Shown here one piece after another: positions 1-64,000 of a stretch of 64,000 nucleotides of DNA (within the stretch, counting starts at the first letter, position 1; each line of letters opens with the position of its first letter). The DNA is taken from contig NZ_JAFRGN010000029.1 of NCBI RefSeq assembly GCF_017433805.1, positions 1 to 64,000 on the forward strand, read 5' to 3'. The stretch is from Butyrivibrio sp. (GTDB lineage Bacteria > Bacillota > Clostridia > Lachnospirales > Lachnospiraceae). The translations under genes and the position numbers were made by a program. A model generated the notes under the pieces. The model made no database searches and was not told the origin of the DNA. It saw nothing but the letters and a program-made list of their open reading frames with translations.

Positions 1-1090
1 ATTATATATAGTTTATATATCATATAGGATAAAATTCAATAGATATCATGCATTTATGATCTGGAAGTTCAGATTTATATCCGATAATGGTAAATAGAAT
101 AATAGCCAGGTATATGATAACTATAAATATTAATTTACATCAATAAATGTAGTGTTATTAATCATTTTTCTTTATTTTGCGTTATTTTGGAATCAGAGGA
201 CTAATTTGTCGTTGCAAAGTTCTAAAAATAGAATTATCAAATTATAAAATATCTATAAAATTCGCTACCAGAGAAGTGCAATTTTAATATAAATATTTTG
301 CAAGTTATAAAAGCGCTTAGTTGAGCCATTTATTGATATCTTTAGATATTTATGATATATAAATAATTAATGTATGCATAATTACTTGCATTTATATAAA
401 AAGCGCAATAAATTTTCATTTTATAATAACTATGATATTTACAGTTTTTATCACTATTTACATACATTATTAATTCTTCTTTTGATATTATATGTTATCT
501 TTTTAAAATATAATATTCATATTAAATTAAATTAACCACAACGGTCAATTTTGACAATATTCTTGATCTCCAGCATCTCAAATATAATAGCTTTTAATAT
601 CTGTCGATTTTATATATTTAAACTTTTTATTTCCTGGCCAATTGATATACAACAATTGCTAGAGTTAATATAATACGGTATTTATCGAGTAAATGTCATA
701 TAGTTATATTTTGATATATTTTTATATATCGTATGTTTCCATATCACTTTTTATAGTTTCTTAATAATTTTTACATTCTTTTAATATTCATAATTCCAAT
801 AAATTCTTCTTTCTAATCCATCAAAATATTATTTTGCAAGAAATATTTCATATTTTTTCCTGGTTACTTTCATAAATAAAAATGATTTATGCTACAATCT
901 GATAAATTAAAGAATTACGTTTATATTCACCTGATCTTTATAATTGCAATCGAAGATAATTTTCTCTTTATACGACGAATAAGGTTGTTTTTATATATAA
1001 ATAAAACTACAATTTGTTATTAATTAATACCTGAGAGAAACTCAGTATTTATCTATATTTGTGTATTTATGAGTGACTAAAATGGGATTA
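1..1090. other. AT-rich gene-free region left of the replication origin
   Basis: No open reading frame with a plausible ribosome-binding site lies here on either strand, and no tRNA or rRNA pattern is visible. The base composition is far more AT-rich than the genes to the right, with many TATAT and TTTTA runs. A DnaA-box-like nonamer TTAACCACA (one mismatch to TTATCCACA) is at 532-540, and a short palindrome GTCAATTTTGAC at 543-554. Next to iterons and a rep gene, the natural reading is the duplex-unwinding part of an origin, but this is inferred from position and composition only. Confidence 0.55.
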
Positions 1091-2068
1091 TATAGTTATA
1101 AAAAAGGGAATGAGGGGTAAGATTAATTGGGATAAAAGGTATACAAAAAGGGCTTATCTATGAAACACCAAAAGTAACTATTTTAGGGACTAAAGGAGAT
1201 ACTTTAAGGCGCGAAAGGTGACATAAAAGGGAATTAAAATCAAAAGGTGAACAAAAAGGGAACCGAGTGTGAACAAAAAGGGCATGAAAAATAGGTGCAT
1301 TATAAGGCCTATATCCTTAATATATGTAAAGAGCATAAGAGAATATCCATAAACAGGAGAAAATATAGAAATTTGGCCTATATTTTCTTTTTTTATGATA
1401 TTTCTTAAATAGTCCGGGCACAAAAAATATAATTAAATATATAAAAAGAAAAAAGAATATTTAGATTAATGAACTGGATGATAAGATCTGATGTCTAATT
1501 ATAGAGAAACCATTAAGAGATCATTAAAGGTGACTAAAAAGGGAATGGTGATATAAAAGGGCGCAGCCAAATTATTAACCATGGCAGAATACAAGAAAAG
1601 CCTTATTCTAGACATTTTAAGCCCATTATATTTATATAAAGGTGAACAAAAAGGGAACGTATAAGTGACCAAAAAGGGAATATAAGGTATTATAGCTGCG
1701 GATAAACGCTGGAAATAAATTTTTACGAGTAAAAGATATAAAAAGGGGTCAAAAAGTGACTAAAAAGGGATTAAAAATGACTATTATAGTCTAACCATAT
1801 TGGTTAAAAGATAGCTAAAGGGGCGTACATTATTCGAAAGGTGCACAAAAAGGGAATATATTTTATCGACCTTAACGGTCAACAATTTGTAGTATTAATA
1901 ATTTGACAAACCCACAAAATATAGGCAAAATTAGCTTGTAAGTGACAAAAAAGGGAATATAATATTATTGAAGTAAATAAAAAGGGAATGTTATTTATTC
2001 TATATGTTTACTAAAGGTGTACAGAAAAGGAATCAGGTTCCTTATTTAAAGGTGTACAAAAAAGGAAT
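1091..2068 (+). repeat. Iteron array (about 16 direct repeats) of the replication origin
   Basis: A roughly 21-bp unit recurs in one orientation, with consensus close to AAGGTGWACAAAAAGGGAAT. Clear copies are at 1135-1155, 1214-1234, 1243-1263, 1265-1285, 1526-1546, 1638-1658, 1661-1681, 1752-1772, 1837-1857, 1938-1958, 1969-1989, 2013-2033 and 2048-2068, with weaker ones at 1091-1111 and 1544-1564. The AAAAAGGGAAT half is best conserved. Spacing is irregular. The last copy ends about 20 bp before the rep start codon, so the array can serve both as the initiator-binding origin and as the operator for rep autoregulation, as is known for Rep_3-family replicons. Confidence 0.9.
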
Positions 2069-2088
2069 TTGATATTTGTGGGGGATTT

Positions 2089-3252
2089 ATGGCAGATAAA
2101 AAAAGAGAACAGTTAATTGTCAGCAGGAGTTATAAGAAGTCCAACGAGCTGATCAATGCAATGGGTAAAGGAACTGCTCTTAGCCAGAAGCTTTTTGCTA
2201 TAGGAATGCAGAACATTACGGTTGATAACACCAATAATGTTGTTGCTACTATATACGGATCTGAACTGCGTAAGATGTTCAAATCTACTTCTGGTTCATT
2301 ATATGAACATATTGAGGCATTATGTGACAGACAGGTTAAGGGTCAGACCATTTTTGACTGGAATCTTCTCATGAAGGATAAGGAAAATGGTAAGATTGAG
2401 GCTCATCAGGTAGTTACAGATGCTTCGTTTAAGGATGGAACGTTAACGCTACGTTATAATAACTCCTTAACTGATAAGATTGTTAACCTGCAGAAGAACT
2501 ATACTGTACTTAGTTTGGCTGACACACTGAGCCTTAAGAGTGTATATTCGCTGCGTTTATATGAGATGCTCAAATCAGCCTATGATTACAAGAAATACTT
2601 GACCAAAGAGCCAGGAGAGCAGGCTTTTGAATATAATCTTACAGAGCTCAAGCTGGAGCTTGGTATTATTACATCTGGTGGTGTTAAAGAAATCAAGAAC
2701 GAGCTTGAAAAAGAGTTGCCAGATTATGACAAGATAGAAGCTCTTGCTGATAAAAATGACCTTAATAAGTACAAGGAGTACAAGATTTTCAATAGAAATG
2801 TACTCAGTAAGGCCAAGGATGAGCTCAATAAGAAAACAAGCCTTGAAGTTGATTATGAGCCTATCAAATGTGGTAGGAAGACTGCTGGAATCAGGTTTTT
2901 TGTTAATCAAAAGGAAAGTGCTGTTCCTAAGGAAAAGATGCCTGTTATTAACAAGGATGAGATTTTAGATGAGCTCATGGATCTTCTTCACGATGATTTC
3001 AAATTCAAGGAGATCAGAGAGATAGCAGAAGCTGCAGAATATGACCTTGAAAAGGTACGGAATGCTTATAATTACATGCTCACGTATGATAAGACAATTG
3101 ATGTTCCAATAGCTTTTATCAAGGAATGTATCAAGAATGAGTATTATGCTAATAAAGCTAAGCCAATGTATCCTAAAAAGAATACATTTAATAGTTTTGA
3201 GCAGAATCAGGACAATTTTGAAGAATTAGAGAAATTATTGCTGGATAACTGA
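2089..3252 (+). CDS. rep: Rep_3-family replication initiator protein
   Basis: This 387-residue protein looks like an iteron-binding initiator of the Rep_3 (RepB/RepE/Pi) family. The N-terminal half has the typical lead-in (LIVSRSYKKSNELINAM, then ALSQKLFAIGM) and a first winged-helix region. Around residues 140-165 comes the family-typical stretch VLSLADTLSLKSVYSLRLYE, followed by a second winged-helix region with a Lys-rich AKDELNKK helix near 245. The last 100 residues are charged and probably a species-specific tail. The start is ATG after GTGGGGGA (2078-2085). The gene sits directly after an array of direct repeats, the expected arrangement for an initiator that binds its own origin and represses itself. 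No parA/parB follows within the window. I infer that this replicon is not the main dnaA-type chromosome. Confidence 0.88.
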   Translation: MADKKREQLIVSRSYKKSNELINAMGKGTALSQKLFAIGMQNITVDNTNNVVATIYGSELRKMFKSTSGSLYEHIEALCDRQVKGQTIFDWNLLMKDKENGKIEAHQVVTDASFKDGTLTLRYNNSLTDKIVNLQKNYTVLSLADTLSLKSVYSLRLYEMLKSAYDYKKYLTKEPGEQAFEYNLTELKLELGIITSGGVKEIKNELEKELPDYDKIEALADKNDLNKYKEYKIFNRNVLSKAKDELNKKTSLEVDYEPIKCGRKTAGIRFFVNQKESAVPKEKMPVINKDEILDELMDLLHDDFKFKEIREIAEAAEYDLEKVRNAYNYMLTYDKTIDVPIAFIKECIKNEYYANKAKPMYPKKNTFNSFEQNQDNFEELEKLLLDN

Positions 3253-3258
3253 TATAGA

Positions 3259-3288
3259 AGCGATATATGTTATATAACATATATCGCT
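3259..3288. repeat. Perfect 30-bp palindrome between rep and the AAA+ ATPase gene
   Basis: The left arm AGCGATATATGTTAT (3259-3273) is the exact reverse complement of the right arm (3274-3288), with no loop. It lies 6 bp after the rep stop and 22 bp before the next start. There is no T-tract beyond CTATTGCTTATT, so it is a poor intrinsic terminator. A dimer-binding site or cruciform is equally plausible. Its 16-bp core (3269-3284) recurs exactly at 5352-5367. Confidence 0.7.
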
Positions 3289-3310
3289 CTATTGCTTATT
3301 AGGAGGACTT

Positions 3311-4615
3311 ATGGAAAGAATAGTATCCAAATTACTGATGTATGGTGATATGCCAGAGGATTCAATACTCATGCAGCTTGCATATGTTTGCAGGGATCTT
3401 CACAGCGGAAATTATAGCAAAGAGGACCTGACAGCGCGTGTTTACAAGCAGATAAAGAGAATATTGGTACTGGGGACATCTTGTGCCTTTGATAAGAATT
3501 TGTGGCATAATTATCTGACTTATCTGCTCATCATGGATGAGAATCCATTCAGTCTGACCTGTGAAAAGGTTGGAAGTAAGAATGGAAGTGTAAATCATTT
3601 TGCCAAGAACGATTTTGCAGCATTCAGACAGCTTTTTGACTATGATTTCAGTGAGCTTGAGAAGGCTTTAGATGTAGATTGTTTCACCTGTATCACTAAT
3701 TATCAGGCCATTGATAAGCCTGAGCTCATGTATAATGGCAATGTTAGTGAGAAAGTAAGAGGACTTAGCGCTGCACTTGAGAATACTGACTCAGTAGAGG
3801 CCTTTTTTGACGAGGTTACATCTTTTTACAAAGATATAGGTGTTGGAGCGTTTGGACTTAACAAGGCCTTCAGAATACATGAAATAGATGGTTCCAGGGT
3901 AGAATTCAATCCTATCAACAATATGGATGCAGTTGTTCTTGATGACCTTGTGGGTTATGAATTACAGAAAAAGAAGCTTATTGCCAATACTAAGGCCTTT
4001 GTTGAAGGTAAAAAAGCAAATAATGTCCTTTTGTTTGGAGACAGTGGAACAGGCAAATCAACCAGCATCAAGGCTATTGTCAACGAGTTCTACAAAGATG
4101 GACTCAGAATGATCGAGATATATAAGCATCAGTTCAGACTTTTATCTCAGCTTATAGCACAGATCAAGAATCGTAATTACAAGTTTATCATCTATATGGA
4201 CGATCTTTCTTTTGAGGAAGATGAATCCGATTACAAGTTCCTCAAGGCAGTAATTGAGGGCGGTGTAGAGACTAAGCCTGACAATATCCTGATCTATGCT
4301 ACATCCAACAGGCGTCATCTGATTAAAGAGACCTGGAGAGACAGGCGAGACGTGGAGCAGGATGGTGATATCCACAGATCCGACACTATGGAAGAAAAGC
4401 TTTCTCTGGCTAATAGATTTGGTGTTACAATCGGGTATTATAAGCCTTCAAGGCAGGAATACTATGATATTGTACTGGAACTTGCACAAAAAGAAGGGCT
4501 CAGCTTTGAAAAGGATGAGCTTTTAAGAGAAGCGGATAGATGGGAACTTAATCATGGTGGTATATCAGGCAGAACAGCAAGACAGTTTGTTAATCACATG
4601 ATTGGTGAGCAGTAA
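3311..4615 (+). CDS. AAA+ ATPase of the DUF815 type
   Basis: This 434-residue protein matches the DUF815 layout of predicted AAA+ ATPases. An N-terminal helical part of about 200 residues has no recognised domain. It is followed by a P-loop GDSGTGKST at residues 243-251, a Walker B-like strand [11 protein letters not shown], and an NR sensor stretch (YATSNRRHL) before a C-terminal helical lid. Strong AGGAGG-type ribosome-binding site just before ATG. It lies 58 bp after rep in the same direction, with a perfect palindrome between them. DUF815 proteins are usually chromosomal and of unknown function. The position next to the initiator makes a role in replication or maintenance of this replicon possible, but nothing in the sequence proves it. 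The C-terminus converges with, and nearly abuts, the next gene on the other strand. Confidence 0.8.
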
Positions 4616-4616
4616 A

Positions 4617-4832
4617 TCAAGGATCCCATTTGAGATTAGGGCAATCATTAGCGCACCCCTGCAAGTTCTCGTTTCTTACTTCACAGGAAGCATTTCTACA
4701 GTCTTTGCAGCGGAATGTATAATGATAGGAGTAGCGGAGTTTGCAGGCTCTACAGCAGAAGGGAGTTCCGCTATTTCTGGCTATGAAGGTTCGACCGCAT
4801 CCTATACAGGTTTTTTCGATATTGTGGGCCAT
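4617..4832 (-). CDS. Small Cys-rich probable zinc-binding protein
   Basis: This 71-residue protein contains CIGCGRTF near residues 10-17, CCRAC at 27-31, CKDC near 42-45, then single cysteines and CANDC near 60-64. That is enough CxxC-type pairs for two treble-clef or zinc-ribbon sites. Start choice is firm: read on the minus strand, AAGGAG lies 5 bp before ATG at 4832. A longer plus-strand frame (4602-4919) covers the same DNA but lacks a ribosome-binding site and recognisable motifs, so I prefer the minus-strand gene. It converges tail to tail with the AAA+ ATPase gene, ending 1 bp from its stop. Function unknown; small zinc-ribbon proteins of this kind often bind nucleic acid or partner proteins. 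Confidence 0.72.
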   Translation of the reverse strand: MAHNIEKTCIGCGRTFIARNSGTPFCCRACKLRYSYHYTFRCKDCRNASCEVRNENLQGCANDCPNLKWDP

Positions 4833-5000
4833 AAGAACTCCTTTTTTACGGGAAAAGAGATATATTCTACTATTTCATTATTGTGTTATGAGAAGGCAGA
4901 ATCAATTAAATTAGCATAAAATCATAATAAAAATAATAGGATAATTAAGATATATAGTATAAAATACAATTTAGATAAATGAATTCAGGTTGGTTTAAGA

Positions 5001-5351
5001 ATGCATGAAATGAGTTATATCGCTAAAATGGTAAATTTAGCGGAGGAAATAGCCAGAGAAAATGGGGCTAAAGAGATTAAAAAGATTGTTGTAGAAATTG
5101 GTAAGACAAGTGGTGTAATGCCCTATTATATGCACAAATACTTCCCAGAAGCATCAAAAGGAAGCCTTTTGGAAGATGCAGAGCTCGAATGTATAGAGGT
5201 TGATGTAAAGGCTCTTTGTGAGGAATGTGGGGAAGAATATTATCCGAATAGGGATAATAGATATCTTTGTCCTCATTGTGGAGGCAGAAAAGCACATATT
5301 ATCGAGGGAAAAGGCGTAGTATTGAAGAATATCATTATAGAAGATGAATAA
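5001..5351 (+). CDS. hypA: Nickel metallochaperone HypA
   Basis: This 116-residue protein has the HypA/HybF hallmark: the N-terminal MHEMSY, whose His2 is a nickel ligand in characterised HypA, and a C-terminal zinc site made of CEEC (near residue 73) and CPHC (near 92). Length is normal for the family. HypA delivers nickel to [NiFe]-hydrogenase or urease maturation GTPases. Neither enzyme is in this window. Instead the gene is followed at 47 bp by larC and then by a CobW-type GTPase, so its client here may be a nickel-pincer-cofactor enzyme or a hydrogenase encoded elsewhere. The ribosome-binding site is weak (CAGGTTGG). Confidence 0.88.
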   Translation: MHEMSYIAKMVNLAEEIARENGAKEIKKIVVEIGKTSGVMPYYMHKYFPEASKGSLLEDAELECIEVDVKALCEECGEEYYPNRDNRYLCPHCGGRKAHIIEGKGVVLKNIIIEDE

Positions 5352-5372
5352 GTTATATAACATATATAGCTA
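5352..5372. repeat. Second copy of the GTTATATAACATATAT palindrome core
   Basis: GTTATATAACATATAT (5352-5367) is identical to the core of the palindrome at 3269-3284. Here it forms a 9-bp imperfect stem between hypA and larC, followed by a T-rich run (ACTTTTCTTTTT). It could act as a weak terminator or processing site within the operon. A related TATATAACATATTTAT occurs after the flotillin gene at about 16415-16430. Confidence 0.45.
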
Positions 5373-5398
5373 CTTTTCTTTTTATAATTGGAGGATTT

Positions 5399-6658
5399 AT
5401 GAAAACAATCTATTTTGAATGCAAGATGGGTGCTGCTGGAGATATGCTCGGAGCAGCTTTATTAAGTCTATTTGATGATCCGCTTGCAGTGGTAGAGGAA
5501 TTAAACGCCATTGGTATTAAGGATGTTACGTACGTGCTTGAGGATTCTATTAAGTGCGGAATCACAGGTAAGCATCTGAGAGTTATGGTTAATGGAGTAG
5601 AGGAGCTGCCAGAAGAAGTACAGCATACACATAATGAAGATATGGCAGAGCATGAGCACAGTCATGAGCATTCTCATAACCACTCCCATGATCATGAGGA
5701 AGCAGAACATCACCATGCTCACAGAACCATGTATGAAATTGAAGATATCATAGAGAATATGAATCTTGCCAAGGATATTAAGAGTGATATACGAGAGGTT
5801 TATGAGCTTATAGCCGAGGCAGAGAGTGAAGTTCACGGTGTTCCTGTAGATAAGATTCATTTCCATGAAGTTGGCAATATGGATGCGATAGCAGATATTA
5901 CAGCAGTATGTTACCTGATCCATAAGCTTTCGCCTGATAAAATCGTGGTTTCACCTGTAAATGTAGGTGGAGGCGTTGTTAAGACTTCACATGGAATTCT
6001 TCCTGTTCCAGCGCCTGCTACAGCTCTTTTGCTCAAGGAAATACCTAGTTATCAGAGTGAGACGATCAAATCTGAGCTCTGTACTCCAACAGGTGCAGCC
6101 CTTATCAAGTATTTTGCGGATGAATTCTCTGTTCAGCCTGTAATGGCAGTAGAGAAAATTGGCTATGGAACTGGTAATAAGGATTTTCCACAGGCAAATG
6201 TGATAAGAGTCATCCAGGGTGAGACTGAGGACGATTCAGAACAGGTTCTTGAGCTGGTTTGTAACATAGATGATATGACTGCAGAAGAGATTGGATTTGC
6301 TACTGAGATGCTCTTCGATGCAGGTGCTGTCGAGGTTTATACGGTATCAGCTGATATGAAAAAGAATAGACCTGGAACAGTACTTTATTGTATTTGCAGT
6401 CAGGATATCAGAGACCATATTCTCGAGCAGATTTTCAAATATACAACCACTCTTGGCGTAAGAGAAAATGTATGTAACAGATATATTTTGACCCGCGAAG
6501 TCAAGAAAATTGACACTCCTTACGGAGAGGTCAGGAAGAAATATGCTTATGGATATAATGTATCCAGATCCAAGCTTGAGTATGAAGATCTCGCTGGCAT
6601 AGCGAGAAGGACAGGTAAGTCCATAATCGAGCTTAGAAAAGAAATAGAGGAAAAATGA
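5399..6658 (+). CDS. larC: LarC, nickel insertion enzyme of the nickel-pincer cofactor pathway
   Basis: LarC inserts nickel into pyridinium-3,5-bisthiocarboxylic acid mononucleotide, giving the cofactor of LarA-type racemases. This 419-residue protein begins with the family motif ECKMGAAGDMLGAAL and carries a His-rich segment at about residues 79-108 (many HEH and HSH units), the likely nickel reservoir. It continues through VHFHEVG-like and VGGGVVKTSHGILPVPAPAT motifs. In Lactobacillus plantarum LarC is made by a programmed frameshift; here it is a single uninterrupted frame. TTGGAGG precedes the ATG. The stop overlaps the next start by 4 bp, so the GTPase is translationally coupled. No larA, larB or larE lies in the window. 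Confidence 0.9.
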   Translation: MKTIYFECKMGAAGDMLGAALLSLFDDPLAVVEELNAIGIKDVTYVLEDSIKCGITGKHLRVMVNGVEELPEEVQHTHNEDMAEHEHSHEHSHNHSHDHEEAEHHHAHRTMYEIEDIIENMNLAKDIKSDIREVYELIAEAESEVHGVPVDKIHFHEVGNMDAIADITAVCYLIHKLSPDKIVVSPVNVGGGVVKTSHGILPVPAPATALLLKEIPSYQSETIKSELCTPTGAALIKYFADEFSVQPVMAVEKIGYGTGNKDFPQANVIRVIQGETEDDSEQVLELVCNIDDMTAEEIGFATEMLFDAGAVEVYTVSADMKKNRPGTVLYCICSQDIRDHILEQIFKYTTTLGVRENVCNRYILTREVKKIDTPYGEVRKKYAYGYNVSRSKLEYEDLAGIARRTGKSIIELRKEIEEK

Positions 6659-7602
6659 TTAAACTAGACCTTATAACAGGCTTTCTCGGAGCAGGTAAAA
6701 CAACTTTTATCAAAAAGTATGTTACATACCTGCTTCAATTAGGAGAGAGGATTTGTATTATAGAAAATGATTTCGGAGCCATCAATGTAGATATGGTTAT
6801 TCTCAAAGAGCTTGAGAAGGATGGAGTCAATCTGGAAATGGTTGTGGGCGGAGATGGTAAAGAGGCACACAAGAGAAGGCTCAAAACTAAGCTTATTTCC
6901 ATGGCTATGATGGGGTATGACAGAGTAATTATTGAACCATCAGGAATTTTTGATGTAGATGAATTCTTTGATCTATTGTATGAGGAGCCAATAGATAGAT
7001 TCTATGAAGCTTCTAATGTCATAGCTATCGTAGATTCCAAGCTTCAGACCGAAATGTCCAAACAAGCCAGATATATACTAATGTCTGAGATAGCTGATGC
7101 TGGAGCTATCGTCTTTAGCAGAACGCAGGATACTACCAAAGAAAAAATTGAAGAGGTGGTTCAATTCATAGAAGCTGTTATGAATGAGTTCAAATGCAGC
7201 GGTAAATTGGACAAAAAGACCCTCGAATATGCTAGTTGGGAAAGCACTGATACATCGTGGCTTGCACGAATAGTTAAATCTGGATTTAATAGAAGTGCAT
7301 ACGAGAAGATGCCACTGGAGACAGAAGATTCTTTTCAAACCATATTTTATTTTGATTTTGCGATGGACAAGGAAATACTTCTAGACAAAATTAATCATAT
7401 CTTCGCAGATGAAAAATGTGGTGATGTCCATCGTATTAAGGGCTTCGTAAAAGCCAGCAATGGCGCGCTTTACGAAATAAATACCACTCGTAACGAAAAG
7501 ATGACTAGAGAGGTCAATGCTACAGAGGCAGTTTTGATCGTTATAGGTGAGAATCTGGACAAGGTTCAGATTGCTGAATATTTGGGTAAGCCAACGATAT
7601 AA
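6655..7602 (+). CDS. CobW/COG0523-type G3E GTPase lacking the usual CxCC metal motif
   Basis: This 315-residue protein starts with the G3E P-loop TGFLGAGKTT (residues 8-17), shows ENDFGAINVD (switch region) and EPSGIFD near 104-110, and has a C-terminal CobW_C-like region with VHRIKGFVKA. COG0523 proteins are metal chaperones that usually hold zinc or cobalt at a GCxCC motif shortly after the first glycine pair. Here that place reads GGDGKEAHKRR (about residues 65-75), with no cysteines. The start overlaps the larC stop by 4 bp (ATGA), so it is almost certainly part of a hypA-larC-GTPase nickel unit. A role in GTP-driven nickel delivery is likely but inferred. The atypical switch suggests a specialised subfamily with different metal ligands. 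Confidence 0.85.
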   Translation: MIKLDLITGFLGAGKTTFIKKYVTYLLQLGERICIIENDFGAINVDMVILKELEKDGVNLEMVVGGDGKEAHKRRLKTKLISMAMMGYDRVIIEPSGIFDVDEFFDLLYEEPIDRFYEASNVIAIVDSKLQTEMSKQARYILMSEIADAGAIVFSRTQDTTKEKIEEVVQFIEAVMNEFKCSGKLDKKTLEYASWESTDTSWLARIVKSGFNRSAYEKMPLETEDSFQTIFYFDFAMDKEILLDKINHIFADEKCGDVHRIKGFVKASNGALYEINTTRNEKMTREVNATEAVLIVIGENLDKVQIAEYLGKPTI

Positions 7603-7613
7603 TGTGAAAATGC

Positions 7614-7642
7614 TTCATAATATGGCGTATTTGTTGTATAAT
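7614..7642 (+). promoter_or_regulatory. Candidate sigma-A promoter for the first GGDEF gene
   Basis: TATAAT at 7637-7642 is preceded, at a 17-bp spacer, by TTCATA (7614-7619), a weak -35. The start codon at 7682 follows about 40 bp later. It fits because the upstream operon ends at 7602. Confidence 0.5.
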
Positions 7643-7681
7643 CTACTATAAGGATTTTTTTCTAATACGGAGAATACGACA

Positions 7682-9079
7682 ATGGAAAGCAAGAGTTATG
7701 ACGGTAAAATTGGATACTCGGCAATGGTAGATTTTTCTGCTAGCGACATTCTGTATATGCTTAAAGATCTTCCGGATGCATGCTGTATTTTTAAAGTACT
7801 AACAGATCCTTTTGGAACAGTTAAGGACATGCTGTTTCTTTTTGTTAACGATAAATATTCTCAGATGGTTGGTAAGTCATCTGCTGAACTTATCGGAAGT
7901 ACATATCACACAACTGTTTCTAACAGAGACGAAGACTGGATCAAGTATAGCTATCAGGCAGCTATATTGCGCCAGTCCAGCATTATGCGAACATATAACT
8001 CTTCTTTTGATAAATGGTTTGAATTCTGGGCAGTTCCTGTATTTCAAAAGGGCTTCTGCGCATTTATCATTCATGATGTCACTGCAGCCAAGAGATCCGA
8101 AGATAATTCAACACTAACTACAAATACAAATAAGCTTGTTATAGACTGCGCTACAGCTGTTTCTTCTGCTGAGTTTGGCAAAGGAATCAAGAAGGCACTT
8201 AAGATACTAGGGCAGGCTATAAACGCAGACAGAGTATATATTTGGCCAGATGATGCTACTGCTTTTTCTGATATCCATCCGTGGCTTAATAGCGCTAGAA
8301 ATTCAAATCTGCCGTCGAAAAAGGCTTTTGATAAATACGATATTGTTTCTATGTGGGAAAGCCAGCTTAAGAATAAGAATGTTGTAGTCATAAATGATAC
8401 AGCAGTTATTTATGAGCAAAAAGAGGATATTTACAACGATATTCTGGCTGGAACTATTTCGAGATATATAGTTGTCAGATTGATGGATAAAGAAAACAGA
8501 TTAGGATATCTTGTTGCGGATAACTATTCTAATGATTTAGATCTGAATATTACAGATCTTATGGAGACTGTCGGCATTTTCATTGCAGCAGAGATGAGAA
8601 ATAAGTTACTTACTGATGAGATGCTGTATATGGGAAGCCATGATTCACTTACTGGGCTTGGAAACAGACATTCACTTAATCAGTCACTTATGCTTCTTAC
8701 AGAGATGTCAACGACTGTCGGAGTATGCTATTCAGACATCAATGGACTCAAAGCCGTTAATGACGAACAGGGGCATGAGGCAGGCGATAAGCTTATACAG
8801 CAGGTGGCAGAAATCTTTGCAACAGTATTCAAAAAGAAATTTTGTTATAGAATTGGTGGTGACGAGTTCATCGTAATAATGCCAGAGGTGGATGAAGATA
8901 TTTTTGAAGCCCTGGTAACTAAGGTAAAGGCGAAGCTTAAGCATGTATCTGTTTCTGTAGGCTATGTCTGGTCAAATGACTCCAGCAATATCAAAACTAG
9001 CATCAGAGAAGCAGATCAGGCGATGTATGGTAGTAAAGCTGAGTATTATAAGACCCATGAGCGTAGACATAACACATGA
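7682..9079 (+). CDS. PAS-GAF-GGDEF diguanylate cyclase
   Basis: This 465-residue soluble protein has an N-terminal PAS-like domain (about 20-130), a GAF-like sensor region (about 150-300) and a C-terminal GGDEF domain. The domain begins with HDSLTGLGNR and has an intact active-site loop GGDEF at residues 392-396, so it should make cyclic di-GMP from two GTP. The allosteric I-site RxxD, five residues before GGDEF, is absent (FKKK at that place), so product inhibition is not expected through that site. There are no membrane segments, so the signal sensed is intracellular. It is followed at 35 bp by a second protein of the same architecture, probably co-transcribed. The ligand of the PAS/GAF region cannot be read from sequence. 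Confidence 0.9.
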   Translation: MESKSYDGKIGYSAMVDFSASDILYMLKDLPDACCIFKVLTDPFGTVKDMLFLFVNDKYSQMVGKSSAELIGSTYHTTVSNRDEDWIKYSYQAAILRQSSIMRTYNSSFDKWFEFWAVPVFQKGFCAFIIHDVTAAKRSEDNSTLTTNTNKLVIDCATAVSSAEFGKGIKKALKILGQAINADRVYIWPDDATAFSDIHPWLNSARNSNLPSKKAFDKYDIVSMWESQLKNKNVVVINDTAVIYEQKEDIYNDILAGTISRYIVVRLMDKENRLGYLVADNYSNDLDLNITDLMETVGIFIAAEMRNKLLTDEMLYMGSHDSLTGLGNRHSLNQSLMLLTEMSTTVGVCYSDINGLKAVNDEQGHEAGDKLIQQVAEIFATVFKKKFCYRIGGDEFIVIMPEVDEDIFEALVTKVKAKLKHVSVSVGYVWSNDSSNIKTSIREADQAMYGSKAEYYKTHERRHNT

Positions 9080-9114
9080 TATTTAATGCGTGATGAGCTT
9101 GCGAAAGGTAGTGT

Positions 9115-10920
9115 ATGATTAGTCGGAGTAGAAATGTGTTATTATCTGAAGATTCAGCGTTTAACGACGACCATGATGAGGTTTTAAGAACTCTGTATGG
9201 CCTCTATGACCATGTAAATTTGCTGGACCTTAATACTTTGACACTAAGACGCTTGTATACTGGTAAGGGCGACTATATATTTAATGACGATACCAGTATT
9301 TTGGATTATATAGAGAATATTTCCAGAGATTTTATTCATCCGGAAGATGTGGAAGCCTACAAGGAGTTTTCAGATCCTGAGAATATCAGGACACGTCTGG
9401 AAACAGATAAAAAGAGCTTTGCTATGTCTTATTTCCGTACCAAGATGCCGGATGGAGATTATTCCTGGAAAGCCTATATTGTTCTTAAACCATCTTTTGC
9501 AGAGGCAGGAAAATATCTGTCTTGCATCAGAGACGTTGATTCAGAGACGGAACATATTCTGATCAAAAACGATTATGTTAAGCTGTTCAACGATCTTCCT
9601 CTGGCTTACGCAGTTCTTCAGTTTAATGAGACTCCAGGCAAGGAAAACGAAATAATATGTCTTTATGTCAGCAACAGACTTGCTCAGATGATGGGGGAAA
9701 ATGCCAATCATATCGTTGGTTATGATATATATCCTGAATTTGGCAAGGAACATGAAGATGTTATTCAGATGATGCGAAATGCAGCATTTAAAGGTATCAA
9801 CGGCAAAACTACTTACCATTCACGTAGTACAGGAAAATGGATCAGCATAACTGTAGACAAGGCGGCTACTACTGGAAGATGCGCAATTATCATGGAGGAT
9901 GTGACCAAAGAACATATAACTAGCGAGTTCATGGACAGAGAATGGCGTACAGATGACCTTATTATCGGTTGTACCAAGATGCTTCACAGCGGACTTCCAC
10001 ATGAAGTAGCAATCAATCAGGTAATAAGGCTTGTCGGAGAGGCTGCTGGGGCAGATAGAATATATATAGTTGAGAAGGTCGAGGATGATCAGTATAGAGC
10101 AACCTATGAGTGGTGCAACGATAATGTACCTTCTGCTATGGACAGAGCTCCGCAGATTGAAGGTGAGAATGCATTGAACTGGGAAAAAGAGTACCCTGGA
10201 GCCTTCAGTCTTGTAATTGACGACGTGGAGAGTATCAAGGATACTCATTACGGGCTATATACCAAGCTCGTTGCATTCGATACAAAATCAATAATAGAGA
10301 TTCCAATCTATGATGAGGGCGTTCTTATCGGCTATTTCGGAGGAGTAAACTACAGTCAGATCAGGAATTTGGATTTAAAAGAGCTAATGGAAGCAGTATC
10401 TTATTTCCTTGCTTCAGAGTTCAGCAGACTCAGACTTATACACGAGCTGGAAAATAAGAGTATATATGATAGTCTTTGTGGTGTTAAGAACCGTAGTGCA
10501 ATGGAGATGACCATTAAAAAGTCCAAAAAGAGAAATTACAGCATTGGCATCATATATGCGGATGCTAATGGCCTTAAGCAGATAAATGACACCAAGGGAC
10601 ATGAAGCCGGAGATGAGCTTCTTAAGAAAATAAGCACCATTATGAAACTTCGCGTAAATCGCGACTATGTATATCGTGTCGGTGGTGATGAATTTGTCAT
10701 AGCCATTCCTAAGATGGAAAGACAGGATTTCCTTGATATATGTCACGCTCTGCAAAAAGACTTTGAGGAAGCCGAAGGAATTTCCGTTGCAATGGGCTGG
10801 GAATGGGGTACAACCTCTGCAGAAATAGAGATGATAATGAAGACTGCTGATAAGCTCATGTACGAAGATAAGGCCAATTATTACAGAAAGAATAACAGAA
10901 GAAGATCTGGAGACAGGTAA
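9115..10920 (+). CDS. PAS-GAF-GGDEF diguanylate cyclase (larger paralogue)
   Basis: This 601-residue soluble protein has an N-terminal PAS_3-like fold (about 20-140), a second PAS-like domain (about 145-265), a GAF-like region (about 280-430) and a GGDEF domain with GGDEF at 523-527. The usual DSLTGLxNR is altered to DSLCGVKNR. Catalytic residues look intact. VNRD occupies the I-site position, so the inhibitory RxxD is missing. It follows the first GGDEF gene by 35 bp, with AAAGGTAG before the ATG. The pair probably arose by duplication and may respond to different cues. It ends at a bidirectional terminator shared with the convergent MATE gene. Confidence 0.9.
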   Translation: MISRSRNVLLSEDSAFNDDHDEVLRTLYGLYDHVNLLDLNTLTLRRLYTGKGDYIFNDDTSILDYIENISRDFIHPEDVEAYKEFSDPENIRTRLETDKKSFAMSYFRTKMPDGDYSWKAYIVLKPSFAEAGKYLSCIRDVDSETEHILIKNDYVKLFNDLPLAYAVLQFNETPGKENEIICLYVSNRLAQMMGENANHIVGYDIYPEFGKEHEDVIQMMRNAAFKGINGKTTYHSRSTGKWISITVDKAATTGRCAIIMEDVTKEHITSEFMDREWRTDDLIIGCTKMLHSGLPHEVAINQVIRLVGEAAGADRIYIVEKVEDDQYRATYEWCNDNVPSAMDRAPQIEGENALNWEKEYPGAFSLVIDDVESIKDTHYGLYTKLVAFDTKSIIEIPIYDEGVLIGYFGGVNYSQIRNLDLKELMEAVSYFLASEFSRLRLIHELENKSIYDSLCGVKNRSAMEMTIKKSKKRNYSIGIIYADANGLKQINDTKGHEAGDELLKKISTIMKLRVNRDYVYRVGGDEFVIAIPKMERQDFLDICHALQKDFEEAEGISVAMGWEWGTTSAEIEMIMKTADKLMYEDKANYYRKNNRRRSGDR

Positions 10921-10927
10921 AAAGAAG

Positions 10928-10960
10928 GACCTATCACATTTTTATTGTGATAGGTCTATT
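10928..10960. terminator. Bidirectional terminator between GGDEF and MATE genes
   Basis: GACCTATCACA (10928-10938) pairs with TGTGATAGGTC (10946-10956) around a short T-rich loop. T-rich sequence follows on the plus strand and A-rich sequence precedes it, so both convergent genes can use it. Confidence 0.85.
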
Positions 10961-10962
10961 TG

Positions 10963-12333
10963 TTAGCTTATAGCAGGCTTGTGATAAGAAGCATCTACCT
11001 TTAATTCCCAATTACTTGTTCTAAAGTATATCAGCATTATTATGCTACATACGAGCCATCCCATCGGATACGCGATAGAAATGGGGTATATGGAGGATGT
11101 GAGGTGTGAGGCTATGAAAAGATATATCTGCCTGAAAACTACAAAAGAGCTGAGCATGATAAACATTGGAGCCTTCGCATCTCCAACACCTCTGAGAACA
11201 CCTGCATGTGTCTGATTACTGCAGCACAATATATCAAAAAAGCAGTTCATTCTGATAAAAAGTGTTCCGTAACGAATTACCTCTGGATCAGTGTTGAACA
11301 TTGATACTATCTTAGGTGCTGCAATAAACTCAGGTATTACAAGAGCTATTGTACATATAGCAGCCAGTAAAAGAGCTTCTCTTATGCCTTTTTTGATACG
11401 ATCAACATTGCCAGCACCAGCGTTCTGACCTACAAAGGTCGTAGCAGTAAGTGCGATACTCTGCATAGGAAGCATTACAAAGGCATCTATACGTCCATAA
11501 GCACCCCATCCGGCAGTGCTACTCTCTCCAAATCTGTTAATGTAACTCTGTACAAAGAGATTAGAGAAGGAAATTACAGCCATCTGGATACCAGCAGGCA
11601 TTCCAATCTTGATTATCTGAGACAGAATTGATTGATCAATGGCAAATTCTTTAAGCCTCAGGTTATAGCATTCTTTGCTTGTGAACAGGACAGCAATGGT
11701 CAAAATAGCTGAAATGAACTGAGAAATAATAGTTGCGTATGCAGCTCCCGCAACACCCATCTTGAGGTTTATTACAAAGAACAGATCAAGAATGATATTC
11801 AGTATTGAAGTTATGATAAGGAAAATAAGCGGCCTTACAGAGTCGCCTACAGCCCTTAATATAGCAGAACCAATGTTGTATAGCATCAGGCCTATTATGC
11901 CTAGGAAATATATCTGCAGATACTGAGTAGCCAGTGGCATAACGGATTCAGGTGTGGACATGAAAACAAGAAGTGGAGGAGTAATAAAGAAGCCTACCAC
12001 CATCATTACCAAACCTAAAATAAAGGTACACAGCACTGAAGTATGCACAGCACGTCTTAAACCTTCATAATTCTTGGCTCCAAAGTAATGGCTTATTACA
12101 ACACTTGAACCGGCAGAAAAGCCCATAAAAAAGCCTACAAGCGTGTTTATAGCAGGAGCGACACTAGTTACAGCACCAAGGCCATCAGGACCAACTACCT
12201 GTCCTACAATGATACTGTCAATGGTGTTATATAGTTGTTGGAAGACATTTCCTGCAAGAAGAGGTATCGCAAAAAGAATAAGCTCTTTTCGGATAGATCC
12301 TTGTGTCATGTCCATTGTTGATGATTTTGACAT
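10963..12333 (-). CDS. MATE-family multidrug/cation antiporter
   Basis: This protein of about 456 residues, with 12 predicted membrane helices, belongs to the MATE (NorM/DinF-like) family, which exports drugs or metabolites using a Na+ or H+ gradient. It shows the family opening MTQGSIRKELILFAIPLLAGNVFQQLYN and the repeat-typical VGQNAGAGN near the middle. I start it at MSKSSTMDMTQ (12333): on the minus strand AGAGG lies 7 bp upstream of that ATG. An upstream in-frame ATG at 12372 would add 13 odd residues. A clean inverted repeat sits just upstream. The substrate is not predictable. Confidence 0.9.
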   Translation of the reverse strand: MSKSSTMDMTQGSIRKELILFAIPLLAGNVFQQLYNTIDSIIVGQVVGPDGLGAVTSVAPAINTLVGFFMGFSAGSSVVISHYFGAKNYEGLRRAVHTSVLCTFILGLVMMVVGFFITPPLLVFMSTPESVMPLATQYLQIYFLGIIGLMLYNIGSAILRAVGDSVRPLIFLIITSILNIILDLFFVINLKMGVAGAAYATIISQFISAILTIAVLFTSKECYNLRLKEFAIDQSILSQIIKIGMPAGIQMAVISFSNLFVQSYINRFGESSTAGWGAYGRIDAFVMLPMQSIALTATTFVGQNAGAGNVDRIKKGIREALLLAAICTIALVIPEFIAAPKIVSMFNTDPEVIRYGTLFIRMNCFFDILCCSNQTHAGVLRGVGDAKAPMFIMLSSFVVFRQIYLFIASHLTSSIYPISIAYPMGWLVCSIIMLIYFRTSNWELKVDASYHKPAIS

Positions 12334-12353
12334 GAAAAAACCTCTGAATAAAA

Positions 12354-12376
12354 TATATTGTATTTTGCACAATATA
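12354..12376 (-). promoter_or_regulatory. Inverted repeat upstream of the MATE gene, possible repressor operator
   Basis: TATATTGT (12354-12361) and ACAATATA (12369-12376) form 8-bp arms separated by 7 bp, ending about 20 bp before the MATE start codon. MATE exporters are often controlled by MarR- or TetR-type repressors binding such sites. No regulator gene is adjacent. Confidence 0.4.
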
Positions 12377-12461
12377 TACTAGCACATTAATGCAAGAGTA
12401 GTTAGTGTCTGTTTTTGACATAACTGGTGCTATTATTGAGATTCCCGTGATTAGGTAAAAA

Positions 12462-12494
12462 TAAGGCCATCGTATTAAAAAATACGATGGCCGG
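12462..12494 (-). terminator. Intrinsic terminator of pta
   Basis: GGCCATCGTATT (12465-12476) pairs perfectly with AATACGATGGCC (12481-12492) around AAAA. Read on the minus strand it is followed by TTATTTTTACC. It lies about 28 bp after the pta stop, so pta is a single-gene unit. Confidence 0.9.
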
Positions 12495-12520
12495 AATTAC
12501 TAATATTTATGAAAATCAGA

Positions 12521-13504
12521 TTATGCAAGAGCAGCTGTGATGATAGCCATTGAATAAACTTCAAGAGCGTTACATCCACGTGAAAGGTCATTGATAGGAG
12601 CGTTAAGTCCAAGAAGGATAGGACCGTAAGCTTCAAAGTTACCCATACGCTGTGCAATCTTGTATCCAAGGTTACCTGCGTTGATGTCAGGGAAGATGAA
12701 GATGTTAGCATGACCAGCAACAGGTGATCCTGGAGCCTTCTGCTTAGCAACACGTGGAGATACAGCAGCATCAAACTGAAGCTCACCATCGATAGGAATA
12801 TTAGGATACTTCTCCTGTGCCTTCTTTGTAGCGTTCTGCATCTTTGTTACTGTGTCATCCTTAGCTGAACCCTTTGTTGAGAATGAAAGGAATGCAACCT
12901 TAGGATCTACGCCAAATCTAGATGCGCAGCCAACTGTCTCGCCACAGATCTCAACAAGCTCATCCTCGTTAGGATTGATGTTGATACCGCAGTCAGCCAT
13001 AGCGATAACTTCGTTCTCGCCAGTAGCTGCTGGACGAACAAGAATGAAGCAAGAAGAAACGATTGAGTTCTCAGGCTTAGTCTTGATGATCTGAAGAGCT
13101 GGACGAACTGTATCAGCTGTTGAGTATGTAGCACCGCCAAGAAGACAGTCGCCAAGACCCATCTTAACGAGCATTGTTCCAAAGTAGTTTGTCTGCTTAA
13201 GCATAGGAATAGCCTTCTCAGGAGTCATTCCCTTGCTCTTTCTGAGCTCGCAGAACTGCTCAACCATCTCATCGAACTGATCAAAGTTATCAGGATCGAT
13301 AATCTTAGCGCCTCTGATGTTGTAACCAGCTGCCTCTGCTGACTTGATGATTTCTTCCTCATTACCTAAAAGAATAGGCTTAATGAAATTACCAGCAAGA
13401 AGTCTTGAAGCTGCCTCAAGAATTCTTGGGTCTGAACCCTCAGGTAAAACGATTGTCTTAGGGTTAGCCTTAAGTTTTTCGATCATATCACCGAATCCGT
13501 ACAT
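12521..13504 (-). CDS. pta: Phosphate acetyltransferase
   Basis: Pta interconverts acetyl-CoA and acetyl phosphate, the first step of acetate formation. At 327 residues this is the short, catalytic-domain-only form. It has the opening KTIVLPEGSDPRILEAA, LLGGATYSTADTVRPALQII in the middle, and DAAVSPRVAKQKAPGSPVAG followed by NAGNLGYKIAQRMG near the C-terminus. I start it at 13504 because AAGGAGG lies 8 bp upstream on the minus strand; an upstream frame to 13552 is leader. The gene stands alone with its own promoter region and terminator. The usual partner ackA is not in the window. Confidence 0.93.
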   Translation of the reverse strand: MYGFGDMIEKLKANPKTIVLPEGSDPRILEAASRLLAGNFIKPILLGNEEEIIKSAEAAGYNIRGAKIIDPDNFDQFDEMVEQFCELRKSKGMTPEKAIPMLKQTNYFGTMLVKMGLGDCLLGGATYSTADTVRPALQIIKTKPENSIVSSCFILVRPAATGENEVIAMADCGININPNEDELVEICGETVGCASRFGVDPKVAFLSFSTKGSAKDDTVTKMQNATKKAQEKYPNIPIDGELQFDAAVSPRVAKQKAPGSPVAGHANIFIFPDINAGNLGYKIAQRMGNFEAYGPILLGLNAPINDLSRGCNALEVYSMAIITAALA

Positions 13505-13546
13505 GTATTTGTCCTCCTTAATAAACAGGTGAATTGTAAAATGTAA

Positions 13547-13579
13547 GCGCATACATTTTTATGCGCAATAGGCATTATA
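13547..13579 (-). promoter_or_regulatory. Probable pta promoter and 5' leader hairpin
   Basis: On the minus strand a TATAAT (13579-13574) is followed by a stem GCGCAT/ATGCGC (13547-13552 and 13561-13566) that would sit at the start of the transcript. No good -35 box is evident. The hairpin could stabilise the mRNA. Confidence 0.45.
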
Positions 13580-13724
13580 GTCCTAGGAAAACCAAAAAAA
13601 CTTGATTTCAGTCAAACTATACATAAAAATATGGTTAAATTCAATAAAAATCTTTGATAATTTATTAACTAATTTATATAGTTTGACTATTTTTTAACTA
13701 TGCTACATTTTATGGGGAATATGG

Positions 13725-13730
13725 TAGAAT
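13725..13730 (+). promoter_or_regulatory. Extended -10 promoter of the small conserved protein
   Basis: TGGTAGAAT (TGn plus TAGAAT at 13725-13730) lies 33 bp before the start codon at 13763. The -35 region is poor, as is usual for extended -10 promoters. Confidence 0.45.
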
Positions 13731-13762
13731 ATCCTTATTATTTTCGAAAGGATATTTGAGAT

Positions 13763-13999
13763 ATGGATATGAATCCAATGCTGCTTTTGCAGCTTCAGAA
13801 GAGACTTAGTCTTTTTCAGGAAGATCATCCCAAGGTAATGCCATTTATGCAGGCTGTTGGGAATGTTGGTGTAGTAGAAGGCACTGTATTTGCTGTTAAG
13901 GTTACAACACCTGACGGAAAAGTGCTTGAGTCCAATATTAAGCTTACTGCCAATGATATTGAGACAATAAACATGATGAAAAATGCCAAAAATGAGTAA
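13763..13999 (+). CDS. Small conserved-looking protein of unknown function
   Basis: This 78-residue protein has a Met/Leu-rich N-terminal helix (MNPMLLLQLQKRLSLFQ), a middle part of short beta-like segments (GVVEGTVFAVKVTTPDGKVLESNIKLT) and a C-terminal helix. AAAGG precedes the ATG by 9 bp. It has its own extended -10 promoter and an intrinsic terminator, which argues that it is a real, independently expressed gene. There are no cysteines and no membrane segment. I do not recognise the family. Confidence 0.7.
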   Translation: MDMNPMLLLQLQKRLSLFQEDHPKVMPFMQAVGNVGVVEGTVFAVKVTTPDGKVLESNIKLTANDIETINMMKNAKNE

Positions 14000-14005
14000 A
14001 AAGGA

Positions 14006-14044
14006 GGTTCATTGATAGCTGATGTTATCAATGAACCCTTTTAT
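14006..14044. terminator. Terminator after the small protein gene
   Basis: GGTTCATTGATA (14006-14017) pairs with TATCAATGAACC (14026-14037), followed by CTTTTATTT. It sits between convergent genes. Confidence 0.85.
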
Positions 14045-14064
14045 TTATGCGCTATCTAACATTT

Positions 14065-14673
14065 TCAAAATGTCTTTTCGTAATAGCCGCCCTTATTTAC
14101 AAAGCCAGTCTTGGCAAGATATGCTTTGTGATTTTCATCAGATCCACGGTAAGTAAGGGACTTAATACCTTCTTCCTGCAATTTATCAAACAGGAATTTA
14201 CCAATTGAAAAGTCTCTATACTGTGGAACGGTGTAGTCCAGTAAAACTTCTATAACGCCGTTATTTTCCTGGCCAAGCATAGCTCCTACAAGCTTGCCCT
14301 CATGGCATATAACATAGCTTGCATTTGCATTGGAAAAGTCCATGTTTATACCAGGGAAAATCTTGATAATGTCGTCTCTGTACTGATGGATGAAATAATC
14401 CAGAAGGGAATCATCACTATCAGCTTTTACCAGATCATAGGACTTGTCTGTATTGCTCATCTTGATCAGGTAATAAATATTGATACCTACAAGACAGGCA
14501 TTCATGATCGCTGTTGGATATGAATGGATAATACATGCGTAGATTGTAAAGATAACACTTCCTACTGTGTTAACTACGCGGAGCTTGAAAACTGATGCCA
14601 TAAGGAATGAAACCAGTACAAGTGTTGATCCCAGGTATCCAATAGCCTCGATCAGAATTTCTTTTTCTAACAT
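14065..14673 (-). CDS. YgjV-like membrane domain fused to a GNAT-like acetyltransferase domain
   Basis: This 202-residue protein has three hydrophobic segments in its first 80 residues (IEAIGYLGSTLVLVSFLMA, then TVGSVIFTIYACI and TAIMNACLVGINIYYLI), typical of the YgjV inner-membrane family. The second half is soluble and looks like a small GNAT domain: KLVGAMLGQENNGVIEVLLDYTVPQYRDFSIGKFLFDKLQEEGIKSL, with the acetyl-CoA loop region near RDFSIGK, then AYLAKTGFVNKG. The fusion suggests acetylation of a substrate at or near the membrane. The substrate is unknown. It is convergent with the upstream small gene and divergent from the flotillin gene. Confidence 0.75.
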   Translation of the reverse strand: MLEKEILIEAIGYLGSTLVLVSFLMASVFKLRVVNTVGSVIFTIYACIIHSYPTAIMNACLVGINIYYLIKMSNTDKSYDLVKADSDDSLLDYFIHQYRDDIIKIFPGINMDFSNANASYVICHEGKLVGAMLGQENNGVIEVLLDYTVPQYRDFSIGKFLFDKLQEEGIKSLTYRGSDENHKAYLAKTGFVNKGGYYEKTF

Positions 14674-14892
14674 ATAAAACCTCTTTTCTAAATATATTGC
14701 TACATAAATATGGTAACAAAGATAAATACTTTAGGCAAATCACCCCGTAATTTTCGCAAAAACTTCGAAATATGGATATATAAACCGTTAACCCTGCTAA
14801 TGCAGGTGGTTGTGGGAATTGGTACTATTTTTACATAATCAATGTGTTAATCACATTTGCTTGGGCAAGGACCCAAAGAAAGAGAGGACAGT

Positions 14893-16404
14893 ATGAGTTA
14901 CGAGTTAATTCCAATTTTTGCGATCATTTTAGTAGTTATTATGATCATAGTTGCGGGGTATGTAAAAGCACCTCCAGATAGAGCCTATATCATTTCGGGC
15001 ATGAGAAAAAATCCTAGAATTCTTATTGGACGTGCTGGAGTTAAAATTCCATTTTTCGAGAGAGTCGACAAATTGTATCTTGGACAGATGACTGTAGACA
15101 TTAAGACAGAGCAGTCAGTTCCTACAAACGATTTCATCAATGTAAATGTTGACGCTGTTGCTAAGGTAAGAATTGGTACAAGCCCAGAAGCTATTCAGCT
15201 GGCTGCCAAGAACTTCCTTAACAAAGATCCAGAGCAGATCACAGAAGACCTGCAGGATTCATTACAGGGTAACATGCGTGAGATCATCGGTACATTGGCT
15301 CTTAAGACAATCAATACCGATAGAGATAGCTTCTCAGATCAGGTTATGGAGAAAGCTTCAAAGGATATGAATAAGCTCGGTATCGAGATTCTATCTTGCA
15401 ATATCCAGAACGTAACTGATGAAAATGGTCTTATCAGTGATCTTGGTATGGACAACACAGCTAAGATCAAGAAAGATGCAGCTATTGCTAAGGCACAGGC
15501 TGATAGAGACGTTGCAATTGCAAAGGCTGAGGCAGATAAGGCAGCTAATGATGCAAGAGTACTTGCACAGACAGAAATTGCTGAAAAGAACAACGCACTT
15601 GCTATTAAGCAGGCAGAACTTAAACAGCAGGCTGACACTGCAAACGCTATGGCTGACGCAGCATATGCTATTCAGCAGCAGGAACAGCAGAAGTCCATTG
15701 AGACAGCTACTGTAAATGCTCAGATTGCTAAGGCTGAGCGCGAAGCAGAACTCAGACAGAAGGAAGTTGTTGTAAAACAGCAGGAACTTGCTGCTGAGAT
15801 CGAGAAAAAGGCTGATGCTGAAAAGTATCAGGCTGAGAAAAAAGCTGAAGCAGAGCTCATCCAGAGACAGAGAAAAGCTGAAGCTGCTAAGTATGAGCAG
15901 GAAAGAGATGCTGATGCTAAGAAAGCTAAGGCTGAAGCTGAGAAATATGCTCTTGAGCAGGAAGCTGCAGGTATTAAAGCTAAAATGGATGCTGAGGCTG
16001 CTGGTATTGCTGCAAAAGGTTTAGCAGAAGCTGAAGCTATCAGAGCAAAAGGTATTGCTGAAGCCGAAGCAATGGAGAAAAAGGCAGAAGCTTATAAGAA
16101 GTACAACGGCGCTGCTATGGCTGAGATGATGATCAAGGTAATGCCTCAGATCGCTGCTGAGATCGCGAAACCTCTTTCCCAGATTGATAAGATCAATATC
16201 TATGAGACTGGTGAAGGTGGCGAGAGTGGTGCTTCAAGAATCTCAGGAAATATGCCAATCGTAATGAAACAGGTTTTTGATACCATGAGCGAATCAACAG
16301 GTGTTGATTTTGCTGAGATCATGAGAGCTAATACTTATGATGCTAAGGTTAATAAGAACGTGAACATTACAGGCGCAGATGTAACTGTAGCAACAGAGAA
16401 GTAA
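14893..16404 (+). CDS. floT: Flotillin-like SPFH-domain protein
   Basis: Flotillins are membrane-anchored scaffold proteins that organise ordered lipid microdomains. This 503-residue protein has one N-terminal membrane segment (residues 5-22, IPIFAIILVVIMIIVAGY), an SPFH domain (about 30-200, including NPRILIGRAGVKIPFFE) and a long Ala/Glu/Lys coiled coil of heptad-like repeats (about 205-400) rich in AEAE and AKAEAEK units. A C-terminal oligomerisation region follows. I start at 14893, where AGAGAGG precedes the ATG by 4-5 bp; an upstream in-frame start at 14857 lacks such a site. It has its own terminator. Bacillus FloT is usually next to an NfeD protein (yuaF); none is here. Confidence 0.9.
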   Translation: MSYELIPIFAIILVVIMIIVAGYVKAPPDRAYIISGMRKNPRILIGRAGVKIPFFERVDKLYLGQMTVDIKTEQSVPTNDFINVNVDAVAKVRIGTSPEAIQLAAKNFLNKDPEQITEDLQDSLQGNMREIIGTLALKTINTDRDSFSDQVMEKASKDMNKLGIEILSCNIQNVTDENGLISDLGMDNTAKIKKDAAIAKAQADRDVAIAKAEADKAANDARVLAQTEIAEKNNALAIKQAELKQQADTANAMADAAYAIQQQEQQKSIETATVNAQIAKAEREAELRQKEVVVKQQELAAEIEKKADAEKYQAEKKAEAELIQRQRKAEAAKYEQERDADAKKAKAEAEKYALEQEAAGIKAKMDAEAAGIAAKGLAEAEAIRAKGIAEAEAMEKKAEAYKKYNGAAMAEMMIKVMPQIAAEIAKPLSQIDKINIYETGEGGESGASRISGNMPIVMKQVFDTMSESTGVDFAEIMRANTYDAKVNKNVNITGADVTVATEK

Positions 16405-16436
16405 TTATATAAGATATATAACATATTTATTGTTTT

Positions 16437-16477
16437 GCCCACTGTCTGGAGCCCTCTCTCAAGGCAGTGGGCTTTTT
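16437..16477 (+). terminator. Intrinsic terminator of the flotillin gene
   Basis: GCCCACTG (16437-16444) pairs with CAGTGGGC (16465-16472), followed by TTTTT. Confidence 0.85.
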
Positions 16478-16511
16478 AGTGTCATAAACGATATCTTTTT
16501 GGCAAAAGAGG

Positions 16512-16552
16512 GCAAAAAATGCGTACTAATAGAAAATCATAAATTGTATAAT
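16512..16552 (+). promoter_or_regulatory. Promoter of the fucosidase operon with candidate AraC site
   Basis: A consensus -10 TATAAT (16547-16552) stands 47 bp before the GH29 start. The -35 position (16524-16529) reads TACTAA, a poor match, as expected for an activator-dependent promoter. The A-tract motif GCAAAAAATGC (16512-16522) abuts that -35. The same motif occurs upstream of the PHP gene (21977) and the binding-protein gene (28504). Confidence 0.55.
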
Positions 16553-16598
16553 AGGGGTGATATTGTGGATGTAATCTATGAATTAGAGGGTTTAGTAA

Positions 16599-18077
16599 AT
16601 GACAAGAGAAGAATATTTAAAAGAGATTGAAAAGGTAAATGAAGCCGGTACATATAAAGAGGACTGGGGTTCATTATCAGAGCATGAGACACCTAAGTGG
16701 TTTAGAGATGCCAAGTTTGGAATCTTCATTCATTATGGCGTATACAGTGTTCCTGCATACGGCAACGAGTGGTATTCCAGAAATATGTATAACAAGAACA
16801 ATAGAGAATTCAAGCATCATATAGAGACCTATGGTCCTCAGAGTGAGTTTGGATACAAGGATTTCATTCCTATGTTCAAGGCTGAGAATTTTGATGCTCA
16901 TAGATGGATTGATACCTTCAAAAAGGCAGGCGCTAAGTATGTTGTTCCTGTAATGGAGCACCATGATGGATTTGCTATGTATGACACTGAGTTTAACAAG
17001 TGGAATGCAGCTAATATGGGCCCCAAGAAGAACATTGTTGGAATGCTCAAAGAGGAGTGTGACAAGCAGGGACTTACTTTCTGCGGATCATCTCACAGAG
17101 CAGAGCACTATTTCTTTATGAATCTTGGAAGAGAGTTTGATAGTGACGTTAATGATGACAACTATCGTGATTTCTATGGCCCGGCAGTTCTTTGTCCGGA
17201 GTGGCAGGATGAGCTGTTTACTAATAGTACTGAGAATCCTGATTCTAAGGGCCCTGATAAGGACTGGCTTGAGGACTGGACTGTACGTACAGCAGAGATC
17301 ATCGACAGATATAAGCCTGCAATGCTCTATTTTGACTGGTGGATCCAGAACAAGGCATTTAAGCCTTACCTTAAAAAGATATGTGCTTATTACTATAACC
17401 GCGCTAAAGAGTGGGGCAGAGAAGTTACAATATGCTACAAACACCACGCATTTCCACCAGATGTTGCTACTTTTGATGTGGAAAGAGGCGCATTATCAGA
17501 GATTTCACCAAGATATTGGCAGACAGATACAGCTATTGGGAACAGATCCTGGTGCTACATTCAGGACAATGAGTACAAGAGTGGATACAAGCTTGTGTGT
17601 GACCTGATTGATGCTGTTAGTAAAAATGGTAATTTCCTTCTGAATCTTGGACCTAAATCAGACGGAACCTTCACTGCAGAGGATGAGAAGGCGCTTTCAG
17701 AGATGGGTGCATGGCTTTCAGTTAACGGAGAAGGTATTTATGGCTCTCATTACTGGAGCCAGTACAAGGAAGGCGACACTGTTATCGCCAGCGGATCCTT
17801 CAACGACGGCGGAGAGGTTGATTACACAGCTTCTGACTTCAGATTTACTTATAAGGCTGGTTATGTATATGCATATTGGATGCGCCCAGCAGTTCAGGAC
17901 GTGAAGATTAAGGCATTTAAGACTGAGCCTATCAGAGAGCTTCTCATCGATAGCGTATCTCTTTTATCAACAGGAGAAGAGCTTACCTTCGAAAGAGATG
18001 ATGAAGGTATGACAATTAAGGCTTCAGATTCCTTCAAATCTGATATGCCACTTTGTTTTAAGGTTAAGCTTTTATAA
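16599..18077 (+). CDS. GH29 alpha-L-fucosidase, intracellular
   Basis: This 492-residue enzyme releases alpha-linked L-fucose from oligosaccharides. Family features are WFRDAKFGIFIHYGVYSVPAY (residues 34-54), EHHDGFAMYD (120-129), the nucleophile Asp246 in LYFDWW, and NGNFLLNLGPKSDG near 343-356. A C-terminal beta domain begins around 400. There is no signal peptide, so it acts on imported glycans. AGAGGG precedes the ATG. It is first in a run of glycan genes and has an activator-type promoter. A hairpin terminator follows, so the downstream mannosidase genes depend on read-through or another promoter. The linkage preference cannot be told from sequence. Confidence 0.93.
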   Translation: MTREEYLKEIEKVNEAGTYKEDWGSLSEHETPKWFRDAKFGIFIHYGVYSVPAYGNEWYSRNMYNKNNREFKHHIETYGPQSEFGYKDFIPMFKAENFDAHRWIDTFKKAGAKYVVPVMEHHDGFAMYDTEFNKWNAANMGPKKNIVGMLKEECDKQGLTFCGSSHRAEHYFFMNLGREFDSDVNDDNYRDFYGPAVLCPEWQDELFTNSTENPDSKGPDKDWLEDWTVRTAEIIDRYKPAMLYFDWWIQNKAFKPYLKKICAYYYNRAKEWGREVTICYKHHAFPPDVATFDVERGALSEISPRYWQTDTAIGNRSWCYIQDNEYKSGYKLVCDLIDAVSKNGNFLLNLGPKSDGTFTAEDEKALSEMGAWLSVNGEGIYGSHYWSQYKEGDTVIASGSFNDGGEVDYTASDFRFTYKAGYVYAYWMRPAVQDVKIKAFKTEPIRELLIDSVSLLSTGEELTFERDDEGMTIKASDSFKSDMPLCFKVKLL

Positions 18078-18086
18078 TTATTAAAA

Positions 18087-18127
18087 GCGGGTGCTATTTT
18101 ATAAAAGTAGCACCCGCGCGGTTTTTA
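18087..18127 (+). terminator. Intrinsic terminator after the fucosidase gene
   Basis: GCGGGTGCTATTTT pairs with AAGTAGCACCCGC (18087-18117), followed by GCGGTTTTTATAC. Confidence 0.85.
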
Positions 18128-18154
18128 TACAGGTTAGTATTTGAGGTAAATTAA

Positions 18155-18844
18155 GTGAATCAGGATGCATATAAATATGAACCAGTGATATTAATGGATA
18201 AAAAAGAGCCCTTTAAAATCAAGAAAGTTGGCTTTTTTGAGTATTCAGAGGATGGTTGCAGGAGTAACTCTTTTAACAGGGTATTTGATTTTGGTAACTA
18301 TCCTGGTGCGGATAGAGTGCTGGAATACGTATACTATCTCGATTATGATATTCAGCATTTGTACGATCTTGAGCACATATGGGTATATATAGGGAAAGAT
18401 GGTGCAGTTGTAGGTGCAGAAGGAAGCTATCATGGCAGATTTCTAAATGCATATAGACCAGAGGAAATTGATAATGCTGTGACTTGCGCGCAGATTCAGG
18501 ATGAATCACATGTTGTGATGTATTCTCAGCCAGGTAAGCATGCGATGCTGGCGTCTAAAGAGCTTATGAGCATATATCCTGAGCTTTTTGAGGCATGTGA
18601 TAGATTTGCAGGAATTCATGGCCTTGACGCTCCTGAGAGATATCTTGCAGATATTCATATTTCAGAAGAGGATAACAGAAAGGTTGCTGCTTATATAAGG
18701 GACAACTTCAGTTTTATTCCATCAATGGAGTTTGAAAAGTGTGATATAGCCAGGGAAGATTATGTCGAACTGGATGCTTTACATGAGATGATTCCGGAGT
18801 TTTTAAAGGCAGAACTGGACAGATTGGGGATTGTTTATGGATGA
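18155..18844 (+). CDS. Uncharacterised protein between fucosidase and mannosidase genes
   Basis: This 229-residue soluble protein starts with GTG (GAGG upstream) and overlaps the mannosidase start by 8 bp, so the two are translationally coupled. The segment LYDLEHIWVYIGKDGAVVGAEGSYHGRF (about residues 69-96) has the Asp-x-Glu-His plus Ser-x-His-Gly spacing seen in Vps62- and NPP1-like folds, but the resemblance is by eye only. There are no membrane segments and only three cysteines. The coupling to GH38 implies a job in the same glycan pathway, perhaps carbohydrate binding or an accessory hydrolysis. I cannot assign it to a family with confidence. Confidence 0.65.
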   Translation: MNQDAYKYEPVILMDKKEPFKIKKVGFFEYSEDGCRSNSFNRVFDFGNYPGADRVLEYVYYLDYDIQHLYDLEHIWVYIGKDGAVVGAEGSYHGRFLNAYRPEEIDNAVTCAQIQDESHVVMYSQPGKHAMLASKELMSIYPELFEACDRFAGIHGLDAPERYLADIHISEEDNRKVAAYIRDNFSFIPSMEFEKCDIAREDYVELDALHEMIPEFLKAELDRLGIVYG

Positions 18845-21800
18845 CAGATTAGAGAAAATCAATAGCATCATAGAGGGCTTAAAAAGCCAGATGTTTGGTG
18901 ATAGAGCGGATATTACTGAAGTTATGTCACCAGATGGAATAAGGTGCAAAAAAGTTCCATATGGCCATAGAGCTGAGCTTTTGGGGGACTGTTCTGATTG
19001 GGATAGCTTCGAGGCTGGCTCTGTCTGGGGCGAGCCTGATGGACATGAGTTTTTCCGTGTAACTGTCACTGTTCCTGAGAGATTTGCGGGAAAAGAGGTT
19101 TTCTTTTTCCTATCTACAGGTGCGGATGACATTTGGAATACAGATAATCCGCAGATGCTGGTGTATATAAATGGAATCAGGCGAAGTGGCATGGACATGA
19201 ACCACAACTGTGTCAGCATTTATGGTATTGATGACTGGGGAAAAAATACAGATAGAACTGTAGACATCGCTATTTATGCCTATTCCAATCTATCTGTTAA
19301 TGGTAATTACCTTAAAATGGAGCTTGCAGCTTGCGACGAAGTGGCTAAAGCAGCATATTTTGATATGTGTGTGCCTTTTGATGGAGCTAAGGCTATGTTG
19401 GGCCTGGATTCCAGAAAAAATGCCATTGACCTACTGAGCGATAAAGCAGCGGTAAATAGTGCTCAGCCGGTTGATAAAGAGGGCGCAGAACTGATCTTAT
19501 CGGTGCTTGATAAGGCGTGCAAGCTTCCAGTGGCAAAAATCTCAGCATTTCTGGAGGAAAACCTCTATGGAAAGAGTGATACTGGTCTTACAGTAGCCAG
19601 CGTTGGACATACTCATATTGATGTTGCCTGGAAATGGACTGTGAGACAGACTAGAGAGAAGGTCATTCGCAGCTACTCCACAGTTATGGAGCTTATGAAG
19701 CACTATCCTGAGTATCTTTTCATGGCAAGTACTCCTCAGATGTACGAATTTGTCAGGGAAGATGAGCCAGAACTCTTTGAGGAAATAGTAGAGAGAGTTA
19801 AAGAGGGCAGATTTGAGCCTGAGGGAGCTATGTGGCTTGAGGCTGATTGCAATCTTACAAGCGGTGAAAGCCTTGTCAGGCAGATTCTATATGGTAAAAG
19901 ATATTTCAAGGAGATGTTTGGTGTAGACAGTGATATTCTCTGGCTCCCGGATGTCTTTGGGTATAGTGGAGCAATGCCACAAATTCTCAAAAAGAGTGGA
20001 ATCAGGGCATTTGTGACAACAAAGCTTGCCTGGAACGATACAAACAGGCTCCCACACGATCTTTTTATGTGGAAGGGCATAGATGGAACGGAGGTTCCTA
20101 CATATATAATCACAACCTGCGATCTGCCCAAGGCTGATGAGGTTATGAGAGAGGGCGGAATTCTGAATTATACCTACAACGGCAGACAGGATGCGAGCCA
20201 GATCATGGGCACTTGGAGAGCCTTCAGGGAAAAGAGCATAACCAACGAAACTTTGACCTGCTATGGCTTTGGTGATGGCGGTGGTGGCCCTACATGGGAG
20301 ATGCTGGAAATGGACAGAAGGCTTCGTAAGGGCATTCCTGGTTGTCCCAAGACTATTCAGAAGTCTGTATCTAAGTTTATGGACGGACTTCTTGAGAAAG
20401 TCAGTGATAATAGTGATGTTCCAGTGTGGGATGATGAGCTATATCTTGAATTCCACAGAGGAACCTATACCTCCATGGGCAAGAACAAGAGATATAACAG
20501 AAGGCTTGAGCTTCTGATGCAGGAAGCAGAGGCAATATGTACATGGGCTTACATCAAGGAAGGTAAGCCATATCCGAGAAAAGAGCTGCTTGATGCATGG
20601 AAGATAATTATGCTCAATCAGTTCCATGATATCCTTCCGGGATCTTCAATTGAAGAAGTATATCAGGTTTCTGAAGAGAATTATAAAAAAGCGATTGATA
20701 TTGTTAAAGATGTGATAGACACTGCTGTTAGAGCGGATGCAGAAGCAGAATATCTTGGAGAATTTCTGGCAAAATCTTCTGGTAAAAGTGAGCATCTGTC
20801 AGATAAATGCGGCGAACAGGGCACATCAGGAATAAAGACTAGTCAAAGTGAAGATGGGCTTGTAATTGAAACTTCATATTATACAATCTCTTTTGACCAG
20901 AACGGTGAGATTGTGAGCCTTATTGATAAAGAGGCGAATAAAGAAGTCTGTGATAAGTCTCAGGGGCCGCTTAACCGTCTGATTGCCTTTAAGGATGAGC
21001 CAAGAGAGTACGATGCATGGAATATTGATGTAGATTTTGTAGATGTGAGCAGGGATATTACTGAGCTGGAAGAGTTAAAAGTGTTATCCAATGATGGACA
21101 CAGGGCAGAAATCAGCATCAGGAGAAAGTTCAGGAACTCAACTATTGAGCAGACTATAGTAATTGATAATGATTCAAGGCGAATTGATTTCAAAACAAAA
21201 GCCGACTGGCACGAGCATCAGATTCTGCTGAAAGCAGCTTTCCCAGTGGATGTTGAAGCCGATGAGATCAGCTGTGAGATTCAGTTTGGTAACATAAAAA
21301 GGAATCTTAAGAGAGAAAACAGCTGGGACAAGGCTAAGTTTGAGTGCTGTGCTCATCGCTGGATGGATATTTCGGATGAGAAGGGTGGCTACGGCGTTGC
21401 TGTTATTAATGACAGTAAATATGGTTACGATTCTTCTGATAAGCTTATGAGGCTTACACTTATCAAGTCAGGAATCTTCCCTAATCCTGATGCCGATCAG
21501 GGACTCCACGAGTTTAATTATTCTCTTTTACCACATAAGGGTGATTACAGAGAAGGTGGTGTTATAGAAGAGGCGGAGAAGTTCAATCTCTTAGAGCATA
21601 GGTATGTGCCAGAGCAAATGGCGACAGCTTCTGAGTGGTTTGAAGCTATGAAGAATATGTCCGATGGAATAATTGATCTATCTGGAGAAAAGGGAGTTTA
21701 CATTAGCTCTATAAAGCTTGCAGAAGATAGTAATGGTATTATCATCAGACTGTACGAGGGTCATGGCCAGAGTCATAGCGTATCAGCGAAACTTTTGAAG

Positions 21801-21953
21801 GGCGTAGATAAGAGTATCACTGATGTTTACGAATGTGATCTTCTTGAGAACCGCATCACTGGCGGAACTATGAACTATGATCCATCGACAAAAGAGCTCA
21901 GAATTGAGTTTAAACCTTTTGAAATCAGAACAATACACGTAGCTATGGGATGA
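18837..21953 (+). CDS. GH38 alpha-mannosidase, intracellular
   Basis: This 1038-residue enzyme cleaves alpha-mannosides. The order is an N-terminal beta domain (about 1-240), a catalytic domain with the zinc motif GHTHIDVAWKW (His258, Asp262), the nucleophile Asp372 in LWLPDVFGYSG and EFHRGTYTS, then the mid three-helix bundle and a C-terminal beta-sandwich from about 680. No signal peptide. I start at ATG 18837, with GGGGA upstream; a TTG two codons earlier is less likely. Length and layout match the bacterial cytoplasmic GH38 group that acts on N-glycan-type or plant mannans after import. It overlaps the preceding gene. Confidence 0.93.
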   Translation: MDDRLEKINSIIEGLKSQMFGDRADITEVMSPDGIRCKKVPYGHRAELLGDCSDWDSFEAGSVWGEPDGHEFFRVTVTVPERFAGKEVFFFLSTGADDIWNTDNPQMLVYINGIRRSGMDMNHNCVSIYGIDDWGKNTDRTVDIAIYAYSNLSVNGNYLKMELAACDEVAKAAYFDMCVPFDGAKAMLGLDSRKNAIDLLSDKAAVNSAQPVDKEGAELILSVLDKACKLPVAKISAFLEENLYGKSDTGLTVASVGHTHIDVAWKWTVRQTREKVIRSYSTVMELMKHYPEYLFMASTPQMYEFVREDEPELFEEIVERVKEGRFEPEGAMWLEADCNLTSGESLVRQILYGKRYFKEMFGVDSDILWLPDVFGYSGAMPQILKKSGIRAFVTTKLAWNDTNRLPHDLFMWKGIDGTEVPTYIITTCDLPKADEVMREGGILNYTYNGRQDASQIMGTWRAFREKSITNETLTCYGFGDGGGGPTWEMLEMDRRLRKGIPGCPKTIQKSVSKFMDGLLEKVSDNSDVPVWDDELYLEFHRGTYTSMGKNKRYNRRLELLMQEAEAICTWAYIKEGKPYPRKELLDAWKIIMLNQFHDILPGSSIEEVYQVSEENYKKAIDIVKDVIDTAVRADAEAEYLGEFLAKSSGKSEHLSDKCGEQGTSGIKTSQSEDGLVIETSYYTISFDQNGEIVSLIDKEANKEVCDKSQGPLNRLIAFKDEPREYDAWNIDVDFVDVSRDITELEELKVLSNDGHRAEISIRRKFRNSTIEQTIVIDNDSRRIDFKTKADWHEHQILLKAAFPVDVEADEISCEIQFGNIKRNLKRENSWDKAKFECCAHRWMDISDEKGGYGVAVINDSKYGYDSSDKLMRLTLIKSGIFPNPDADQGLHEFNYSLLPHKGDYREGGVIEEAEKFNLLEHRYVPEQMATASEWFEAMKNMSDGIIDLSGEKGVYISSIKLAEDSNGIIIRLYEGHGQSHSVSAKLLKGVDKSITDVYECDLLENRITGGTMNYDPSTKELRIEFKPFEIRTIHVAMG

Positions 21954-21976
21954 AAATAGCAAACAGAACCACTTTC

Positions 21977-22008
21977 GCAAAAAATGCAATCTTTTTGTGG
22001 ATTTGACA
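21977..22008 (+). promoter_or_regulatory. Second copy of the A-tract motif, upstream of the PHP gene
   Basis: GCAAAAAATGCAAT (21977-21990) matches 13 of 14 bases of the site at 28503-28516 and the first 11 bases of the fucosidase site. A -35-like TTGACA follows at 22003-22008, but no well-spaced -10 is visible (GATAAT at 22022 is only 13 bp away), so the promoter itself is uncertain. Confidence 0.45.
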
Positions 22009-22044
22009 TAAAAACCGCGTAGATAATGCGCGGATAAGAAAATA

Positions 22045-22088
22045 GAATGTATGATATAGGGTTAATCTATGTCATGCATTCTTTTTTT
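22045..22088 (+). terminator. Hairpin with T-tract just before the PHP gene
   Basis: GAATGTATGATATAG (22045-22059) pairs with CTATGTCATGCATTC (22067-22081), with two imperfect positions, then TTTTTTT. It ends a few bases before the PHP ribosome-binding site. It terminates transcription from the mannosidase gene. If the PHP promoter lies upstream near 22003, it would act as an attenuator in the leader. Confidence 0.7.
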
Positions 22089-22099
22089 AGGAGAAGATT

Positions 22100-23827
22100 A
22101 TGAGTAAAGAAACCAAGTTTTTGAGTATTGCTATAGGTCTTTTACAGGGAATATATAGAGAGGAAGGCGTATCTGACAAGGTGGTCAGCGCCATGGATGC
22201 GGACAGACTCTATAAATATGTAAGAGTAGTTAATGAAAAATACGTTGATCCGGCTCACAAGCGCACCAACGAAGTAGATTATTCTGCTAAAAATGACAGG
22301 AACAGATTCCATAACAATGGAATAATCAGCCCGGATGTGCCATTGGGAAATGTGTTTGTAGAGACCAGATTTAGCGGCGTTGGAACACCTGCTCAGGTCA
22401 AGTTTTTCAAGCTCCTTGAGGGCGAGGAAGCTGCAAACTTCGACAGAGTAAATGGTAAGATCACCATGATCCGCGATATGACAGGCTTTGATGGATGCCT
22501 TTCCAGAAAGCTTCCAGTCGGTAAATATGTCATTGAAGTATCCAAGGGCTGTGAATGCGAAATACTAACAGATGATATCGAAATTACAGAAGGCAAATTT
22601 ACAAATAAATCTTATGACCTGAACAGATTTGTGAATCTTGAGGGTGAGGGATGGATTTCCGGAGAGCTTCATCACCACTGCGTTTATTCAAGTCCTGTTT
22701 TTGGCGGAGACGACGACGTTGTTGAGACCCCTGAACAGGTTGCGAATTCCATGATGGCCATGGGCCTTGCTTATGGAGCACTTTCTGATCATCACATTAT
22801 CCTCAGTCATCCAGCATGGAAGGCCAATAAGAGAGATAATTTTGTACCGATCATATCTAAAGAGATTTCGACTTCTAACGGCCATGTAATGGCTATGGGA
22901 GTGCCAATAGATGTAATTTACGCGATTCCTGATGATGTGAATCGTACTGATGAGTATCTTAGAAACGAATTTGTGAGGATTACAGACGAGATCAAGGAAA
23001 ATGGTGGTCTTGCGCAGATCAATCATCCAAGAGACCTTCAGAAGTCTATTTCCTGGAATCCTGATTTTGAAGATATGCTTGATATCTTCGAGACAATGGA
23101 GATTTGGAATGGCTCCAATCCTATGATGGCAGGCTCTACCAATGATGCAGCCATGGATCTGTGGAATCGATGCATGAAGAGAGGTCTTTTCCTGCCAGCG
23201 ACAACAGGAAGTGATACCCACAATATATGCGCTGACGACTATCACGTTCTGTTTGACGATGTGATGGATACCATAGATGCCATTAAGGCTAATGAAAAAG
23301 AGCTGTCTGATAAGTATGCCGATGAAACCAGAGTAATGCTAGAGATTGGTGATAAGCTCCTTCCTATTTTGGAGAAGTGGGCTGAGACAAATCTTACAAG
23401 TGGCTGTGTCAGAACATATATTAACTTTGATGTCACAGAATCCAAGGAAAACACTCATAACCCTGAGTACATTATGAACAGACTTCGCCTTGGCAGAAGC
23501 TTTTTGACCAATGGACCTATTCTTTTGACTAAGGTAAATGGCAAGATTCCGGGACATAATGTAAGGCTTTCGGAGGGTAAAAAGAAGATAGATAAGCTTT
23601 CAGTAGAGGTTAAACTTCTTGCAAACAGGCCTCTTAAGGAGTTTAAGATATGCACTGAAAACGGCGTAGTCAAAGAGATTCCTCTTTGTGCAGAAAAAAA
23701 GAATGGCTTCTATGACTATAGTATGGACATAGAGGAAGCCATTCCTGATGGTAACTATCTGTACTTTATGGCACAGGATGATTGTACAAACCTTGCCATA
23801 ACCAATCCGGTAATCATTTGCCGATAA
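22100..23827 (+). CDS. PHP-domain metallohydrolase of the CehA/McbA type
   Basis: This 575-residue protein carries a C-terminal-half PHP domain, a trinuclear-metal phosphoesterase/hydrolase fold. Metal ligands are visible in GELHHHC (His191-193), ALSDHH (Asp230-His232), INHPRD (307-312) and TTGSDTH (368-374). The first 180 residues form a beta-rich accessory domain. No signal peptide. It lies among glycosidase genes with an A-tract regulatory motif upstream, so the substrate may be a modified sugar (a phosphate, sulfate or ester). PHP proteins with known chemistry are too varied to say which. The 3' end overlaps the convergent AraC gene by 14 bp. Confidence 0.82.
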   Translation: MSKETKFLSIAIGLLQGIYREEGVSDKVVSAMDADRLYKYVRVVNEKYVDPAHKRTNEVDYSAKNDRNRFHNNGIISPDVPLGNVFVETRFSGVGTPAQVKFFKLLEGEEAANFDRVNGKITMIRDMTGFDGCLSRKLPVGKYVIEVSKGCECEILTDDIEITEGKFTNKSYDLNRFVNLEGEGWISGELHHHCVYSSPVFGGDDDVVETPEQVANSMMAMGLAYGALSDHHIILSHPAWKANKRDNFVPIISKEISTSNGHVMAMGVPIDVIYAIPDDVNRTDEYLRNEFVRITDEIKENGGLAQINHPRDLQKSISWNPDFEDMLDIFETMEIWNGSNPMMAGSTNDAAMDLWNRCMKRGLFLPATTGSDTHNICADDYHVLFDDVMDTIDAIKANEKELSDKYADETRVMLEIGDKLLPILEKWAETNLTSGCVRTYINFDVTESKENTHNPEYIMNRLRLGRSFLTNGPILLTKVNGKIPGHNVRLSEGKKKIDKLSVEVKLLANRPLKEFKICTENGVVKEIPLCAEKKNGFYDYSMDIEEAIPDGNYLYFMAQDDCTNLAITNPVIICR

Positions 23828-24716
23828 CTGCGCTCTGGCGATACTCTCTCGGAGAAGTTCCGGAAATCTTGTTAAAGATTCTGTTGAACTGAGAGAAAGA
23901 GGAGAAGCCACATTCCTGAGCGATTGCAGAAATCTTTTTATTGCTGGATACCAGCTGATACTGAGCGTTCTTGATCCTGGTGAGCTGGATGTAATTGGAT
24001 AAGTTGAAGCCAGTTACCTGTTTAAACTCCCTTGATAAGTAGCTTGTACTTATAAAGAACTGCTCGGATAGCGTATCAAGTGAGATGTCTTCGTCGTAAT
24101 GAGTGTGAATATATGAAGAAACCTCGTATATTTTCTGCTCGATGGAGTTGTAGCTCTGATCGTTGGAATAGGTGTTTCTGTCCTTTAATTCGTAGAGAGT
24201 ATAGAGGAATTCCTGGAATTTGTTGTGAATATAAAATTCATCAGCAGGATTACCGTAATATTTATGTTCTTTTGAAAAGATAAATAGGTTATTTAGAATA
24301 TCAATCAGTTTCTGCTGATCCTGGAAGCTGAACCTGTACACAGGATTGTCTACATGGAAAGGAGCTAAGATTTCCTTGTAAGCATCAGCACTTTCAGGTT
24401 TATCCAGAGGGTACATGAAATCTATGATGAGACGTTTACTGGGATCTCCCTTATAGTAAACGGATTTGTGCATAACAGAAGGCGCCAATAACACGAAATC
24501 ACCCATGTGAATGTTGTAGGGAACACCCTCAATCAGGTGAGTTGCGTTAGGCGCAAGCAGGAACAAGATCTCGTAATATGGATGCAAATGTTGGAATTCC
24601 ATATTAACCGAGGCATCCCTTTTATCGTAGTCGAAATAATAATAGATGTTATTAGGGATGTTGTTGATGATTATGTAATGGTTGTCTTCGTAATAAATAT
24701 TGTCGTTTATAAGCAT
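23814..24716 (-). CDS. AraC-family transcriptional regulator with cupin sensor domain
   Basis: This 300-residue protein has an N-terminal cupin-like ligand domain (about 1-150; FQHLHPYYEILFLLAPN and HMGDFVLLAPSVMHKSVYY) and two AraC helix-turn-helix motifs at the C-terminus (DISLDTLSEQFFISTSYLSREFKQ, then KISAIAQECGFSSFSQFNRIFNK and SPREYR). Such proteins usually activate sugar genes when the sugar binds. It sits in the middle of the glycan locus, divergent from the GH105 gene with only 35 bp between start codons and convergent with the PHP gene. It is the only regulator in the locus and the obvious candidate to bind the shared A-tract sites. Confidence 0.92.
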   Translation of the reverse strand: MLINDNIYYEDNHYIIINNIPNNIYYYFDYDKRDASVNMEFQHLHPYYEILFLLAPNATHLIEGVPYNIHMGDFVLLAPSVMHKSVYYKGDPSKRLIIDFMYPLDKPESADAYKEILAPFHVDNPVYRFSFQDQQKLIDILNNLFIFSKEHKYYGNPADEFYIHNKFQEFLYTLYELKDRNTYSNDQSYNSIEQKIYEVSSYIHTHYDEDISLDTLSEQFFISTSYLSREFKQVTGFNLSNYIQLTRIKNAQYQLVSSNKKISAIAQECGFSSFSQFNRIFNKISGTSPREYRQSAVIGK

Positions 24717-24751
24717 AAGATAAGTATAAATGAAATAGAAAGAGGTAGCAA

Positions 24752-25840
24752 ATGGTAGTAGTTAAAAATGAAATCATGCCTAAATTAGAGGTTTTGGCTC
24801 AGAGCTTTCAGAAGTTCCTGTATGAGGACGATGAACAGTTTCTGGAGAATATGAAGACCAAGAACCTTGCAGGGGATGATGTTTCAAGATATCAGCACTG
24901 GGAGTGGACTCAGGGAGTTGGACTCTATGGTCTCTATCAGCTGGCATATGAGCTCGATAGGAAGGATTATCTGGATTTTCTTAAGAGCTTCTATGATAAG
25001 GAAATCTCTTTAGGACTTCCAGCCAAGAATGTAAATACCTGTGCACCTCTTTTAACTCTGGGATTTCTCTTAAGAGATACAGGAAAAGAGGAGTATAGAA
25101 AGGTCTGCCACGAGTGGGCTGAGGCTATAATGCACGAATTTGCCAGAACAGAAGAGGGCGGAATTCAGCATAGAACTTCTGATAGTGAGAATACAGGGGA
25201 GCTCTGGGATGACACTCTTTTTATGACAGTAATGTTCCTGGCTCTTATGGGTGAGATTGAGGATAACAACGAATATAGGGAAGAGGCCAGATACCAGTTC
25301 CTTCTCCATATTAAATATCTTGTGGATCACAAGACAGGTCTTTTGTACCATGGATGGACCTTTGAGGGGCATCATAACTTCGCAGAGGCCCTCTGGGGCA
25401 GAGGAAACTGCTGGTTTACTATTGCTATCCCCGAATATCTCGATATAGCTGATGTAACAGGCGCGGATAGGAAATTCCTCGTTGAGGCGTTCCTTCAGCA
25501 GGTTAAGGCTCTTGAGAAATATCAGGATGAGGGAATGTGGCACACACTTGTGGATGACCCATCTTCATATCTGGAAGCCAGTGCTACATGCGGATTTGCA
25601 TATGGAATTCTCAAGGCTGTTCGCCTGGGACTTATAGATGAAAAGTACAGAGAAGTGGGCATGAAGGCTCTTGAGCCAATGATGAAGCTCATAGATCTGG
25701 ACGGAACTGTTAATCAGGTGTCCTATGGAACTCCAATGGGAAGAGAATCCAAGGATTTCTACAAGGGAATTGAGATTAAGCCAATGCCATATGGTCAGGC
25801 GCTGGCAATGCTATTTTTGTTGGAAATATTAAAGGTTTGA
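24752..25840 (+). CDS. GH105 unsaturated glucuronyl/galacturonyl hydrolase
   Basis: This 362-residue alpha/alpha-barrel enzyme hydrolyses the delta-4,5-unsaturated uronic acid left at the end of an oligosaccharide by a polysaccharide lyase. Features are WTQGVGLYGLY (52-62), ELWDDTLFM (150-158), where the WDD pair includes the catalytic Asp, and EGHHNFAEALWGRGNCW (205-221). No signal peptide. AGAGG lies before the ATG. It opens an operon with the ROK kinase and the 556-residue protein (gaps of 8 and 12 bp). Its presence means the imported glycan contains uronic acid and has met a lyase. GH88 is the close alternative. Confidence 0.87.
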   Translation: MVVVKNEIMPKLEVLAQSFQKFLYEDDEQFLENMKTKNLAGDDVSRYQHWEWTQGVGLYGLYQLAYELDRKDYLDFLKSFYDKEISLGLPAKNVNTCAPLLTLGFLLRDTGKEEYRKVCHEWAEAIMHEFARTEEGGIQHRTSDSENTGELWDDTLFMTVMFLALMGEIEDNNEYREEARYQFLLHIKYLVDHKTGLLYHGWTFEGHHNFAEALWGRGNCWFTIAIPEYLDIADVTGADRKFLVEAFLQQVKALEKYQDEGMWHTLVDDPSSYLEASATCGFAYGILKAVRLGLIDEKYREVGMKALEPMMKLIDLDGTVNQVSYGTPMGRESKDFYKGIEIKPMPYGQALAMLFLLEILKV

Positions 25841-25848
25841 GGTAGAGA

Positions 25849-26820
25849 ATGTTCAGAATAGGGGTAGATATAGGCGGCACCAATATTGCTGCCGGAATAG
25901 TGGATGAGTCCTACAGGATTGTGGAAAAGAAATCCATAAAGACCAAAGATGCCAAGACTCCATCCGAAATGATAGGTGCAATTGCAGAGCTGGTCAAAGA
26001 CCTGATGGGGACTGCTCAGGTTAAGCCAGAGATGGTCACAGCTATCGGCGTAGGCGTTCCTGGAACGCTGGATCCGGAGTCGGGTAAGGTATTGTATGCC
26101 AACAACCTTGGCTTTGAGGATGTGCCATTTTTATCTGAGCTTAAAAAGGCACTTGGGGACATACTTGCAGACAAGATTTACTTTGATAACGATGCAAATG
26201 CTGCGGCTATCGGTGAGTATATAACTGGGGATTATCATGCCAAGAACTTTGTGATGATGACAATCGGAACCGGAATTGGCGGTGGAGTTATCATAAATGG
26301 CCGTGTCCTTAGGGGATGCAACTACGCAGCAGCTGAGTTTGGCCATATGACCATCAATTTTGATGGCGTAGATTGCAACTGCGGCAGAAAAGGTTGCTTT
26401 GAGGATTATGCTTCTGCAGAAGGCCTCATGAATTTAGCCTGGGAGGCAATTTCTTCTCCTGAGGGCAAAAAGAGTATGCTAAGTAGTCGGGTTTCATCAA
26501 GGGAAGAGCTGGATGGAGAGATATTCTTTGAGGCTGTGAGAAGCGGGGATAAGGTAGCTGCGCAGGTTCTGGAGCAATATCTGTTCTATTTATCAGAAGG
26601 AATCATCAATATTATCAACATCTTCCAGCCTGATGTGCTGACTCTCAGCGGTGGTATTACAAAAGCTGCAGATCTGTACCTTGATAGGTTAAAAGAGCTA
26701 GTGGCTAAGGGCATTTATTCGAGAAATAGCAGTAAGAATACAGAGATCATGCTGTCTAAGGGCATTTCAGACAGCGGAGATATTGGAATAATTGGCGCTG
26801 CTCTTATTTACAAGATGTGA
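25849..26820 (+). CDS. ROK-family sugar kinase
   Basis: This 323-residue kinase phosphorylates a hexose or N-acetylhexosamine with ATP. It has the phosphate loop DIGGTN (7-12), the catalytic Asp115 in DNDANAAA, and the ROK zinc site EFGHMTIN with CNCGRKGC (His166, Cys176, Cys178, Cys183). There is no N-terminal helix-turn-helix, so it is an enzyme and not a NagC-type repressor. It lies 8 bp after GH105 and 12 bp before the next gene. In this locus mannose, glucose or GlcNAc/ManNAc are all possible substrates. Mannose released by GH38 is the most direct guess. Confidence 0.88.
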   Translation: MFRIGVDIGGTNIAAGIVDESYRIVEKKSIKTKDAKTPSEMIGAIAELVKDLMGTAQVKPEMVTAIGVGVPGTLDPESGKVLYANNLGFEDVPFLSELKKALGDILADKIYFDNDANAAAIGEYITGDYHAKNFVMMTIGTGIGGGVIINGRVLRGCNYAAAEFGHMTINFDGVDCNCGRKGCFEDYASAEGLMNLAWEAISSPEGKKSMLSSRVSSREELDGEIFFEAVRSGDKVAAQVLEQYLFYLSEGIINIINIFQPDVLTLSGGITKAADLYLDRLKELVAKGIYSRNSSKNTEIMLSKGISDSGDIGIIGAALIYKM

Positions 26821-26832
26821 CGGAGGACAGAA

Positions 26833-28503
26833 ATGGAAAAGCATTATGAGTTTATTCTGAATGACACACAGGAACTGGTTTATGAGTCTATGTGCAGACA
26901 GATAATGGATGAGGAAAATGAGAATTATGGAGCCTTTTTGGATGATAATCACATCCTGGATGCGAAATTTACCATATATCGCACGGCTTCTATGATAGCT
27001 CTTTTCTGCAACAGAGACGGTGAGCTCTATGGGGATGAAAAGCTCTATAAGAGGATAATTGCAGGTCTTAAGTTTACTGAGAAAATGCAGCTTGATAGTG
27101 GGCTTTTTGATTATGTTACCTGTAACTTCAGCTCTGCACCTGATACAGCATTTTGTATCAAAAAGCTCATGCCATTTTTCTTTTACCTGAGAGATATCAG
27201 AGGGGAAAAGAGAAATTCCGGAGAGGAAGTAATCTTCAAAATCATCGACGGAATCATAGGCAGGGCCGCTAAAGGAATAATAACAGGTGGTTTTCATACC
27301 CCTAATCACAGATGGGCGATCGCGTCAACTCTGATGGAATGCTATAAGATTTACGGCGATGAAGAAATGAAGAAATGCGCTGAAAGATATCTTGCAGAAG
27401 GCATAGATTGCAACGAAGACGGAGAATATGCAGAGAAATCTGCTGGTAATTATAACAGAGTCAATAATGATGCCATGATCACTCTGGCGGAGGCTACAGG
27501 AGATGCATCTTACGAGGAACACGTTATCAGGAACCTCAGGATGATGCTTCATTACTGGGAGCCTGACGATTCAGTATTTACGGCCAATTCTACAAGATTT
27601 GATAAAGACAGGCTCATGTATCCGACAGATTACTATACTGAGTACATGCTGATGGCTCAGAGGCATGGAATTACCGAGTTCTACGAGATGGCCAATTCAA
27701 TTATCGATATTTGCAAGAGGCGTAATCTTCATGGCCCTGACTGCCTGATTTACTTCATGTGGTACCCGGAGTGGAGAAATATTGAGCATGCTGGCTTATA
27801 CAAGAATCCGGATTATAAGGTCTTTTACCAGAATTCCGGTATTTCCAGGAGTAAAACTGGAAGATACACCTATACAGTCATGAATGGAAAGTCCAATTTC
27901 CTGTACTTTCACAATGGAACTATCAAGCTTGAGATGAAGGTTGCTGGAAGCTTCTGCGAGCATAGAGCCTTCAAGTCAGAGACCATGGAAGAAACCGAGG
28001 ATGGACTGCATCTTCATCAGACAATGCACGGCTGGTATTACCTGCCTTGGAGCGCAGACAAGATTCCTGAGACCAACGACTGGTGGCAGATGGACAATGC
28101 TTCAAGAGACAAGAAGATGGGCCCTGATATGAACATCGATGTGTGGGTAAAAGAGAGTGCTGATAAAGACGGAATAGATGTAAGAGTTAAGACAAGTGGC
28201 GTAGAAGGTGCTCCTTGGAGAATCGAGATGTCTCTGACTGGAGCAAACTTCATGGAAAATGGCCATCTTGCAACTACTCTTAAAGGTAACGAGACTATTA
28301 TCGCCAAAGATGACTATGTTGAGCTCTCTAACAGCAAGGATATGCTGATTGTAGGCCCTGCTTTTGGAACTCATAGATTCATGGAGGGTAAAGAGGACTC
28401 TGAGCTTACTAATTCGGGCTCTTCAACAGTCTATTTCACTGATTATACAGGTTTTGATCACACCATCACCATCCGAAATATGCGTAGTCAATTTTCTAAA
28501 TGA
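26833..28503 (+). CDS. Unassigned alpha/alpha-toroid protein, possible polysaccharide lyase or hydrolase
   Basis: This 556-residue protein has a helix-rich first two thirds (about 1-350) and a beta-rich C-terminal third, the shape of the toroid plus beta-sandwich polysaccharide lyases. In the toroid it has TGGFHTPNHRW (Asn158-His159-Arg160) and, 48 residues on, GNYNRVNND (Tyr207). An Asn-His pair and a Tyr about 50 residues later is the catalytic arrangement known for heparinase II/III-like and alginate lyases. No signal peptide. It is the last gene of the GH105-ROK operon, which would make its product the natural substrate of GH105. I do not recognise a CAZy family, so lyase is a hypothesis. 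Confidence 0.6.
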   Translation: MEKHYEFILNDTQELVYESMCRQIMDEENENYGAFLDDNHILDAKFTIYRTASMIALFCNRDGELYGDEKLYKRIIAGLKFTEKMQLDSGLFDYVTCNFSSAPDTAFCIKKLMPFFFYLRDIRGEKRNSGEEVIFKIIDGIIGRAAKGIITGGFHTPNHRWAIASTLMECYKIYGDEEMKKCAERYLAEGIDCNEDGEYAEKSAGNYNRVNNDAMITLAEATGDASYEEHVIRNLRMMLHYWEPDDSVFTANSTRFDKDRLMYPTDYYTEYMLMAQRHGITEFYEMANSIIDICKRRNLHGPDCLIYFMWYPEWRNIEHAGLYKNPDYKVFYQNSGISRSKTGRYTYTVMNGKSNFLYFHNGTIKLEMKVAGSFCEHRAFKSETMEETEDGLHLHQTMHGWYYLPWSADKIPETNDWWQMDNASRDKKMGPDMNIDVWVKESADKDGIDVRVKTSGVEGAPWRIEMSLTGANFMENGHLATTLKGNETIIAKDDYVELSNSKDMLIVGPAFGTHRFMEGKEDSELTNSGSSTVYFTDYTGFDHTITIRNMRSQFSK

Positions 28504-28574
28504 CAAAAAATGCAATGTTTTTTGCAAATAAGCAAAAAAATCAGCTATTTCAAGGATTGGCGGTTTGATAAAAT
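28503..28574 (+). promoter_or_regulatory. Promoter of the importer genes with two A-tract motif copies
   Basis: ACAAAAAATGCAAT (28503-28516) and GCAAAAAAATCAGC (28532-28545) lie 28 bp apart on the same face, the second abutting the -35 position (TATTTC, 28546-28551, poor). The -10 is TAAAAT (28569-28574). Two direct sites next to a poor -35 are typical of AraC-type activation. Confidence 0.5.
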
Positions 28575-28616
28575 ATGAATATCGTAAGGTATAGCGAAAG
28601 CGACAAAGGAGGAATT

Positions 28617-30704
28617 ATGAGAAGGAAAATTAACTCAAAAGCAGTATCACTGGTTTTGGCTGCAGCAACCTCATTCACAATGCTTGCAGGTTGTGGCGGA
28701 GCAGCTACTCCATCCAATACTGGTGCAGAGACTGCTGCTACAGAAGCAACTGAGCAGACAGCTGATGCAACTCAGACAGGAGATATCGCTTCCAACATGG
28801 AGGAGGTTAAAGTAGACGGATTTGCAGAGGCTCCAATGCTTGCAGATCAGGTTGCAGCTGGTACACTTCCTGCAGTAGAAGAGAGAGTACCTGATGCTAA
28901 TAATGTATTTGTAGAGACAGTAGATGCTACTGGTGCTCCACTTGAGATTGGTACATATGGCGGGGTTATCAATCTTGGACCAGCAGGCGGAAGCTGGGGA
29001 CTTTCAAGACCATCTCTTGAGTCTATCATCAGATACAACACAGATGGTTCATACTATCCAAACGTTATTAAGTCATTCGAGCACAGCGATGACTACACAG
29101 TTTGGACTTTCAATCTTAGAGAAGGCATGAAGTGGTCAGATGGTGAGCCGTTCACAGCTGACGACATTACATTCTGGTATTACATGTGCCACCTCACCAA
29201 CTACGATAGCAAGAAGAGTTGGGCTGCTCTTAAGGAAGAAGTTGATGGCGAGGATGCATGGGCAACACTTAAGAAGGTTGATGATTACACTGTAACATGG
29301 ACATTCGTTAACCCTAAGTACCCTGCAGATTTCATTGAAAATGGCGATTTCAAATGGTGCTGGGCTCCAGCTCATTACTTAAGCGATCTTATTCCTGATT
29401 CTGAGGATTATCCTTATGTAGAGAATGAGTATTGGCAGTCAACAGGACTTTCTGAGGAAGAAGTTCTTGCTAACGCTCAGAAGAAGAACATCGATGCAGC
29501 TACTGTTAAGGATCTTGGTAAGGCGGTTTCTTACAACTTCTGGAACGTAGCAGGAGTACCTACAGTTAGCGCATTCGTTCTTTCAACAGTTCCTGGAAAC
29601 AGCTCCAAGGACGATACACTTTGCATCATGGATCGTAACCCATACTTCTGGAAAGTTGATGCAGCAGGCAATCAGCTACCATATGTAGATGCACTTCACT
29701 TCAATCAGACTTCAGAGGATGGACAGGATCTTCTTATGTTCCGTTCAGGAGAGATTGATGTTATCACAGTAGCAATGAAGGATATCGCAGCTACACTTGC
29801 AGACCTTGGTGACTCTGCTTCACTTCGTGAGTGGGGATCAACAGCATGGGGTAGCTACCAGGTAACTTTCAACTATACAAATCCTGATAAGAACTATGCA
29901 GATCTTTTTGCTAATGCTGATTTCCGTCAGGCTATGTCAATCGGCGTAGACAGAGAGCAGGTATCTGAGCTTCTTACAGATGGATTCCTTGAGCCAGGAC
30001 AGTGTGCACCTGCAGAGGGCAACGTTGGATATGATCCTGACTGGGAAGCTAAGTGGACAGAGTATGATGTAGACAAGGCTAAGAGCCTCCTTGAAGGCTG
30101 CGGACTTGTAATGGGATCTGATGGATTCTACAAATTCGCTGATGGTTCAGACCTTATGCTTACATTCCTTGCATATGACGGTGGTGCTGACGAGTCTTAT
30201 CCAGTATTCGAGCAGTACTACAAGGCAATCGGTATCAACTGCGCACTCAAGAACCTCGAGGTTGCAGCATTTGATGAAGCAGTAGATAACAATGACTGGG
30301 TTGCAGTAATGGGACCTCACACAGCTGTTGGCGGTGCTTCACTTAAGGATAGAGCAGCTCCATTTGTTCCTATCGCACAGGCAGCTGAGTGGTATGGCGA
30401 ATATGGTACATACTATGCAACTAAGGGTGCTCAGGGTGTTGAGCCAACTGGAGATCTTGCTAAGCTCGTAGAGCTCTATGATAAGTGGAGACTTACATCT
30501 GACGAGACAGAGAGAGACAATTACCAGGCTGAGATTTACAAGATCCACAAGGAAAACCTCTGGTCAATTGCTTACCTTAAGGCAGAAGGTTACTTCGAGC
30601 TTATTACATCCAAGCTTCACAATTATGCAGACAATCTTGTATCTGCAGACTGTTATCAGTACTCTAACATGACACACTATGAAGTGCTCTTTAAGGCAGA
30701 GTAA
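28617..30704 (+). CDS. Extracellular solute-binding lipoprotein, family 5 (Opp/Dpp type)
   Basis: This 695-residue lipoprotein captures substrate outside the membrane for the ABC importer that follows. It has a signal peptide with lipobox LAGC (Cys26), an Ala/Thr/Glu-rich linker to about residue 60, and family-5 features such as YNTDGSYYPNVIKSFEHSDDYTVWTFNLREGMKWSDGEPFTADDI. Start choice: AAAGGAGG lies 6 bp before ATG 28617; the longer frame from 28575 includes the leader. Family-5 proteins bind peptides or oligosaccharides. The surrounding glycosidases point to oligosaccharides. At over 600 residues it is on the large side of the family, as in known sugar-binding members. A terminator follows before the permeases. 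Confidence 0.92.
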   Translation: MRRKINSKAVSLVLAAATSFTMLAGCGGAATPSNTGAETAATEATEQTADATQTGDIASNMEEVKVDGFAEAPMLADQVAAGTLPAVEERVPDANNVFVETVDATGAPLEIGTYGGVINLGPAGGSWGLSRPSLESIIRYNTDGSYYPNVIKSFEHSDDYTVWTFNLREGMKWSDGEPFTADDITFWYYMCHLTNYDSKKSWAALKEEVDGEDAWATLKKVDDYTVTWTFVNPKYPADFIENGDFKWCWAPAHYLSDLIPDSEDYPYVENEYWQSTGLSEEEVLANAQKKNIDAATVKDLGKAVSYNFWNVAGVPTVSAFVLSTVPGNSSKDDTLCIMDRNPYFWKVDAAGNQLPYVDALHFNQTSEDGQDLLMFRSGEIDVITVAMKDIAATLADLGDSASLREWGSTAWGSYQVTFNYTNPDKNYADLFANADFRQAMSIGVDREQVSELLTDGFLEPGQCAPAEGNVGYDPDWEAKWTEYDVDKAKSLLEGCGLVMGSDGFYKFADGSDLMLTFLAYDGGADESYPVFEQYYKAIGINCALKNLEVAAFDEAVDNNDWVAVMGPHTAVGGASLKDRAAPFVPIAQAAEWYGEYGTYYATKGAQGVEPTGDLAKLVELYDKWRLTSDETERDNYQAEIYKIHKENLWSIAYLKAEGYFELITSKLHNYADNLVSADCYQYSNMTHYEVLFKAE

Positions 30705-30745
30705 TTAAAATAACAAAGGTTATATAATGTATTGAATTATGATTG

Positions 30746-30782
30746 CCGGAGACGTGAGGGGGTTTCCACGTCTCCGGTTTTT
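30746..30782 (+). terminator. Terminator between binding-protein and permease genes
   Basis: CCGGAGACGTG (30746-30756) pairs perfectly with CACGTCTCCGG (30767-30777) and TTTTTATA follows. As an internal, partly read-through terminator it would make the binding protein more abundant than the membrane subunits, a common arrangement in importers. Confidence 0.88.
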
Positions 30783-30800
30783 ATAGGAAGGGATTTATCG

Positions 30801-31901
30801 ATGGAGGAAAAATTAAGCAAAAACAGCTTTGTAGAGAACTTAAAAGAGTTCTTTAGAAGAGACCTGGTTCAGTATATCTTTAAGCGTATACTGTGGTTTA
30901 TTCCTACACTGCTGCTCATCTCAATACTTGTTTTCTTCGTAATACAGCTTCCTCCGGGGGATTATGTTTCTGCGCATATTGCTGCGCTTGCAACAGAAGG
31001 AGAGCTGGTTGATGCTGATTATGCTGCATCAATGCGAGAGGACTACGGACTGGATCTGCCTGTATGGCAGCAATATATTAAATGGGTTAAGGATATAATC
31101 TGGACACCTTCTGACACAGCATATTACAGACTGTATCATTCACATCATAACTGGAAGTATTCTTTTGCCTATGGTCGTGATGTTTGGAGTGTTGTTAATG
31201 ACAGACTTGGACTAACCATAGGTGTTACAGCGATTATCATGCTGTTTCAATATCTGGTATCAATTCCTATAGCGGTTTACGCTAGTACACACCAGTATTC
31301 GGTAGGAGATTATGTCTCTGCTATTATTGGTTTCCTTGGAACTGCGATACCTAACTTCATTTTGGCTATTGTGCTGATGTATCTTTCCTATAAATGGACT
31401 GGCAATGCTAACGTAGGTCTGTTTACACAGGAGATGCTTAAAAACGGCATTCATTTATATAATTTTGGTGATTTCTTAAAGAGAATGATCATTCCTATCA
31501 TAGTTATCGGTACCAGCGGAACCTGCGGAATCATCCGTTCTGTTCGTGCACAGATGCTTGATGAGGTTGCCAAGCAGTACACACTTACAGCAAGAGCAAA
31601 GGGTGTTTCTGAAGGTAAGATCATTATGAAATACTGCTTCAGAGCAGCTATCAACCCTACAGTATCAGGACTTGGCGGAGTTCTTTCAAGTCTTTTCTCA
31701 GGATCAACTGTTACAGCTATGGTTCTGAACATGCAGATTCAGGGACCTGTACTTTATAAGGCTCTTCAGTCACAGGACATGTACCTCGCTGGTGCTATCG
31801 TTATGGTTCAGGCAGTACTGGTTGTAATTGGTGTGCTGTTCTCTGATATTGCCCTTGCATTCCTTGATCCTAGAATCCGTTACTCAGGAGGTGGCAGATA
31901 A
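30801..31901 (+). CDS. ABC importer permease, OppB/DppB type
   Basis: This 366-residue membrane protein has an N-terminal helix (YIFKRILWFIPTLLLISILVFFVIQLPPGDY), a large external loop, and five further helices with the EAA-type loop near TARAKGVSEGKIIMKYCFRAA. I start it at ATG 30801 with GGAAGGGA upstream; a TTG-initiated frame from 30732 runs through the terminator hairpin and is not credible. The stop overlaps the next start (TAATG). It pairs with the OppC-like subunit to form the channel. Confidence 0.92.
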   Translation: MEEKLSKNSFVENLKEFFRRDLVQYIFKRILWFIPTLLLISILVFFVIQLPPGDYVSAHIAALATEGELVDADYAASMREDYGLDLPVWQQYIKWVKDIIWTPSDTAYYRLYHSHHNWKYSFAYGRDVWSVVNDRLGLTIGVTAIIMLFQYLVSIPIAVYASTHQYSVGDYVSAIIGFLGTAIPNFILAIVLMYLSYKWTGNANVGLFTQEMLKNGIHLYNFGDFLKRMIIPIIVIGTSGTCGIIRSVRAQMLDEVAKQYTLTARAKGVSEGKIIMKYCFRAAINPTVSGLGGVLSSLFSGSTVTAMVLNMQIQGPVLYKALQSQDMYLAGAIVMVQAVLVVIGVLFSDIALAFLDPRIRYSGGGR

Positions 31902-33019
31902 TGGCTAAAAAGTTAAAATCAAAAGAAGATTATTATCTTGCCTCCCAGTGGACATTGATGGCAAGAAAGCTGAAAAAGCACAAGCTGGCTCAGGTTTCAT
32001 TTATCATTCTGGCAGTACTTTATATTTCAGCATTATTCGCAGATTTCCTTGCACCATACGGACTGGATGAGTTCGATGGACTTTACAGAAACTCTGCACC
32101 AACTAAGATTTACACAATTTTCGAAGATCAGCATGTGGGACCACATGTTTACAAGCTCGAGAAGAGCATTAACAAGAAGACCTTTGAAGTTACTCTTGAG
32201 CCTGATTTATCAGAGTATTACAAGATTGAGTTCTTTGTACACGGTACAGAGTACAAGGTTTTAGGTCTTTTCCCTTGTGACCTTCATCTCTTTGGTGTTG
32301 GAGAAGGTTCTAAGGGTGGCACAGGAGCCAAGATTTTCCTGTTTGGCGCAGACTCACTTGGAAGAGATATTTTCTCAAGAGTACTTTTGGGAGCGAGAAT
32401 TTCTCTGTCTATCCCATTTGCCAGCGCGATTATCAGTTTCTTCCTGGGCGTAGCGATCGGATCAATCTCAGGATATTTCGGTGGCGTTCTGGACATGATC
32501 ATTCAGAGAATCATCGAGGTTATCGGAGCTGTTCCTCAGATTCCACTTTGGATGGCACTTTCAGCAGCTATTCCAGCAGGAATCTCAACTGTTAAGATGT
32601 ATTTTTACATGACAATTATCCTGTCCTTCATCAACTGGACTGGAATGGCACGTGTAGTACGTGGTAAATTCCTGTCACTTAAGAATGAAGACTATGTAAT
32701 GGCAGCGAGAATATCAGGCGTTTCCACATGGAAGATCATTTGGAAGCACCTTGTACCAGGCTTCATGAGTTACCTTATCGTATCTCTTACACTTGGTATT
32801 CCTGGATCAATCGTTGGTGAGACATCAATGTCATATCTTGGCCTTGGTATCAAATCACCTGCAACCAGCTGGGGAGTACTTCTTCAGGAAGCAAGCTCAG
32901 TTACAGACGTAGCTGCAAACCCACACAAGCTGATTCCGATTATCTTTGTAACAATTACTGTTTTGGCATTTAACTTCCTCGGCGATGGAATGAGAGATGC
33001 TGCAGATCCTTACAAGTAA
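31901..33019 (+). CDS. ABC importer permease, OppC/DppC type
   Basis: This 372-residue membrane protein begins with a cytoplasmic Lys-rich stretch (DYYLASQWTLMARKLKKHKLAQVSFIIL), then a first helix, a long external insert (about 60-140) and five helices. The coupling loop is AARISGVSTWKIIWKHLVPG, and LGADSLGRDIFSRVLLGARIS-type residues (FGADSLGRDIFSR) are typical of OppC. It is the partner of the previous permease, with 1-bp overlap between the genes. Confidence 0.92.
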   Translation: MAKKLKSKEDYYLASQWTLMARKLKKHKLAQVSFIILAVLYISALFADFLAPYGLDEFDGLYRNSAPTKIYTIFEDQHVGPHVYKLEKSINKKTFEVTLEPDLSEYYKIEFFVHGTEYKVLGLFPCDLHLFGVGEGSKGGTGAKIFLFGADSLGRDIFSRVLLGARISLSIPFASAIISFFLGVAIGSISGYFGGVLDMIIQRIIEVIGAVPQIPLWMALSAAIPAGISTVKMYFYMTIILSFINWTGMARVVRGKFLSLKNEDYVMAARISGVSTWKIIWKHLVPGFMSYLIVSLTLGIPGSIVGETSMSYLGLGIKSPATSWGVLLQEASSVTDVAANPHKLIPIIFVTITVLAFNFLGDGMRDAADPYK

Positions 33020-33038
33020 TTATTTTTAGGAGTTTTCT

Positions 33039-34133
33039 ATGGAAAAAGACAATATTTTGGAAGTTAAGGACCTTCATATCGACATCAAGATGATGGAAGG
33101 AATACTTACTCCTGTAAGAGGCGTAAATTTTGAAATAAAGCGTGGCGAGACTCTGGGACTTGTTGGAGAGTCAGGCTGTGGAAAATCCATTACCTGTAAG
33201 TCAATTCTTGCGATCAATGAGAAGAAGTGTATTCCTCGCGGTGAGATCATGTTCAGAAACGAGGATGACACAGAGGTTGATATTCTCAAGATGGATCCTA
33301 AGGGAAAGGAGATCCGTAATGTAAGAGGTAAGCAGATCTCCATGATCTTTCAGGAGCCGATGGTAGCCTTTTCTCCAATGTACACAATTGGTAACCAGAT
33401 CACAGAGGCAACACTTCTGCATATTACCAAGGACAAGAAGAAGGCCAAAGAGATCTCTCTTGAGGTAATGAGAAAGGTTGGTATTGCCAACGTTGAGAAG
33501 AGATACAATCAGTATCCTCATGAATTCTCAGGTGGTATGCTTCAGAGAGCGCTTATCGCTATGGCTCTCGTATGTAATCCTAAGCTTCTTATTGCAGATG
33601 AGCCTACAACAGCTCTTGATGTAACAATTCAGGCTCAGATTCTTGAGCTTATGAAGGAACTCCAGAAGGAGTTCAATATGGCGATTCTTTTCATCACACA
33701 TGACCTTGGCGTTGTAGCCAAAATGTGCGACAGAGTTGCTGTTATGTACCTTGGCAGAATCGTAGAAACAGGCGATTCCAAGACAATTTATGCTAATCCT
33801 CAGCACCCATATACAAGAGGACTTATCGGTTCTGTTCACAAGATCGGTGGCAGAAAGGACGAGAGACTCTTCTCTATCGAGGGAACAGTTCCTCTTGCCA
33901 TGAACCTGCCCAAGCAGTGCGGTTTCTACGACAGATGCGATTGCAGAATCGAGGGACTTTGCGATAAGGCTGAGCCAGAACTTGTTGAGATCGAGCCAGG
34001 TCACAAGATCGCATGCTTTAACTGCAATAACCCTGCATGTCAGGCTCACAGACAGGAAGTTGAGAAGAGACTTGCGGAGGAGGCAGCAAGAGGACCAGTA
34101 GAGGAAGGAGGTAAGAAGCGTGGAAAAAGATAA
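33039..34133 (+). CDS. ABC importer ATPase, OppD/DppD type
   Basis: This 364-residue ATPase powers uptake. It has Walker A GESGCGKS, the Q-loop FQEPMVAFSPM, the signature FSGGMLQRALIAMAL and Walker B LLIADEPTTALD. The C-terminal oligopeptide-transporter region carries a cysteine cluster (CGFYDRCDC, GLCDKAEP, IACFNCNNPAC). In some OppD proteins such cysteines hold an iron-sulfur cluster. AGGAG precedes the ATG. Its last 14 bp overlap the next gene. Confidence 0.93.
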   Translation: MEKDNILEVKDLHIDIKMMEGILTPVRGVNFEIKRGETLGLVGESGCGKSITCKSILAINEKKCIPRGEIMFRNEDDTEVDILKMDPKGKEIRNVRGKQISMIFQEPMVAFSPMYTIGNQITEATLLHITKDKKKAKEISLEVMRKVGIANVEKRYNQYPHEFSGGMLQRALIAMALVCNPKLLIADEPTTALDVTIQAQILELMKELQKEFNMAILFITHDLGVVAKMCDRVAVMYLGRIVETGDSKTIYANPQHPYTRGLIGSVHKIGGRKDERLFSIEGTVPLAMNLPKQCGFYDRCDCRIEGLCDKAEPELVEIEPGHKIACFNCNNPACQAHRQEVEKRLAEEAARGPVEEGGKKRGKR

Positions 34134-35118
34134 TATTCTTGAAGTAAAGCATCTTCACAAGCGTTTTACCTCTAAAAATGTCACAGTTAAGGCTGTTACA
34201 GATGTTTCTTTTGCGGTAAAAGAGGGTGAGACCATTGGATTCGTTGGTGAGTCCGGATGTGGTAAGACAACCCTTGGAAGATGTATTGTCAGAGCTTATG
34301 ATGCTTCAGAGGGCGAGGTTTTCTATCGCACAGAAGCTGGCGAGGAAGTAGATTTCCTCAAGGTAGATAAAAAGAAGATGAAGGGTATCCGTAAGGAGAT
34401 TCAGATGATCTTCCAGGATCCATATTCATCTCTTGATCCCAGAATGACAGTTTTGGACATCATCAAGGAGCCTCTCAAGGCTAATTATCCCAAGATGCCC
34501 AAAGAAGAGATGGACAGACTGGCCAAGGAGATGGCCGAGAAGGTAGGACTTAACCCTGCGTATCTTATGAGGTATCCACACGCATTCTCTGGTGGACAGA
34601 GACAGCGTATTGGAATAGCAAGGGCACTTGTATTAAAGCCCAAGATCATTGTTTGTGATGAGGCGGTATCAGCCCTTGATGTATCAATTCAGGCCCAGGT
34701 AATCAACCTGCTCAAGGACCTTCAGAAAGAGATGAAGCTTACATATATCTTCATTTCACATGACCTCTCAGTAGTAGAGCATATTTCTGATAAGGTTGGT
34801 GTTATGTACCTTGGTAAGATGGTTGAGTATGGTGAGACAGAGCAGATCTTTACTAAGCCCAAACATCCATACACCGAGGCTCTTATGTCAGCTGTACCTG
34901 TTGCTGATCCTACTTATCAGCAGGAGAGAATTCCTCTTAAGGGAGAGATTCCTAACCCTGCTAATCCACCAAGTGGATGTTATTTCCATACAAGATGCAG
35001 ATACTGTAATGAAAAGTGTAAAGAGCTTACTCCTGAGTATAAGGAACTTGAGCCAGGACATTTCGCTTCATGTATCTATGCTGAGGAATTGAAGCTTAGA
35101 GGGTTTGAAATCAAATGA
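34120..35118 (+). CDS. ABC importer ATPase, OppF/DppF type
   Basis: This 332-residue partner ATPase starts with GTG behind a strong AAGGAGG. It has Walker A GESGCGKT, the Q-loop FQDPYSSLDPRMTV, the signature FSGGQRQRIGIARAL and Walker B IIVCDEAVSALD. The C-terminal segment GCYFHTRCRYCNEKC is the OppF cysteine motif. The first eight residues (MEKDNILE) repeat those of the OppD-like subunit, a sign of tandem duplication. Its 3' end overlaps nagB. Confidence 0.93.
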   Translation: MEKDNILEVKHLHKRFTSKNVTVKAVTDVSFAVKEGETIGFVGESGCGKTTLGRCIVRAYDASEGEVFYRTEAGEEVDFLKVDKKKMKGIRKEIQMIFQDPYSSLDPRMTVLDIIKEPLKANYPKMPKEEMDRLAKEMAEKVGLNPAYLMRYPHAFSGGQRQRIGIARALVLKPKIIVCDEAVSALDVSIQAQVINLLKDLQKEMKLTYIFISHDLSVVEHISDKVGVMYLGKMVEYGETEQIFTKPKHPYTEALMSAVPVADPTYQQERIPLKGEIPNPANPPSGCYFHTRCRYCNEKCKELTPEYKELEPGHFASCIYAEELKLRGFEIK

Positions 35119-35852
35119 TGAAAATTTACAGAGCTCATGATTATAACGATATGAGCCGCAAGGCTGCCAATATCATATCCGCTCAGATTATCATTAAGCC
35201 AAACTGTGTTCTAGGCTTGGCTACAGGTTCAACGCCGCTTGGAATATATGCTCAGCTTGTAGAGTGGTACAAAAAGGATGATCTGGATTTTTCCAAGGTT
35301 AAGACCTTCAATCTGGATGAATATGTGGGGCTTTCAGAAGATAATCCTCAGAGCTACCACTATTTCATGAATGAGAATCTCTTTTCCAAGGTGAACATTG
35401 AGAAGAACAATGTTCATGTGCCTGAGGGAACAAATGAAGACGTAGAAGGCGAGTGTCTTAGCTATGAGAGAGCCATCGATGCTCTTGGCGGCGTAGATAT
35501 GCAGCTTTTGGGACTTGGTCCAAACGGACACATCGGATTTAATGAGCCAGGCAGCTGTTTTACCAGAAAGACTCATATTGTAGACCTTTCTGAGAGCACA
35601 ATAGAAGCTAACAAGAGATTCTTCGAGGATGCATCTATGGTGCCAAGACAGGCTATTACCATGGGAATTGGCACGATTATGAAGGCCAAGAAGATCCTGA
35701 TGGTAGTAGATGGCGAGAAAAAAGCTGAAGTCCTTATGAGGGCGCTCACAGGCGAGGTAACTCCTGAGGTTCCAGCTTCTATCTTGCAGCTTCATCCAGA
35801 TTTTACGCTAGTTGCGGATGATGAAGCACTTAAATATATGAAAGATTATTAA
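35115..35852 (+). CDS. nagB: Glucosamine-6-phosphate deaminase
   Basis: NagB converts glucosamine 6-phosphate to fructose 6-phosphate and ammonia, feeding amino sugars into glycolysis. This 245-residue protein shows LATGSTPLGIY (34-44), the catalytic loop KTFNLDEYVGL near 63-73, and GLGPNGHIGFNEPG near 134-147. Its start overlaps the OppF stop by 4 bp, so it is translated with the importer. This coupling suggests that the imported glycan contains GlcNAc or glucosamine. The deacetylase NagA is not in the window. No terminator is visible before the convergent lipoprotein gene 8 bp away. Confidence 0.94.
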   Translation: MMKIYRAHDYNDMSRKAANIISAQIIIKPNCVLGLATGSTPLGIYAQLVEWYKKDDLDFSKVKTFNLDEYVGLSEDNPQSYHYFMNENLFSKVNIEKNNVHVPEGTNEDVEGECLSYERAIDALGGVDMQLLGLGPNGHIGFNEPGSCFTRKTHIVDLSESTIEANKRFFEDASMVPRQAITMGIGTIMKAKKILMVVDGEKKAEVLMRALTGEVTPEVPASILQLHPDFTLVADDEALKYMKDY

Positions 35853-35860
35853 TGATCCTA

Positions 35861-37570
35861 TCAACCGCCCCGTTGGCTTCTGGCCAGCAGGGCGTGTTTA
35901 CTTTCTGCATTTAATCTTGCCGGATGATCTTCAGGCATGCTGGATTTGATAGCTTTGTCACAGCTGTCTGTAAGCTCCTCAAGGTAGATCTGGAGATCGG
36001 CATTTACATCAATATTCTCGTCCATTCCTATGTACAGAATTTCAGGTACAAATCCAAGAGTTGCGGTAGTATACCAGTTTCCATTGAATTTATTTGGATT
36101 TTTGACAATGTTAGTAACAGGGCTGTTTATCTTGTTGGTCAGGATAGCGATTACCAGATTTTTGTCCGGATCGATCATGAGAAGTGTTCCCGTCCAGCCT
36201 TGATGCCCAAAGGTTCGAGTGGAGGATCTGGTGCCAAAGTAGCTGGTTCTCTGTATATCTCCCTGGCGCCACCAGCCAAGGCCCCAATTCATGTAATCTT
36301 CAGACTTAGGTGCTGTAAATTCAGCAATTACTTCCGGTGAAAAGAACTGCAGATCCCCGTAGGTTCCGTCAAGCATCAGGGTTCCGAGCTTGGCCAGATC
36401 TGTTGCGTTTGAAAAGATTCCGGCATGTCCTGAAACACCGCCCATGCAGTAATAGGCCATTTCGTCGTGAACCTCTCCCTGAACAGTATCTGTCCTAATG
36501 CCATCAAAGGTTAAATAGCCATCTCTTGTGTTGCCGTTAAGCTCAGTAGCTGCGCAGTCGTCCTTGGTGAAACCATGATCAAGAGGCGTATATGTAACGT
36601 GTGTAAGTCCCATAGGCTCGCAGAATGTCTCTTTAAGGTAGGTATCAAGATCTTTTCCTGTTTTGGCCTCTACAATCAGGCCAAGGATCATGTAATCAAC
36701 GTCAGAATAAAGAACCTTGGCGCCGGGTTCAAACATTAGTGGAGTCATGCATATGGCTTTAATTGTGGCCTCTTTGGCGTTTTCATCAGCAGATACTGAG
36801 GAAAAAAGAGGATTCTCTATTTCTGGGTCATATTCAAAGGTCTCAGGATTGATCGTAGGATTGTGGTACTTGGGACTTGGTGGAAAGCCACCCTGATGAC
36901 GGAGAAGATGAGCTATGGTAAGCTCTCCTTTCCAATTTTTGATAGTCTCCAAAGGCTCGTGAGATCCATCTGCATAGTCGATGAAGATAGTATCATCAAT
37001 AAATTCCTGTCCCAGATAATCAGAAATCTTGTCATTTATGCTGATCTCGCCATCTGTAACTAGCTTTTGAAGGGCATAGTTAACGCCTATCATCTTGCTG
37101 ACGGATGCTAGATCATACAGAGTATCGGTAGTTACAGGTGCAGAATCAGTCTTACGAGAACCATCCTGATTATAGGAATTAACGTTTCCAAAAGCACCTT
37201 CATAAACAAGTTTATCATCGCGAATTATTGATATCTGTGCGCTTGTAAAGCCATATTCAATATCTGTTGTTATTATATCTTCTATAAGATCAATGCACTC
37301 CTGATGAATTCCGGCTTCTTCAAGAGTTCCGTAAAGAATTACGTCGGCAGAAGCATCGTCTTGTTCTTCTTCAGAATTTATGTCAGCAGTTGAGCTTTCT
37401 GAAACCGCCAGGTCATCTGTACCAGTCTCTATATCTGAAATCATTTCTATGCTAAGAGTTGAAATAGCAGCATCTGAGGCACTTTCAGCTCCGCACCCCA
37501 CAGTAAATCCTATGCTGCAAATAACGCATAGACAGGCAATTATTCGGTTAAAATGTGGATTTTTAGCCAT
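35861..37570 (-). CDS. Beta-lactamase-fold serine hydrolase lipoprotein (class C/esterase type)
   Basis: This 569-residue lipoprotein has a signal peptide ending FTVGC (Cys26), an acidic Ser/Asp/Glu linker to about residue 90, and a beta-lactamase-related domain. Its catalytic SxxK is ASVSKM, the second motif YSDVDY replaces the usual YxN, and the third is FGHQGWTG (HxG). This pattern is found in esterases, D-aminopeptidases and penicillin-binding-like hydrolases, not in true resistance enzymes. I start at 37570, where GGGGA lies upstream on the minus strand and the lipobox falls in place; the longer frame to 37702 has no such site. It acts outside the membrane. It is divergent from nrdG. Confidence 0.85.
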   Translation of the reverse strand: MAKNPHFNRIIACLCVICSIGFTVGCGAESASDAAISTLSIEMISDIETGTDDLAVSESSTADINSEEEQDDASADVILYGTLEEAGIHQECIDLIEDIITTDIEYGFTSAQISIIRDDKLVYEGAFGNVNSYNQDGSRKTDSAPVTTDTLYDLASVSKMIGVNYALQKLVTDGEISINDKISDYLGQEFIDDTIFIDYADGSHEPLETIKNWKGELTIAHLLRHQGGFPPSPKYHNPTINPETFEYDPEIENPLFSSVSADENAKEATIKAICMTPLMFEPGAKVLYSDVDYMILGLIVEAKTGKDLDTYLKETFCEPMGLTHVTYTPLDHGFTKDDCAATELNGNTRDGYLTFDGIRTDTVQGEVHDEMAYYCMGGVSGHAGIFSNATDLAKLGTLMLDGTYGDLQFFSPEVIAEFTAPKSEDYMNWGLGWWRQGDIQRTSYFGTRSSTRTFGHQGWTGTLLMIDPDKNLVIAILTNKINSPVTNIVKNPNKFNGNWYTTATLGFVPEILYIGMDENIDVNADLQIYLEELTDSCDKAIKSSMPEDHPARLNAESKHALLARSQRGG

Positions 37571-37690
37571 TAAATTCCCCCAAAGAATAAACAAAATTTC
37601 TATCAATAATGATAGCACTAAAATGGCATCAATAGTGGTATGATTGTACATGGTGCTTTTGAGTATTGATGTTAAAAGCGGGAGTTTACT

Positions 37691-38380
37691 ATGAAAATTC
37701 ATGGTCTTCAGAAAATGACATTACTTGATTATCCGGGGCATGTAGCATGCACGGTTTTTCTTGGCGGGTGTGATTTCAGGTGCAGATTCTGCCATAATTA
37801 CGAGCTTGTGGATGGAAGCGCTGAGCCTGTAATGGAAGAGGACGAATTATTTGATTTTCTGTCCAAGAGAAGGGGTATTTTGGATGGTGTTTGTGTAACT
37901 GGTGGTGAACCCTGTCTTCGCCCGAATCTTCCCGATTTCATCAGAAAGATCAAGGAAATGGGCTATAAGGTCAAACTCGACACTAATGGTGGTAATCCTG
38001 ACATGGTAAAAGAGCTCATGGATGCAGGTCTTGTAGACTATGTAGCCATGGACATCAAGAATTCACCAGCCAAGTATGCTATGACAGCAGGCCTTGATAA
38101 AGTGGATTTAGAGCGCATTGGCCAGACGGTATCTCTTTTGCTGGAGGGCAGGATAGACTACGAATTTAGGACTACAGTAGTGGAGCAGTTCCATGATGAA
38201 GCTGATTTTGAGGAAATTGGCAAATGGATCTGCGGAACTTCAAAATATTTTTTACAGCAGTATGTTGCCAGAGATACAGTACCAGACTGTTCTTTGGAGG
38301 CACCGAGCCGTGAAACTATAGAAAAATACATTAATATAGTTAGGAGATATGTTCCAACCGCGGAGATAAGGGGAGTTTGA
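37691..38380 (+). CDS. nrdG: Anaerobic ribonucleotide reductase activating protein (radical SAM)
   Basis: NrdG uses a [4Fe-4S] cluster and S-adenosylmethionine to make the glycyl radical of NrdD. This 229-residue protein has the radical-SAM motif CDFRCRFC near 27-34 (CxxxCxxC), VTGGEPC near 71-77 and a KLDTNG strand. It is the longer NrdG2-like form; E. coli NrdG is about 150 residues. GGGAG precedes the ATG. It lies 119 bp before nrdD, with an NrdR-box-like palindrome and a separate promoter in between. Confidence 0.92.
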   Translation: MKIHGLQKMTLLDYPGHVACTVFLGGCDFRCRFCHNYELVDGSAEPVMEEDELFDFLSKRRGILDGVCVTGGEPCLRPNLPDFIRKIKEMGYKVKLDTNGGNPDMVKELMDAGLVDYVAMDIKNSPAKYAMTAGLDKVDLERIGQTVSLLLEGRIDYEFRTTVVEQFHDEADFEEIGKWICGTSKYFLQQYVARDTVPDCSLEAPSRETIEKYINIVRRYVPTAEIRGV

Positions 38381-38384
38381 TCAA

Positions 38385-38402
38385 ACCACAATATATTGTG
38401 GT
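38385..38402 (+). promoter_or_regulatory. NrdR-box-like palindrome upstream of nrdD
   Basis: CCACAATATATTGTGG (38386-38401) matches 14 of 16 positions of the known NrdR-box consensus ACACWATATATWGTGT and is a perfect palindrome extended by one base on each side. It lies 5 bp after the nrdG stop and 25 bp upstream of a -35 TTGACG. A CGGTTTTT run follows, so it might double as a weak terminator of nrdG, but a zero-loop palindrome makes a poor hairpin. A second, well-spaced box is not evident. Confidence 0.72.
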
Positions 38403-38426
38403 CGGTTTTTAGACCATATCTATATG

Positions 38427-38455
38427 TTGACGTAAATCTGTATTAATGTTATCTT
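38427..38455 (+). promoter_or_regulatory. nrdD promoter
   Basis: TTGACG (38427-38432), a 17-bp spacer and TATCTT (38450-38455) form a good sigma-A promoter, 45 bp before the nrdD start codon. Confidence 0.6.
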
Positions 38456-38499
38456 TATCATAGTTAATTTTCTTATGTATTTCTTTATAGGGGGTTCTT

Positions 38500-40896
38500 A
38501 TGTATCAGGTTGTAAAGCGCGATGGCAAGATCGCAGATTTTAACATTTCCAAGATTTCAGCAGCTATAACCAAGGCTTTTGAGGCACTTGAGAAGGACTA
38601 TCATTCAAGTGTTATAGATCTTATTGCCCTTAGAGTCGCTTCTGACTTTGAGAGCAAGGTAGTAGACGGCAAGATCACTGTAGAAGAGATTCAGGACAGC
38701 GTTGAGAAGGTGCTGTCAGAAGCGGGATATACTGATGTTGCCAAGGCTTATATTCTTTATCGTAAGCAGCGTGAGAAGGTTCGTAACGTTAACTCTGCCC
38801 TTGTTAACTATAAGGATATCGTTAACGATTATCTTAAGATCAACGACTGGAGAGTCAAAGAAAACTCTACGGTTACATATTCTATCGGTGGACTTATCCT
38901 GTCCAATTCTGGTGCGATTACAGCTAATTACTGGCTTTCAGAGGTTTATGACGATGAGATAGCATCTGCTCATAGAAGCGCAGCTATCCATATCCATGAC
39001 CTTGCTATGCTCAGCGGCTATTGCGCCGGTTGGAGTCTTAAGCAGCTGATTCAGGAGGGACTTGGCGGAGTTCCAGGTAAGATCACATCTTCACCTGCAT
39101 GCCATCTTTCAACTCTTTGCAATCAGATGGTTAATTTCCTCGGAATTATGCAGAATGAATGGGCTGGAGCACAGGCTTTTTCATCCTTTGATACATATCT
39201 TGCGCCTTTTGTTAAGGTGGACAATCTGTCTCAGGCAGAGGTTAAACAGTGTATTCAGTCATTTGTTTATGGCGTTAATACTCCTAGCAGATGGGGAACA
39301 CAGGCACCATTCTCCAATATCACATTGGATTGGACAGTTCCTAATGACCTCAAGAATCTCAATACTATTGTTGGTGGCAAGGAGCTTGATTTCACTTATG
39401 GCGAATGTCAGCATGAGATGGATATGGTCAACAAGGCATTTATCGAGATCATGATCGAGGGAGATGCCAACGGACGTGGATTCCAGTATCCTATCCCTAC
39501 TTATTCAATAACAAATGATTTTGATTGGAGCGAGACAGAGAACAATAAGCTCCTGTTTGAAATGACTGCTAAATATGGCACACCATATTTTTCTAACTAT
39601 ATTAATTCTGACATGGAGCCAAGTGATGTGCGCTCTATGTGCTGCAGACTTCGTCTGGACCTTAGAGAACTCCGTAAGAAATCCGGTGGCTTCTTCGGAT
39701 CAGGAGAGTCAACAGGTTCTATCGGCGTAGTTACTATCAATATGCCTAGAATTGCTTATCTTGCTAAGGATGAAGCTGATTTCTACAAGAGACTTGATCA
39801 TTTGATGGATATTGCAGCTCGTTCACTCAAGACTAAGAGAACAGTTATAACCAAGCTTCTTGATCAGGGGCTTTACCCATACACCAAGAGATATCTTGGA
39901 ACATTTGCTAATCACTTCTCAACAATCGGCCTTATCGGTATGAATGAAGTTGGTCTTAATGCCAACTGGATAAAGGCTGATATGACTGATGAGCGTACTC
40001 AGGAATTTACCAAGGAAGTTCTTACTCATATGAGAGACAGACTTTCTGATTATCAGGAGAAATATGGAGACCTTTATAACCTTGAGGCTACTCCTGCAGA
40101 GTCTACAACATATCGTTTTGCTAAGCATGATAAGGCTCAGTATCCTGATATTGTTACAGCGAATATGAATGGTACACCATATTACACCAATTCATCACAC
40201 CTGCCAGTAGGCTATACAGAGGATATCTTCTCTGCTCTTGATATTCAGGATGAGCTTCAGACTCTTTATACTTCAGGAACTGTATTCCATGCGTTCCTTG
40301 GAGAAAAGCTTCCTGATTGGCAGGCTGCAGCAAGTCTTGTTCGCAAGATTGCTGAGAATTACAAGCTTCCATACTACACAATGTCTCCTACATACTCAGT
40401 ATGTAAGAACCATGGATATCTTGTAGGAGAACAGGCTGTTTGTCCTCACTGCGGTGAAAAGACAGAAGTATACAGCCGAATTACTGGCTATTATCGTCCT
40501 GTAGCTAACTGGAATGATGGTAAGGCTCAGGAATACAAGGATAGAAAAGTTTACGACATTGGCCATTCAACTCTTAAGAGAAGCGCCAAGAATCCAAGTT
40601 TTGTAGAGGCTGCTGTCAAGAAATCCAATAAGGATGCCAACAGCAATGCATTCAATGTAGATGATGCGATAATGCTGTTCAAGACTCAGACCTGTCCTAA
40701 CTGCAAGATTGCAGGAATGATGCTTGATAAGGCTGGAGTTAATTACAAGGTTCTTGATGCAGATGAGAATCCAGAGCTTGTTGAGAAGTACAATGTAATG
40801 CAGGCGCCAACACTTATTGTACAGAATGAAGAAGGCTTCCAGAAGCTTAATGGCGTATCAGACATCAATGGATGGCTTGGAGAGAGAATTTCATAA
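38500..40896 (+). CDS. nrdD: Anaerobic ribonucleoside-triphosphate reductase with fused glutaredoxin-like domain
   Basis: NrdD makes deoxyribonucleotides without oxygen, an essential step. This 798-residue protein has an N-terminal ATP-cone (about 1-90; VVKRDGKIADFNISKISAAITKAF), the catalytic barrel, a zinc-ribbon (Cys635, Cys648, Cys651) and the glycyl-radical loop RITGYYRP with Gly663. An additional C-terminal domain from about residue 720 contains CPNC (732-735), VMQAPTLIV and a thioredoxin-fold pattern like NrdH/glutaredoxin. Most NrdD proteins end soon after the glycyl radical, so this one carries its own likely reductant. TAGGGGG precedes the ATG. A hairpin follows the stop. Confidence 0.94.
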   Translation: MYQVVKRDGKIADFNISKISAAITKAFEALEKDYHSSVIDLIALRVASDFESKVVDGKITVEEIQDSVEKVLSEAGYTDVAKAYILYRKQREKVRNVNSALVNYKDIVNDYLKINDWRVKENSTVTYSIGGLILSNSGAITANYWLSEVYDDEIASAHRSAAIHIHDLAMLSGYCAGWSLKQLIQEGLGGVPGKITSSPACHLSTLCNQMVNFLGIMQNEWAGAQAFSSFDTYLAPFVKVDNLSQAEVKQCIQSFVYGVNTPSRWGTQAPFSNITLDWTVPNDLKNLNTIVGGKELDFTYGECQHEMDMVNKAFIEIMIEGDANGRGFQYPIPTYSITNDFDWSETENNKLLFEMTAKYGTPYFSNYINSDMEPSDVRSMCCRLRLDLRELRKKSGGFFGSGESTGSIGVVTINMPRIAYLAKDEADFYKRLDHLMDIAARSLKTKRTVITKLLDQGLYPYTKRYLGTFANHFSTIGLIGMNEVGLNANWIKADMTDERTQEFTKEVLTHMRDRLSDYQEKYGDLYNLEATPAESTTYRFAKHDKAQYPDIVTANMNGTPYYTNSSHLPVGYTEDIFSALDIQDELQTLYTSGTVFHAFLGEKLPDWQAAASLVRKIAENYKLPYYTMSPTYSVCKNHGYLVGEQAVCPHCGEKTEVYSRITGYYRPVANWNDGKAQEYKDRKVYDIGHSTLKRSAKNPSFVEAAVKKSNKDANSNAFNVDDAIMLFKTQTCPNCKIAGMMLDKAGVNYKVLDADENPELVEKYNVMQAPTLIVQNEEGFQKLNGVSDINGWLGERIS

Positions 40897-40906
40897 GACT
40901 AATTCA

Positions 40907-40930
40907 GAGCCAGATCGTAAGATCTGGCTC
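40907..40930 (+). terminator. Hairpin after nrdD
   Basis: GAGCCAGATC (40907-40916) pairs perfectly with GATCTGGCTC (40921-40930) around GTAA. No T-tract follows, so it may be a weak terminator or an mRNA-end structure with read-through into the next gene. Confidence 0.55.
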
Positions 40931-40951
40931 ATTAATGGGGAGAGAACCGGT

Positions 40952-41461
40952 ATGAGAAACATAGACAAAAGCGTTTTTATAGCACCAGGAGCACAGGTTG
41001 TTGGTGATGTATCCATAGGTAGTGACAGCGGAGTATGGTATAACGCTGTAATAAGAGGCGATTCCAAGGAAATTCAGATTGGAAAGCGTACTAATATTCA
41101 GGATCTGGCAGTTCTTCATGTAGACAAGGAATATAAGCTGACTGTTGGCGATAATGTAACTATAGGCCATAGTGCTGTAGTGCATGGATGTACTGTAGGA
41201 AATAACGTTCTTGTAGGAATGGGAGCAATCATTATGAATGGTGCTCAGGTAGGCAACAACTGTATTGTTGGAGCTGGAGCACTCGTCACAGAGAATACCG
41301 TAATTCCAGACGGAATGATAGCTTATGGTAATCCAGCTAAGGTTATCAGACCAGTAGAAAATCAGGACAAGCTTAGAATCATGGAAAATGCTGATATTTA
41401 TGTTCAGCATGCAACTGAAGCCAAGATGGGGCTTAGACGTCGCAAGGCAATGCCTCTATAA
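40952..41461 (+). CDS. Gamma-class carbonic anhydrase-like hexapeptide protein
   Basis: This 169-residue protein is a left-handed beta-helix made of hexapeptide repeats (for example VTIGHSAVVHGCTVGNNVLVGMGAIIMNGAQVG). It keeps the metal-binding histidines of the gamma-carbonic-anhydrase family in VLHVD, GHSAVVHG and related positions. It probably interconverts CO2 and bicarbonate as a cytoplasmic trimer, though some members have other roles. I start at 40952, behind GGGGAGAG; a longer frame from 40817 lies inside nrdD. It has its own terminator. Confidence 0.86.
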   Translation: MRNIDKSVFIAPGAQVVGDVSIGSDSGVWYNAVIRGDSKEIQIGKRTNIQDLAVLHVDKEYKLTVGDNVTIGHSAVVHGCTVGNNVLVGMGAIIMNGAQVGNNCIVGAGALVTENTVIPDGMIAYGNPAKVIRPVENQDKLRIMENADIYVQHATEAKMGLRRRKAMPL

Positions 41462-41468
41462 AAATAAG

Positions 41469-41503
41469 CAGCTATCCGGTAAATCAACTGGATAGCTGTT
41501 TTT
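41469..41503. terminator. Terminator between carbonic anhydrase and CorA genes
   Basis: CAGCTATCC (41469-41477) pairs with GGATAGCTG (41490-41498), followed by TTTTT. It separates convergent genes. Confidence 0.85.
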
Positions 41504-41510
41504 GGTTTTA

Positions 41511-42428
41511 TCACAATATCTTTTTAATCTTAAAGAATATCAGGCTTCCCACAACGATGAATAAACTCAGAACGATAACAATGGGGTATCCCAGACGGGA
41601 TTCAAGCTCTGGCATGTACTTAAAGTTCATGCCATACCAGCCAACTATTAAAGTCAGAGGCATGAAGATCGTTGTAACCACGGTCAGGACAGTCATAATT
41701 CTGTTCTGACGTACATCAAGCTGTGACTGATAAAGGTCGTTAAGCTGGATGGTATAGTCTCGAAGGTGTGTGGCGGAGTTGTAAAGCCTGTCTACACGGC
41801 TTGAGAACATGTGGAAATATCTAAGGTTTTCTTCCTTGAAGAAGCCATTTTCGTTTTCTTCTAGTTCCTGGCCCAGGTCAAGGAGCTGTTCGTAGTGTAT
41901 ACGCAGATCTCTTATATCGCCTCGGATATCGTTGTTGCGCTCCATGTGGGCTGTCTCTGCGTTTGACATTATCTCTTTTTCCAGACTATCGAGTTCAAGC
42001 TCGTATTTCTGCATGATTCTGAGATCGTTATGAATGATAAGTTCCAGGAAATCGTATAAAAAGCGCTCAAGACATGGCTTTTTCCATTTCTTATAGTGCT
42101 GAATCCTTTTAACAAGCCTCAAAGCTTCATCTCCTTCGTCGATGAAGACAATTCCTGTTTCATCCAAAACAAAAGAAAACTTCTGTGGCTCTGTAGAATG
42201 CGATGACTGTGTAGGAATAAAAAAAGTACCGGTTAATGAATCGTAGTTAACCTCAGCCTTGGTGGTATATATTTCTTCACCGTTTAGGTCAAAATCCATA
42301 CCCATGTCAAAATTCTCATTTTGTGCTGCCCACTGAGCGGGAGTAAGTACTGCTACATATGGCTCAGCTGCGTCGTGGCACTGTTCTGCACTACATTCCT
42401 CCAGGGCGTTTTTTATAAGAAAAAACAT
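41511..42428 (-). CDS. corA: CorA-like magnesium/divalent cation channel
   Basis: This 305-residue protein has the CorA layout: an N-terminal cytoplasmic alpha/beta domain, a long stalk helix and two C-terminal membrane helices. The signature GMN lies at the end of the first (VVTTIFMPLTLIVGWYGMN), followed by a Glu-containing loop MPELES. It would form a pentameric channel for Mg2+ or a related ion. I start it at 42428, where AGGAGG lies 6 bp upstream on the minus strand; the frame to 42449 adds seven residues without a site. Confidence 0.92.
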   Translation of the reverse strand: MFFLIKNALEECSAEQCHDAAEPYVAVLTPAQWAAQNENFDMGMDFDLNGEEIYTTKAEVNYDSLTGTFFIPTQSSHSTEPQKFSFVLDETGIVFIDEGDEALRLVKRIQHYKKWKKPCLERFLYDFLELIIHNDLRIMQKYELELDSLEKEIMSNAETAHMERNNDIRGDIRDLRIHYEQLLDLGQELEENENGFFKEENLRYFHMFSSRVDRLYNSATHLRDYTIQLNDLYQSQLDVRQNRIMTVLTVVTTIFMPLTLIVGWYGMNFKYMPELESRLGYPIVIVLSLFIVVGSLIFFKIKKIL

Positions 42429-42496
42429 GTGAAACCTCCTACCAATCAATACTTACAATGACATAATAACACGGATACAAGGATATCTGCGCTTAT

Positions 42497-42525
42497 TTGC
42501 CATAAATATTTATGGTTCGTATAAT
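42497..42525 (+). promoter_or_regulatory. Strong promoter of the double-glycine mini-protein
   Basis: TTGCCA (42497-42502), a 17-bp spacer and TATAAT (42520-42525) give one of the best sigma-A promoters in the window, about 50 bp before the start codon at 42576. Confidence 0.68.
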
Positions 42526-42575
42526 TAAATAATAGTGTTTTTATGAGGAAAGTATTTAAGAAGGGAGATAAAATC

Positions 42576-42758
42576 ATGAGTTTAGAGGCTAAAAAGGTGC
42601 TCTTGGACAGCGAACTTGAGACTGTTACAGGTGGCGCTCGTAAGATTCAGTTTATGAAGGTTGCATGCACTCACTGTAAAAAGATAATTCGCATCAATGT
42701 AGATGTTTCCGAAGCAAAATGCCCTTTCTGTAAGGAAATCAATACTTTCGCCGGCTAA
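42576..42758 (+). CDS. 60-residue protein with double-glycine leader and two CxxC motifs
   Basis: This 60-residue protein begins MSLEAKKVLLDSELETVTGG. The segment LDSELETVTGG (10-20) looks exactly like the leader of class II bacteriocins and other RiPP precursors, which is cut after the Gly-Gly by a peptidase-containing ABC transporter. The remaining 40 residues carry CTHC (31-34) and CPFC (49-52), a zinc-ribbon spacing, with a basic stretch KKIIRI between. GAAGGGAG lies 8 bp before the ATG; an upstream in-frame ATG at 42543 is less likely. It has a strong promoter and no maturation or export gene nearby. It could be a secreted peptide, or a zinc-ribbon protein with a chance leader resemblance. 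Confidence 0.7.
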   Translation: MSLEAKKVLLDSELETVTGGARKIQFMKVACTHCKKIIRINVDVSEAKCPFCKEINTFAG

Positions 42759-42813
42759 AAATCTTTTTCTAAGCATACCATGCCACTTTATTTCTATATG
42801 AGTTGTTATTTGT

Positions 42814-42860
42814 TATAATAGCAATGTTCTGCGGTTATCGGCAGAAATTATTACATGTTT
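42814..42860 (+). promoter_or_regulatory. pnuC promoter and short structured leader
   Basis: An extended -10, TGTTATAAT (TATAAT at 42814-42819), lies 60 bp before the pnuC start. The leader holds a small stem TTCTGC/GCAGAA around GGTTATCG (about 42828-42847). Short NAD-sensing riboswitches precede pnuC in some Firmicutes, but I cannot match this leader to their consensus by eye. Confidence 0.4.
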
Positions 42861-42879
42861 TAATGGAGTGAGATTTGGT

Positions 42880-43590
42880 ATGGAAAAGGTAAAAGAGGCA
42901 ATTAGAAAAGAGGTTGCTGGCTGGAAAAAGTGGGAAGTTGCCTGGATTGTTCTGGCAACGGCAGTAATTCTGGGACTTTCAATCTATTGGAAGGATTCTC
43001 TTATTGGAATTCTGGCGGCTGTTACAGGTATCTGGTGCGTTATTTTAACTGGAAAAGGTAAGCTTTCAAGCTTTTGGTTTGGAACTATCAATACGATTCT
43101 TTATGCGATCGTAGCCTGGAGAGCGAGATACTGGGGCGAAGTAATGCTCAATCTTTTGTACTACGTTCCTATGAACTTTGTGGGACTCTATATGTGGTCC
43201 AAGAACATGAACAGTGAGACAGAAGAGGTAGTCAAAAAGAGAATGACTCTTAAGGGCAGTCTTATCGCTTATCTTCTTGTTGCAGTTGGAACTGTAGCAT
43301 ACGGATATGTACTTAAGATGATGAATGGCACACTTCCATTTGTTGATGCTATGAGCACAGTATTTTCAATATTTGCTCAGATCCTTTGTGTTAAGAGATA
43401 CATGGAGCAGTGGGTTCTCTGGGTAGTAGTTGATGTTGTTACAGTAATCATGTGGGTTTACGCCTTTGCTACTGGCACAGGAGACATGGCAACAGTTCTT
43501 ATGTGGAGCATTTATCTCATAAATGCCATAATAATGCTGGTAAAATGGATTTCAGATACCAGAGTTAATGCGACAACAAAAGAGGCATAA
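42880..43590 (+). CDS. pnuC: Nicotinamide mononucleotide/riboside transporter PnuC
   Basis: PnuC brings nicotinamide riboside (or NMN-derived riboside) into the cell by facilitated diffusion, driven by later phosphorylation. This 236-residue protein has about seven hydrophobic segments and the family motif FWFGTINTILYAIVAWRARYWGEVMLNLLYYVPMN, including the WGE and NxxYxP elements. I start at ATG 42880 with GGAG upstream; a GTG four codons earlier is possible. The stop is 1 bp before nadR, which encodes the kinase that traps the substrate. Confidence 0.92.
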   Translation: MEKVKEAIRKEVAGWKKWEVAWIVLATAVILGLSIYWKDSLIGILAAVTGIWCVILTGKGKLSSFWFGTINTILYAIVAWRARYWGEVMLNLLYYVPMNFVGLYMWSKNMNSETEEVVKKRMTLKGSLIAYLLVAVGTVAYGYVLKMMNGTLPFVDAMSTVFSIFAQILCVKRYMEQWVLWVVVDVVTVIMWVYAFATGTGDMATVLMWSIYLINAIIMLVKWISDTRVNATTKEA

Positions 43591-43591
43591 T

Positions 43592-44596
43592 ATGTACAAG
43601 ATTGGTATGTATGGCGGAACCTTTAATCCTATGCATAATGGGCATCTGGAGTGCATCATCAAGGCTGCTTGCATGTGCGAGAAGCTCTATGTCGTGCTCA
43701 GCATAGGAAATAACAGGGACGAAGTGGATTACAGAGTCCGTTACAGATGGCTATATCAGGCTACTAAACATATAGGAAACGTCGAGATTTTTACAATATC
43801 AGATGATTGCGAAACCAAGCAGGAATACACTCTGGAAGCGTCTAAGGCTGATTCTGAATATGTTAAAAAACATATCGGAGAGCCAATAGATGTAGTATTC
43901 TGTGGATCTGACTACGATGCAGAGAGCTTTTGGAACGTAAATTACCCAGATAGCGAATTCTACGTATTTGAGCGCAATGATATCAGCTCAACGGCTATTC
44001 GCAAGGATCTTTATGGCCACTGGGACTGGCTTCCAACCTTTGTAAGACCTTACTATGTCAAAAAGGTGTTACTGATAGGCGTAGAGAGCTCTGGTAAATC
44101 TGTAATGACCGTGAATTTGGCCAATTACTACAATACTAATTATATTGAGGAAGCTGGCAGAGATCTGTCTGAGAAATCTGGCACCGACACACTGATGCTA
44201 GATGAGGATTTCACTGAGATATTACTCACTCAGAAGCTCAATGAGATGAAGGCGGTAGAGCAGAGTAACAGAATTCTTTTCTGCGACACGGACTGTCTTA
44301 TAACTCAGTTTTTCCTAAAATTCCTTGGTGGTAACGAAGAGAACATCAAGCTTTCTGACGCTATTGATGCCCTTAACAGTTATGATCTGGTTCTTTTCCT
44401 GGCACCTGATGTTAAATGGGTTCAGGATGGAGACAGGAGCACTGAGATAAGGGACAATCGCGATAAATATCGCAAGATGATAGCAGATATCTATGAATCT
44501 CATGGTAAGAAATTTGAGTACATAGAAGGTGATTACCTCACTAAATTCAACAAGTGTGTGGAACTGGTAGATAAGATGCTGGCTTCACAGGAATAA
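43592..44596 (+). CDS. nadR: NadR: NMN adenylyltransferase and ribosylnicotinamide kinase
   Basis: This 334-residue bifunctional enzyme has an N-terminal nucleotidyltransferase domain with GGTFNPMHNGH (about 7-17) and SSTAIR near 131-136, which makes NAD from NMN and ATP. The C-terminal kinase domain has the P-loop GVESSGKS (about 153-160) and phosphorylates nicotinamide riboside. The helix-turn-helix of enterobacterial NadR is absent, so it is not a repressor. It starts at 43592, 1 bp after pnuC, behind AGAGG; an upstream in-frame ATG lies inside pnuC. With pnuC it forms a complete riboside-to-NAD salvage route. Confidence 0.93.
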   Translation: MYKIGMYGGTFNPMHNGHLECIIKAACMCEKLYVVLSIGNNRDEVDYRVRYRWLYQATKHIGNVEIFTISDDCETKQEYTLEASKADSEYVKKHIGEPIDVVFCGSDYDAESFWNVNYPDSEFYVFERNDISSTAIRKDLYGHWDWLPTFVRPYYVKKVLLIGVESSGKSVMTVNLANYYNTNYIEEAGRDLSEKSGTDTLMLDEDFTEILLTQKLNEMKAVEQSNRILFCDTDCLITQFFLKFLGGNEENIKLSDAIDALNSYDLVLFLAPDVKWVQDGDRSTEIRDNRDKYRKMIADIYESHGKKFEYIEGDYLTKFNKCVELVDKMLASQE

Positions 44597-44626
44597 CCAA
44601 TCGAATATAGTACAGTGAACATGAAA

Positions 44627-44668
44627 ACAGCCCCAACCCTGAGCCAGGATTGAGGCTGTCTTTACGTT
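44627..44668. terminator. Terminator between nadR and the DUF4342 gene
   Basis: ACAGCCCCAA (44627-44636) pairs with TTGAGGCTGT (44650-44659), one mismatch, followed by CTTTACGTTTT. It is shared by convergent genes. Confidence 0.75.
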
Positions 44669-44672
44669 TTAA

Positions 44673-45062
44673 TTAGTTAATACCATCGATTGTACCATCT
44701 TTGTGTACAACCTCGAGCTTGCATCCCATTCCGAATGCTGCAACTGATCCAGCGATCAGTGCCCAAGGAGCTGCTGCAAGTCCGATGATTCCGCCAACGA
44801 TTCCAACATTAACTGGAACGCTGAATACTACTTCTTCGCCTTTCTTGATCTGGATTCTATCAACATTGCCTTCTTCAACCTTAGTCTTAAGCTTATCTAT
44901 AAGCTCCTTGATATCATCGCCTATATCTTTAGATGATGGCTGAATGAGCTTTATTGCTGCATCGATGTCTCCGTCTGTCTTGACGAGGGCCTCTTTTGCA
45001 ACCTTAAAATCCACACCTGTCTCCTCCATAACCTTTTCTACTGCCTGTAATGTAATTTCCAT
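44673..45062 (-). CDS. DUF4342 protein with UBA/TS-N-like domain
   Basis: This 129-residue protein starts with a UBA/TS-N-like three-helix domain (about 1-45; VEKVMEETGVDFKVAKEALVKTDGDIDAAIKLI), similar to the N-terminus of elongation factor Ts. A basic beta-rich segment with GEEVVFSVPVNVG follows, then a hydrophobic Gly/Ala-rich stretch (about 88-112) that could insert into a membrane. This is the DUF4342 layout; function unknown. I start at 45062 behind AAAGGAG on the minus strand. A monocistronic gene, convergent with nadR. Confidence 0.8.
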   Translation of the reverse strand: MEITLQAVEKVMEETGVDFKVAKEALVKTDGDIDAAIKLIQPSSKDIGDDIKELIDKLKTKVEEGNVDRIQIKKGEEVVFSVPVNVGIVGGIIGLAAAPWALIAGSVAAFGMGCKLEVVHKDGTIDGIN

Positions 45063-45183
45063 ACTTTTGATCTCCTTTCTCAATCAACAAGATGTTTTTT
45101 CTATATATGTTATCAACTGTTTGTTGATGATATTATTCTATAGCAAACGCAATACCGAATATATATAAATTGTAGAAAAAATT

Positions 45184-45229
45184 AGCAGAATATTTCGCGG
45201 ATTATGCAAAATATTCTGCTTATTTGCAT
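45184..45229 (+). repeat. Two interleaved inverted repeats upstream of the moxR operon
   Basis: AGCAGAATATTT (45184-45195) pairs with AAATATTCTGCT (45209-45220). ATGCAAA (45204-45210) pairs with TTTGCAT (45223-45229). The second stem uses bases in the loop and right arm of the first, so they cannot form together. No T-tract follows. They may be overlapping operator sites or alternative leader structures. Confidence 0.55.
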
Positions 45230-45280
45230 GGATTTAGAGTATAGTTATTAGTATGAAGTTTCTATTCATTGGGGGATTCT

Positions 45281-46213
45281 ATGGGAAATACAAATCAAAA
45301 AATCACCGAATTAACTGAAAATATGAAGAAAAGGCTTATAGGAAAAGATGATGTTATCCGCAAGGTGGTCATCTGCCTATTAGCTGGAGGACATGTACTA
45401 TTAGAGGACGTTCCTGGTGTTGGTAAAACATCCCTTGCCAAGGCGCTAGCAGACTCAATCTCTGTTTCTTTTGCAAGAATCCAGTGTACACCTGATACAA
45501 CTCCTGCAGATATCACAGGCCTTTCTATATATAGTCCTGCTAAGGAGAGCTTTCAGGTAGTTCCCGGACCAGTTCTGAACAGCATAGTTCTGGCGGATGA
45601 GCTAAACCGAACTTCGCCCAAGACGCAGTCAGCACTTCTGGAAGTAATGGAAGAGCACAGAGTGACCATAGATAGCCAGGAATACAAGGTGCCTGAGCCA
45701 TTTATGGTGATAGGAACTCAGAATCCGGCGGAAATGGGTGGAACATATCCGCTTCCAGAGTCCCAGCTGGACAGATTTATGATAAAGCTTTCTGTTGGAT
45801 ATCCAGACACAGAGGCTTCAGAGGATATAGCTAGGAGATTCCTTGAAGGAGACCTTCACGATAAGACGATGCCTGTTTTGTCTGGGGAAGAGGTTATATC
45901 CATGCAGAAAGAGGCTCAGAAGGTCACTATTCATGAGAATCTGAGGGCCTATGCAGTTAACATTGTGGAAGCTACTAGGACCAAAGCGGAGATTTCATGC
46001 GGAGCTTCCCCAAGAGCTCTTTTGGCAATGCTAAGGTGTGCCCAGGCTATTGCATATATGGACGGTCGTGATTACTGCGTGCCAGAGGATATTGCGGAGG
46101 CTGCAAGACTGTCGATTCCACACAGACTTGTCCTTACTACAGAGGCCAGACTCAGCAGAGTTACTAGAGAAGACCTGGTAAAAAAGATACTTGAGCAAGT
46201 GAAGGTGTCATGA
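45281..46213 (+). CDS. MoxR-family AAA+ ATPase
   Basis: MoxR ATPases act as chaperones that load metals or assemble partner proteins. This 310-residue protein has Walker A GVPGVGKTS near 44-52, Walker B VLADELNR and sensor-1 MVIGTQNP, then a C-terminal lid with SPRA. I start at 45281, where GGGGG lies about 5 bp upstream; a TTG start four codons earlier is unlikely. It opens an operon with a DUF58 protein and a transglutaminase-like membrane protein, the standard three-gene arrangement of this ATPase group. Confidence 0.92.
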   Translation: MGNTNQKITELTENMKKRLIGKDDVIRKVVICLLAGGHVLLEDVPGVGKTSLAKALADSISVSFARIQCTPDTTPADITGLSIYSPAKESFQVVPGPVLNSIVLADELNRTSPKTQSALLEVMEEHRVTIDSQEYKVPEPFMVIGTQNPAEMGGTYPLPESQLDRFMIKLSVGYPDTEASEDIARRFLEGDLHDKTMPVLSGEEVISMQKEAQKVTIHENLRAYAVNIVEATRTKAEISCGASPRALLAMLRCAQAIAYMDGRDYCVPEDIAEAARLSIPHRLVLTTEARLSRVTREDLVKKILEQVKVS

Positions 46214-47280
46214 AGGTTACAGTTAACAAACTGAAATTCATTATATATGTGATAGTTCTGATTGGGAGCTTCGTATTTGCCAGCTTTTACGGAGGCCCGG
46301 TCTCTTTTGCGTGGCTCTACGTAGTGCTTTTATTGATACCTATTTCGATTATCTATATTTTCATTAACAATAGTTTTCTACGTATTTATCAGGAGATTGA
46401 GGTTCACAGACTCACCAAAGGCGAAGAGCACAAGTACAGAGTGTCTATAGACAATGAGGGCTTCCTTCCTGTCCACAGAATGAAGCTGTTCCTATATGAA
46501 GACAGATGTGAGCTGTATGAGCTTCGAAACGGTGAGGAGCTTTCTCTGGATATTCATGAGAAAAAAGAGCTGTCTTCCGGGATCAATTGTAGATATTCCG
46601 GAACCTATAATGTCGGTATAGAGAACGTTGCTTTTGCAGATCCCTTCGGGATTTATACGGTAACACTTGACATTCCATATTCCTTCAGGGCAATAGTAAG
46701 TCCACGCATTACAGATATGGCGGACAGAGTTCTGGATATCGAAAATCTCTTCAATAATACAGGTCTTAAGAGCCCTAGATTATCTGAGAATACGCCGGGA
46801 AGTGATTTCAGGCCCTATCAGAGAGGCGATTCTCTTAGTTCTATAAATTGGAAGCTTTCAGCAAGACTATCTGAGCTGATTTCCAGAATCCCAGACAAAA
46901 TGGAGAAGAGGACAGTAACTCTTTTACTGCAGGCAGTGAATGTTCCGGAGCGTGATCAGGACATTGAATTCCTCAAAAAGAGAGATTTTTTCCTGGAGTT
47001 TGCTGTGTCTGCAGCCTGGCATTTTGGAGAACAGGGCGTTCCCGTGAGAATCGTTTATCCATCGGGGAAGATTTCGGAGTCTTTAGTTGATTCATACGAG
47101 AGTTTTTTAGAGTTTTATAGTGTGGTTGCAGACAGCATTTTTTATAGCTCTGATGAGGAATTTAAGAAATTGCAGAGCATGGTATTTGATGTGAGGAACA
47201 GCGTGTATGGGCAGGATACATGGATTGTCATCAGAGAAGATCCAGAGCCGGGAGAGGATTACTACCTTATTTGCGGCTGA
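46210..47280 (+). CDS. DUF58 protein
   Basis: This 356-residue protein has two N-terminal hydrophobic segments (about 8-55), a beta-rich section, and the DUF58 signature SDFRPYQRGDSLSSINWKLSAR (about 197-218), which precedes a von Willebrand A-like domain. It starts 4 bp before the moxR stop (ATGA), so the two are translationally coupled. DUF58 proteins are the usual partners of MoxR ATPases in membrane-associated complexes. The specific job is unknown. Confidence 0.9.
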   Translation: MKVTVNKLKFIIYVIVLIGSFVFASFYGGPVSFAWLYVVLLLIPISIIYIFINNSFLRIYQEIEVHRLTKGEEHKYRVSIDNEGFLPVHRMKLFLYEDRCELYELRNGEELSLDIHEKKELSSGINCRYSGTYNVGIENVAFADPFGIYTVTLDIPYSFRAIVSPRITDMADRVLDIENLFNNTGLKSPRLSENTPGSDFRPYQRGDSLSSINWKLSARLSELISRIPDKMEKRTVTLLLQAVNVPERDQDIEFLKKRDFFLEFAVSAAWHFGEQGVPVRIVYPSGKISESLVDSYESFLEFYSVVADSIFYSSDEEFKKLQSMVFDVRNSVYGQDTWIVIREDPEPGEDYYLICG

Positions 47281-49510
47281 AATCAGGTTACATTTATTTG
47301 CATTTGCCCTGTTTTCGGTCTTTGCAGAGATCTATTTTCTGGCAAAAGAGGAAAACGCGGACGATTATAGAGACGTCCTTTCTTTGGCTGTAATTGGATT
47401 CTTTTTCCTGTTTAGTATTTTGGAATATGTGTTCAGACTATTTGCAAGTAGCAGGGCATCAGCTTTAGCCTTGCTTTTGCCGGCAGCAATCTTGAGTTTT
47501 TTGTTAAAAGATATAGAGACATTGCCGCATATGGAAGTTCCAGTCATTATTGCAGCGCTTGTAAGGCTGTTTTTGTCTTTTGCAGCGCATAAAGAAGCGT
47601 TTATTGACTGGACTGGCATTATTCTGGCGGCAGGGGCAGTTTATCTGTGCCTTGGTTGGAATGGCTTTTCAGGTCATCTGATAACAGATAAGCTCTTATT
47701 TGCAGACTTAAGTGTACTGGTTTTATCGGCGCTTCAAAAGCTGCTGCGAGATAGAAGTGGCGCAGCTTTCCCGTTTTATTATTTTGCGCTTATCGCGGTA
47801 TTAGTCTTTGCGCTTCCTATGGGAGATGAGCCTATCGACTGGTCGAAAGCAATAGCTGTAGGAGAAAGGCTTGTTTCTGGAGTAAGGGACGTTGCTGACA
47901 ATGCTTCGTACTATCTGTCTTTCATGTTCCAGGATGGCTCATATTCTGCAGGTTACAGCTCCTTTAACGTAAATGGAGAAAGAGTCAGCAAATCCGACAA
48001 AACCCAGCTGATCCTTCGTACCAGCGAAAAGCCATACTTTGTTTTCAAGGATGATGAAACCGGTGCCAATATGAAGATGCGTAGAAACATCTATCTTTCA
48101 GGCGGCAAAGGTGTCGAATATGAGAGCCTTGTTAGCCTTCTAAACTTCATGCATGAGCAGGGCGTGGATAAGGAAAAGGCAGCTCTTTTCTCACAAATTT
48201 CCAAAGTAAATATTGAATATGTATATCTGGATACTGCGGATGAGATTGTGCCAAACAACTCCATAATGCTCTCTAGTGGCGGTAAAAGAGTGGATGGAGG
48301 CGTCAGTAAGTCCAAGCACAAGAAGGGCTATGTTATTGATGCATCCTTCCTCGATATTGATTATGGTAGTCCCTACTTTGAGGACCTTATAGAGCAGGCG
48401 CAGGGAAAAGATAACGCGCTTATGATGTCATACTCCGAGGCAGATAGCTACATGTGGGAGCTTTATGGGATTGAGCTGAGCAGAGTTATTCGTGAGCAGG
48501 ATTATGAGGAATTCTTAGAGACAGAGCCCAGGAATATAGTGGCTTATACCGATACTTCAGGTGCAACTAACAGGATGATAGAGCTGTCAAAAGAGCTGAC
48601 ATCCGGAATTAATAGTAACTATGAGAAATGCAGGATTATCGAGAGGTATCTCAGGCAATATCCCTATAGTACTGATGCTGTTGGAGGTCATAACCCGGAT
48701 TCAGATATGAGCACAGCCCAGGGTATGGCTGATATAGCCGACAGATTCCTTTTTGAAACAGAAAAAGGCTACTGTGTACACTATACTTCTTCCATGGTAA
48801 TGCTGCTAAGGCTCGCTGGAATTCCAGCCAGGGTGGCTGTTGGCTACAGATATGCATATCCCTTTGAACAGCAGGATTCCTATATTGTAGGAAGTGATTG
48901 TGCTCATGCATGGCCTGAGGCTTATTTTGAGAATATCGGATGGGTTCCTTTTGAGCCAACAAGCGCATATATGACTGCAACTGACTTTACATGGCATAGG
49001 AAAGCCAAAGAAGCAGACACTGTAATTGAGAAAACGGTTTCAAAAGAACAAGAATATATCCCTGAAATACCCGAAGTGGAGGAAACTGAGCCGGAAGAAG
49101 AGGATAACACTCAAACTACAACTCAGGTTCTAAGCGTAGTAATTATAGTTTCGCTCAGCGTAGTTTTATTGATAGTTCTTTTGATACTGGGAACTATCGC
49201 CATAAGGAGCCTTCGATACAGGCATGGAACACCGGAAAAGAAGCTCGCCATGGATGTTGAGTCTATCAAGAAGCTCCTAAGGCAGCAATATACCGGAGAT
49301 TTTATTGAGAGAGGTCTTTTATCTGATTATGTGGAAATAGCTCCAACAGAGTATCAAGCATCAGTAAAAGCGGTATTTGACGTCTATTACAGGAGCATCT
49401 ATGGAAACGGCGATAATGTGATGGTTTCTCAGGATGAAAATGAAATGGCCAAAGCACTTCGGGAAGAATTACAAAAGGGAAGAAGATTAAAGCTGGCTAT
49501 TTTGCCATAA
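47207..49510 (+). CDS. TgpA-like membrane protein with transglutaminase core
   Basis: This 767-residue protein has about six N-terminal membrane segments (25-210), an external region containing a transglutaminase/protease-like core with Cys523 in KGYCVHYTSSM, His567 in CAHAWPEAYF and FEPTSAY, an acidic Glu/Thr linker, another membrane helix (about 642-668) and a cytoplasmic DUF4129-like tail. ATG 47207 has AGGA about 9 bp upstream and overlaps the DUF58 gene by 74 bp, an unusually long overlap. A later TTG at 47225 is possible. It is the third member of the moxR-DUF58-transglutaminase operon. Confidence 0.87.
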   Translation: MGRIHGLSSEKIQSRERITTLFAAEIRLHLFAFALFSVFAEIYFLAKEENADDYRDVLSLAVIGFFFLFSILEYVFRLFASSRASALALLLPAAILSFLLKDIETLPHMEVPVIIAALVRLFLSFAAHKEAFIDWTGIILAAGAVYLCLGWNGFSGHLITDKLLFADLSVLVLSALQKLLRDRSGAAFPFYYFALIAVLVFALPMGDEPIDWSKAIAVGERLVSGVRDVADNASYYLSFMFQDGSYSAGYSSFNVNGERVSKSDKTQLILRTSEKPYFVFKDDETGANMKMRRNIYLSGGKGVEYESLVSLLNFMHEQGVDKEKAALFSQISKVNIEYVYLDTADEIVPNNSIMLSSGGKRVDGGVSKSKHKKGYVIDASFLDIDYGSPYFEDLIEQAQGKDNALMMSYSEADSYMWELYGIELSRVIREQDYEEFLETEPRNIVAYTDTSGATNRMIELSKELTSGINSNYEKCRIIERYLRQYPYSTDAVGGHNPDSDMSTAQGMADIADRFLFETEKGYCVHYTSSMVMLLRLAGIPARVAVGYRYAYPFEQQDSYIVGSDCAHAWPEAYFENIGWVPFEPTSAYMTATDFTWHRKAKEADTVIEKTVSKEQEYIPEIPEVEETEPEEEDNTQTTTQVLSVVIIVSLSVVLLIVLLILGTIAIRSLRYRHGTPEKKLAMDVESIKKLLRQQYTGDFIERGLLSDYVEIAPTEYQASVKAVFDVYYRSIYGNGDNVMVSQDENEMAKALREELQKGRRLKLAILP

Positions 49511-49607
49511 TCAGTGTTTAACACGGCAATATCAGTGAATACTATATTAGTATAAACATTAACGCTATATGATTTACTTACCAATTATGGGAAGGTGGTA
49601 TAAAGAA

Positions 49608-50324
49608 ATGCTTGAGATTAAAAATTATTCCAAATCTTACAGGGAAGGCAAAAAAGCTGCTGACAACGTATCACTTACAGTTGAAAGTGGCGATATCTTT
49701 GGTTTTATTGGCCACAACGGCGCAGGTAAATCCACAACAATCCGAGCAGTCGTAGGAGTCCTTGATTTCACAGAGGGCGAGATCCTGATCGATGGACATT
49801 CAGTCAAGGATGAGCCGATGGAATGTAAGCGTGTGACTGCGTATATTCCTGACAATCCAGATCTTTACGAGAATCTCACAGGTATCCAGTATCTTAATTT
49901 CATAGCAGATGTTTTTGATATAAGTGCCGAGGAAAGGGAGGAGCGTATCAAGAAATATGCAGATCTTTTTGAGATCACACCAGCTCTTGGCGATCAGATC
50001 AGCTCATATTCCCATGGAATGAAGCAGAAGGTGGCTATTATTTCAGCGCTTATACATAATCCTAAGCTTCTCGTTCTGGATGAGCCATTTGTAGGCTTAG
50101 ATCCTAAGGCAACCTTCGTGTTAAAAGAGATCATGCATGAAATGTGCGATCAGGGAACAGCCATCTTTTTCTCAACTCATGTACTGGATGTGGCAGAGAA
50201 ACTGTGTAACAAAGTGGCCATCATCAAACAGGGAAAAATAATTGCATCAGGAACTATGGAGGAACTTACAGAGGGTCATTCATTAGAGGAAACATTCCTG
50301 GAGACAGATAACAATGAAAAATAA
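49608..50324 (+). CDS. ABC transporter ATP-binding protein
   Basis: This 238-residue ATPase has Walker A GHNGAGKS, a Q-loop region, the signature SYSHGMKQKVAIISAL (SHGMK in place of SGGQ) and Walker B LLVLDEPFVGLD, then STHVLD. This is the ABC-2-type exporter group. I start it at 49608 (MLEIKNYSK); the frame from 49569 adds residues without a domain match. Its stop overlaps the permease start by 11 bp. Substrate unknown. Confidence 0.9.
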   Translation: MLEIKNYSKSYREGKKAADNVSLTVESGDIFGFIGHNGAGKSTTIRAVVGVLDFTEGEILIDGHSVKDEPMECKRVTAYIPDNPDLYENLTGIQYLNFIADVFDISAEEREERIKKYADLFEITPALGDQISSYSHGMKQKVAIISALIHNPKLLVLDEPFVGLDPKATFVLKEIMHEMCDQGTAIFFSTHVLDVAEKLCNKVAIIKQGKIIASGTMEELTEGHSLEETFLETDNNEK

Positions 50325-51912
50325 TATTTTACTTCTCAAAACATTATTATTATCAACGAGTTTGGTAAATACCTACAAGCATTGTGATGATAAAAAGAAA
50401 AAGCGCAAGATTGTATGGTCCTTCATCGGGATGTTTATCATATATGCCATGATTCTGGGCTATAGCCTTGCTGCTACTCTGGGCTACGGCGCAATAGGGC
50501 TTACTCAGGCGATTCCTATGATATGCGTCCTTACTATAAGTGCGCTGGCATTTTTCTTTACATTCTTTAAAACTAATGGGTATCTTTTCAACTTTAAAGA
50601 ATATGACATGCTCATGTCGCTTCCGTTTGAAGCCAAGACTGTTGCAGGTTGTAAGTTTTTGTACATGTATATAAAGAGCTTGCCATGGTATCTTAGCATT
50701 ACCATTGCCATGATGATAGGATATGAAATATTTGCTTTTGCTCCTGTTTATGTATTGATCGAGTGGCTGATTTTATCATTGCTCGTGCCTATAATTCCTA
50801 TGCTTATCGCGTCATTTTTTGGATTTCTTATTGCAAGAGCAAGTGTAGGATTTAAGAAGAACAACATTATCCAGACATTGTTTACTTTCATGTTCATCAT
50901 TTTCTGCTTCTCTTTTAGATACATTCTTGAAGCAATGTTCAGAAATGGTAACGTGGAGGAGACATTGGAAGCCTCCTATGAGGCGATTGAGAACGCTGCA
51001 AATACTTATTTGCCTGCTAAATGGTTTGCCGGTGCAATTGTAGATGGCAGCATATCCGATGCACTTCTTTTAGTAGGAGTAACGGTGCTATTGTTCTCAG
51101 TAGTATTCCATATTGTTGGCAGATCCTACAGGCAGATCAATTCTGCACTTAAATCCCATAGTGCATCCAAAAGCTACAAGATGACGTCGCAGAAAAAACA
51201 TAGCGTGGTTACTGCAATAGCTTACAAGGAATTCAAGAGAATGACAGGCTCAACCACATATATAACAAATGTGGCAATTGGTGAGCTTCTAGCCGTGATC
51301 CTTAGTGTTGTTACACTGATTTTCGGGTTCGATAGTATAGTCAAGGTAACAACTCAGAATGCACCTTTTGATTCTGCTGTACTTCAGCCAGCTATTCCTT
51401 TTATCATCTATTTCCTTGTTGGAATGATGGCTTCTACAACCTGTTCACCTTCACTTGAAGGTAAGCAGTATTGGATTTTACAGAGTCTTCCTATTAGGAA
51501 AGAACAGATATATCAGGGCAAGATGCTATTTAACATGTATCTTACAGTTCCATTTATGTGTTTAGGTGTGCTGTGTTTATGCTTTTCTGCAAAAGTGCCC
51601 GTGATCAATACTGTATTGTACCTGATTCTTGGCTCTGTGCTCTGTGCCTTTTCTACTGCATGGGGATGTGCATGTGGTATCAAGCATATGCGTCTGGACT
51701 GGGAGAACGAGGTTGAAGTTATCAAGCAGGGACCAGCAGTAGCACTGTATATGCTTCCTAATATGTTCGTAGTTATGGGACTTGTGGTAGGCGTTGTATT
51801 CCTTGGCATGCGCATAAATCATGCACTGTTGGCACTTATCTTCATTGCAATTGCCTCATTACTTACAGCTGTAAGCTATATGAGAGCAATGGCGCTGGCT
51901 AAAAAGACCTGA
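50314..51912 (+). CDS. ABC exporter membrane subunit
   Basis: This 532-residue protein has about 12 predicted membrane segments, in two clusters separated by a soluble loop near residues 270-310. It overlaps the ATPase gene by 11 bp, so they form one two-gene exporter. The family resembles the large putative ABC exporters common in Lachnospiraceae. There is no substrate clue and no regulator adjacent. Confidence 0.82.
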   Translation: MKNNILLLKTLLLSTSLVNTYKHCDDKKKKRKIVWSFIGMFIIYAMILGYSLAATLGYGAIGLTQAIPMICVLTISALAFFFTFFKTNGYLFNFKEYDMLMSLPFEAKTVAGCKFLYMYIKSLPWYLSITIAMMIGYEIFAFAPVYVLIEWLILSLLVPIIPMLIASFFGFLIARASVGFKKNNIIQTLFTFMFIIFCFSFRYILEAMFRNGNVEETLEASYEAIENAANTYLPAKWFAGAIVDGSISDALLLVGVTVLLFSVVFHIVGRSYRQINSALKSHSASKSYKMTSQKKHSVVTAIAYKEFKRMTGSTTYITNVAIGELLAVILSVVTLIFGFDSIVKVTTQNAPFDSAVLQPAIPFIIYFLVGMMASTTCSPSLEGKQYWILQSLPIRKEQIYQGKMLFNMYLTVPFMCLGVLCLCFSAKVPVINTVLYLILGSVLCAFSTAWGCACGIKHMRLDWENEVEVIKQGPAVALYMLPNMFVVMGLVVGVVFLGMRINHALLALIFIAIASLLTAVSYMRAMALAKKT

Positions 51913-52055
51913 GCAAATAGTACGTAAATTTATTTCATTTTTAGAGTGTGCGATAAAAAGAAAATTACTTGTTGACCTCATGTATATTCTTGTGATAAAA
52001 CTAAAAAACTGTGTCTTTAATTTTTATTCAAAAGATATTGGAATGAGGTAACAAA

Positions 52056-52502
52056 ATGGTATCAAATCAGTTAGCTGTGCTTAATCAGGACAGTGAAGTA
52101 AATAATAATGCACAGGCTCTTATAGTAGGCGTAAAAAGTGAGGTAGTAGCAATTCCTCTTTCATCTGTACTTGCAATAGAGAATGTTCAGGCAGCTGATG
52201 TAAGGCTTGTTGATCGTGAAGATGTAATTGATTGCAGAGGAAAGGTTATTCCTCTTGTATATCTTGATAAGGTTTTTGAACTTGAAGAAAAAGGCGAAGA
52301 TAAGGCTGCTATAAATGTTGTAGTCTGCGCCAAGGATAATTCAAACGTAGGAATCGTTGTAGACAAGCTTTTTGGACAGGCAGAGATAGAGAGCAAATCA
52401 CTTGGAATTCTCAGCGATAACGAGTTTTTTACAGGTGTTTCACTTCTTCCAGATGCTGATGATGTAGCTCTTATCCTTAATCTTGATTCATTGGTAGCTT
52501 AA
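52056..52502 (+). CDS. cheW: CheW-like protein, first of a tandem pair
   Basis: This 148-residue protein is a single CheW domain: two five-stranded barrel halves with VGVKSEVVAIPLSSVLAIENVQ, CRGKVIPLVYLDKVFEL and VGIVVDKLFG. CheW couples chemoreceptors to the CheA kinase. Here it has a divergent, Asp-rich C-terminus (PDADDVALILNLDSL). TGAGG precedes the ATG. No CheA, receptor or other chemotaxis gene lies in the window. It is 11 bp from a second CheW gene. Confidence 0.88.
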   Translation: MVSNQLAVLNQDSEVNNNAQALIVGVKSEVVAIPLSSVLAIENVQAADVRLVDREDVIDCRGKVIPLVYLDKVFELEEKGEDKAAINVVVCAKDNSNVGIVVDKLFGQAEIESKSLGILSDNEFFTGVSLLPDADDVALILNLDSLVA

Positions 52503-52513
52503 GGAGGTCAGAA

Positions 52514-52963
52514 ATGGAAGAATTAGCAATCTATAGAGAAGAGTTAAAAGACGAAAAGAAGTACGTTGTATTTAATGTAAGCAAAGAGAATTATGGAATT
52601 GATATATCTTCAGTAAGTTCCATAATCGAAATGCCTCAGATAACAAATGTTCCAAGAGCACCCAAGCATTTTAGAGGAATCATCAATCTTAGAGGTGAGA
52701 TAATTCCTGTAATCAGTCTTCGTCGTAAGATGAGCCTTGAGGATGATGTTTTTACACATGCTTCAAGAATCATCATTACAGAGATTGAGGACAATAAGCA
52801 GGTTGGACTTATTGTTGATGAGGTTAAGGAAGTTGTAGCAATACCAGACGAAGAGATTATGGATCCATCACCTTTCCTTAAGGGTGGCAACTCACTTATC
52901 AGTGGTGTTGGCAAAAAGGACGAGGATCTTATCTCAGTTTTCAATCTTGAGTTATTAGCATAA
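52514..52963 (+). CDS. cheW: CheW-like protein, second of a tandem pair
   Basis: This 149-residue CheW domain is closer to the canonical type: YVVFNVSKENYGIDISSVSSIIEMPQITNVPRAPKHFRGIINLRGEIIPVISLR, the last part matching the receptor-binding GxINLRG motif. GLIVDEVKEVV follows. AAGGAGG lies before the ATG. A terminator follows. The two differ enough to bind different partners or to act as a heterodimer-like adaptor. Confidence 0.92.
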   Translation: MEELAIYREELKDEKKYVVFNVSKENYGIDISSVSSIIEMPQITNVPRAPKHFRGIINLRGEIIPVISLRRKMSLEDDVFTHASRIIITEIEDNKQVGLIVDEVKEVVAIPDEEIMDPSPFLKGGNSLISGVGKKDEDLISVFNLELLA

Positions 52964-52970
52964 AGCTTGA

Positions 52971-53007
52971 AAGCCAGTAGTTTCGTAAGAAATTGCTGGC
53001 TTTTTTA
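52971..53007 (+). terminator. Terminator after the CheW pair
   Basis: AAGCCAGTAGTTT (52971-52983) pairs with AAATTGCTGGCTT (52990-53002), one mismatch, followed by TTTTA. Confidence 0.88.
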
Positions 53008-53061
53008 GTGCATCATAAGTAAGTATGTTGTATGCTATCTATATGAGATTAGGAGGCTGTT

Positions 53062-53871
53062 ATGATCGCACAGTATTTTGTTGAGTTTATTTTATATAGT
53101 TTTCTAGGCTGGGTTTGGGAATCAATATATTGTTCGGCAAAAGAGAAAAAGTGGGCGGACAGAGGATTTCTTTTTGGCCCTGTATGTCCCATATATGGAA
53201 GCTGTGTTGTAGCTACATCAGCTCTTTTCAGTATGTTTGACTTCTTATCATCACCAGATTTCCCTGTTTGGGGAATATTCATTATTTGTTATATCGGAAG
53301 CGCTATTGCTGAATACGGTACATCATGGGTTTTGGAAAAGAGATTCCATGCTAGATGGTGGGACTACAGTAATGTGCCACTTAACATCAATGGCAGAATC
53401 TGCGTTCCAGTTAGTATCGCTTTTGGAGCTGCTGGCGTTTTGATAGTTAAATATCTGATTCCTTTTATCGAGGGAATGCATTCAGCAGTACCTATGATTG
53501 TTTATGAGATTCTTGCAATAACATTTGCTATGATATTTGGCGCGGATTTCGCTCTGACAGAGGCCAGTCTTTCTGCTCTTCTTAAAGATGTTGAGAAGAT
53601 GCATGAAGACTTTAATATCAAAGCTCAGGCTCGATATGAGAAGGTTGTGGATGCACCTAAGAAGATTGAGCAGAAGATCATGGTTGAAAGAGAAATGGCA
53701 GAGCTTAAGTATGATCAGCTGGTAAGCGAATATGCTGAGAGACTCTCTTTTAACCAGAAGAGAATTCTTCTTGGAATAAAGAAGTATACTCCGAAGGTTG
53801 AGTTCCCCAAGCAGGTACACCTTACTAATGAGCTTCGCGAGCGCGTAAGAGAGCTGGGTAAGAGGAAATAA
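53062..53871 (+). CDS. Putative ABC-transporter type IV membrane protein (PF06541)
   Basis: This 269-residue protein has four to five membrane segments in its first 160 residues with the family motif LYSFLGWVWESIYCSAKEKKWADRGFLFGPVCPIYG, which contains the GWxxE and GFLxGPxCPIYG elements. The last 100 residues form a charged coiled-coil tail (KDVEKMHEDFNIKAQARYEKVV...). PF06541 was named for a supposed ABC-transporter role, but no ATPase is next to it here. AGGAGG precedes the ATG. Function unknown. Confidence 0.85.
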   Translation: MIAQYFVEFILYSFLGWVWESIYCSAKEKKWADRGFLFGPVCPIYGSCVVATSALFSMFDFLSSPDFPVWGIFIICYIGSAIAEYGTSWVLEKRFHARWWDYSNVPLNINGRICVPVSIAFGAAGVLIVKYLIPFIEGMHSAVPMIVYEILAITFAMIFGADFALTEASLSALLKDVEKMHEDFNIKAQARYEKVVDAPKKIEQKIMVEREMAELKYDQLVSEYAERLSFNQKRILLGIKKYTPKVEFPKQVHLTNELRERVRELGKRK

Positions 53872-53941
53872 GGGCTATAGTTTAGCAATAATAATGATAG
53901 TTTCAGCGTTTTGTGTAATAATATTTGTGAAAAAATGACAA

Positions 53942-53979
53942 TTGTCAGATTTATAACACGTCCGTATACTTGTATACAA
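53942..53979 (+). promoter_or_regulatory. Promoter overlapped by two palindromes
   Basis: TTGTCA (53942-53947), a 17-bp spacer and TATACT (53965-53970) form a good promoter. TGACAATTGTCA (53936-53947) is a palindrome over the -35, and TTGTATACAA (53970-53979) a palindrome just after the -10. Both are plausible repressor sites. A terminator follows within about 10 bp. Confidence 0.55.
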
Positions 53980-53981
53980 AC

Positions 53982-54025
53982 AAAGGCGTTTTGATTCACT
54001 CAGTGTTTCAGAGCGCCTTTTCTTT
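53982..54025 (+). terminator. First terminator in the leader of the ATP-grasp operon
   Basis: AAAGGCG (53982-53988) pairs with CGCCTTT around a loop containing a smaller ACTCAGTGT structure, followed by TCTTTTTT. With the promoter just upstream it would give a transcript of only about 50 nt. Confidence 0.7.
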
Positions 54026-54059
54026 TTTCATTTTTTTCATATAAAGGGTGCATGGGGAC

Positions 54060-54097
54060 AATGGCGTTTCGGTTTTTTCCGAAGCGCCATTTTTGCA
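54060..54097 (+). terminator. Second terminator in the leader of the ATP-grasp operon
   Basis: AATGGCGTTTCGG pairs with CCGAAGCGCCATT (one bulge on each side compensating), around TTTTTT, followed by TTTG. It lies 25 bp before the first gene, and there is no obvious promoter between it and the start codon. Confidence 0.72.
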
Positions 54098-54121
54098 TCT
54101 GGGGAAGGCGATAAGAAAGGT

Positions 54122-54682
54122 ATGATACATTTTCCACGGATAGGAATGAGGATAATCAAATCAGCACTGGGAGTGCTGATCTGCTTTACAATCTATTTTC
54201 TTAGAGGTAAGCAGGGAACACCGTTCTATTCGGCGCTGGCGGTGTTGTGGTGTATACAGAACCACACCAGCAATACTGTAGGGAACGCTCTGCAGCGCAC
54301 TGTAGGCACTTTTATTGGTGCAGTTTTTGGACTTATCTATATTCTCGTCAAATTACATCTTCTTATTATAGGAGACAGCTATCTGCATTACGCGATCATA
54401 TCCGTAACGCTTATACCGCTTATCTATTCTACTGTAGTGATCGATCAGAAAAAGGCATCGTATTTTTCCTGTGTTGTGTTCCTCAGTATCGTCGTCAATC
54501 ATCTTATGGATGAAAATCCATATTTATTTGTACTTAACAGATCGCTTGATACGCTCATTGGCATATTTGTGGGGCTTGTGCTAAACGCGGATCTTATTTA
54601 TAGCGATATGCGGTCTGATAATCAGGATAATGGATCTAGTATTTTATTAGGGGAACAGAAGGGAAGGAGAACAAAAGCATGA
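54122..54682 (+). CDS. FUSC/aromatic-acid-exporter-type small membrane protein
   Basis: This 186-residue protein has about five hydrophobic segments and matches the N-terminal membrane part of FUSC/ArAE exporters (GMRIIKSALGVLICFTIYFL and QRTVGTFIGAVFGLIYIL). It lacks the long cytoplasmic half, so it is a short form. The start is uncertain: AAAGG lies right against ATG 54122, and a second ATG at 54146 also has purine-rich sequence upstream. Its stop overlaps the ATP-grasp gene by 4 bp, so it belongs to that operon and might export its product. Confidence 0.75.
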   Translation: MIHFPRIGMRIIKSALGVLICFTIYFLRGKQGTPFYSALAVLWCIQNHTSNTVGNALQRTVGTFIGAVFGLIYILVKLHLLIIGDSYLHYAIISVTLIPLIYSTVVIDQKKASYFSCVVFLSIVVNHLMDENPYLFVLNRSLDTLIGIFVGLVLNADLIYSDMRSDNQDNGSSILLGEQKGRRTKA

Positions 54683-56037
54683 CAACCTATACGGATATTT
54701 TCAGTAAAAAAGAGCGGGTTGAGGATATGGAGCTGTATGCTGGTGCTGGGGATGTCAATGAGTTACTGGCCAGGTACGGCGTAAAATTTGGAATTTATAA
54801 GAACAATGAATTTAAGGAACAGCTCTTTCCTTTTGATATGATTCCGAGAGTAATTGATGGTAAAGAGTTCAGCTATCTTGAAAAGGGCCTGAAACAGAGG
54901 GTTATGGCGTTGAATCTTTTTATCAAAGACATATATGGGGATAAGAAGATTGTAAAAGATGGGGTTGTTCCAGAGGAATTTATCTATGCTGGAAGTGGCT
55001 ATCTGTCTCAGTGCGAAGGAATAAAGCCGCCAAAAGATATATATTCCCATATATCCGGAATCGATCTTGTACAGGGCAAAAATGGAGAGTGGTACATCCT
55101 GGAGGATAATCTCAGAATTCCTTCAGGGGCATCTTATCCGATGATTGCCAGGCAGATATCTAGAAGGAGTTCGCCAGATCTTTTTACAGGCAAACATATA
55201 GAAGATAACAGAAATTATGCGTCTTTACTGAGGCGTACCATGGATCACGTCAATGTTGGTGGTCACACAGTAATTCTCACGCCTGGAAGATATAATGCAG
55301 CATATTTCGAGCACTCCTATCTTGCAGAGAAAACGGGAGCGCACCTGGTTTCAGGAAATGAGCTGATAGTAGAAAATGATCATCTGTATTTCATCGATTA
55401 TTCGGGACGAAAAGAAAAGGTAGGCGCCGTATACAGGCGAATTTCCGATGAATATCTTGATCCAATGAATTTCAATAAAGAGTCTGTTATTGGAATTCCT
55501 CACATTTTTGACATCTACAGAAAAGGAAATGTAGCACTGATAAATGCTCCAGGTAACGGAGTAGCAGATGATAAGGGAATTTACTACTTTGTTCCTAAGA
55601 TGATCAGCTATTATCTGGGAGAAGAGCCAATCCTGAGCAATGCACCTACTTATCTGCCATATTACGAAGAAGATATGAAGTATGTCATGGAGAATTTTGA
55701 CAAGCTTGTGTTAAAAGACGTGGCAGAAGCAGGAGGATATGGCGTTGTCTTTGGAAATAAGATGACTTCTGAGGAAAAGAAAAACTTCAAGGAAATGCTG
55801 CGTAATGAGCCAAGAAGATTCATAGCTCAGGAGGTAATTGATTTCCTGGATATAGACATTATGGAAAAGGGACAGCTCCTTCCAAGAAAAGCAGACCTTA
55901 GAGCATTTGTCCTCATGGCAGATGAGCCAATGGTGTGGAAGAGTGGCCTGACCAGATTTTCCAGAAATCCGGATTCATTCATAGTTAATTCTTCACAGGG
56001 AGGAGGTTTCAAAGACACATGGGTATTATCTCAGTAG
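54679..56037 (+). CDS. Circularly permuted ATP-grasp enzyme
   Basis: This 452-residue protein belongs to the circularly permuted ATP-grasp group (formerly DUF404/DUF407). It has LKQRVMALNLFIKDIYGDKKIVKDGVVPEEFI near 74-105, the ATP-binding segment WYILEDNLRIPSGASYPMIARQ near 139-160, and DKLVLKDVAEAGGYGVVFGN near 343-362. ATP-grasp enzymes join a carboxylate to an amine using ATP. The family occurs with alpha-E and transglutaminase-like proteins in an operon predicted to make or modify peptides. AAGGAG lies before the ATG. It overlaps both neighbours. Confidence 0.9.
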   Translation: MTTYTDIFSKKERVEDMELYAGAGDVNELLARYGVKFGIYKNNEFKEQLFPFDMIPRVIDGKEFSYLEKGLKQRVMALNLFIKDIYGDKKIVKDGVVPEEFIYAGSGYLSQCEGIKPPKDIYSHISGIDLVQGKNGEWYILEDNLRIPSGASYPMIARQISRRSSPDLFTGKHIEDNRNYASLLRRTMDHVNVGGHTVILTPGRYNAAYFEHSYLAEKTGAHLVSGNELIVENDHLYFIDYSGRKEKVGAVYRRISDEYLDPMNFNKESVIGIPHIFDIYRKGNVALINAPGNGVADDKGIYYFVPKMISYYLGEEPILSNAPTYLPYYEEDMKYVMENFDKLVLKDVAEAGGYGVVFGNKMTSEEKKNFKEMLRNEPRRFIAQEVIDFLDIDIMEKGQLLPRKADLRAFVLMADEPMVWKSGLTRFSRNPDSFIVNSSQGGGFKDTWVLSQ

Positions 56038-56693
56038 AAAACACCGACAGATTATATTGGCTAGGAAGATATACAGAACGCGTTTATTCAACGATCAAGA
56101 TCTTTGAGACGAGATTCGACTCTATGATAGACGTGGATGAAATGGAATATTCTGAGTTTTGTAAGAGTCAGGACATTCCTAATGTGTACAAATCAAGGGA
56201 GGATTTCAGTAGAAGATACTGTTTTTCCCTGGAGGATGAGAACTCTATTTTTTCCAATCTCATGAGAGCTTATGATAATGCGATAGTTTTGAGGGAAGAA
56301 ATAGGTAGTGACACGCTTTCATACATACAGCTTGCAATATATGCCATGAATCAGGCAGCGATTTCAAGAGCGCCCCTTATAGGCCTACAGAAGGTTACAG
56401 ATAATCTGGCAGCTTTCTGGGGAATGGCAGACGATGACATTGATGAATCTCAGATAAGAAACATGATAAAAGTAGGCAAGCTGGTTGAGAGAATCGATCT
56501 GTATGCCCGTCTCAAGGAGCCACCAGAGCGGATCAGAAGAGAAGCCAGAAGGCTTACTAACAGAATAGATAAGAGCACAATGAGATACAGCCACAAGACA
56601 CTGGCCCATGTAAATTATCTTGTACAGCTGGATGAGGTACCTTATGAGACCCTTATCGAATCTGTAGAGAAATTGGTAGGTGATAATTTGTGA
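56019..56693 (+). CDS. Alpha-E domain protein
   Basis: This 224-residue all-helical protein opens with the alpha-E hallmark ISVENTDRLYWLGRYTERVYSTIKIFE and continues with ALNQA-like helices (YAMNQAAISRAPLI). The alpha-E domain (formerly DUF403) is found almost only beside or fused to circularly permuted ATP-grasp enzymes. Its biochemical role is not known. It overlaps the ATP-grasp gene by 19 bp and the next gene by 4 bp, pointing to fixed stoichiometry. Confidence 0.9.
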   Translation: MGIISVENTDRLYWLGRYTERVYSTIKIFETRFDSMIDVDEMEYSEFCKSQDIPNVYKSREDFSRRYCFSLEDENSIFSNLMRAYDNAIVLREEIGSDTLSYIQLAIYAMNQAAISRAPLIGLQKVTDNLAAFWGMADDDIDESQIRNMIKVGKLVERIDLYARLKEPPERIRREARRLTNRIDKSTMRYSHKTLAHVNYLVQLDEVPYETLIESVEKLVGDNL

Positions 56694-57484
56694 AAAAACT
56701 CAAATTTGGGTATCACATGAAGCTGTCTTTTAGCGGAGCAGTTAATAATCACCGCTTCTCGCTAAAATGTATTCCGCATGATACAGATATGCAGCAGATA
56801 AAAGAGCTGTCTGTATCTGTATACCCAGATCATATAATAAGTGAAAACACAGATTCATACGGCAACATAACACTCTTTGGATACACAAATGAATATCACA
56901 ACAGCTTTGGTTTTGATGTGACTGGGATTGCCACAACAGGACTGGCTGATAGTGAGAAATCTCAGGAACTGCATAAAGTCGGTATGTACAGATATCACAC
57001 ACCTATAACAAGACCTGGCGATAACATTCGTTATTTTTATTCCGGTCTGCAGTTATCTGAATTAAAGAGTACCAGAGAAAAGGCCCTGCGCATAATGGAG
57101 GAACTATATAGTTCTTTTCAATATGGCCAGGGCTATACGTGTATGGAAACTACTGCAGAGCAGGCACTATCAGGAGGGCAGGGGGTATGCCAGGACTACG
57201 CTCACATAATGCTGTCGCTGTGCAGAATGGAAACAATCCCCTGCAGATACGTAGCTGGAATGATGATGGGAGAAGGCAGTTCCCACGCCTGGGTTGAAGT
57301 ATGGGATGAAGAAAAATGGATTGGCTATGATCCAACCAACAAGAGGCTTGTGGATGATGATTACATCAAGATTTCCAACGGAAGAGATTCAGCTGATTGC
57401 CTTGTGAATCAGGGGATTTTTACCGGTAATGTGACGCAGACACAGGAAATAAGCGTGATTGTAGAAGAGGTTTTGGATGAGTGA
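56690..57484 (+). CDS. Transglutaminase-like peptidase of the ATP-grasp cluster
   Basis: This 264-residue cytoplasmic protein has an N-terminal beta domain and a transglutaminase-like core with an intact triad: Cys167 in GVCQDYAH, His199 in SHAWVEVW and Asp214 in YDPTN. In ATP-grasp/alpha-E clusters such proteins are predicted to act as peptidases or amide-exchange enzymes. It starts with GTG behind GGTAGG, overlapping the alpha-E gene by 4 bp. The stop overlaps the next gene by 8 bp. Confidence 0.88.
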   Translation: MKKLKFGYHMKLSFSGAVNNHRFSLKCIPHDTDMQQIKELSVSVYPDHIISENTDSYGNITLFGYTNEYHNSFGFDVTGIATTGLADSEKSQELHKVGMYRYHTPITRPGDNIRYFYSGLQLSELKSTREKALRIMEELYSSFQYGQGYTCMETTAEQALSGGQGVCQDYAHIMLSLCRMETIPCRYVAGMMMGEGSSHAWVEVWDEEKWIGYDPTNKRLVDDDYIKISNGRDSADCLVNQGIFTGNVTQTQEISVIVEEVLDE

Positions 57485-58454
57485 GTTGATTGAGTCTGTT
57501 GAGGATGTGGTGCGTATACCACTTCCTGTAGACGAAGAATATGTAATAAGAAAGCATAGATTAAAGAGTTCTGATGGCAGTGGGCAAAAGAGAATCTGCA
57601 TTGTCACTGGAATTCACGGGGATGAGCTTGAAGGCCAATATGTGTGTTTTGAGTTGGCCAGAAGGATCAGAGAAAAAGCTCAGTGTTTATCAGGAATTGT
57701 AGACATTTATCCTGCCATGAATCCCTTTGGTATTGATTCTATCACCAGAGGAATACCAGCCTTTGACCTTGATATGAACAGAATTTTCCCTGGAAACATG
57801 GATGGAGACATGAATGAGTACATGGCTTCAAGGATAGTGGATGAATTGCTGGGAGCGGATCTTGTTATAGATATTCATGCCAGCAATATTTTTTTAACCG
57901 AAATCCCTCAGATCAGGATAAATGAGCTTAACGCAGATACTCTTGTACCTATAGCCCTGCATGCCAACATGGATCTTATATGGGTTCACGGAGCCAGCAC
58001 TGTACTGGAATCTACCCTTGCTTATGCCTTAAATAGCAGAGAGACTAACACGCTTGTTGTTGAAATGGGCGTGGGAATGAGAATCACCAAGGAGTACGGT
58101 GAGCAGTTGACAGATGGTCTTTTCTCATTAATGAAGGAACTGGGAATTTGGACAGGTGAAGCGCCTACAGTCAGAAAGCCTATAGTAGCCTATGATGCAG
58201 AGGGAGAGGACGTGTGCTATCTGAATGCCCCATGCTCTGGAATATATATAAAAGAAAAGCACCATGGCAGCAAAGTGAAATGCGATGAAATCGTAGGAAA
58301 GATCATCAATCCCCTTAGCGGAGAGGTTATGGCAGAAATAAAAGCTCCAGAAGATGGGATGATCTTTACAGTCAGGGAATATCCTGTTGTAGAAGATGGC
58401 TCTCTTATGGGCAGAATCCTCAGGGAAAAAGTATTTATGGAGAACCTTACATGA
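57477..58454 (+). CDS. AstE/aspartoacylase-family zinc deacylase or carboxypeptidase
   Basis: This 325-residue protein belongs to the succinylglutamate desuccinylase/aspartoacylase (M14-like) family, which removes an acyl or amino-acid group by zinc-assisted amide hydrolysis. The zinc ligands are intact: His47 and Glu50 in GIHGDELEG and His134 in VIDIHAS, and NRIFPGN is the substrate-carboxylate arginine motif. A C-terminal beta-barrel of the family type (SGIYIKEKHHGSKV) follows. It overlaps the transglutaminase-like gene by 8 bp and the next gene by 4 bp. Confidence 0.88.
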   Translation: MSELIESVEDVVRIPLPVDEEYVIRKHRLKSSDGSGQKRICIVTGIHGDELEGQYVCFELARRIREKAQCLSGIVDIYPAMNPFGIDSITRGIPAFDLDMNRIFPGNMDGDMNEYMASRIVDELLGADLVIDIHASNIFLTEIPQIRINELNADTLVPIALHANMDLIWVHGASTVLESTLAYALNSRETNTLVVEMGVGMRITKEYGEQLTDGLFSLMKELGIWTGEAPTVRKPIVAYDAEGEDVCYLNAPCSGIYIKEKHHGSKVKCDEIVGKIINPLSGEVMAEIKAPEDGMIFTVREYPVVEDGSLMGRILREKVFMENLT

Positions 58455-59383
58455 CAGAAGAAGTGATATATTCGTTCAAAGGATTATATAGAGACGATTT
58501 CAGGGTAAAGGGATACAAATTCGGAGAAGGTGAAAAGTCAGTCTGTATTCTCGGAAGTTTACGTGGAAATGAATATCAGCAGATTTATGTCTGCAGTCTT
58601 TTGATATCAGAGCTTAAAAAGATCGAGGCTAACGGGCAACTTGTCAAGGGTCATTCGATAATGGTCATTCCCTGCGGAAATCCCTATTCCGTAAATATCA
58701 AGAAACGTTTCTGGAGTATAGATAATACCGATATTAATAGAATGTTTCCCGGATATGATCTGGGTGAGACTACTCAGAGAATTGCAGCTGGAATATTTGA
58801 AAATATAAAAGATTATAAGTACGGAATTCAGTTTGCTTCCTTTTATATGCCAGGCTACTTTGTTCCTCAGGTCAGAATGATGAAAACAGGCAATGAAAAT
58901 GTGGAACTGGCCAGACAATTTGGACTTCCTTTTGTAGTACTTCATAAGCCAAGGCCTTTTGATACGGCTACTTTGAACTACAACTGGCAGATTTGGGAGA
59001 CGGATGCTTTTTCAATTTACACATCTAGCACAGAAAAGATAGATAAGATCAGTGCCAAACAAGGTGTAAATGCAGTTCTTTCTTTTTTGTCCAAGGAAAA
59101 GATCGTAGAGTATCACGGATTTGCCGGATATAAATCCAGAGTGGTAGAGAGTGAGAAGTTTCTGAGCATAAGAGCCAATGAAGCAGGGTTCCTAGAGTCT
59201 CTGGTAAAAGTTGGAGACAACGTAATGAAGGGGCAGGTTCTTGCATATATTACCGATCCCTACACCTCTGAGATATTACAGACGGTCAAGGCTTCACAAG
59301 ATGCAATCGTCGCATTTGAATATGACAGCCCGATTGCATATAAGAATACAGCGTTATTTAAATTGATACCTGGGCGATGGTAA
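58451..59383 (+). CDS. AstE/aspartoacylase-family protein lacking zinc histidines
   Basis: This 310-residue protein is a paralogue of the preceding gene. It keeps the fold markers (GSLRGNEYQQIYVCSLL, NRMFPGYD and a C-terminal barrel with EAGFLESLVKVGDNVMKGQVL). However, the first zinc His is Arg38 (LRGNE in place of IHGDE) and the third ligand is Gln127 (GIQFAS in place of DIHAS). Only Glu41 remains. It is therefore probably not a zinc hydrolase and may be a regulatory or binding subunit paired with the active paralogue. It overlaps the upstream gene by 4 bp. Confidence 0.82.
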   Translation: MTEEVIYSFKGLYRDDFRVKGYKFGEGEKSVCILGSLRGNEYQQIYVCSLLISELKKIEANGQLVKGHSIMVIPCGNPYSVNIKKRFWSIDNTDINRMFPGYDLGETTQRIAAGIFENIKDYKYGIQFASFYMPGYFVPQVRMMKTGNENVELARQFGLPFVVLHKPRPFDTATLNYNWQIWETDAFSIYTSSTEKIDKISAKQGVNAVLSFLSKEKIVEYHGFAGYKSRVVESEKFLSIRANEAGFLESLVKVGDNVMKGQVLAYITDPYTSEILQTVKASQDAIVAFEYDSPIAYKNTALFKLIPGRW

Positions 59384-59428
59384 GATATAGTAAAAGAAAC
59401 AAATATATATAGAAACAGGTACAAATCA

Positions 59429-59890
59429 ATGACGCGTAGAGAAATGGCAATGGCAAATTTCATGAAAGGATATAACTGTTCCCAGTCCATAGTACTGGCA
59501 TTTGCAGATATGCTGCCAGTTGATGAGAAGCAGATATCTATGCTGGCATCTTCATTTGGCGGCGGAATGGGCAGACTTCGTGAAGTATGCGGCTCAGTGA
59601 GTGGAATGTTCATGATAGCAGGTCTTTTATATGGCTATGATGGACCTGAAACAGGCCAGATAAAAGCAGATCATTATGCAAGAATTCAGGAATTGGCACG
59701 CAGATTCGAGGAAAAGCATGGCACGATAGTATGCCGTGAAATGTTGGGACTTAGAGTTCGCCATGACGCGCCAACTCCGGAAGCAAGGACAAGCGAATAT
59801 TATAAAAAGCGCCCCTGCGCTGAGATTATCGGAGATGCGGCAGAAATACTGGAGCAGTATATAGCAGAAAATCCAGTGGCATCTGAGTAA
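59429..59890 (+). CDS. C_GCAxxG_C_C-family protein
   Basis: This 153-residue protein has the four conserved cysteines of the C_GCAxxG_C_C family (Cys17, Cys54 in VCGSVSG, Cys102, Cys130) and the SSFGGGMGRL loop. The family is common in anaerobes, is thought to bind a metal or redox centre, and has no agreed function. It lies 45 bp after the second AstE-like gene and 42 bp before the Nif11-like gene in the same direction, with no terminator visible on either side, so it could be read with the ATP-grasp operon. Confidence 0.87.
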   Translation: MTRREMAMANFMKGYNCSQSIVLAFADMLPVDEKQISMLASSFGGGMGRLREVCGSVSGMFMIAGLLYGYDGPETGQIKADHYARIQELARRFEEKHGTIVCREMLGLRVRHDAPTPEARTSEYYKKRPCAEIIGDAAEILEQYIAENPVASE

Positions 59891-59932
59891 GATTAGACGT
59901 TATATCATTATATATAGAAGGAGTACAGTTGT

Positions 59933-60229
59933 ATGGGAATGAATGAAAAACTTGATGGTTTATTAGAAAAGGCAGCCAAAGACCATGTGCTCAGAGATAA
60001 GCTCCTTAACACGAGAAATTCCGACAATCAGCTTGCGGAGTTTTGTTCTATTGCTAGTGATAATGGATTTCCAATGTCTGTAATGGACATGGTCAATCAA
60101 GGAGAAGAATTCTATGCGGAGATCAAGCGCAGTACCAACGGTGGCGGTGAGAATTCTCCGGATCTTGATTTTCAGAATGATGAATATTCTATCTTTATGA
60201 TGAGATTAGAGGGATTAAAAGACTTGTAA
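59933..60229 (+). CDS. Nif11-leader-like small protein, candidate peptide precursor
   Basis: This 98-residue protein resembles the Nif11-type leader family: LDGLLEKAAKDHVLRDKLLNTR (about 7-28) is the helix found in such leaders, and LAEFCSIASDNGFPMSVMDMV (34-54) matches their GF(x)ΨS-type end. It then runs to a triple glycine at 70-72 and an acidic tail (ENSPDLDFQNDEY...) of 26 residues. Nif11 leaders precede the core of several RiPP types and end in Gly-Gly. AAGGAG lies 9 bp before the ATG. The tail has no Cys, Ser-rich or Thr-rich core, so a lanthipeptide is unlikely. Modification on acidic side chains would suit an ATP-grasp ligase, which is encoded nearby. This is inference. Confidence 0.62.
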   Translation: MGMNEKLDGLLEKAAKDHVLRDKLLNTRNSDNQLAEFCSIASDNGFPMSVMDMVNQGEEFYAEIKRSTNGGGENSPDLDFQNDEYSIFMMRLEGLKDL

Positions 60230-60331
60230 TCAATAGTTTTATTATCTTTAAATAAATGCCGATATGTATTATAGTTAATATGTAGATGTATTTTCGTTTG
60301 TAAATTTATGTATGTAGAAAGGAAAAGATAC

Positions 60332-62089
60332 ATGAATAATCTTACAAAGAAAATTTGCTCCTGCATTGCATGTGTGGCATTAGTTCTGTTCTGTATCTGG
60401 GGTAGTACCTATGTGGTAGAACGCGAAGGCCACCAGTATGATGGAGTAGCCGCAGGTTTTGCCGGCGATATCAAAGTATCGGTCTTTGTTGAAGGGGACA
60501 CTATCACAGATATTACATTCCAGACTGATGGAGAAACTCCATCCATAGGTGTCAGCGCCATCAGAGCGCTTCGAACCAAAATCCTCAAAACACAAAATAC
60601 GAATATTGATGCTATTTCCGGTGCAACCTACAGTTCTAAGGGATTCCTTGCTGCTGTAGAAGCTGCTCTTGGAGAAGCTGGAATTGTCGCAGATGGCAGC
60701 CATAAGAGTAATGTTGCTACTGAAGATTACGAGTCTACAGCAGATGTAGTAGTTGTAGGTGGTGGCGGCGCTGGAATGACAGCTGCAATTACCGTTGCTG
60801 AGAATGGTAAGAAGGTTATCCTTCTTGAAAAAAGTGATATTCTTGGCGGTAATACAAGTAGAGCAAGTTCAGGAATGAACGCAGCAGAAACTCATTACGA
60901 AGCTGAACAGGGCATCGAAGATTCAGTCGAACTCTTTATAGAAGATACTATGAAGAGTGGAAAAGAGATAAACGATCCTGAGCTCGTAAGAACACTTGCT
61001 GAGAATACTTCTGATGCCATAGATTGGCTGGATAAAGAAAATGCACCTCTTTCTGGTCCTCTTGGAACTATGGGAGGTCTTAGTGCAAAGAGAACCCACC
61101 GTCCTACAGATGCAGAAGGTAATGTTACATCAGTAGGTAACTATCTGGTATCTGCATTGGGGGTAAGGCTTGATGAACTGGGCGTAGAAATAATAACAGG
61201 CGCTACCATTAATAAGATCATAATGGAAGATGGCAAAGCAGCAGGCGTATCCGGAGTTGGTGAGTATGGAGAAAACATCACTGTTCATGCGAATGCTGTT
61301 ATAGTTGCTACCGGAGGCTTTGGTGGCAATATGGATAGAATCGTAGAGCTTCGACCTGATCTTGCAGGTTACATTTCAACTAACGTAGCTACAGCCAGTG
61401 GCGATGCCATTGATTTTCTCGGAGAAGTTGGAGCAGATTTTGTAGACTTGGAGCAGATTCAGCTTCATCCTACAGTTATCCCTACGGATGGAGCACTTGT
61501 TGGTGAGGCTCTTAGAGGTGATGGTGCTATTCTCGTTAATAGAGAAGGTGTACGTTTTACTAATGAAACTGGTACAAGAGATGCTGTTTCAGCCGCTGAA
61601 GTAGCACAGACCGGCGGAAATGTATGGCTCATTGCCAACCAGGAGATGTACGAGGGATCAGCAGTAATCAAGAAGCTTGATAAGAGCGGATATCTTGTTA
61701 AGGGCGATACATTAGAAGACCTGGCTAAGGCCATGGAATTCGATGCAAATGCCACAACAGCTCTTTTACAGACGGTTGAGACCTGGTCATCTTATGTAGC
61801 TTCCGGAACTGATGCAGATTTCTCTAGAGATATCGGAACACCATTAACAGACCTCTCATCTGGTCCATATTATGCAGTTAATGTAGGCCCTGGAATCCAT
61901 CACTGTATGGGTGGTGTCAAGATTAACTCTGAGGCGCAGGTAATCGATACATCAGGAAATCCTATTCCTGGACTGTATGCAGCAGGTGAGGTTACAGGTG
62001 GAATACATGGTGCAAACAGACTTGGTGGAAATGCTGTAGCAGATATCGTTGTATTCGGCAGAATAGCTGGAGAGAACGCATCTAAGTAA
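60332..62089 (+). CDS. FMN-binding, FAD-dependent reductase (fumarate-reductase/flavocytochrome type)
   Basis: This 585-residue protein has an N-terminal signal anchor (about 9-30), an FMN-binding domain with SGATYSS near 92-98, where ApbE attaches FMN to the threonine, and a FAD-binding flavoprotein domain. The latter opens VVVVGGGGAGMTAAI with HxG-type active-site residues (GPGIHHCMGGVKIN) and ends TGGIHGANRLGGNA. Relatives outside the membrane reduce fumarate, urocanate, cinnamates and similar acids as electron sinks. I start at 60332 behind AAAGG. The substrate cannot be assigned. Confidence 0.9.
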   Translation: MNNLTKKICSCIACVALVLFCIWGSTYVVEREGHQYDGVAAGFAGDIKVSVFVEGDTITDITFQTDGETPSIGVSAIRALRTKILKTQNTNIDAISGATYSSKGFLAAVEAALGEAGIVADGSHKSNVATEDYESTADVVVVGGGGAGMTAAITVAENGKKVILLEKSDILGGNTSRASSGMNAAETHYEAEQGIEDSVELFIEDTMKSGKEINDPELVRTLAENTSDAIDWLDKENAPLSGPLGTMGGLSAKRTHRPTDAEGNVTSVGNYLVSALGVRLDELGVEIITGATINKIIMEDGKAAGVSGVGEYGENITVHANAVIVATGGFGGNMDRIVELRPDLAGYISTNVATASGDAIDFLGEVGADFVDLEQIQLHPTVIPTDGALVGEALRGDGAILVNREGVRFTNETGTRDAVSAAEVAQTGGNVWLIANQEMYEGSAVIKKLDKSGYLVKGDTLEDLAKAMEFDANATTALLQTVETWSSYVASGTDADFSRDIGTPLTDLSSGPYYAVNVGPGIHHCMGGVKINSEAQVIDTSGNPIPGLYAAGEVTGGIHGANRLGGNAVADIVVFGRIAGENASK

Positions 62090-62108
62090 TTATAAAGGTA
62101 ATATACAA

Positions 62109-62149
62109 GGCGGTTTACAATCTCTTCATAGGTTGTAGGCCGCTTTTTT
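62109..62149 (+). terminator. Terminator of the FMN/FAD reductase gene
   Basis: GGCGGTTTACAATCT pairs imperfectly with AGGTTGTAGGCCGC (to 62143), followed by TTTTTT. Confidence 0.75.
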
Positions 62150-62229
62150 GCGGTTTTATAGTTTTTTAATTATTTCTGGTACATAAATGGAGTACCATTA
62201 AGAAGGTAGTTTATTACGAGGAGGAAAAA

Positions 62230-62868
62230 ATGAGAAGAAGACTATCTGTTTTTATTGTTGCTTTAACAATGGTGGCAGGAGCTCTTGTTGGATGCGGAAG
62301 CGCTCAGGAGGCTTCTGAAACTGCCAGCCAGACAGAAGAGGTAGTAGCAGAGGCTGTGGCTGAAACTTCTAAAGCAGAGGAGGAAGCTGTACAGATCGCA
62401 AATCCTTGGGTAGAAATCACTGAGGAAGAAGCAGTTAATAGCTGCACCAGATTGTTCAAGGCTCCAGAAGGAGCAACAGACGTTGTTTGGAGGAAGTGCG
62501 AAAACCTCGGTAATCCTGATGAATTTCTCGGACCTTTAGTTCAGCTTGATTTCAAACTTGATGGAAGAGAGTTTACTGCAAGAGCACAGCAGGGCGCTGC
62601 AGAAGATGCAGATATTACAGGTCTTTATGTAGATTGGACTGTGGGCCCAGAGGACTGTACACTTGCTAATTGGGGCGAAGGACACATGGCTGGTCAGTCC
62701 TATCGTGCTATTACTGACACAGAATATATTGATCTGATCACTTGGTACGACGTTGAAATAGGCATTGCATATGCTCTTACAGTATCAGATGCTGACCTCG
62801 ATGGATTTGACATCCAGGCCATTGCAGAGCAGATGTACACTGCAGACAATGAGCCATATGTAGGCTGA
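62230..62868 (+). CDS. Small lipoprotein of unknown function
   Basis: This 212-residue lipoprotein has a signal peptide with lipobox LVGC (Cys22), a Glu/Ala/Thr-rich linker to about residue 55, and a folded part starting at NPWVEITEEEAVNSC with two cysteines and an aromatic-rich end. GAGGAGGAAAA lies before the ATG. The domain is not recognised, though the NPW(V/T)E(I/T)TEEEA opening looks like a conserved Lachnospiraceae lipoprotein motif. It is followed by a terminator, so it is a single-gene unit. Confidence 0.78.
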   Translation: MRRRLSVFIVALTMVAGALVGCGSAQEASETASQTEEVVAEAVAETSKAEEEAVQIANPWVEITEEEAVNSCTRLFKAPEGATDVVWRKCENLGNPDEFLGPLVQLDFKLDGREFTARAQQGAAEDADITGLYVDWTVGPEDCTLANWGEGHMAGQSYRAITDTEYIDLITWYDVEIGIAYALTVSDADLDGFDIQAIAEQMYTADNEPYVG

Positions 62869-62900
62869 TAAATAGCTACTAAACTATATGAGTATATTCA

Positions 62901-62940
62901 AAGAGTCATTTGGCGTAAATCCGCTAGATGACTCTTTTTA
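62901..62940 (+). terminator. Terminator after the lipoprotein gene
   Basis: AAGAGTCAT (62901-62909) pairs with ATGACTCTT (62928-62936) around a GCGTAAATCCGC inner hairpin, followed by TTTAT. Confidence 0.85.
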
Positions 62941-63076
62941 TGTTGTATGACACAATTTGTGATGGTTATTTGTATATTAGATAGAAGTAAACAACGTAGC
63001 AATAAATAGGTGGTGCTATTTTACTGTAAACAGTATACTTATGTAGATTTTATGATGATTTGAGAGGGTTGGGGTA

Positions 63077-64000
63077 ATGAAAAAAAGTGTGCAGATAGCT
63101 TTATTAATGACTCTGGTGTGCTTTTTATGTACAGGATGCGTTAAAAGATATGACAGAGAGGGAATTGAAGAATACGTCAAGAGAACTCTTGGATTAAGTA
63201 ATTTCCTGGTATCAGAGAACTATGGGGTCACCAAAAGCGGGGATTATTCTGATCTTGTTTGGACGGTTTATGATGCCCATAATAACGTGGTTTTCAATGT
63301 TATGGACGTGGAATCGTGGGGAATGGAAACTCCTGTGAATAGGCTTGAAAACAATTATTTGGCTAAATTGCTTGAAAAATATGCTGATACGCTGCCTGCC
63401 TATGAAGATATTACTGTTATTCCTCAGTGTGAGCATACTTACGATGAATGCTGCCTGGAATTCGAATATACAGATTTGGAGGATTTAAGGAAAAAATGCG
63501 ATGAAGTTGCTACGTATACCAACGCCTTGAATGAACTTTTTCCCAATTACACTCTTTGGATAGATGCTACTTATAGTGGAACCCCTGTTAAAAGATATAA
63601 AGGTACCTATACAGAAGCTCGAATGGATGGGGCAGACTATTGCACAAGGTACGATAACACGGATATCACAGAGGATAAGGTGTACGAGCGGACTAAGAAT
63701 AAATATTTCCAGTTTGGATATAAATATCAATTTCCAGAAATCATGTCTGTTATGACAGATGAAGATAAAGCATATGTATTTAATGAATCACAAACAGGAA
63801 GAATAATCATATTGAGAAGTGGCAGCGAGGATGATCTGAAAAATGCGGAAAAAGAGGTTATTCCTGATCTTGTAGCTCATGACTGCATAGGTATCCCTAT
63901 AGGAAATCTATACTATTTGTTGCAGAGAGAAGGAATTTCCGTAACTGGTACAGCTGAGGACTATACAGTGAGAGGTGTGGACGGAGCAGAATATCATTTT
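63077..64000 (+). CDS. Lipoprotein of unknown function, cut by the window end
   Basis: An open frame of 308 codons runs from ATG 63077 (GGGG upstream) to the last base of the window without a stop, so the gene is partial here. The product has a signal peptide with lipobox CTGC (Cys22) and a folded external part of mixed alpha/beta character (REGIEEYVKRTLGLSNF near the start and YRR-like basic patches). It contains several cysteines (HTYDECCLEF). I do not recognise the family. Confidence 0.75.
   Translation, partial: MKKSVQIALLMTLVCFLCTGCVKRYDREGIEEYVKRTLGLSNFLVSENYGVTKSGDYSDLVWTVYDAHNNVVFNVMDVESWGMETPVNRLENNYLAKLLEKYADTLPAYEDITVIPQCEHTYDECCLEFEYTDLEDLRKKCDEVATYTNALNELFPNYTLWIDATYSGTPVKRYKGTYTEARMDGADYCTRYDNTDITEDKVYERTKNKYFQFGYKYQFPEIMSVMTDEDKAYVFNESQTGRIIILRSGSEDDLKNAEKEVIPDLVAHDCIGIPIGNLYYLLQREGISVTGTAEDYTVRGVDGAEYHF

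Follow-up and report, generated by a model that had tools for sequence, protein, structure and literature searches.

A candidate nitrogen-limitation-induced amide-ligase/hydrolase operon with an active/dead-looking AstE pair in gut Clostridia

An operon of Anbu, Alpha-E, ATP-grasp, and transglutaminase genes was reportedly described by Iyer et al. in 2009. Tagging and de-tagging have been proposed for the Anbu operon in the available text of PMC6376114 and PMC5666114, and the same portion of PMC6376114 indicates that, as of 2017, no role had been confirmed for the ATP-grasp/Alpha-E/transglutaminase trio; no later solution was found in the literature searched. Excerpts from the proteobacterial literature connect the trio with nitrogen: it lies in the NtrC/sigma54 regulon of B. 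cenocepacia (PMC5491218), PP_2685 and PP_2688 of P. putida are upregulated on nitrate compared to ammonium (log2 4.44 and 3.99; PMC8050072), and Anbu is strongly expressed during nitrogen starvation, as cited in PMC6376114. The locus analyzed here lies in a 64,000-nt stretch of Butyrivibrio sp. DNA (the window). As far as the excerpts of PMC5666114 and PMC6376114 go, it resembles the Anbu operon in keeping circularly permuted ATP-grasp, Alpha-E, and transglutaminase-fold genes together, and its apparent link to nitrogen parallels the nitrogen-linked expression seen in Proteobacteria (PMC5491218, PMC8050072, in part). In contrast to the Anbu operon, it has an AstE pair in the place of Anbu, with one member dead-looking in 109 of 109 copies, a FUSC(-HAD) protein and a short Alpha-E protein, and an ANTAR-type leader rather than the NtrC/sigma54 control described in the proteobacterial excerpts. 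No Anbu or other PF00227 gene was matched at E 0.001 in the window's genome, which is 98% complete. No description of the AstE-pair form of the trio was found in the literature searched, Iyer et al. 2009 lying outside that search.

All eight open reading frames of the interval 54122-60229, which the first-pass annotation had taken as a single unit, were present at their positions in an ORF check. The genes are thus real, but the boundary of the unit was misplaced, as the conserved module, (FUSC)-ATP-grasp-Alpha-E-transglutaminase-AstE1-AstE2, spans 54122-59383 (Table 1). Consecutive genes overlap by 4 nt (FUSC/ATP-grasp), 19 nt (ATP-grasp/Alpha-E), 4 nt (Alpha-E/transglutaminase), 8 nt (transglutaminase/AstE1), and 4 nt (AstE1/AstE2), so that five start/stop overlaps were counted instead of the six first reported; at the two junctions after AstE2 the genes do not overlap but are separated by 45 and 42 nt. 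These five overlaps and the conservation of the core agree with the original view of a tightly coupled operon around the unsolved trio, and the membrane protein placed in front of the trio was confirmed as a FUSC-type gene. The leader at 53942-54098, the most informative part of the locus, is outside the interval first annotated.

Table 1. Positions of the predicted leader elements and operon genes in the window.
Feature	Position	Strand	Evidence
Predicted sigma70-type promoter, TTGTCA-17 nt-TATACT	53942..53970	+	Sequence reading, inferred
Leader element 1: ANTAR-type mini-hairpin and intrinsic terminator	53978..54028	+	Operon-leader comparison, covariation, model R1
Leader element 2: second mini-hairpin (loop AAUGGC) inside second terminator-like hairpin	54055..54098	+	Model R1
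FUSC/ArAE-type membrane protein, 186 aa	54122..54682	+	Pfam FUSC_2, 49.7 bits
Circularly permuted ATP-grasp ligase, 452 aa	54679..56037	+	Pfam CP_ATPgrasp_2 (PF14403), 456 bits
Short Alpha-E protein, 224 aa	56019..56693	+	Pfam Alpha-E (PF04168), 70.6 bits vs cut-off 20.8
Transglutaminase-fold cysteine enzyme, 264 aa, GTG start	56690..57484	+	Pfam Transglut_core, 78.3 bits
AstE1, active-looking AstE/AspA metallo-amidohydrolase	57477..58454	+	Pfam AstE_AspA_cat, 82.3 bits
AstE2, dead-looking AstE paralogue (predicted pseudoenzyme)	58451..59383	+	Pfam AstE_AspA_cat, 41.6 bits

The comparative survey of gene order called for by the first-pass annotation revealed that the five-gene core is kept in all 16 loci from the genus and order and in 98 of the 116 loci examined overall. 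The FUSC gene precedes ATP-grasp in 10 of the 16 genus/order loci and is fused to a HAD domain in several relatives. Pairwise distances of the five core proteins correlated with one another across 76 loci (Spearman 0.71-0.83, compared with at most 0.25 in permutations); dN/dS was treated as indicative only, since dS was saturated in 10 of 17 tested pairs. Among 393 Clostridia genomes, AstE2 was also present in 15 of the 16 with a full CP-ATP-grasp, while 5 of the 20 AstE2 genomes carried the AstE pair but no ligase genes, suggesting that the pair does not always depend on the ligase. Of 137 accessory-gene matches around the operon, 134 shared its strand, and such genes are rare in arbitrary stretches; transporter genes were recurrent neighbors in the 116 loci, with a PEB1a-like amino-acid importer near the operon in some relatives. 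As part of the best explanation, the operon could well be a horizontally spread module of gut Clostridia. Carriage by plasmids was rejected, with a single weak plasmid match (26.9% identity), as was carriage by phages, for which four unannotated 'Bacteriophage sp.' records were found; the two stretches examined had the AstE pair without ligase genes, and the records may be bacterial contigs.

Within the ligase core, the only PDB relative found for the ATP-grasp protein was 3n6x. The Alpha-E match covers only model positions 7-164 of 294, and the protein has no PDB relative below E 0.4; its R..ER motif is conserved (R17 in 93/93, E20 in 91/93, and R21 in 93/93 copies). The transglutaminase-fold triad C167/H199/D214 was intact in 97 of 97 copies, with 3isr as the best PDB relative.

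Where their function is known, AstE-family enzymes use small N-acyl amino acids as substrates. AstE1 keeps H47, E50, H134, and E196 in 103 of 103 copies, which correspond to both His residues, the liganding Glu, and the catalytic Glu of the DoeB/AstE/AspA zinc amidohydrolases (PDB 6twm, 3cdx, 2qj8), with zinc-ligand roles assigned by alignment to solved relatives. Its best PDB relatives were 3cdx, 2qj8, and 3na6, followed by DoeB (6twm/6twl); however, its 60.7 bits fall far short of the 402.7 bits set as the cut-off for a DoeB equivalog, and it differs from DoeB in having a dead-looking paralogue as a partner. In agreement with the earlier impression that one AstE protein is inactive-looking, all 109 AstE2 copies have substitutions at the catalytic Glu (E to Y/F) and at two of the three zinc-ligand positions (H to R and H to A/T/S/V), and the ligand Glu and an Asp-x-Asn-Arg motif (D94, N96, R97) are retained in all 109. 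The intact residues of AstE1 and the lost residues of AstE2 together indicate a fixed active/dead pair, and it is quite likely, judging from these sequences, that the two proteins form a complex. A dead paralogue is likewise conserved alongside an active enzyme in the trypanosomatid AdoMetDC prozyme (PMC5201418) and deoxyhypusine synthase (PMC3663545), as described in the parts of these papers available; the AstE pair belongs to another enzyme family, and activation could be suggested for it only by analogy with those excerpts.

The leader hairpin between the sigma70-like promoter and the FUSC gene combines a terminator with an ANTAR-type hexaloop nested inside it. The mini-hairpin of element 1 (AAAC/loop AAAGGC, with A at 1 and G at 4/GUUU; 53978-53991) shares bases with the intrinsic terminator, whose arms extend from 53982 to 54020 and are followed by a T-run. 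The element was present in 64 of 97 operon leaders, the other 33 being without it by a strict rule, and in none of the five loci with the AstE pair but without ligase genes; by eye, -10-like boxes stand at about equal distance from it in many relatives. In 37 sequences, the terminator helix was 97.3% paired, with both-side changes in 10 of 13 pairs. Pairing of the mini-hairpin on the alignment was not above shuffles (83.8% vs 82.8%), whereas its cells changed on both sides exceeded them (11 vs 5.6) and its covariation score also stood out. Model R1 matched element 1 (G000:C25:53960-54027, 56.1 bits, this sequence itself being part of the model) and element 2 (G000:C25:54038-54098, 34.5 bits), with no match in 22 of 94 loci. 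A stem of at least 4 with the A/G hexaloop occurred in 44 of the 64 leaders and was absent in 20. Two tandem hairpins of this type were found in the window and in most Butyrivibrio leaders (16/64 overall, with 6.7 expected from shuffles), outside Butyrivibrio there was mostly one, and a second hairpin upstream was seen in 6 of 64 leaders (3.2 expected). The variable loop and the compensatory changes suggest that the leader acts as RNA and disfavor a DNA operator. In 17 loci searched for a riboswitch or T-box, no Rfam family was found near the operon at gathering thresholds. Elsewhere, one T-box was located about 3 kb beyond the operon in locus L157, two tRNAs were located in L155, and the window had a single sub-threshold Rfam match away from the leader (53373-53503, minus strand).

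A precedent for such regulation in Clostridium is NitR. Genome searches for the element covered 12 genomes, with 150 candidates per genome scored of the 670-3829 present, and some of the resulting rows resemble plain terminators. Among the matches listed, the element preceded at least four ammonium transporters (one fused to PII), glutamine synthetase III, at least two AsnB (asparagine synthase) genes, at least four Na/Ala symporters, at least four ABC ATPases that are nearest to GlnQ yet under its cut-off, and NAD synthase, RelA_SpoT, and peptidase C26 genes. A single ANTAR gene was found in 11 of the 12 genomes; in the window's genome it lies behind glnA (G000:C7:19668-19823), and it was directly behind glnA in all five genomes checked, the preceding gene having GlnA as the best NCBIfam match in 5/5 and above the cut-off in 3/5. 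Among the candidates scored, none matched the model in G284 or G239, both of which carry the operon, and G284 also lacked an ANTAR gene. The A1/G4 hexaloop, the overlapping terminator, the nitrogen genes, and the single ANTAR gene in all but one of the 12 genomes are shared with the antitermination regulons of the EutV/NasR/AmiR type as presented in the available part of PMC3369931. That text describes ANTAR targets as two hairpins; in contrast, mostly one was found outside Butyrivibrio, and here the hairpin is carried by the terminator's own 5' arm. Based on these sequence comparisons, the operon is very probably under nitrogen control, and the ANTAR protein is probably the regulator of its leader.

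The two genes downstream of AstE2 proposed as members do not belong to the operon. The C_GCAxxG protein (Pfam C_GCAxxG_C_C, 128 bits) has a close copy (≥79% identity, one partial) in 23 of 79 genus genomes but adjoins the operon in the window only, and in none of the 16 genus/order and 80 wider loci. The Nif11-like gene, proposed as a member and possible substrate, lies about 550 nt downstream of AstE2, which would suit RiPP maturation with this protein as the precursor. However, the protein is below both the Pfam (21.0 vs 23.8) and the NCBIfam leader_Nif11 (17.9 vs 32.3) cut-offs. The gene was present in 59 of 79 genus genomes, including 17 of the 21 with AstE2 but also 42 of the 58 without the operon, and it adjoined the operon in 0 of 16 genus/order and 0 of 80 wider loci, that is, in the window alone. 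The first-pass annotation had staked the substrate idea on conservation of this gene with the operon; the gene is not conserved with it, and the idea fails. No other small ORF common to relatives was found within 700 nt on either side beyond those that we read as leader-hairpin, neighboring-gene, or antisense ORFs, and an ORF of 94-98 aa without a Pfam family followed AstE2 only at L024 and L025, two loci that are nearly identical. RiPP maturation is therefore most improbable.

The position of the operon behind an apparent nitrogen-limitation RNA switch makes a role in the cell's handling of nitrogen bound in amides or peptides most likely. Our main reading, to which we assign a probability of roughly 0.5, is a nitrogen-limitation-induced amide-ligase/hydrolase module of gut Clostridia. 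Under ample nitrogen, the leader would fold as a terminator; under nitrogen limitation, the ANTAR protein encoded beside glnA would bind the hexaloop hairpin that shares the terminator bases, allowing transcription of the operon. The ATP-grasp protein with Alpha-E would join an amino acid, probably acidic, to an amine via an amide bond, and the transglutaminase-fold enzyme and AstE1 would cleave or transfer such bonds, with AstE2, bound to AstE1, serving as a subunit that activates the enzyme or holds the substrate without catalysis of its own. Transport of the substrate or product may fall to FUSC(-HAD) and, in some relatives, to the PEB1a-like importer, and amide-bound nitrogen would be captured, protected, or turned over. 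The specific notion of a ligase-plus-hydrolase amide cycle, drawn from the gene content, is tentative.

Two rival readings lead elsewhere. Glutathionylspermidine and gamma-glutamyl putrescine offer familiar analogies. By analogy with the latter, ligation might protect an amine during amine or amino-acid catabolism, with later steps acting on the conjugate and AstE1 or C26 freeing the amino acid. In its favor, peptidase C26, nearest to gamma-glutamyl-GABA hydrolase yet under its cut-off, recurs at 10 of 116 loci and each time shares the strand of the operon, one C26 gene in genome G055 has its own leader element, and genes for an SBP3-type ABC importer, a PucR regulator, and a class-III aminotransferase precede the AstE pair that stands alone at L146; but C26 is confined to a minority of loci, and amine oxidase and aldehyde dehydrogenase are absent among the recurrent neighbors listed, which leaves this route rather unlikely. 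Alternatively, under nitrogen stress the ligase might tag proteins with an amino acid or a short peptide, which AstE1/AstE2 or the transglutaminase-fold enzyme would remove. Such protein tagging would accord with the union of ligase and hydrolase-like genes in a single operon and with the trio shared with the Anbu operon, for which the excerpts of PMC6376114 and PMC5666114 propose tagging and de-tagging. Against it, no candidate protein target recurs near the operon although transporter genes do, and the characterized substrates of the AstE family are generally known to be small, DoeB being the nearest solved relative with a named substrate; we consider tagging unlikely.

The likely occurrence of the same core under separate nitrogen regulators in Clostridia and Proteobacteria would suggest that the core makes or turns over an amide-linked nitrogen compound. 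A broader and more tentative extension of the amide-ligase/hydrolase reading is that the two groups independently placed the trio under their own nitrogen regulators, and that in Clostridia an obligate heteromer of an active and a dead AstE protein took the place of Anbu, with the dead partner sensing or holding the substrate, in a nitrogen-stress amide cycle. What was known is the unsolved trio; what is new is a different hydrolase and a likely nitrogen regulon in gut and rumen Clostridia. This likely regulon tells when to look, namely under nitrogen limitation, and what to compare, namely the metabolites of an operon deletion, and the leader provides a sequence handle to map nitrogen regulons in these Clostridia. 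With its catalytic residues lost in 109 of 109 copies, AstE2 represents a clean case for pseudoenzyme function, and the extended reading, if true, would define a novel amide cycle for nitrogen stress in which a conserved pseudoenzyme plays a regulatory part.

The ATP-grasp protein was searched for in 116 genomes, comprising that of the window and its relatives, and was found in 17: the window genome, 15 of the same genus and one from another family. At the sequence level the gene composition of the operon, its dead-looking AstE paralogue and the shared leader are firm. The order ATP-grasp, Alpha-E, transglutaminase, AstE1 (the active-looking AstE/AspA amidohydrolase) and AstE2 (its dead-looking paralogue) was kept in all 16 loci other than the window, and FUSC lay upstream of ATP-grasp in 10 of them. 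When relatives were collected with an AstE2 alignment at one genome per species, an AstE1 match, truncated in some loci, preceded AstE2 in all 80 loci kept as the best of at least 573. Together with 20 class-level loci these gave 116 loci (16 + 80 + 20), of which at least L035 and L039 are duplicates. All five core genes were present in 98 of the 116; because the loci were retrieved via AstE2 or ATP-grasp, the presence of these two genes reflects selection. The incomplete loci comprised nine AstE pairs alone, five pairs with the transglutaminase, two with an ATP-grasp remnant, one ligase trio (ATP-grasp, Alpha-E and transglutaminase) without the AstE pair and one cut at AstE1. Apparent internal deletions were seen in L057, L085 and L043, where the leader and AstE2 remain and the AstE1 start is gone along with most or all of the ligase. 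Flanking genes vary between loci in many cases.

Coordinates of the operon and of individual observations
Feature	Location	Positions	Observation
Operon (FUSC to AstE2)	window	54122-59383	
Nif11-like small protein	window	59933-60229	common in the genus, at other loci
AstE1 and AstE2	L050, MAG labelled Treponema	3825-7929	AstE1 ~4 kb upstream of AstE2, separated by other ORFs
AstE2	L107, Butyrivibrio fibrisolvens 16/4	8001-8920	match in two pieces; draft genome
Two related ORFs	L027	323-2871	adjoin the operon
Ammonium transporter-PII domain fusion	L266	G055:C2:2247000-2249500	located behind the leader element

The ORF positions of the first-pass annotation were confirmed and its family names upheld by Pfam, the window Alpha-E being a short form that covers approximately half of the Pfam model; five start/stop overlaps were counted where six had been claimed. 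The annotation had also placed a C_GCAxxG gene and a Nif11-like gene in the operon, the latter as a possible substrate. Neither adjoins the operon in the 16 genus and order loci; one distant 33% C_GCAxxG match is ~5 kb off in L032. Among 79 genus genomes, AstE2 was found in 21 (in G070 as pieces only) and the Nif11-like gene in 59, including 17 of the 21 genomes with AstE2 and 42 of the 58 without it. The two are adjacent in the window only; they lie ~57 kb apart in G042 and on different contigs in the other co-carrying genomes. A close C_GCAxxG copy, present in 23 of the 79, likewise adjoins the operon in the window alone. The Nif11-like ORF itself exists, with a protein score under both curated cut-offs.

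Residue counts from an alignment of 103 AstE1 and 109 AstE2 proteins, with ligands assigned by alignment to solved relatives and established family knowledge, distinguish the two paralogues. The zinc-ligand and catalytic-Glu positions are H, E, H and E in 103/103 AstE1 proteins; in the 109 AstE2 proteins they are R (109), E (109), A/T/S/V (78/25/5/1) and Y/F (108/1). The Asp and Asn of the Asp-x-Asn-Arg motif occur in every AstE1 and AstE2, and its Arg in 109/109 AstE2 and 102/103 AstE1. The AstE2 gene does not appear to be decaying: over 76 loci the median pairwise identity is 0.60 for AstE2 and 0.64 for AstE1, and against three near relatives AstE2 has the lower dN (0.10-0.14 vs 0.15-0.18), with dS saturated for both. 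The transglutaminase C/H/D triad is intact in 97/97. The chemistry of the operon is predicted from its families only, and the trio is already known. No Anbu gene was detected in the window genome, and the operon was thus not classed as a member of an Anbu system.

Among 393 Clostridia genomes searched at E < 1e-100, AstE2 occurred in 20, the full CP-ATP-grasp in 16 and both in 15; the single ligase genome without AstE2 (L150) carries the trio only. The five ligase-less AstE2 genomes group as a single clade on a quick tree (SH-aLRT 96) and contain stand-alone AstE1-AstE2 pairs (L145-L149), in which the covariance model found no leader element. The pair in L146 lies downstream of an amino-acid ABC importer, a PucR regulator and a class-III aminotransferase. 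The five core proteins have a common history, their pairwise distances correlating at 0.71-0.83 (permutations ≤0.25). The window's genus appears at three distant places on the quick tree and loci from Spirochaete-labelled MAGs are nested within Bacillota, which indicates horizontal spread on a tree whose deep part is unsure (several long branches) and with MAG labels that may be wrong. One of the two ORFs adjoining the operon in L027 resembles, by reading of its sequence, a tyrosine recombinase, a hint of mobility.

Accessory families recur over the 116 loci: FUSC (21), HAD (12), SBP3 binding protein (16), ABC permease (13), ABC ATPase (18), cytidylate-kinase-like (12), peptidase C26 (10), RelA_SpoT (13) and NAD synthase (8), with 134/137 hits on the operon's strand. 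In 20 arbitrary 18-kb stretches from ten of the genomes, a small control with hand-chosen places and unequal total length (360 kb vs 1142 kb for the loci), FUSC and HAD were each found once and the other families never. The nearest relative of the SBP3 protein is PEB1a (2v25), which NCBIfam lists as aspartate/glutamate-binding; the SBP3 protein scores under that family's cut-off. FUSC is fused to a Cof-type HAD in L024, L028 and L098 (by Pfam) and in L023, L027, L032 and L092 (by length and tblastn); the window FUSC is unfused.

Comparison of the upstream DNA revealed a shared leader, in which ACAAAGGCGTTYTG heads a terminator-like hairpin directly after a promoter-like -10 box. A strict rule (≤3 mismatches, 6 of 7 stem pairs and a T-rich tail) was satisfied in 64 of 97 operon leaders of ~470 nt, 52 of them with ≤2 mismatches; on 20 arbitrary stretches (720 kb, both strands) it gave 11 matches, every one at 3 mismatches. 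The 13-pair terminator helix is 97.3% paired over 37 non-redundant leaders, and pairing falls to 35-64% when the helix partner is slid. Ten pairs have changed on both sides, in 68 cells vs 15.9 in shuffles; pairs 1-7 were used in selection, and the other six, independent of it, hold 48 of the 68. The covariance model matched somewhere in 72 of 94 loci (E ≤0.05; 34 of the 72 are in the model), in 6 of the 20 class-level loci (two in the model) and in 1 of 20 arbitrary stretches. Bases shared with the terminator also form the mutually exclusive hairpin AAAC/AAAGGC/GUUU, whose six-base loop follows the ANTAR-target rule of A at 1 and G at 4 (PMC3369931). An ANTAR-rule hairpin with a stem of ≥4 occurs in 44 of the 64 leaders. 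The pair count of this mini-hairpin is not above shuffles; its both-side-changed cells (11 vs 5.6) and covariation score exceed them. A second mini-hairpin is common in Butyrivibrio only. None of the papers found, a set without Iyer 2009, describes an AstE pair in which one copy looks dead, a FUSC-HAD front or an ANTAR-type nitrogen leader for this operon.

The leader model was run on 12 genomes with 150 candidates scored per genome, and the genes behind 42 of 61 rows were viewed. Seven of the 26 best rows (E < 0.002, 12 genomes) fall at the operon itself. Twelve of the other 19 are upstream of nitrogen or amino-acid genes: four Na/Ala symporters, two AsnB, glutamine synthetase III, one Amt and four GlnQ-like ABC ATPases, one within the operon's own cluster (G423). 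Another three stand before NAD synthase, RelA_SpoT and peptidase C26, families recurrent beside the operon; one more has a PPDK_N protein behind it, and three resemble, in our reading, ordinary terminators. Weaker rows include three further ammonium transporters (one a PII fusion), LL-diaminopimelate aminotransferase, citrate synthase, LysR, Lrp, EutA (far downstream) and others. One ANTAR gene was found in 11 of the 12 genomes, directly 3' of a type I glutamine synthetase gene in 5/5 checked; GlnA is the best NCBIfam match of all five synthetases, above cut-off in three. This putative regulon suggests, with a probability of roughly 0.85, that the operon is under nitrogen control. Such control would agree with two independent reports on the trio in Proteobacteria, which describe NtrC/sigma54 control (PMC5491218) and nitrate vs ammonium expression (PMC8050072), and with the association of the trio with urea-metabolism domains in marine metagenomes noted in a third (PMC3597751).
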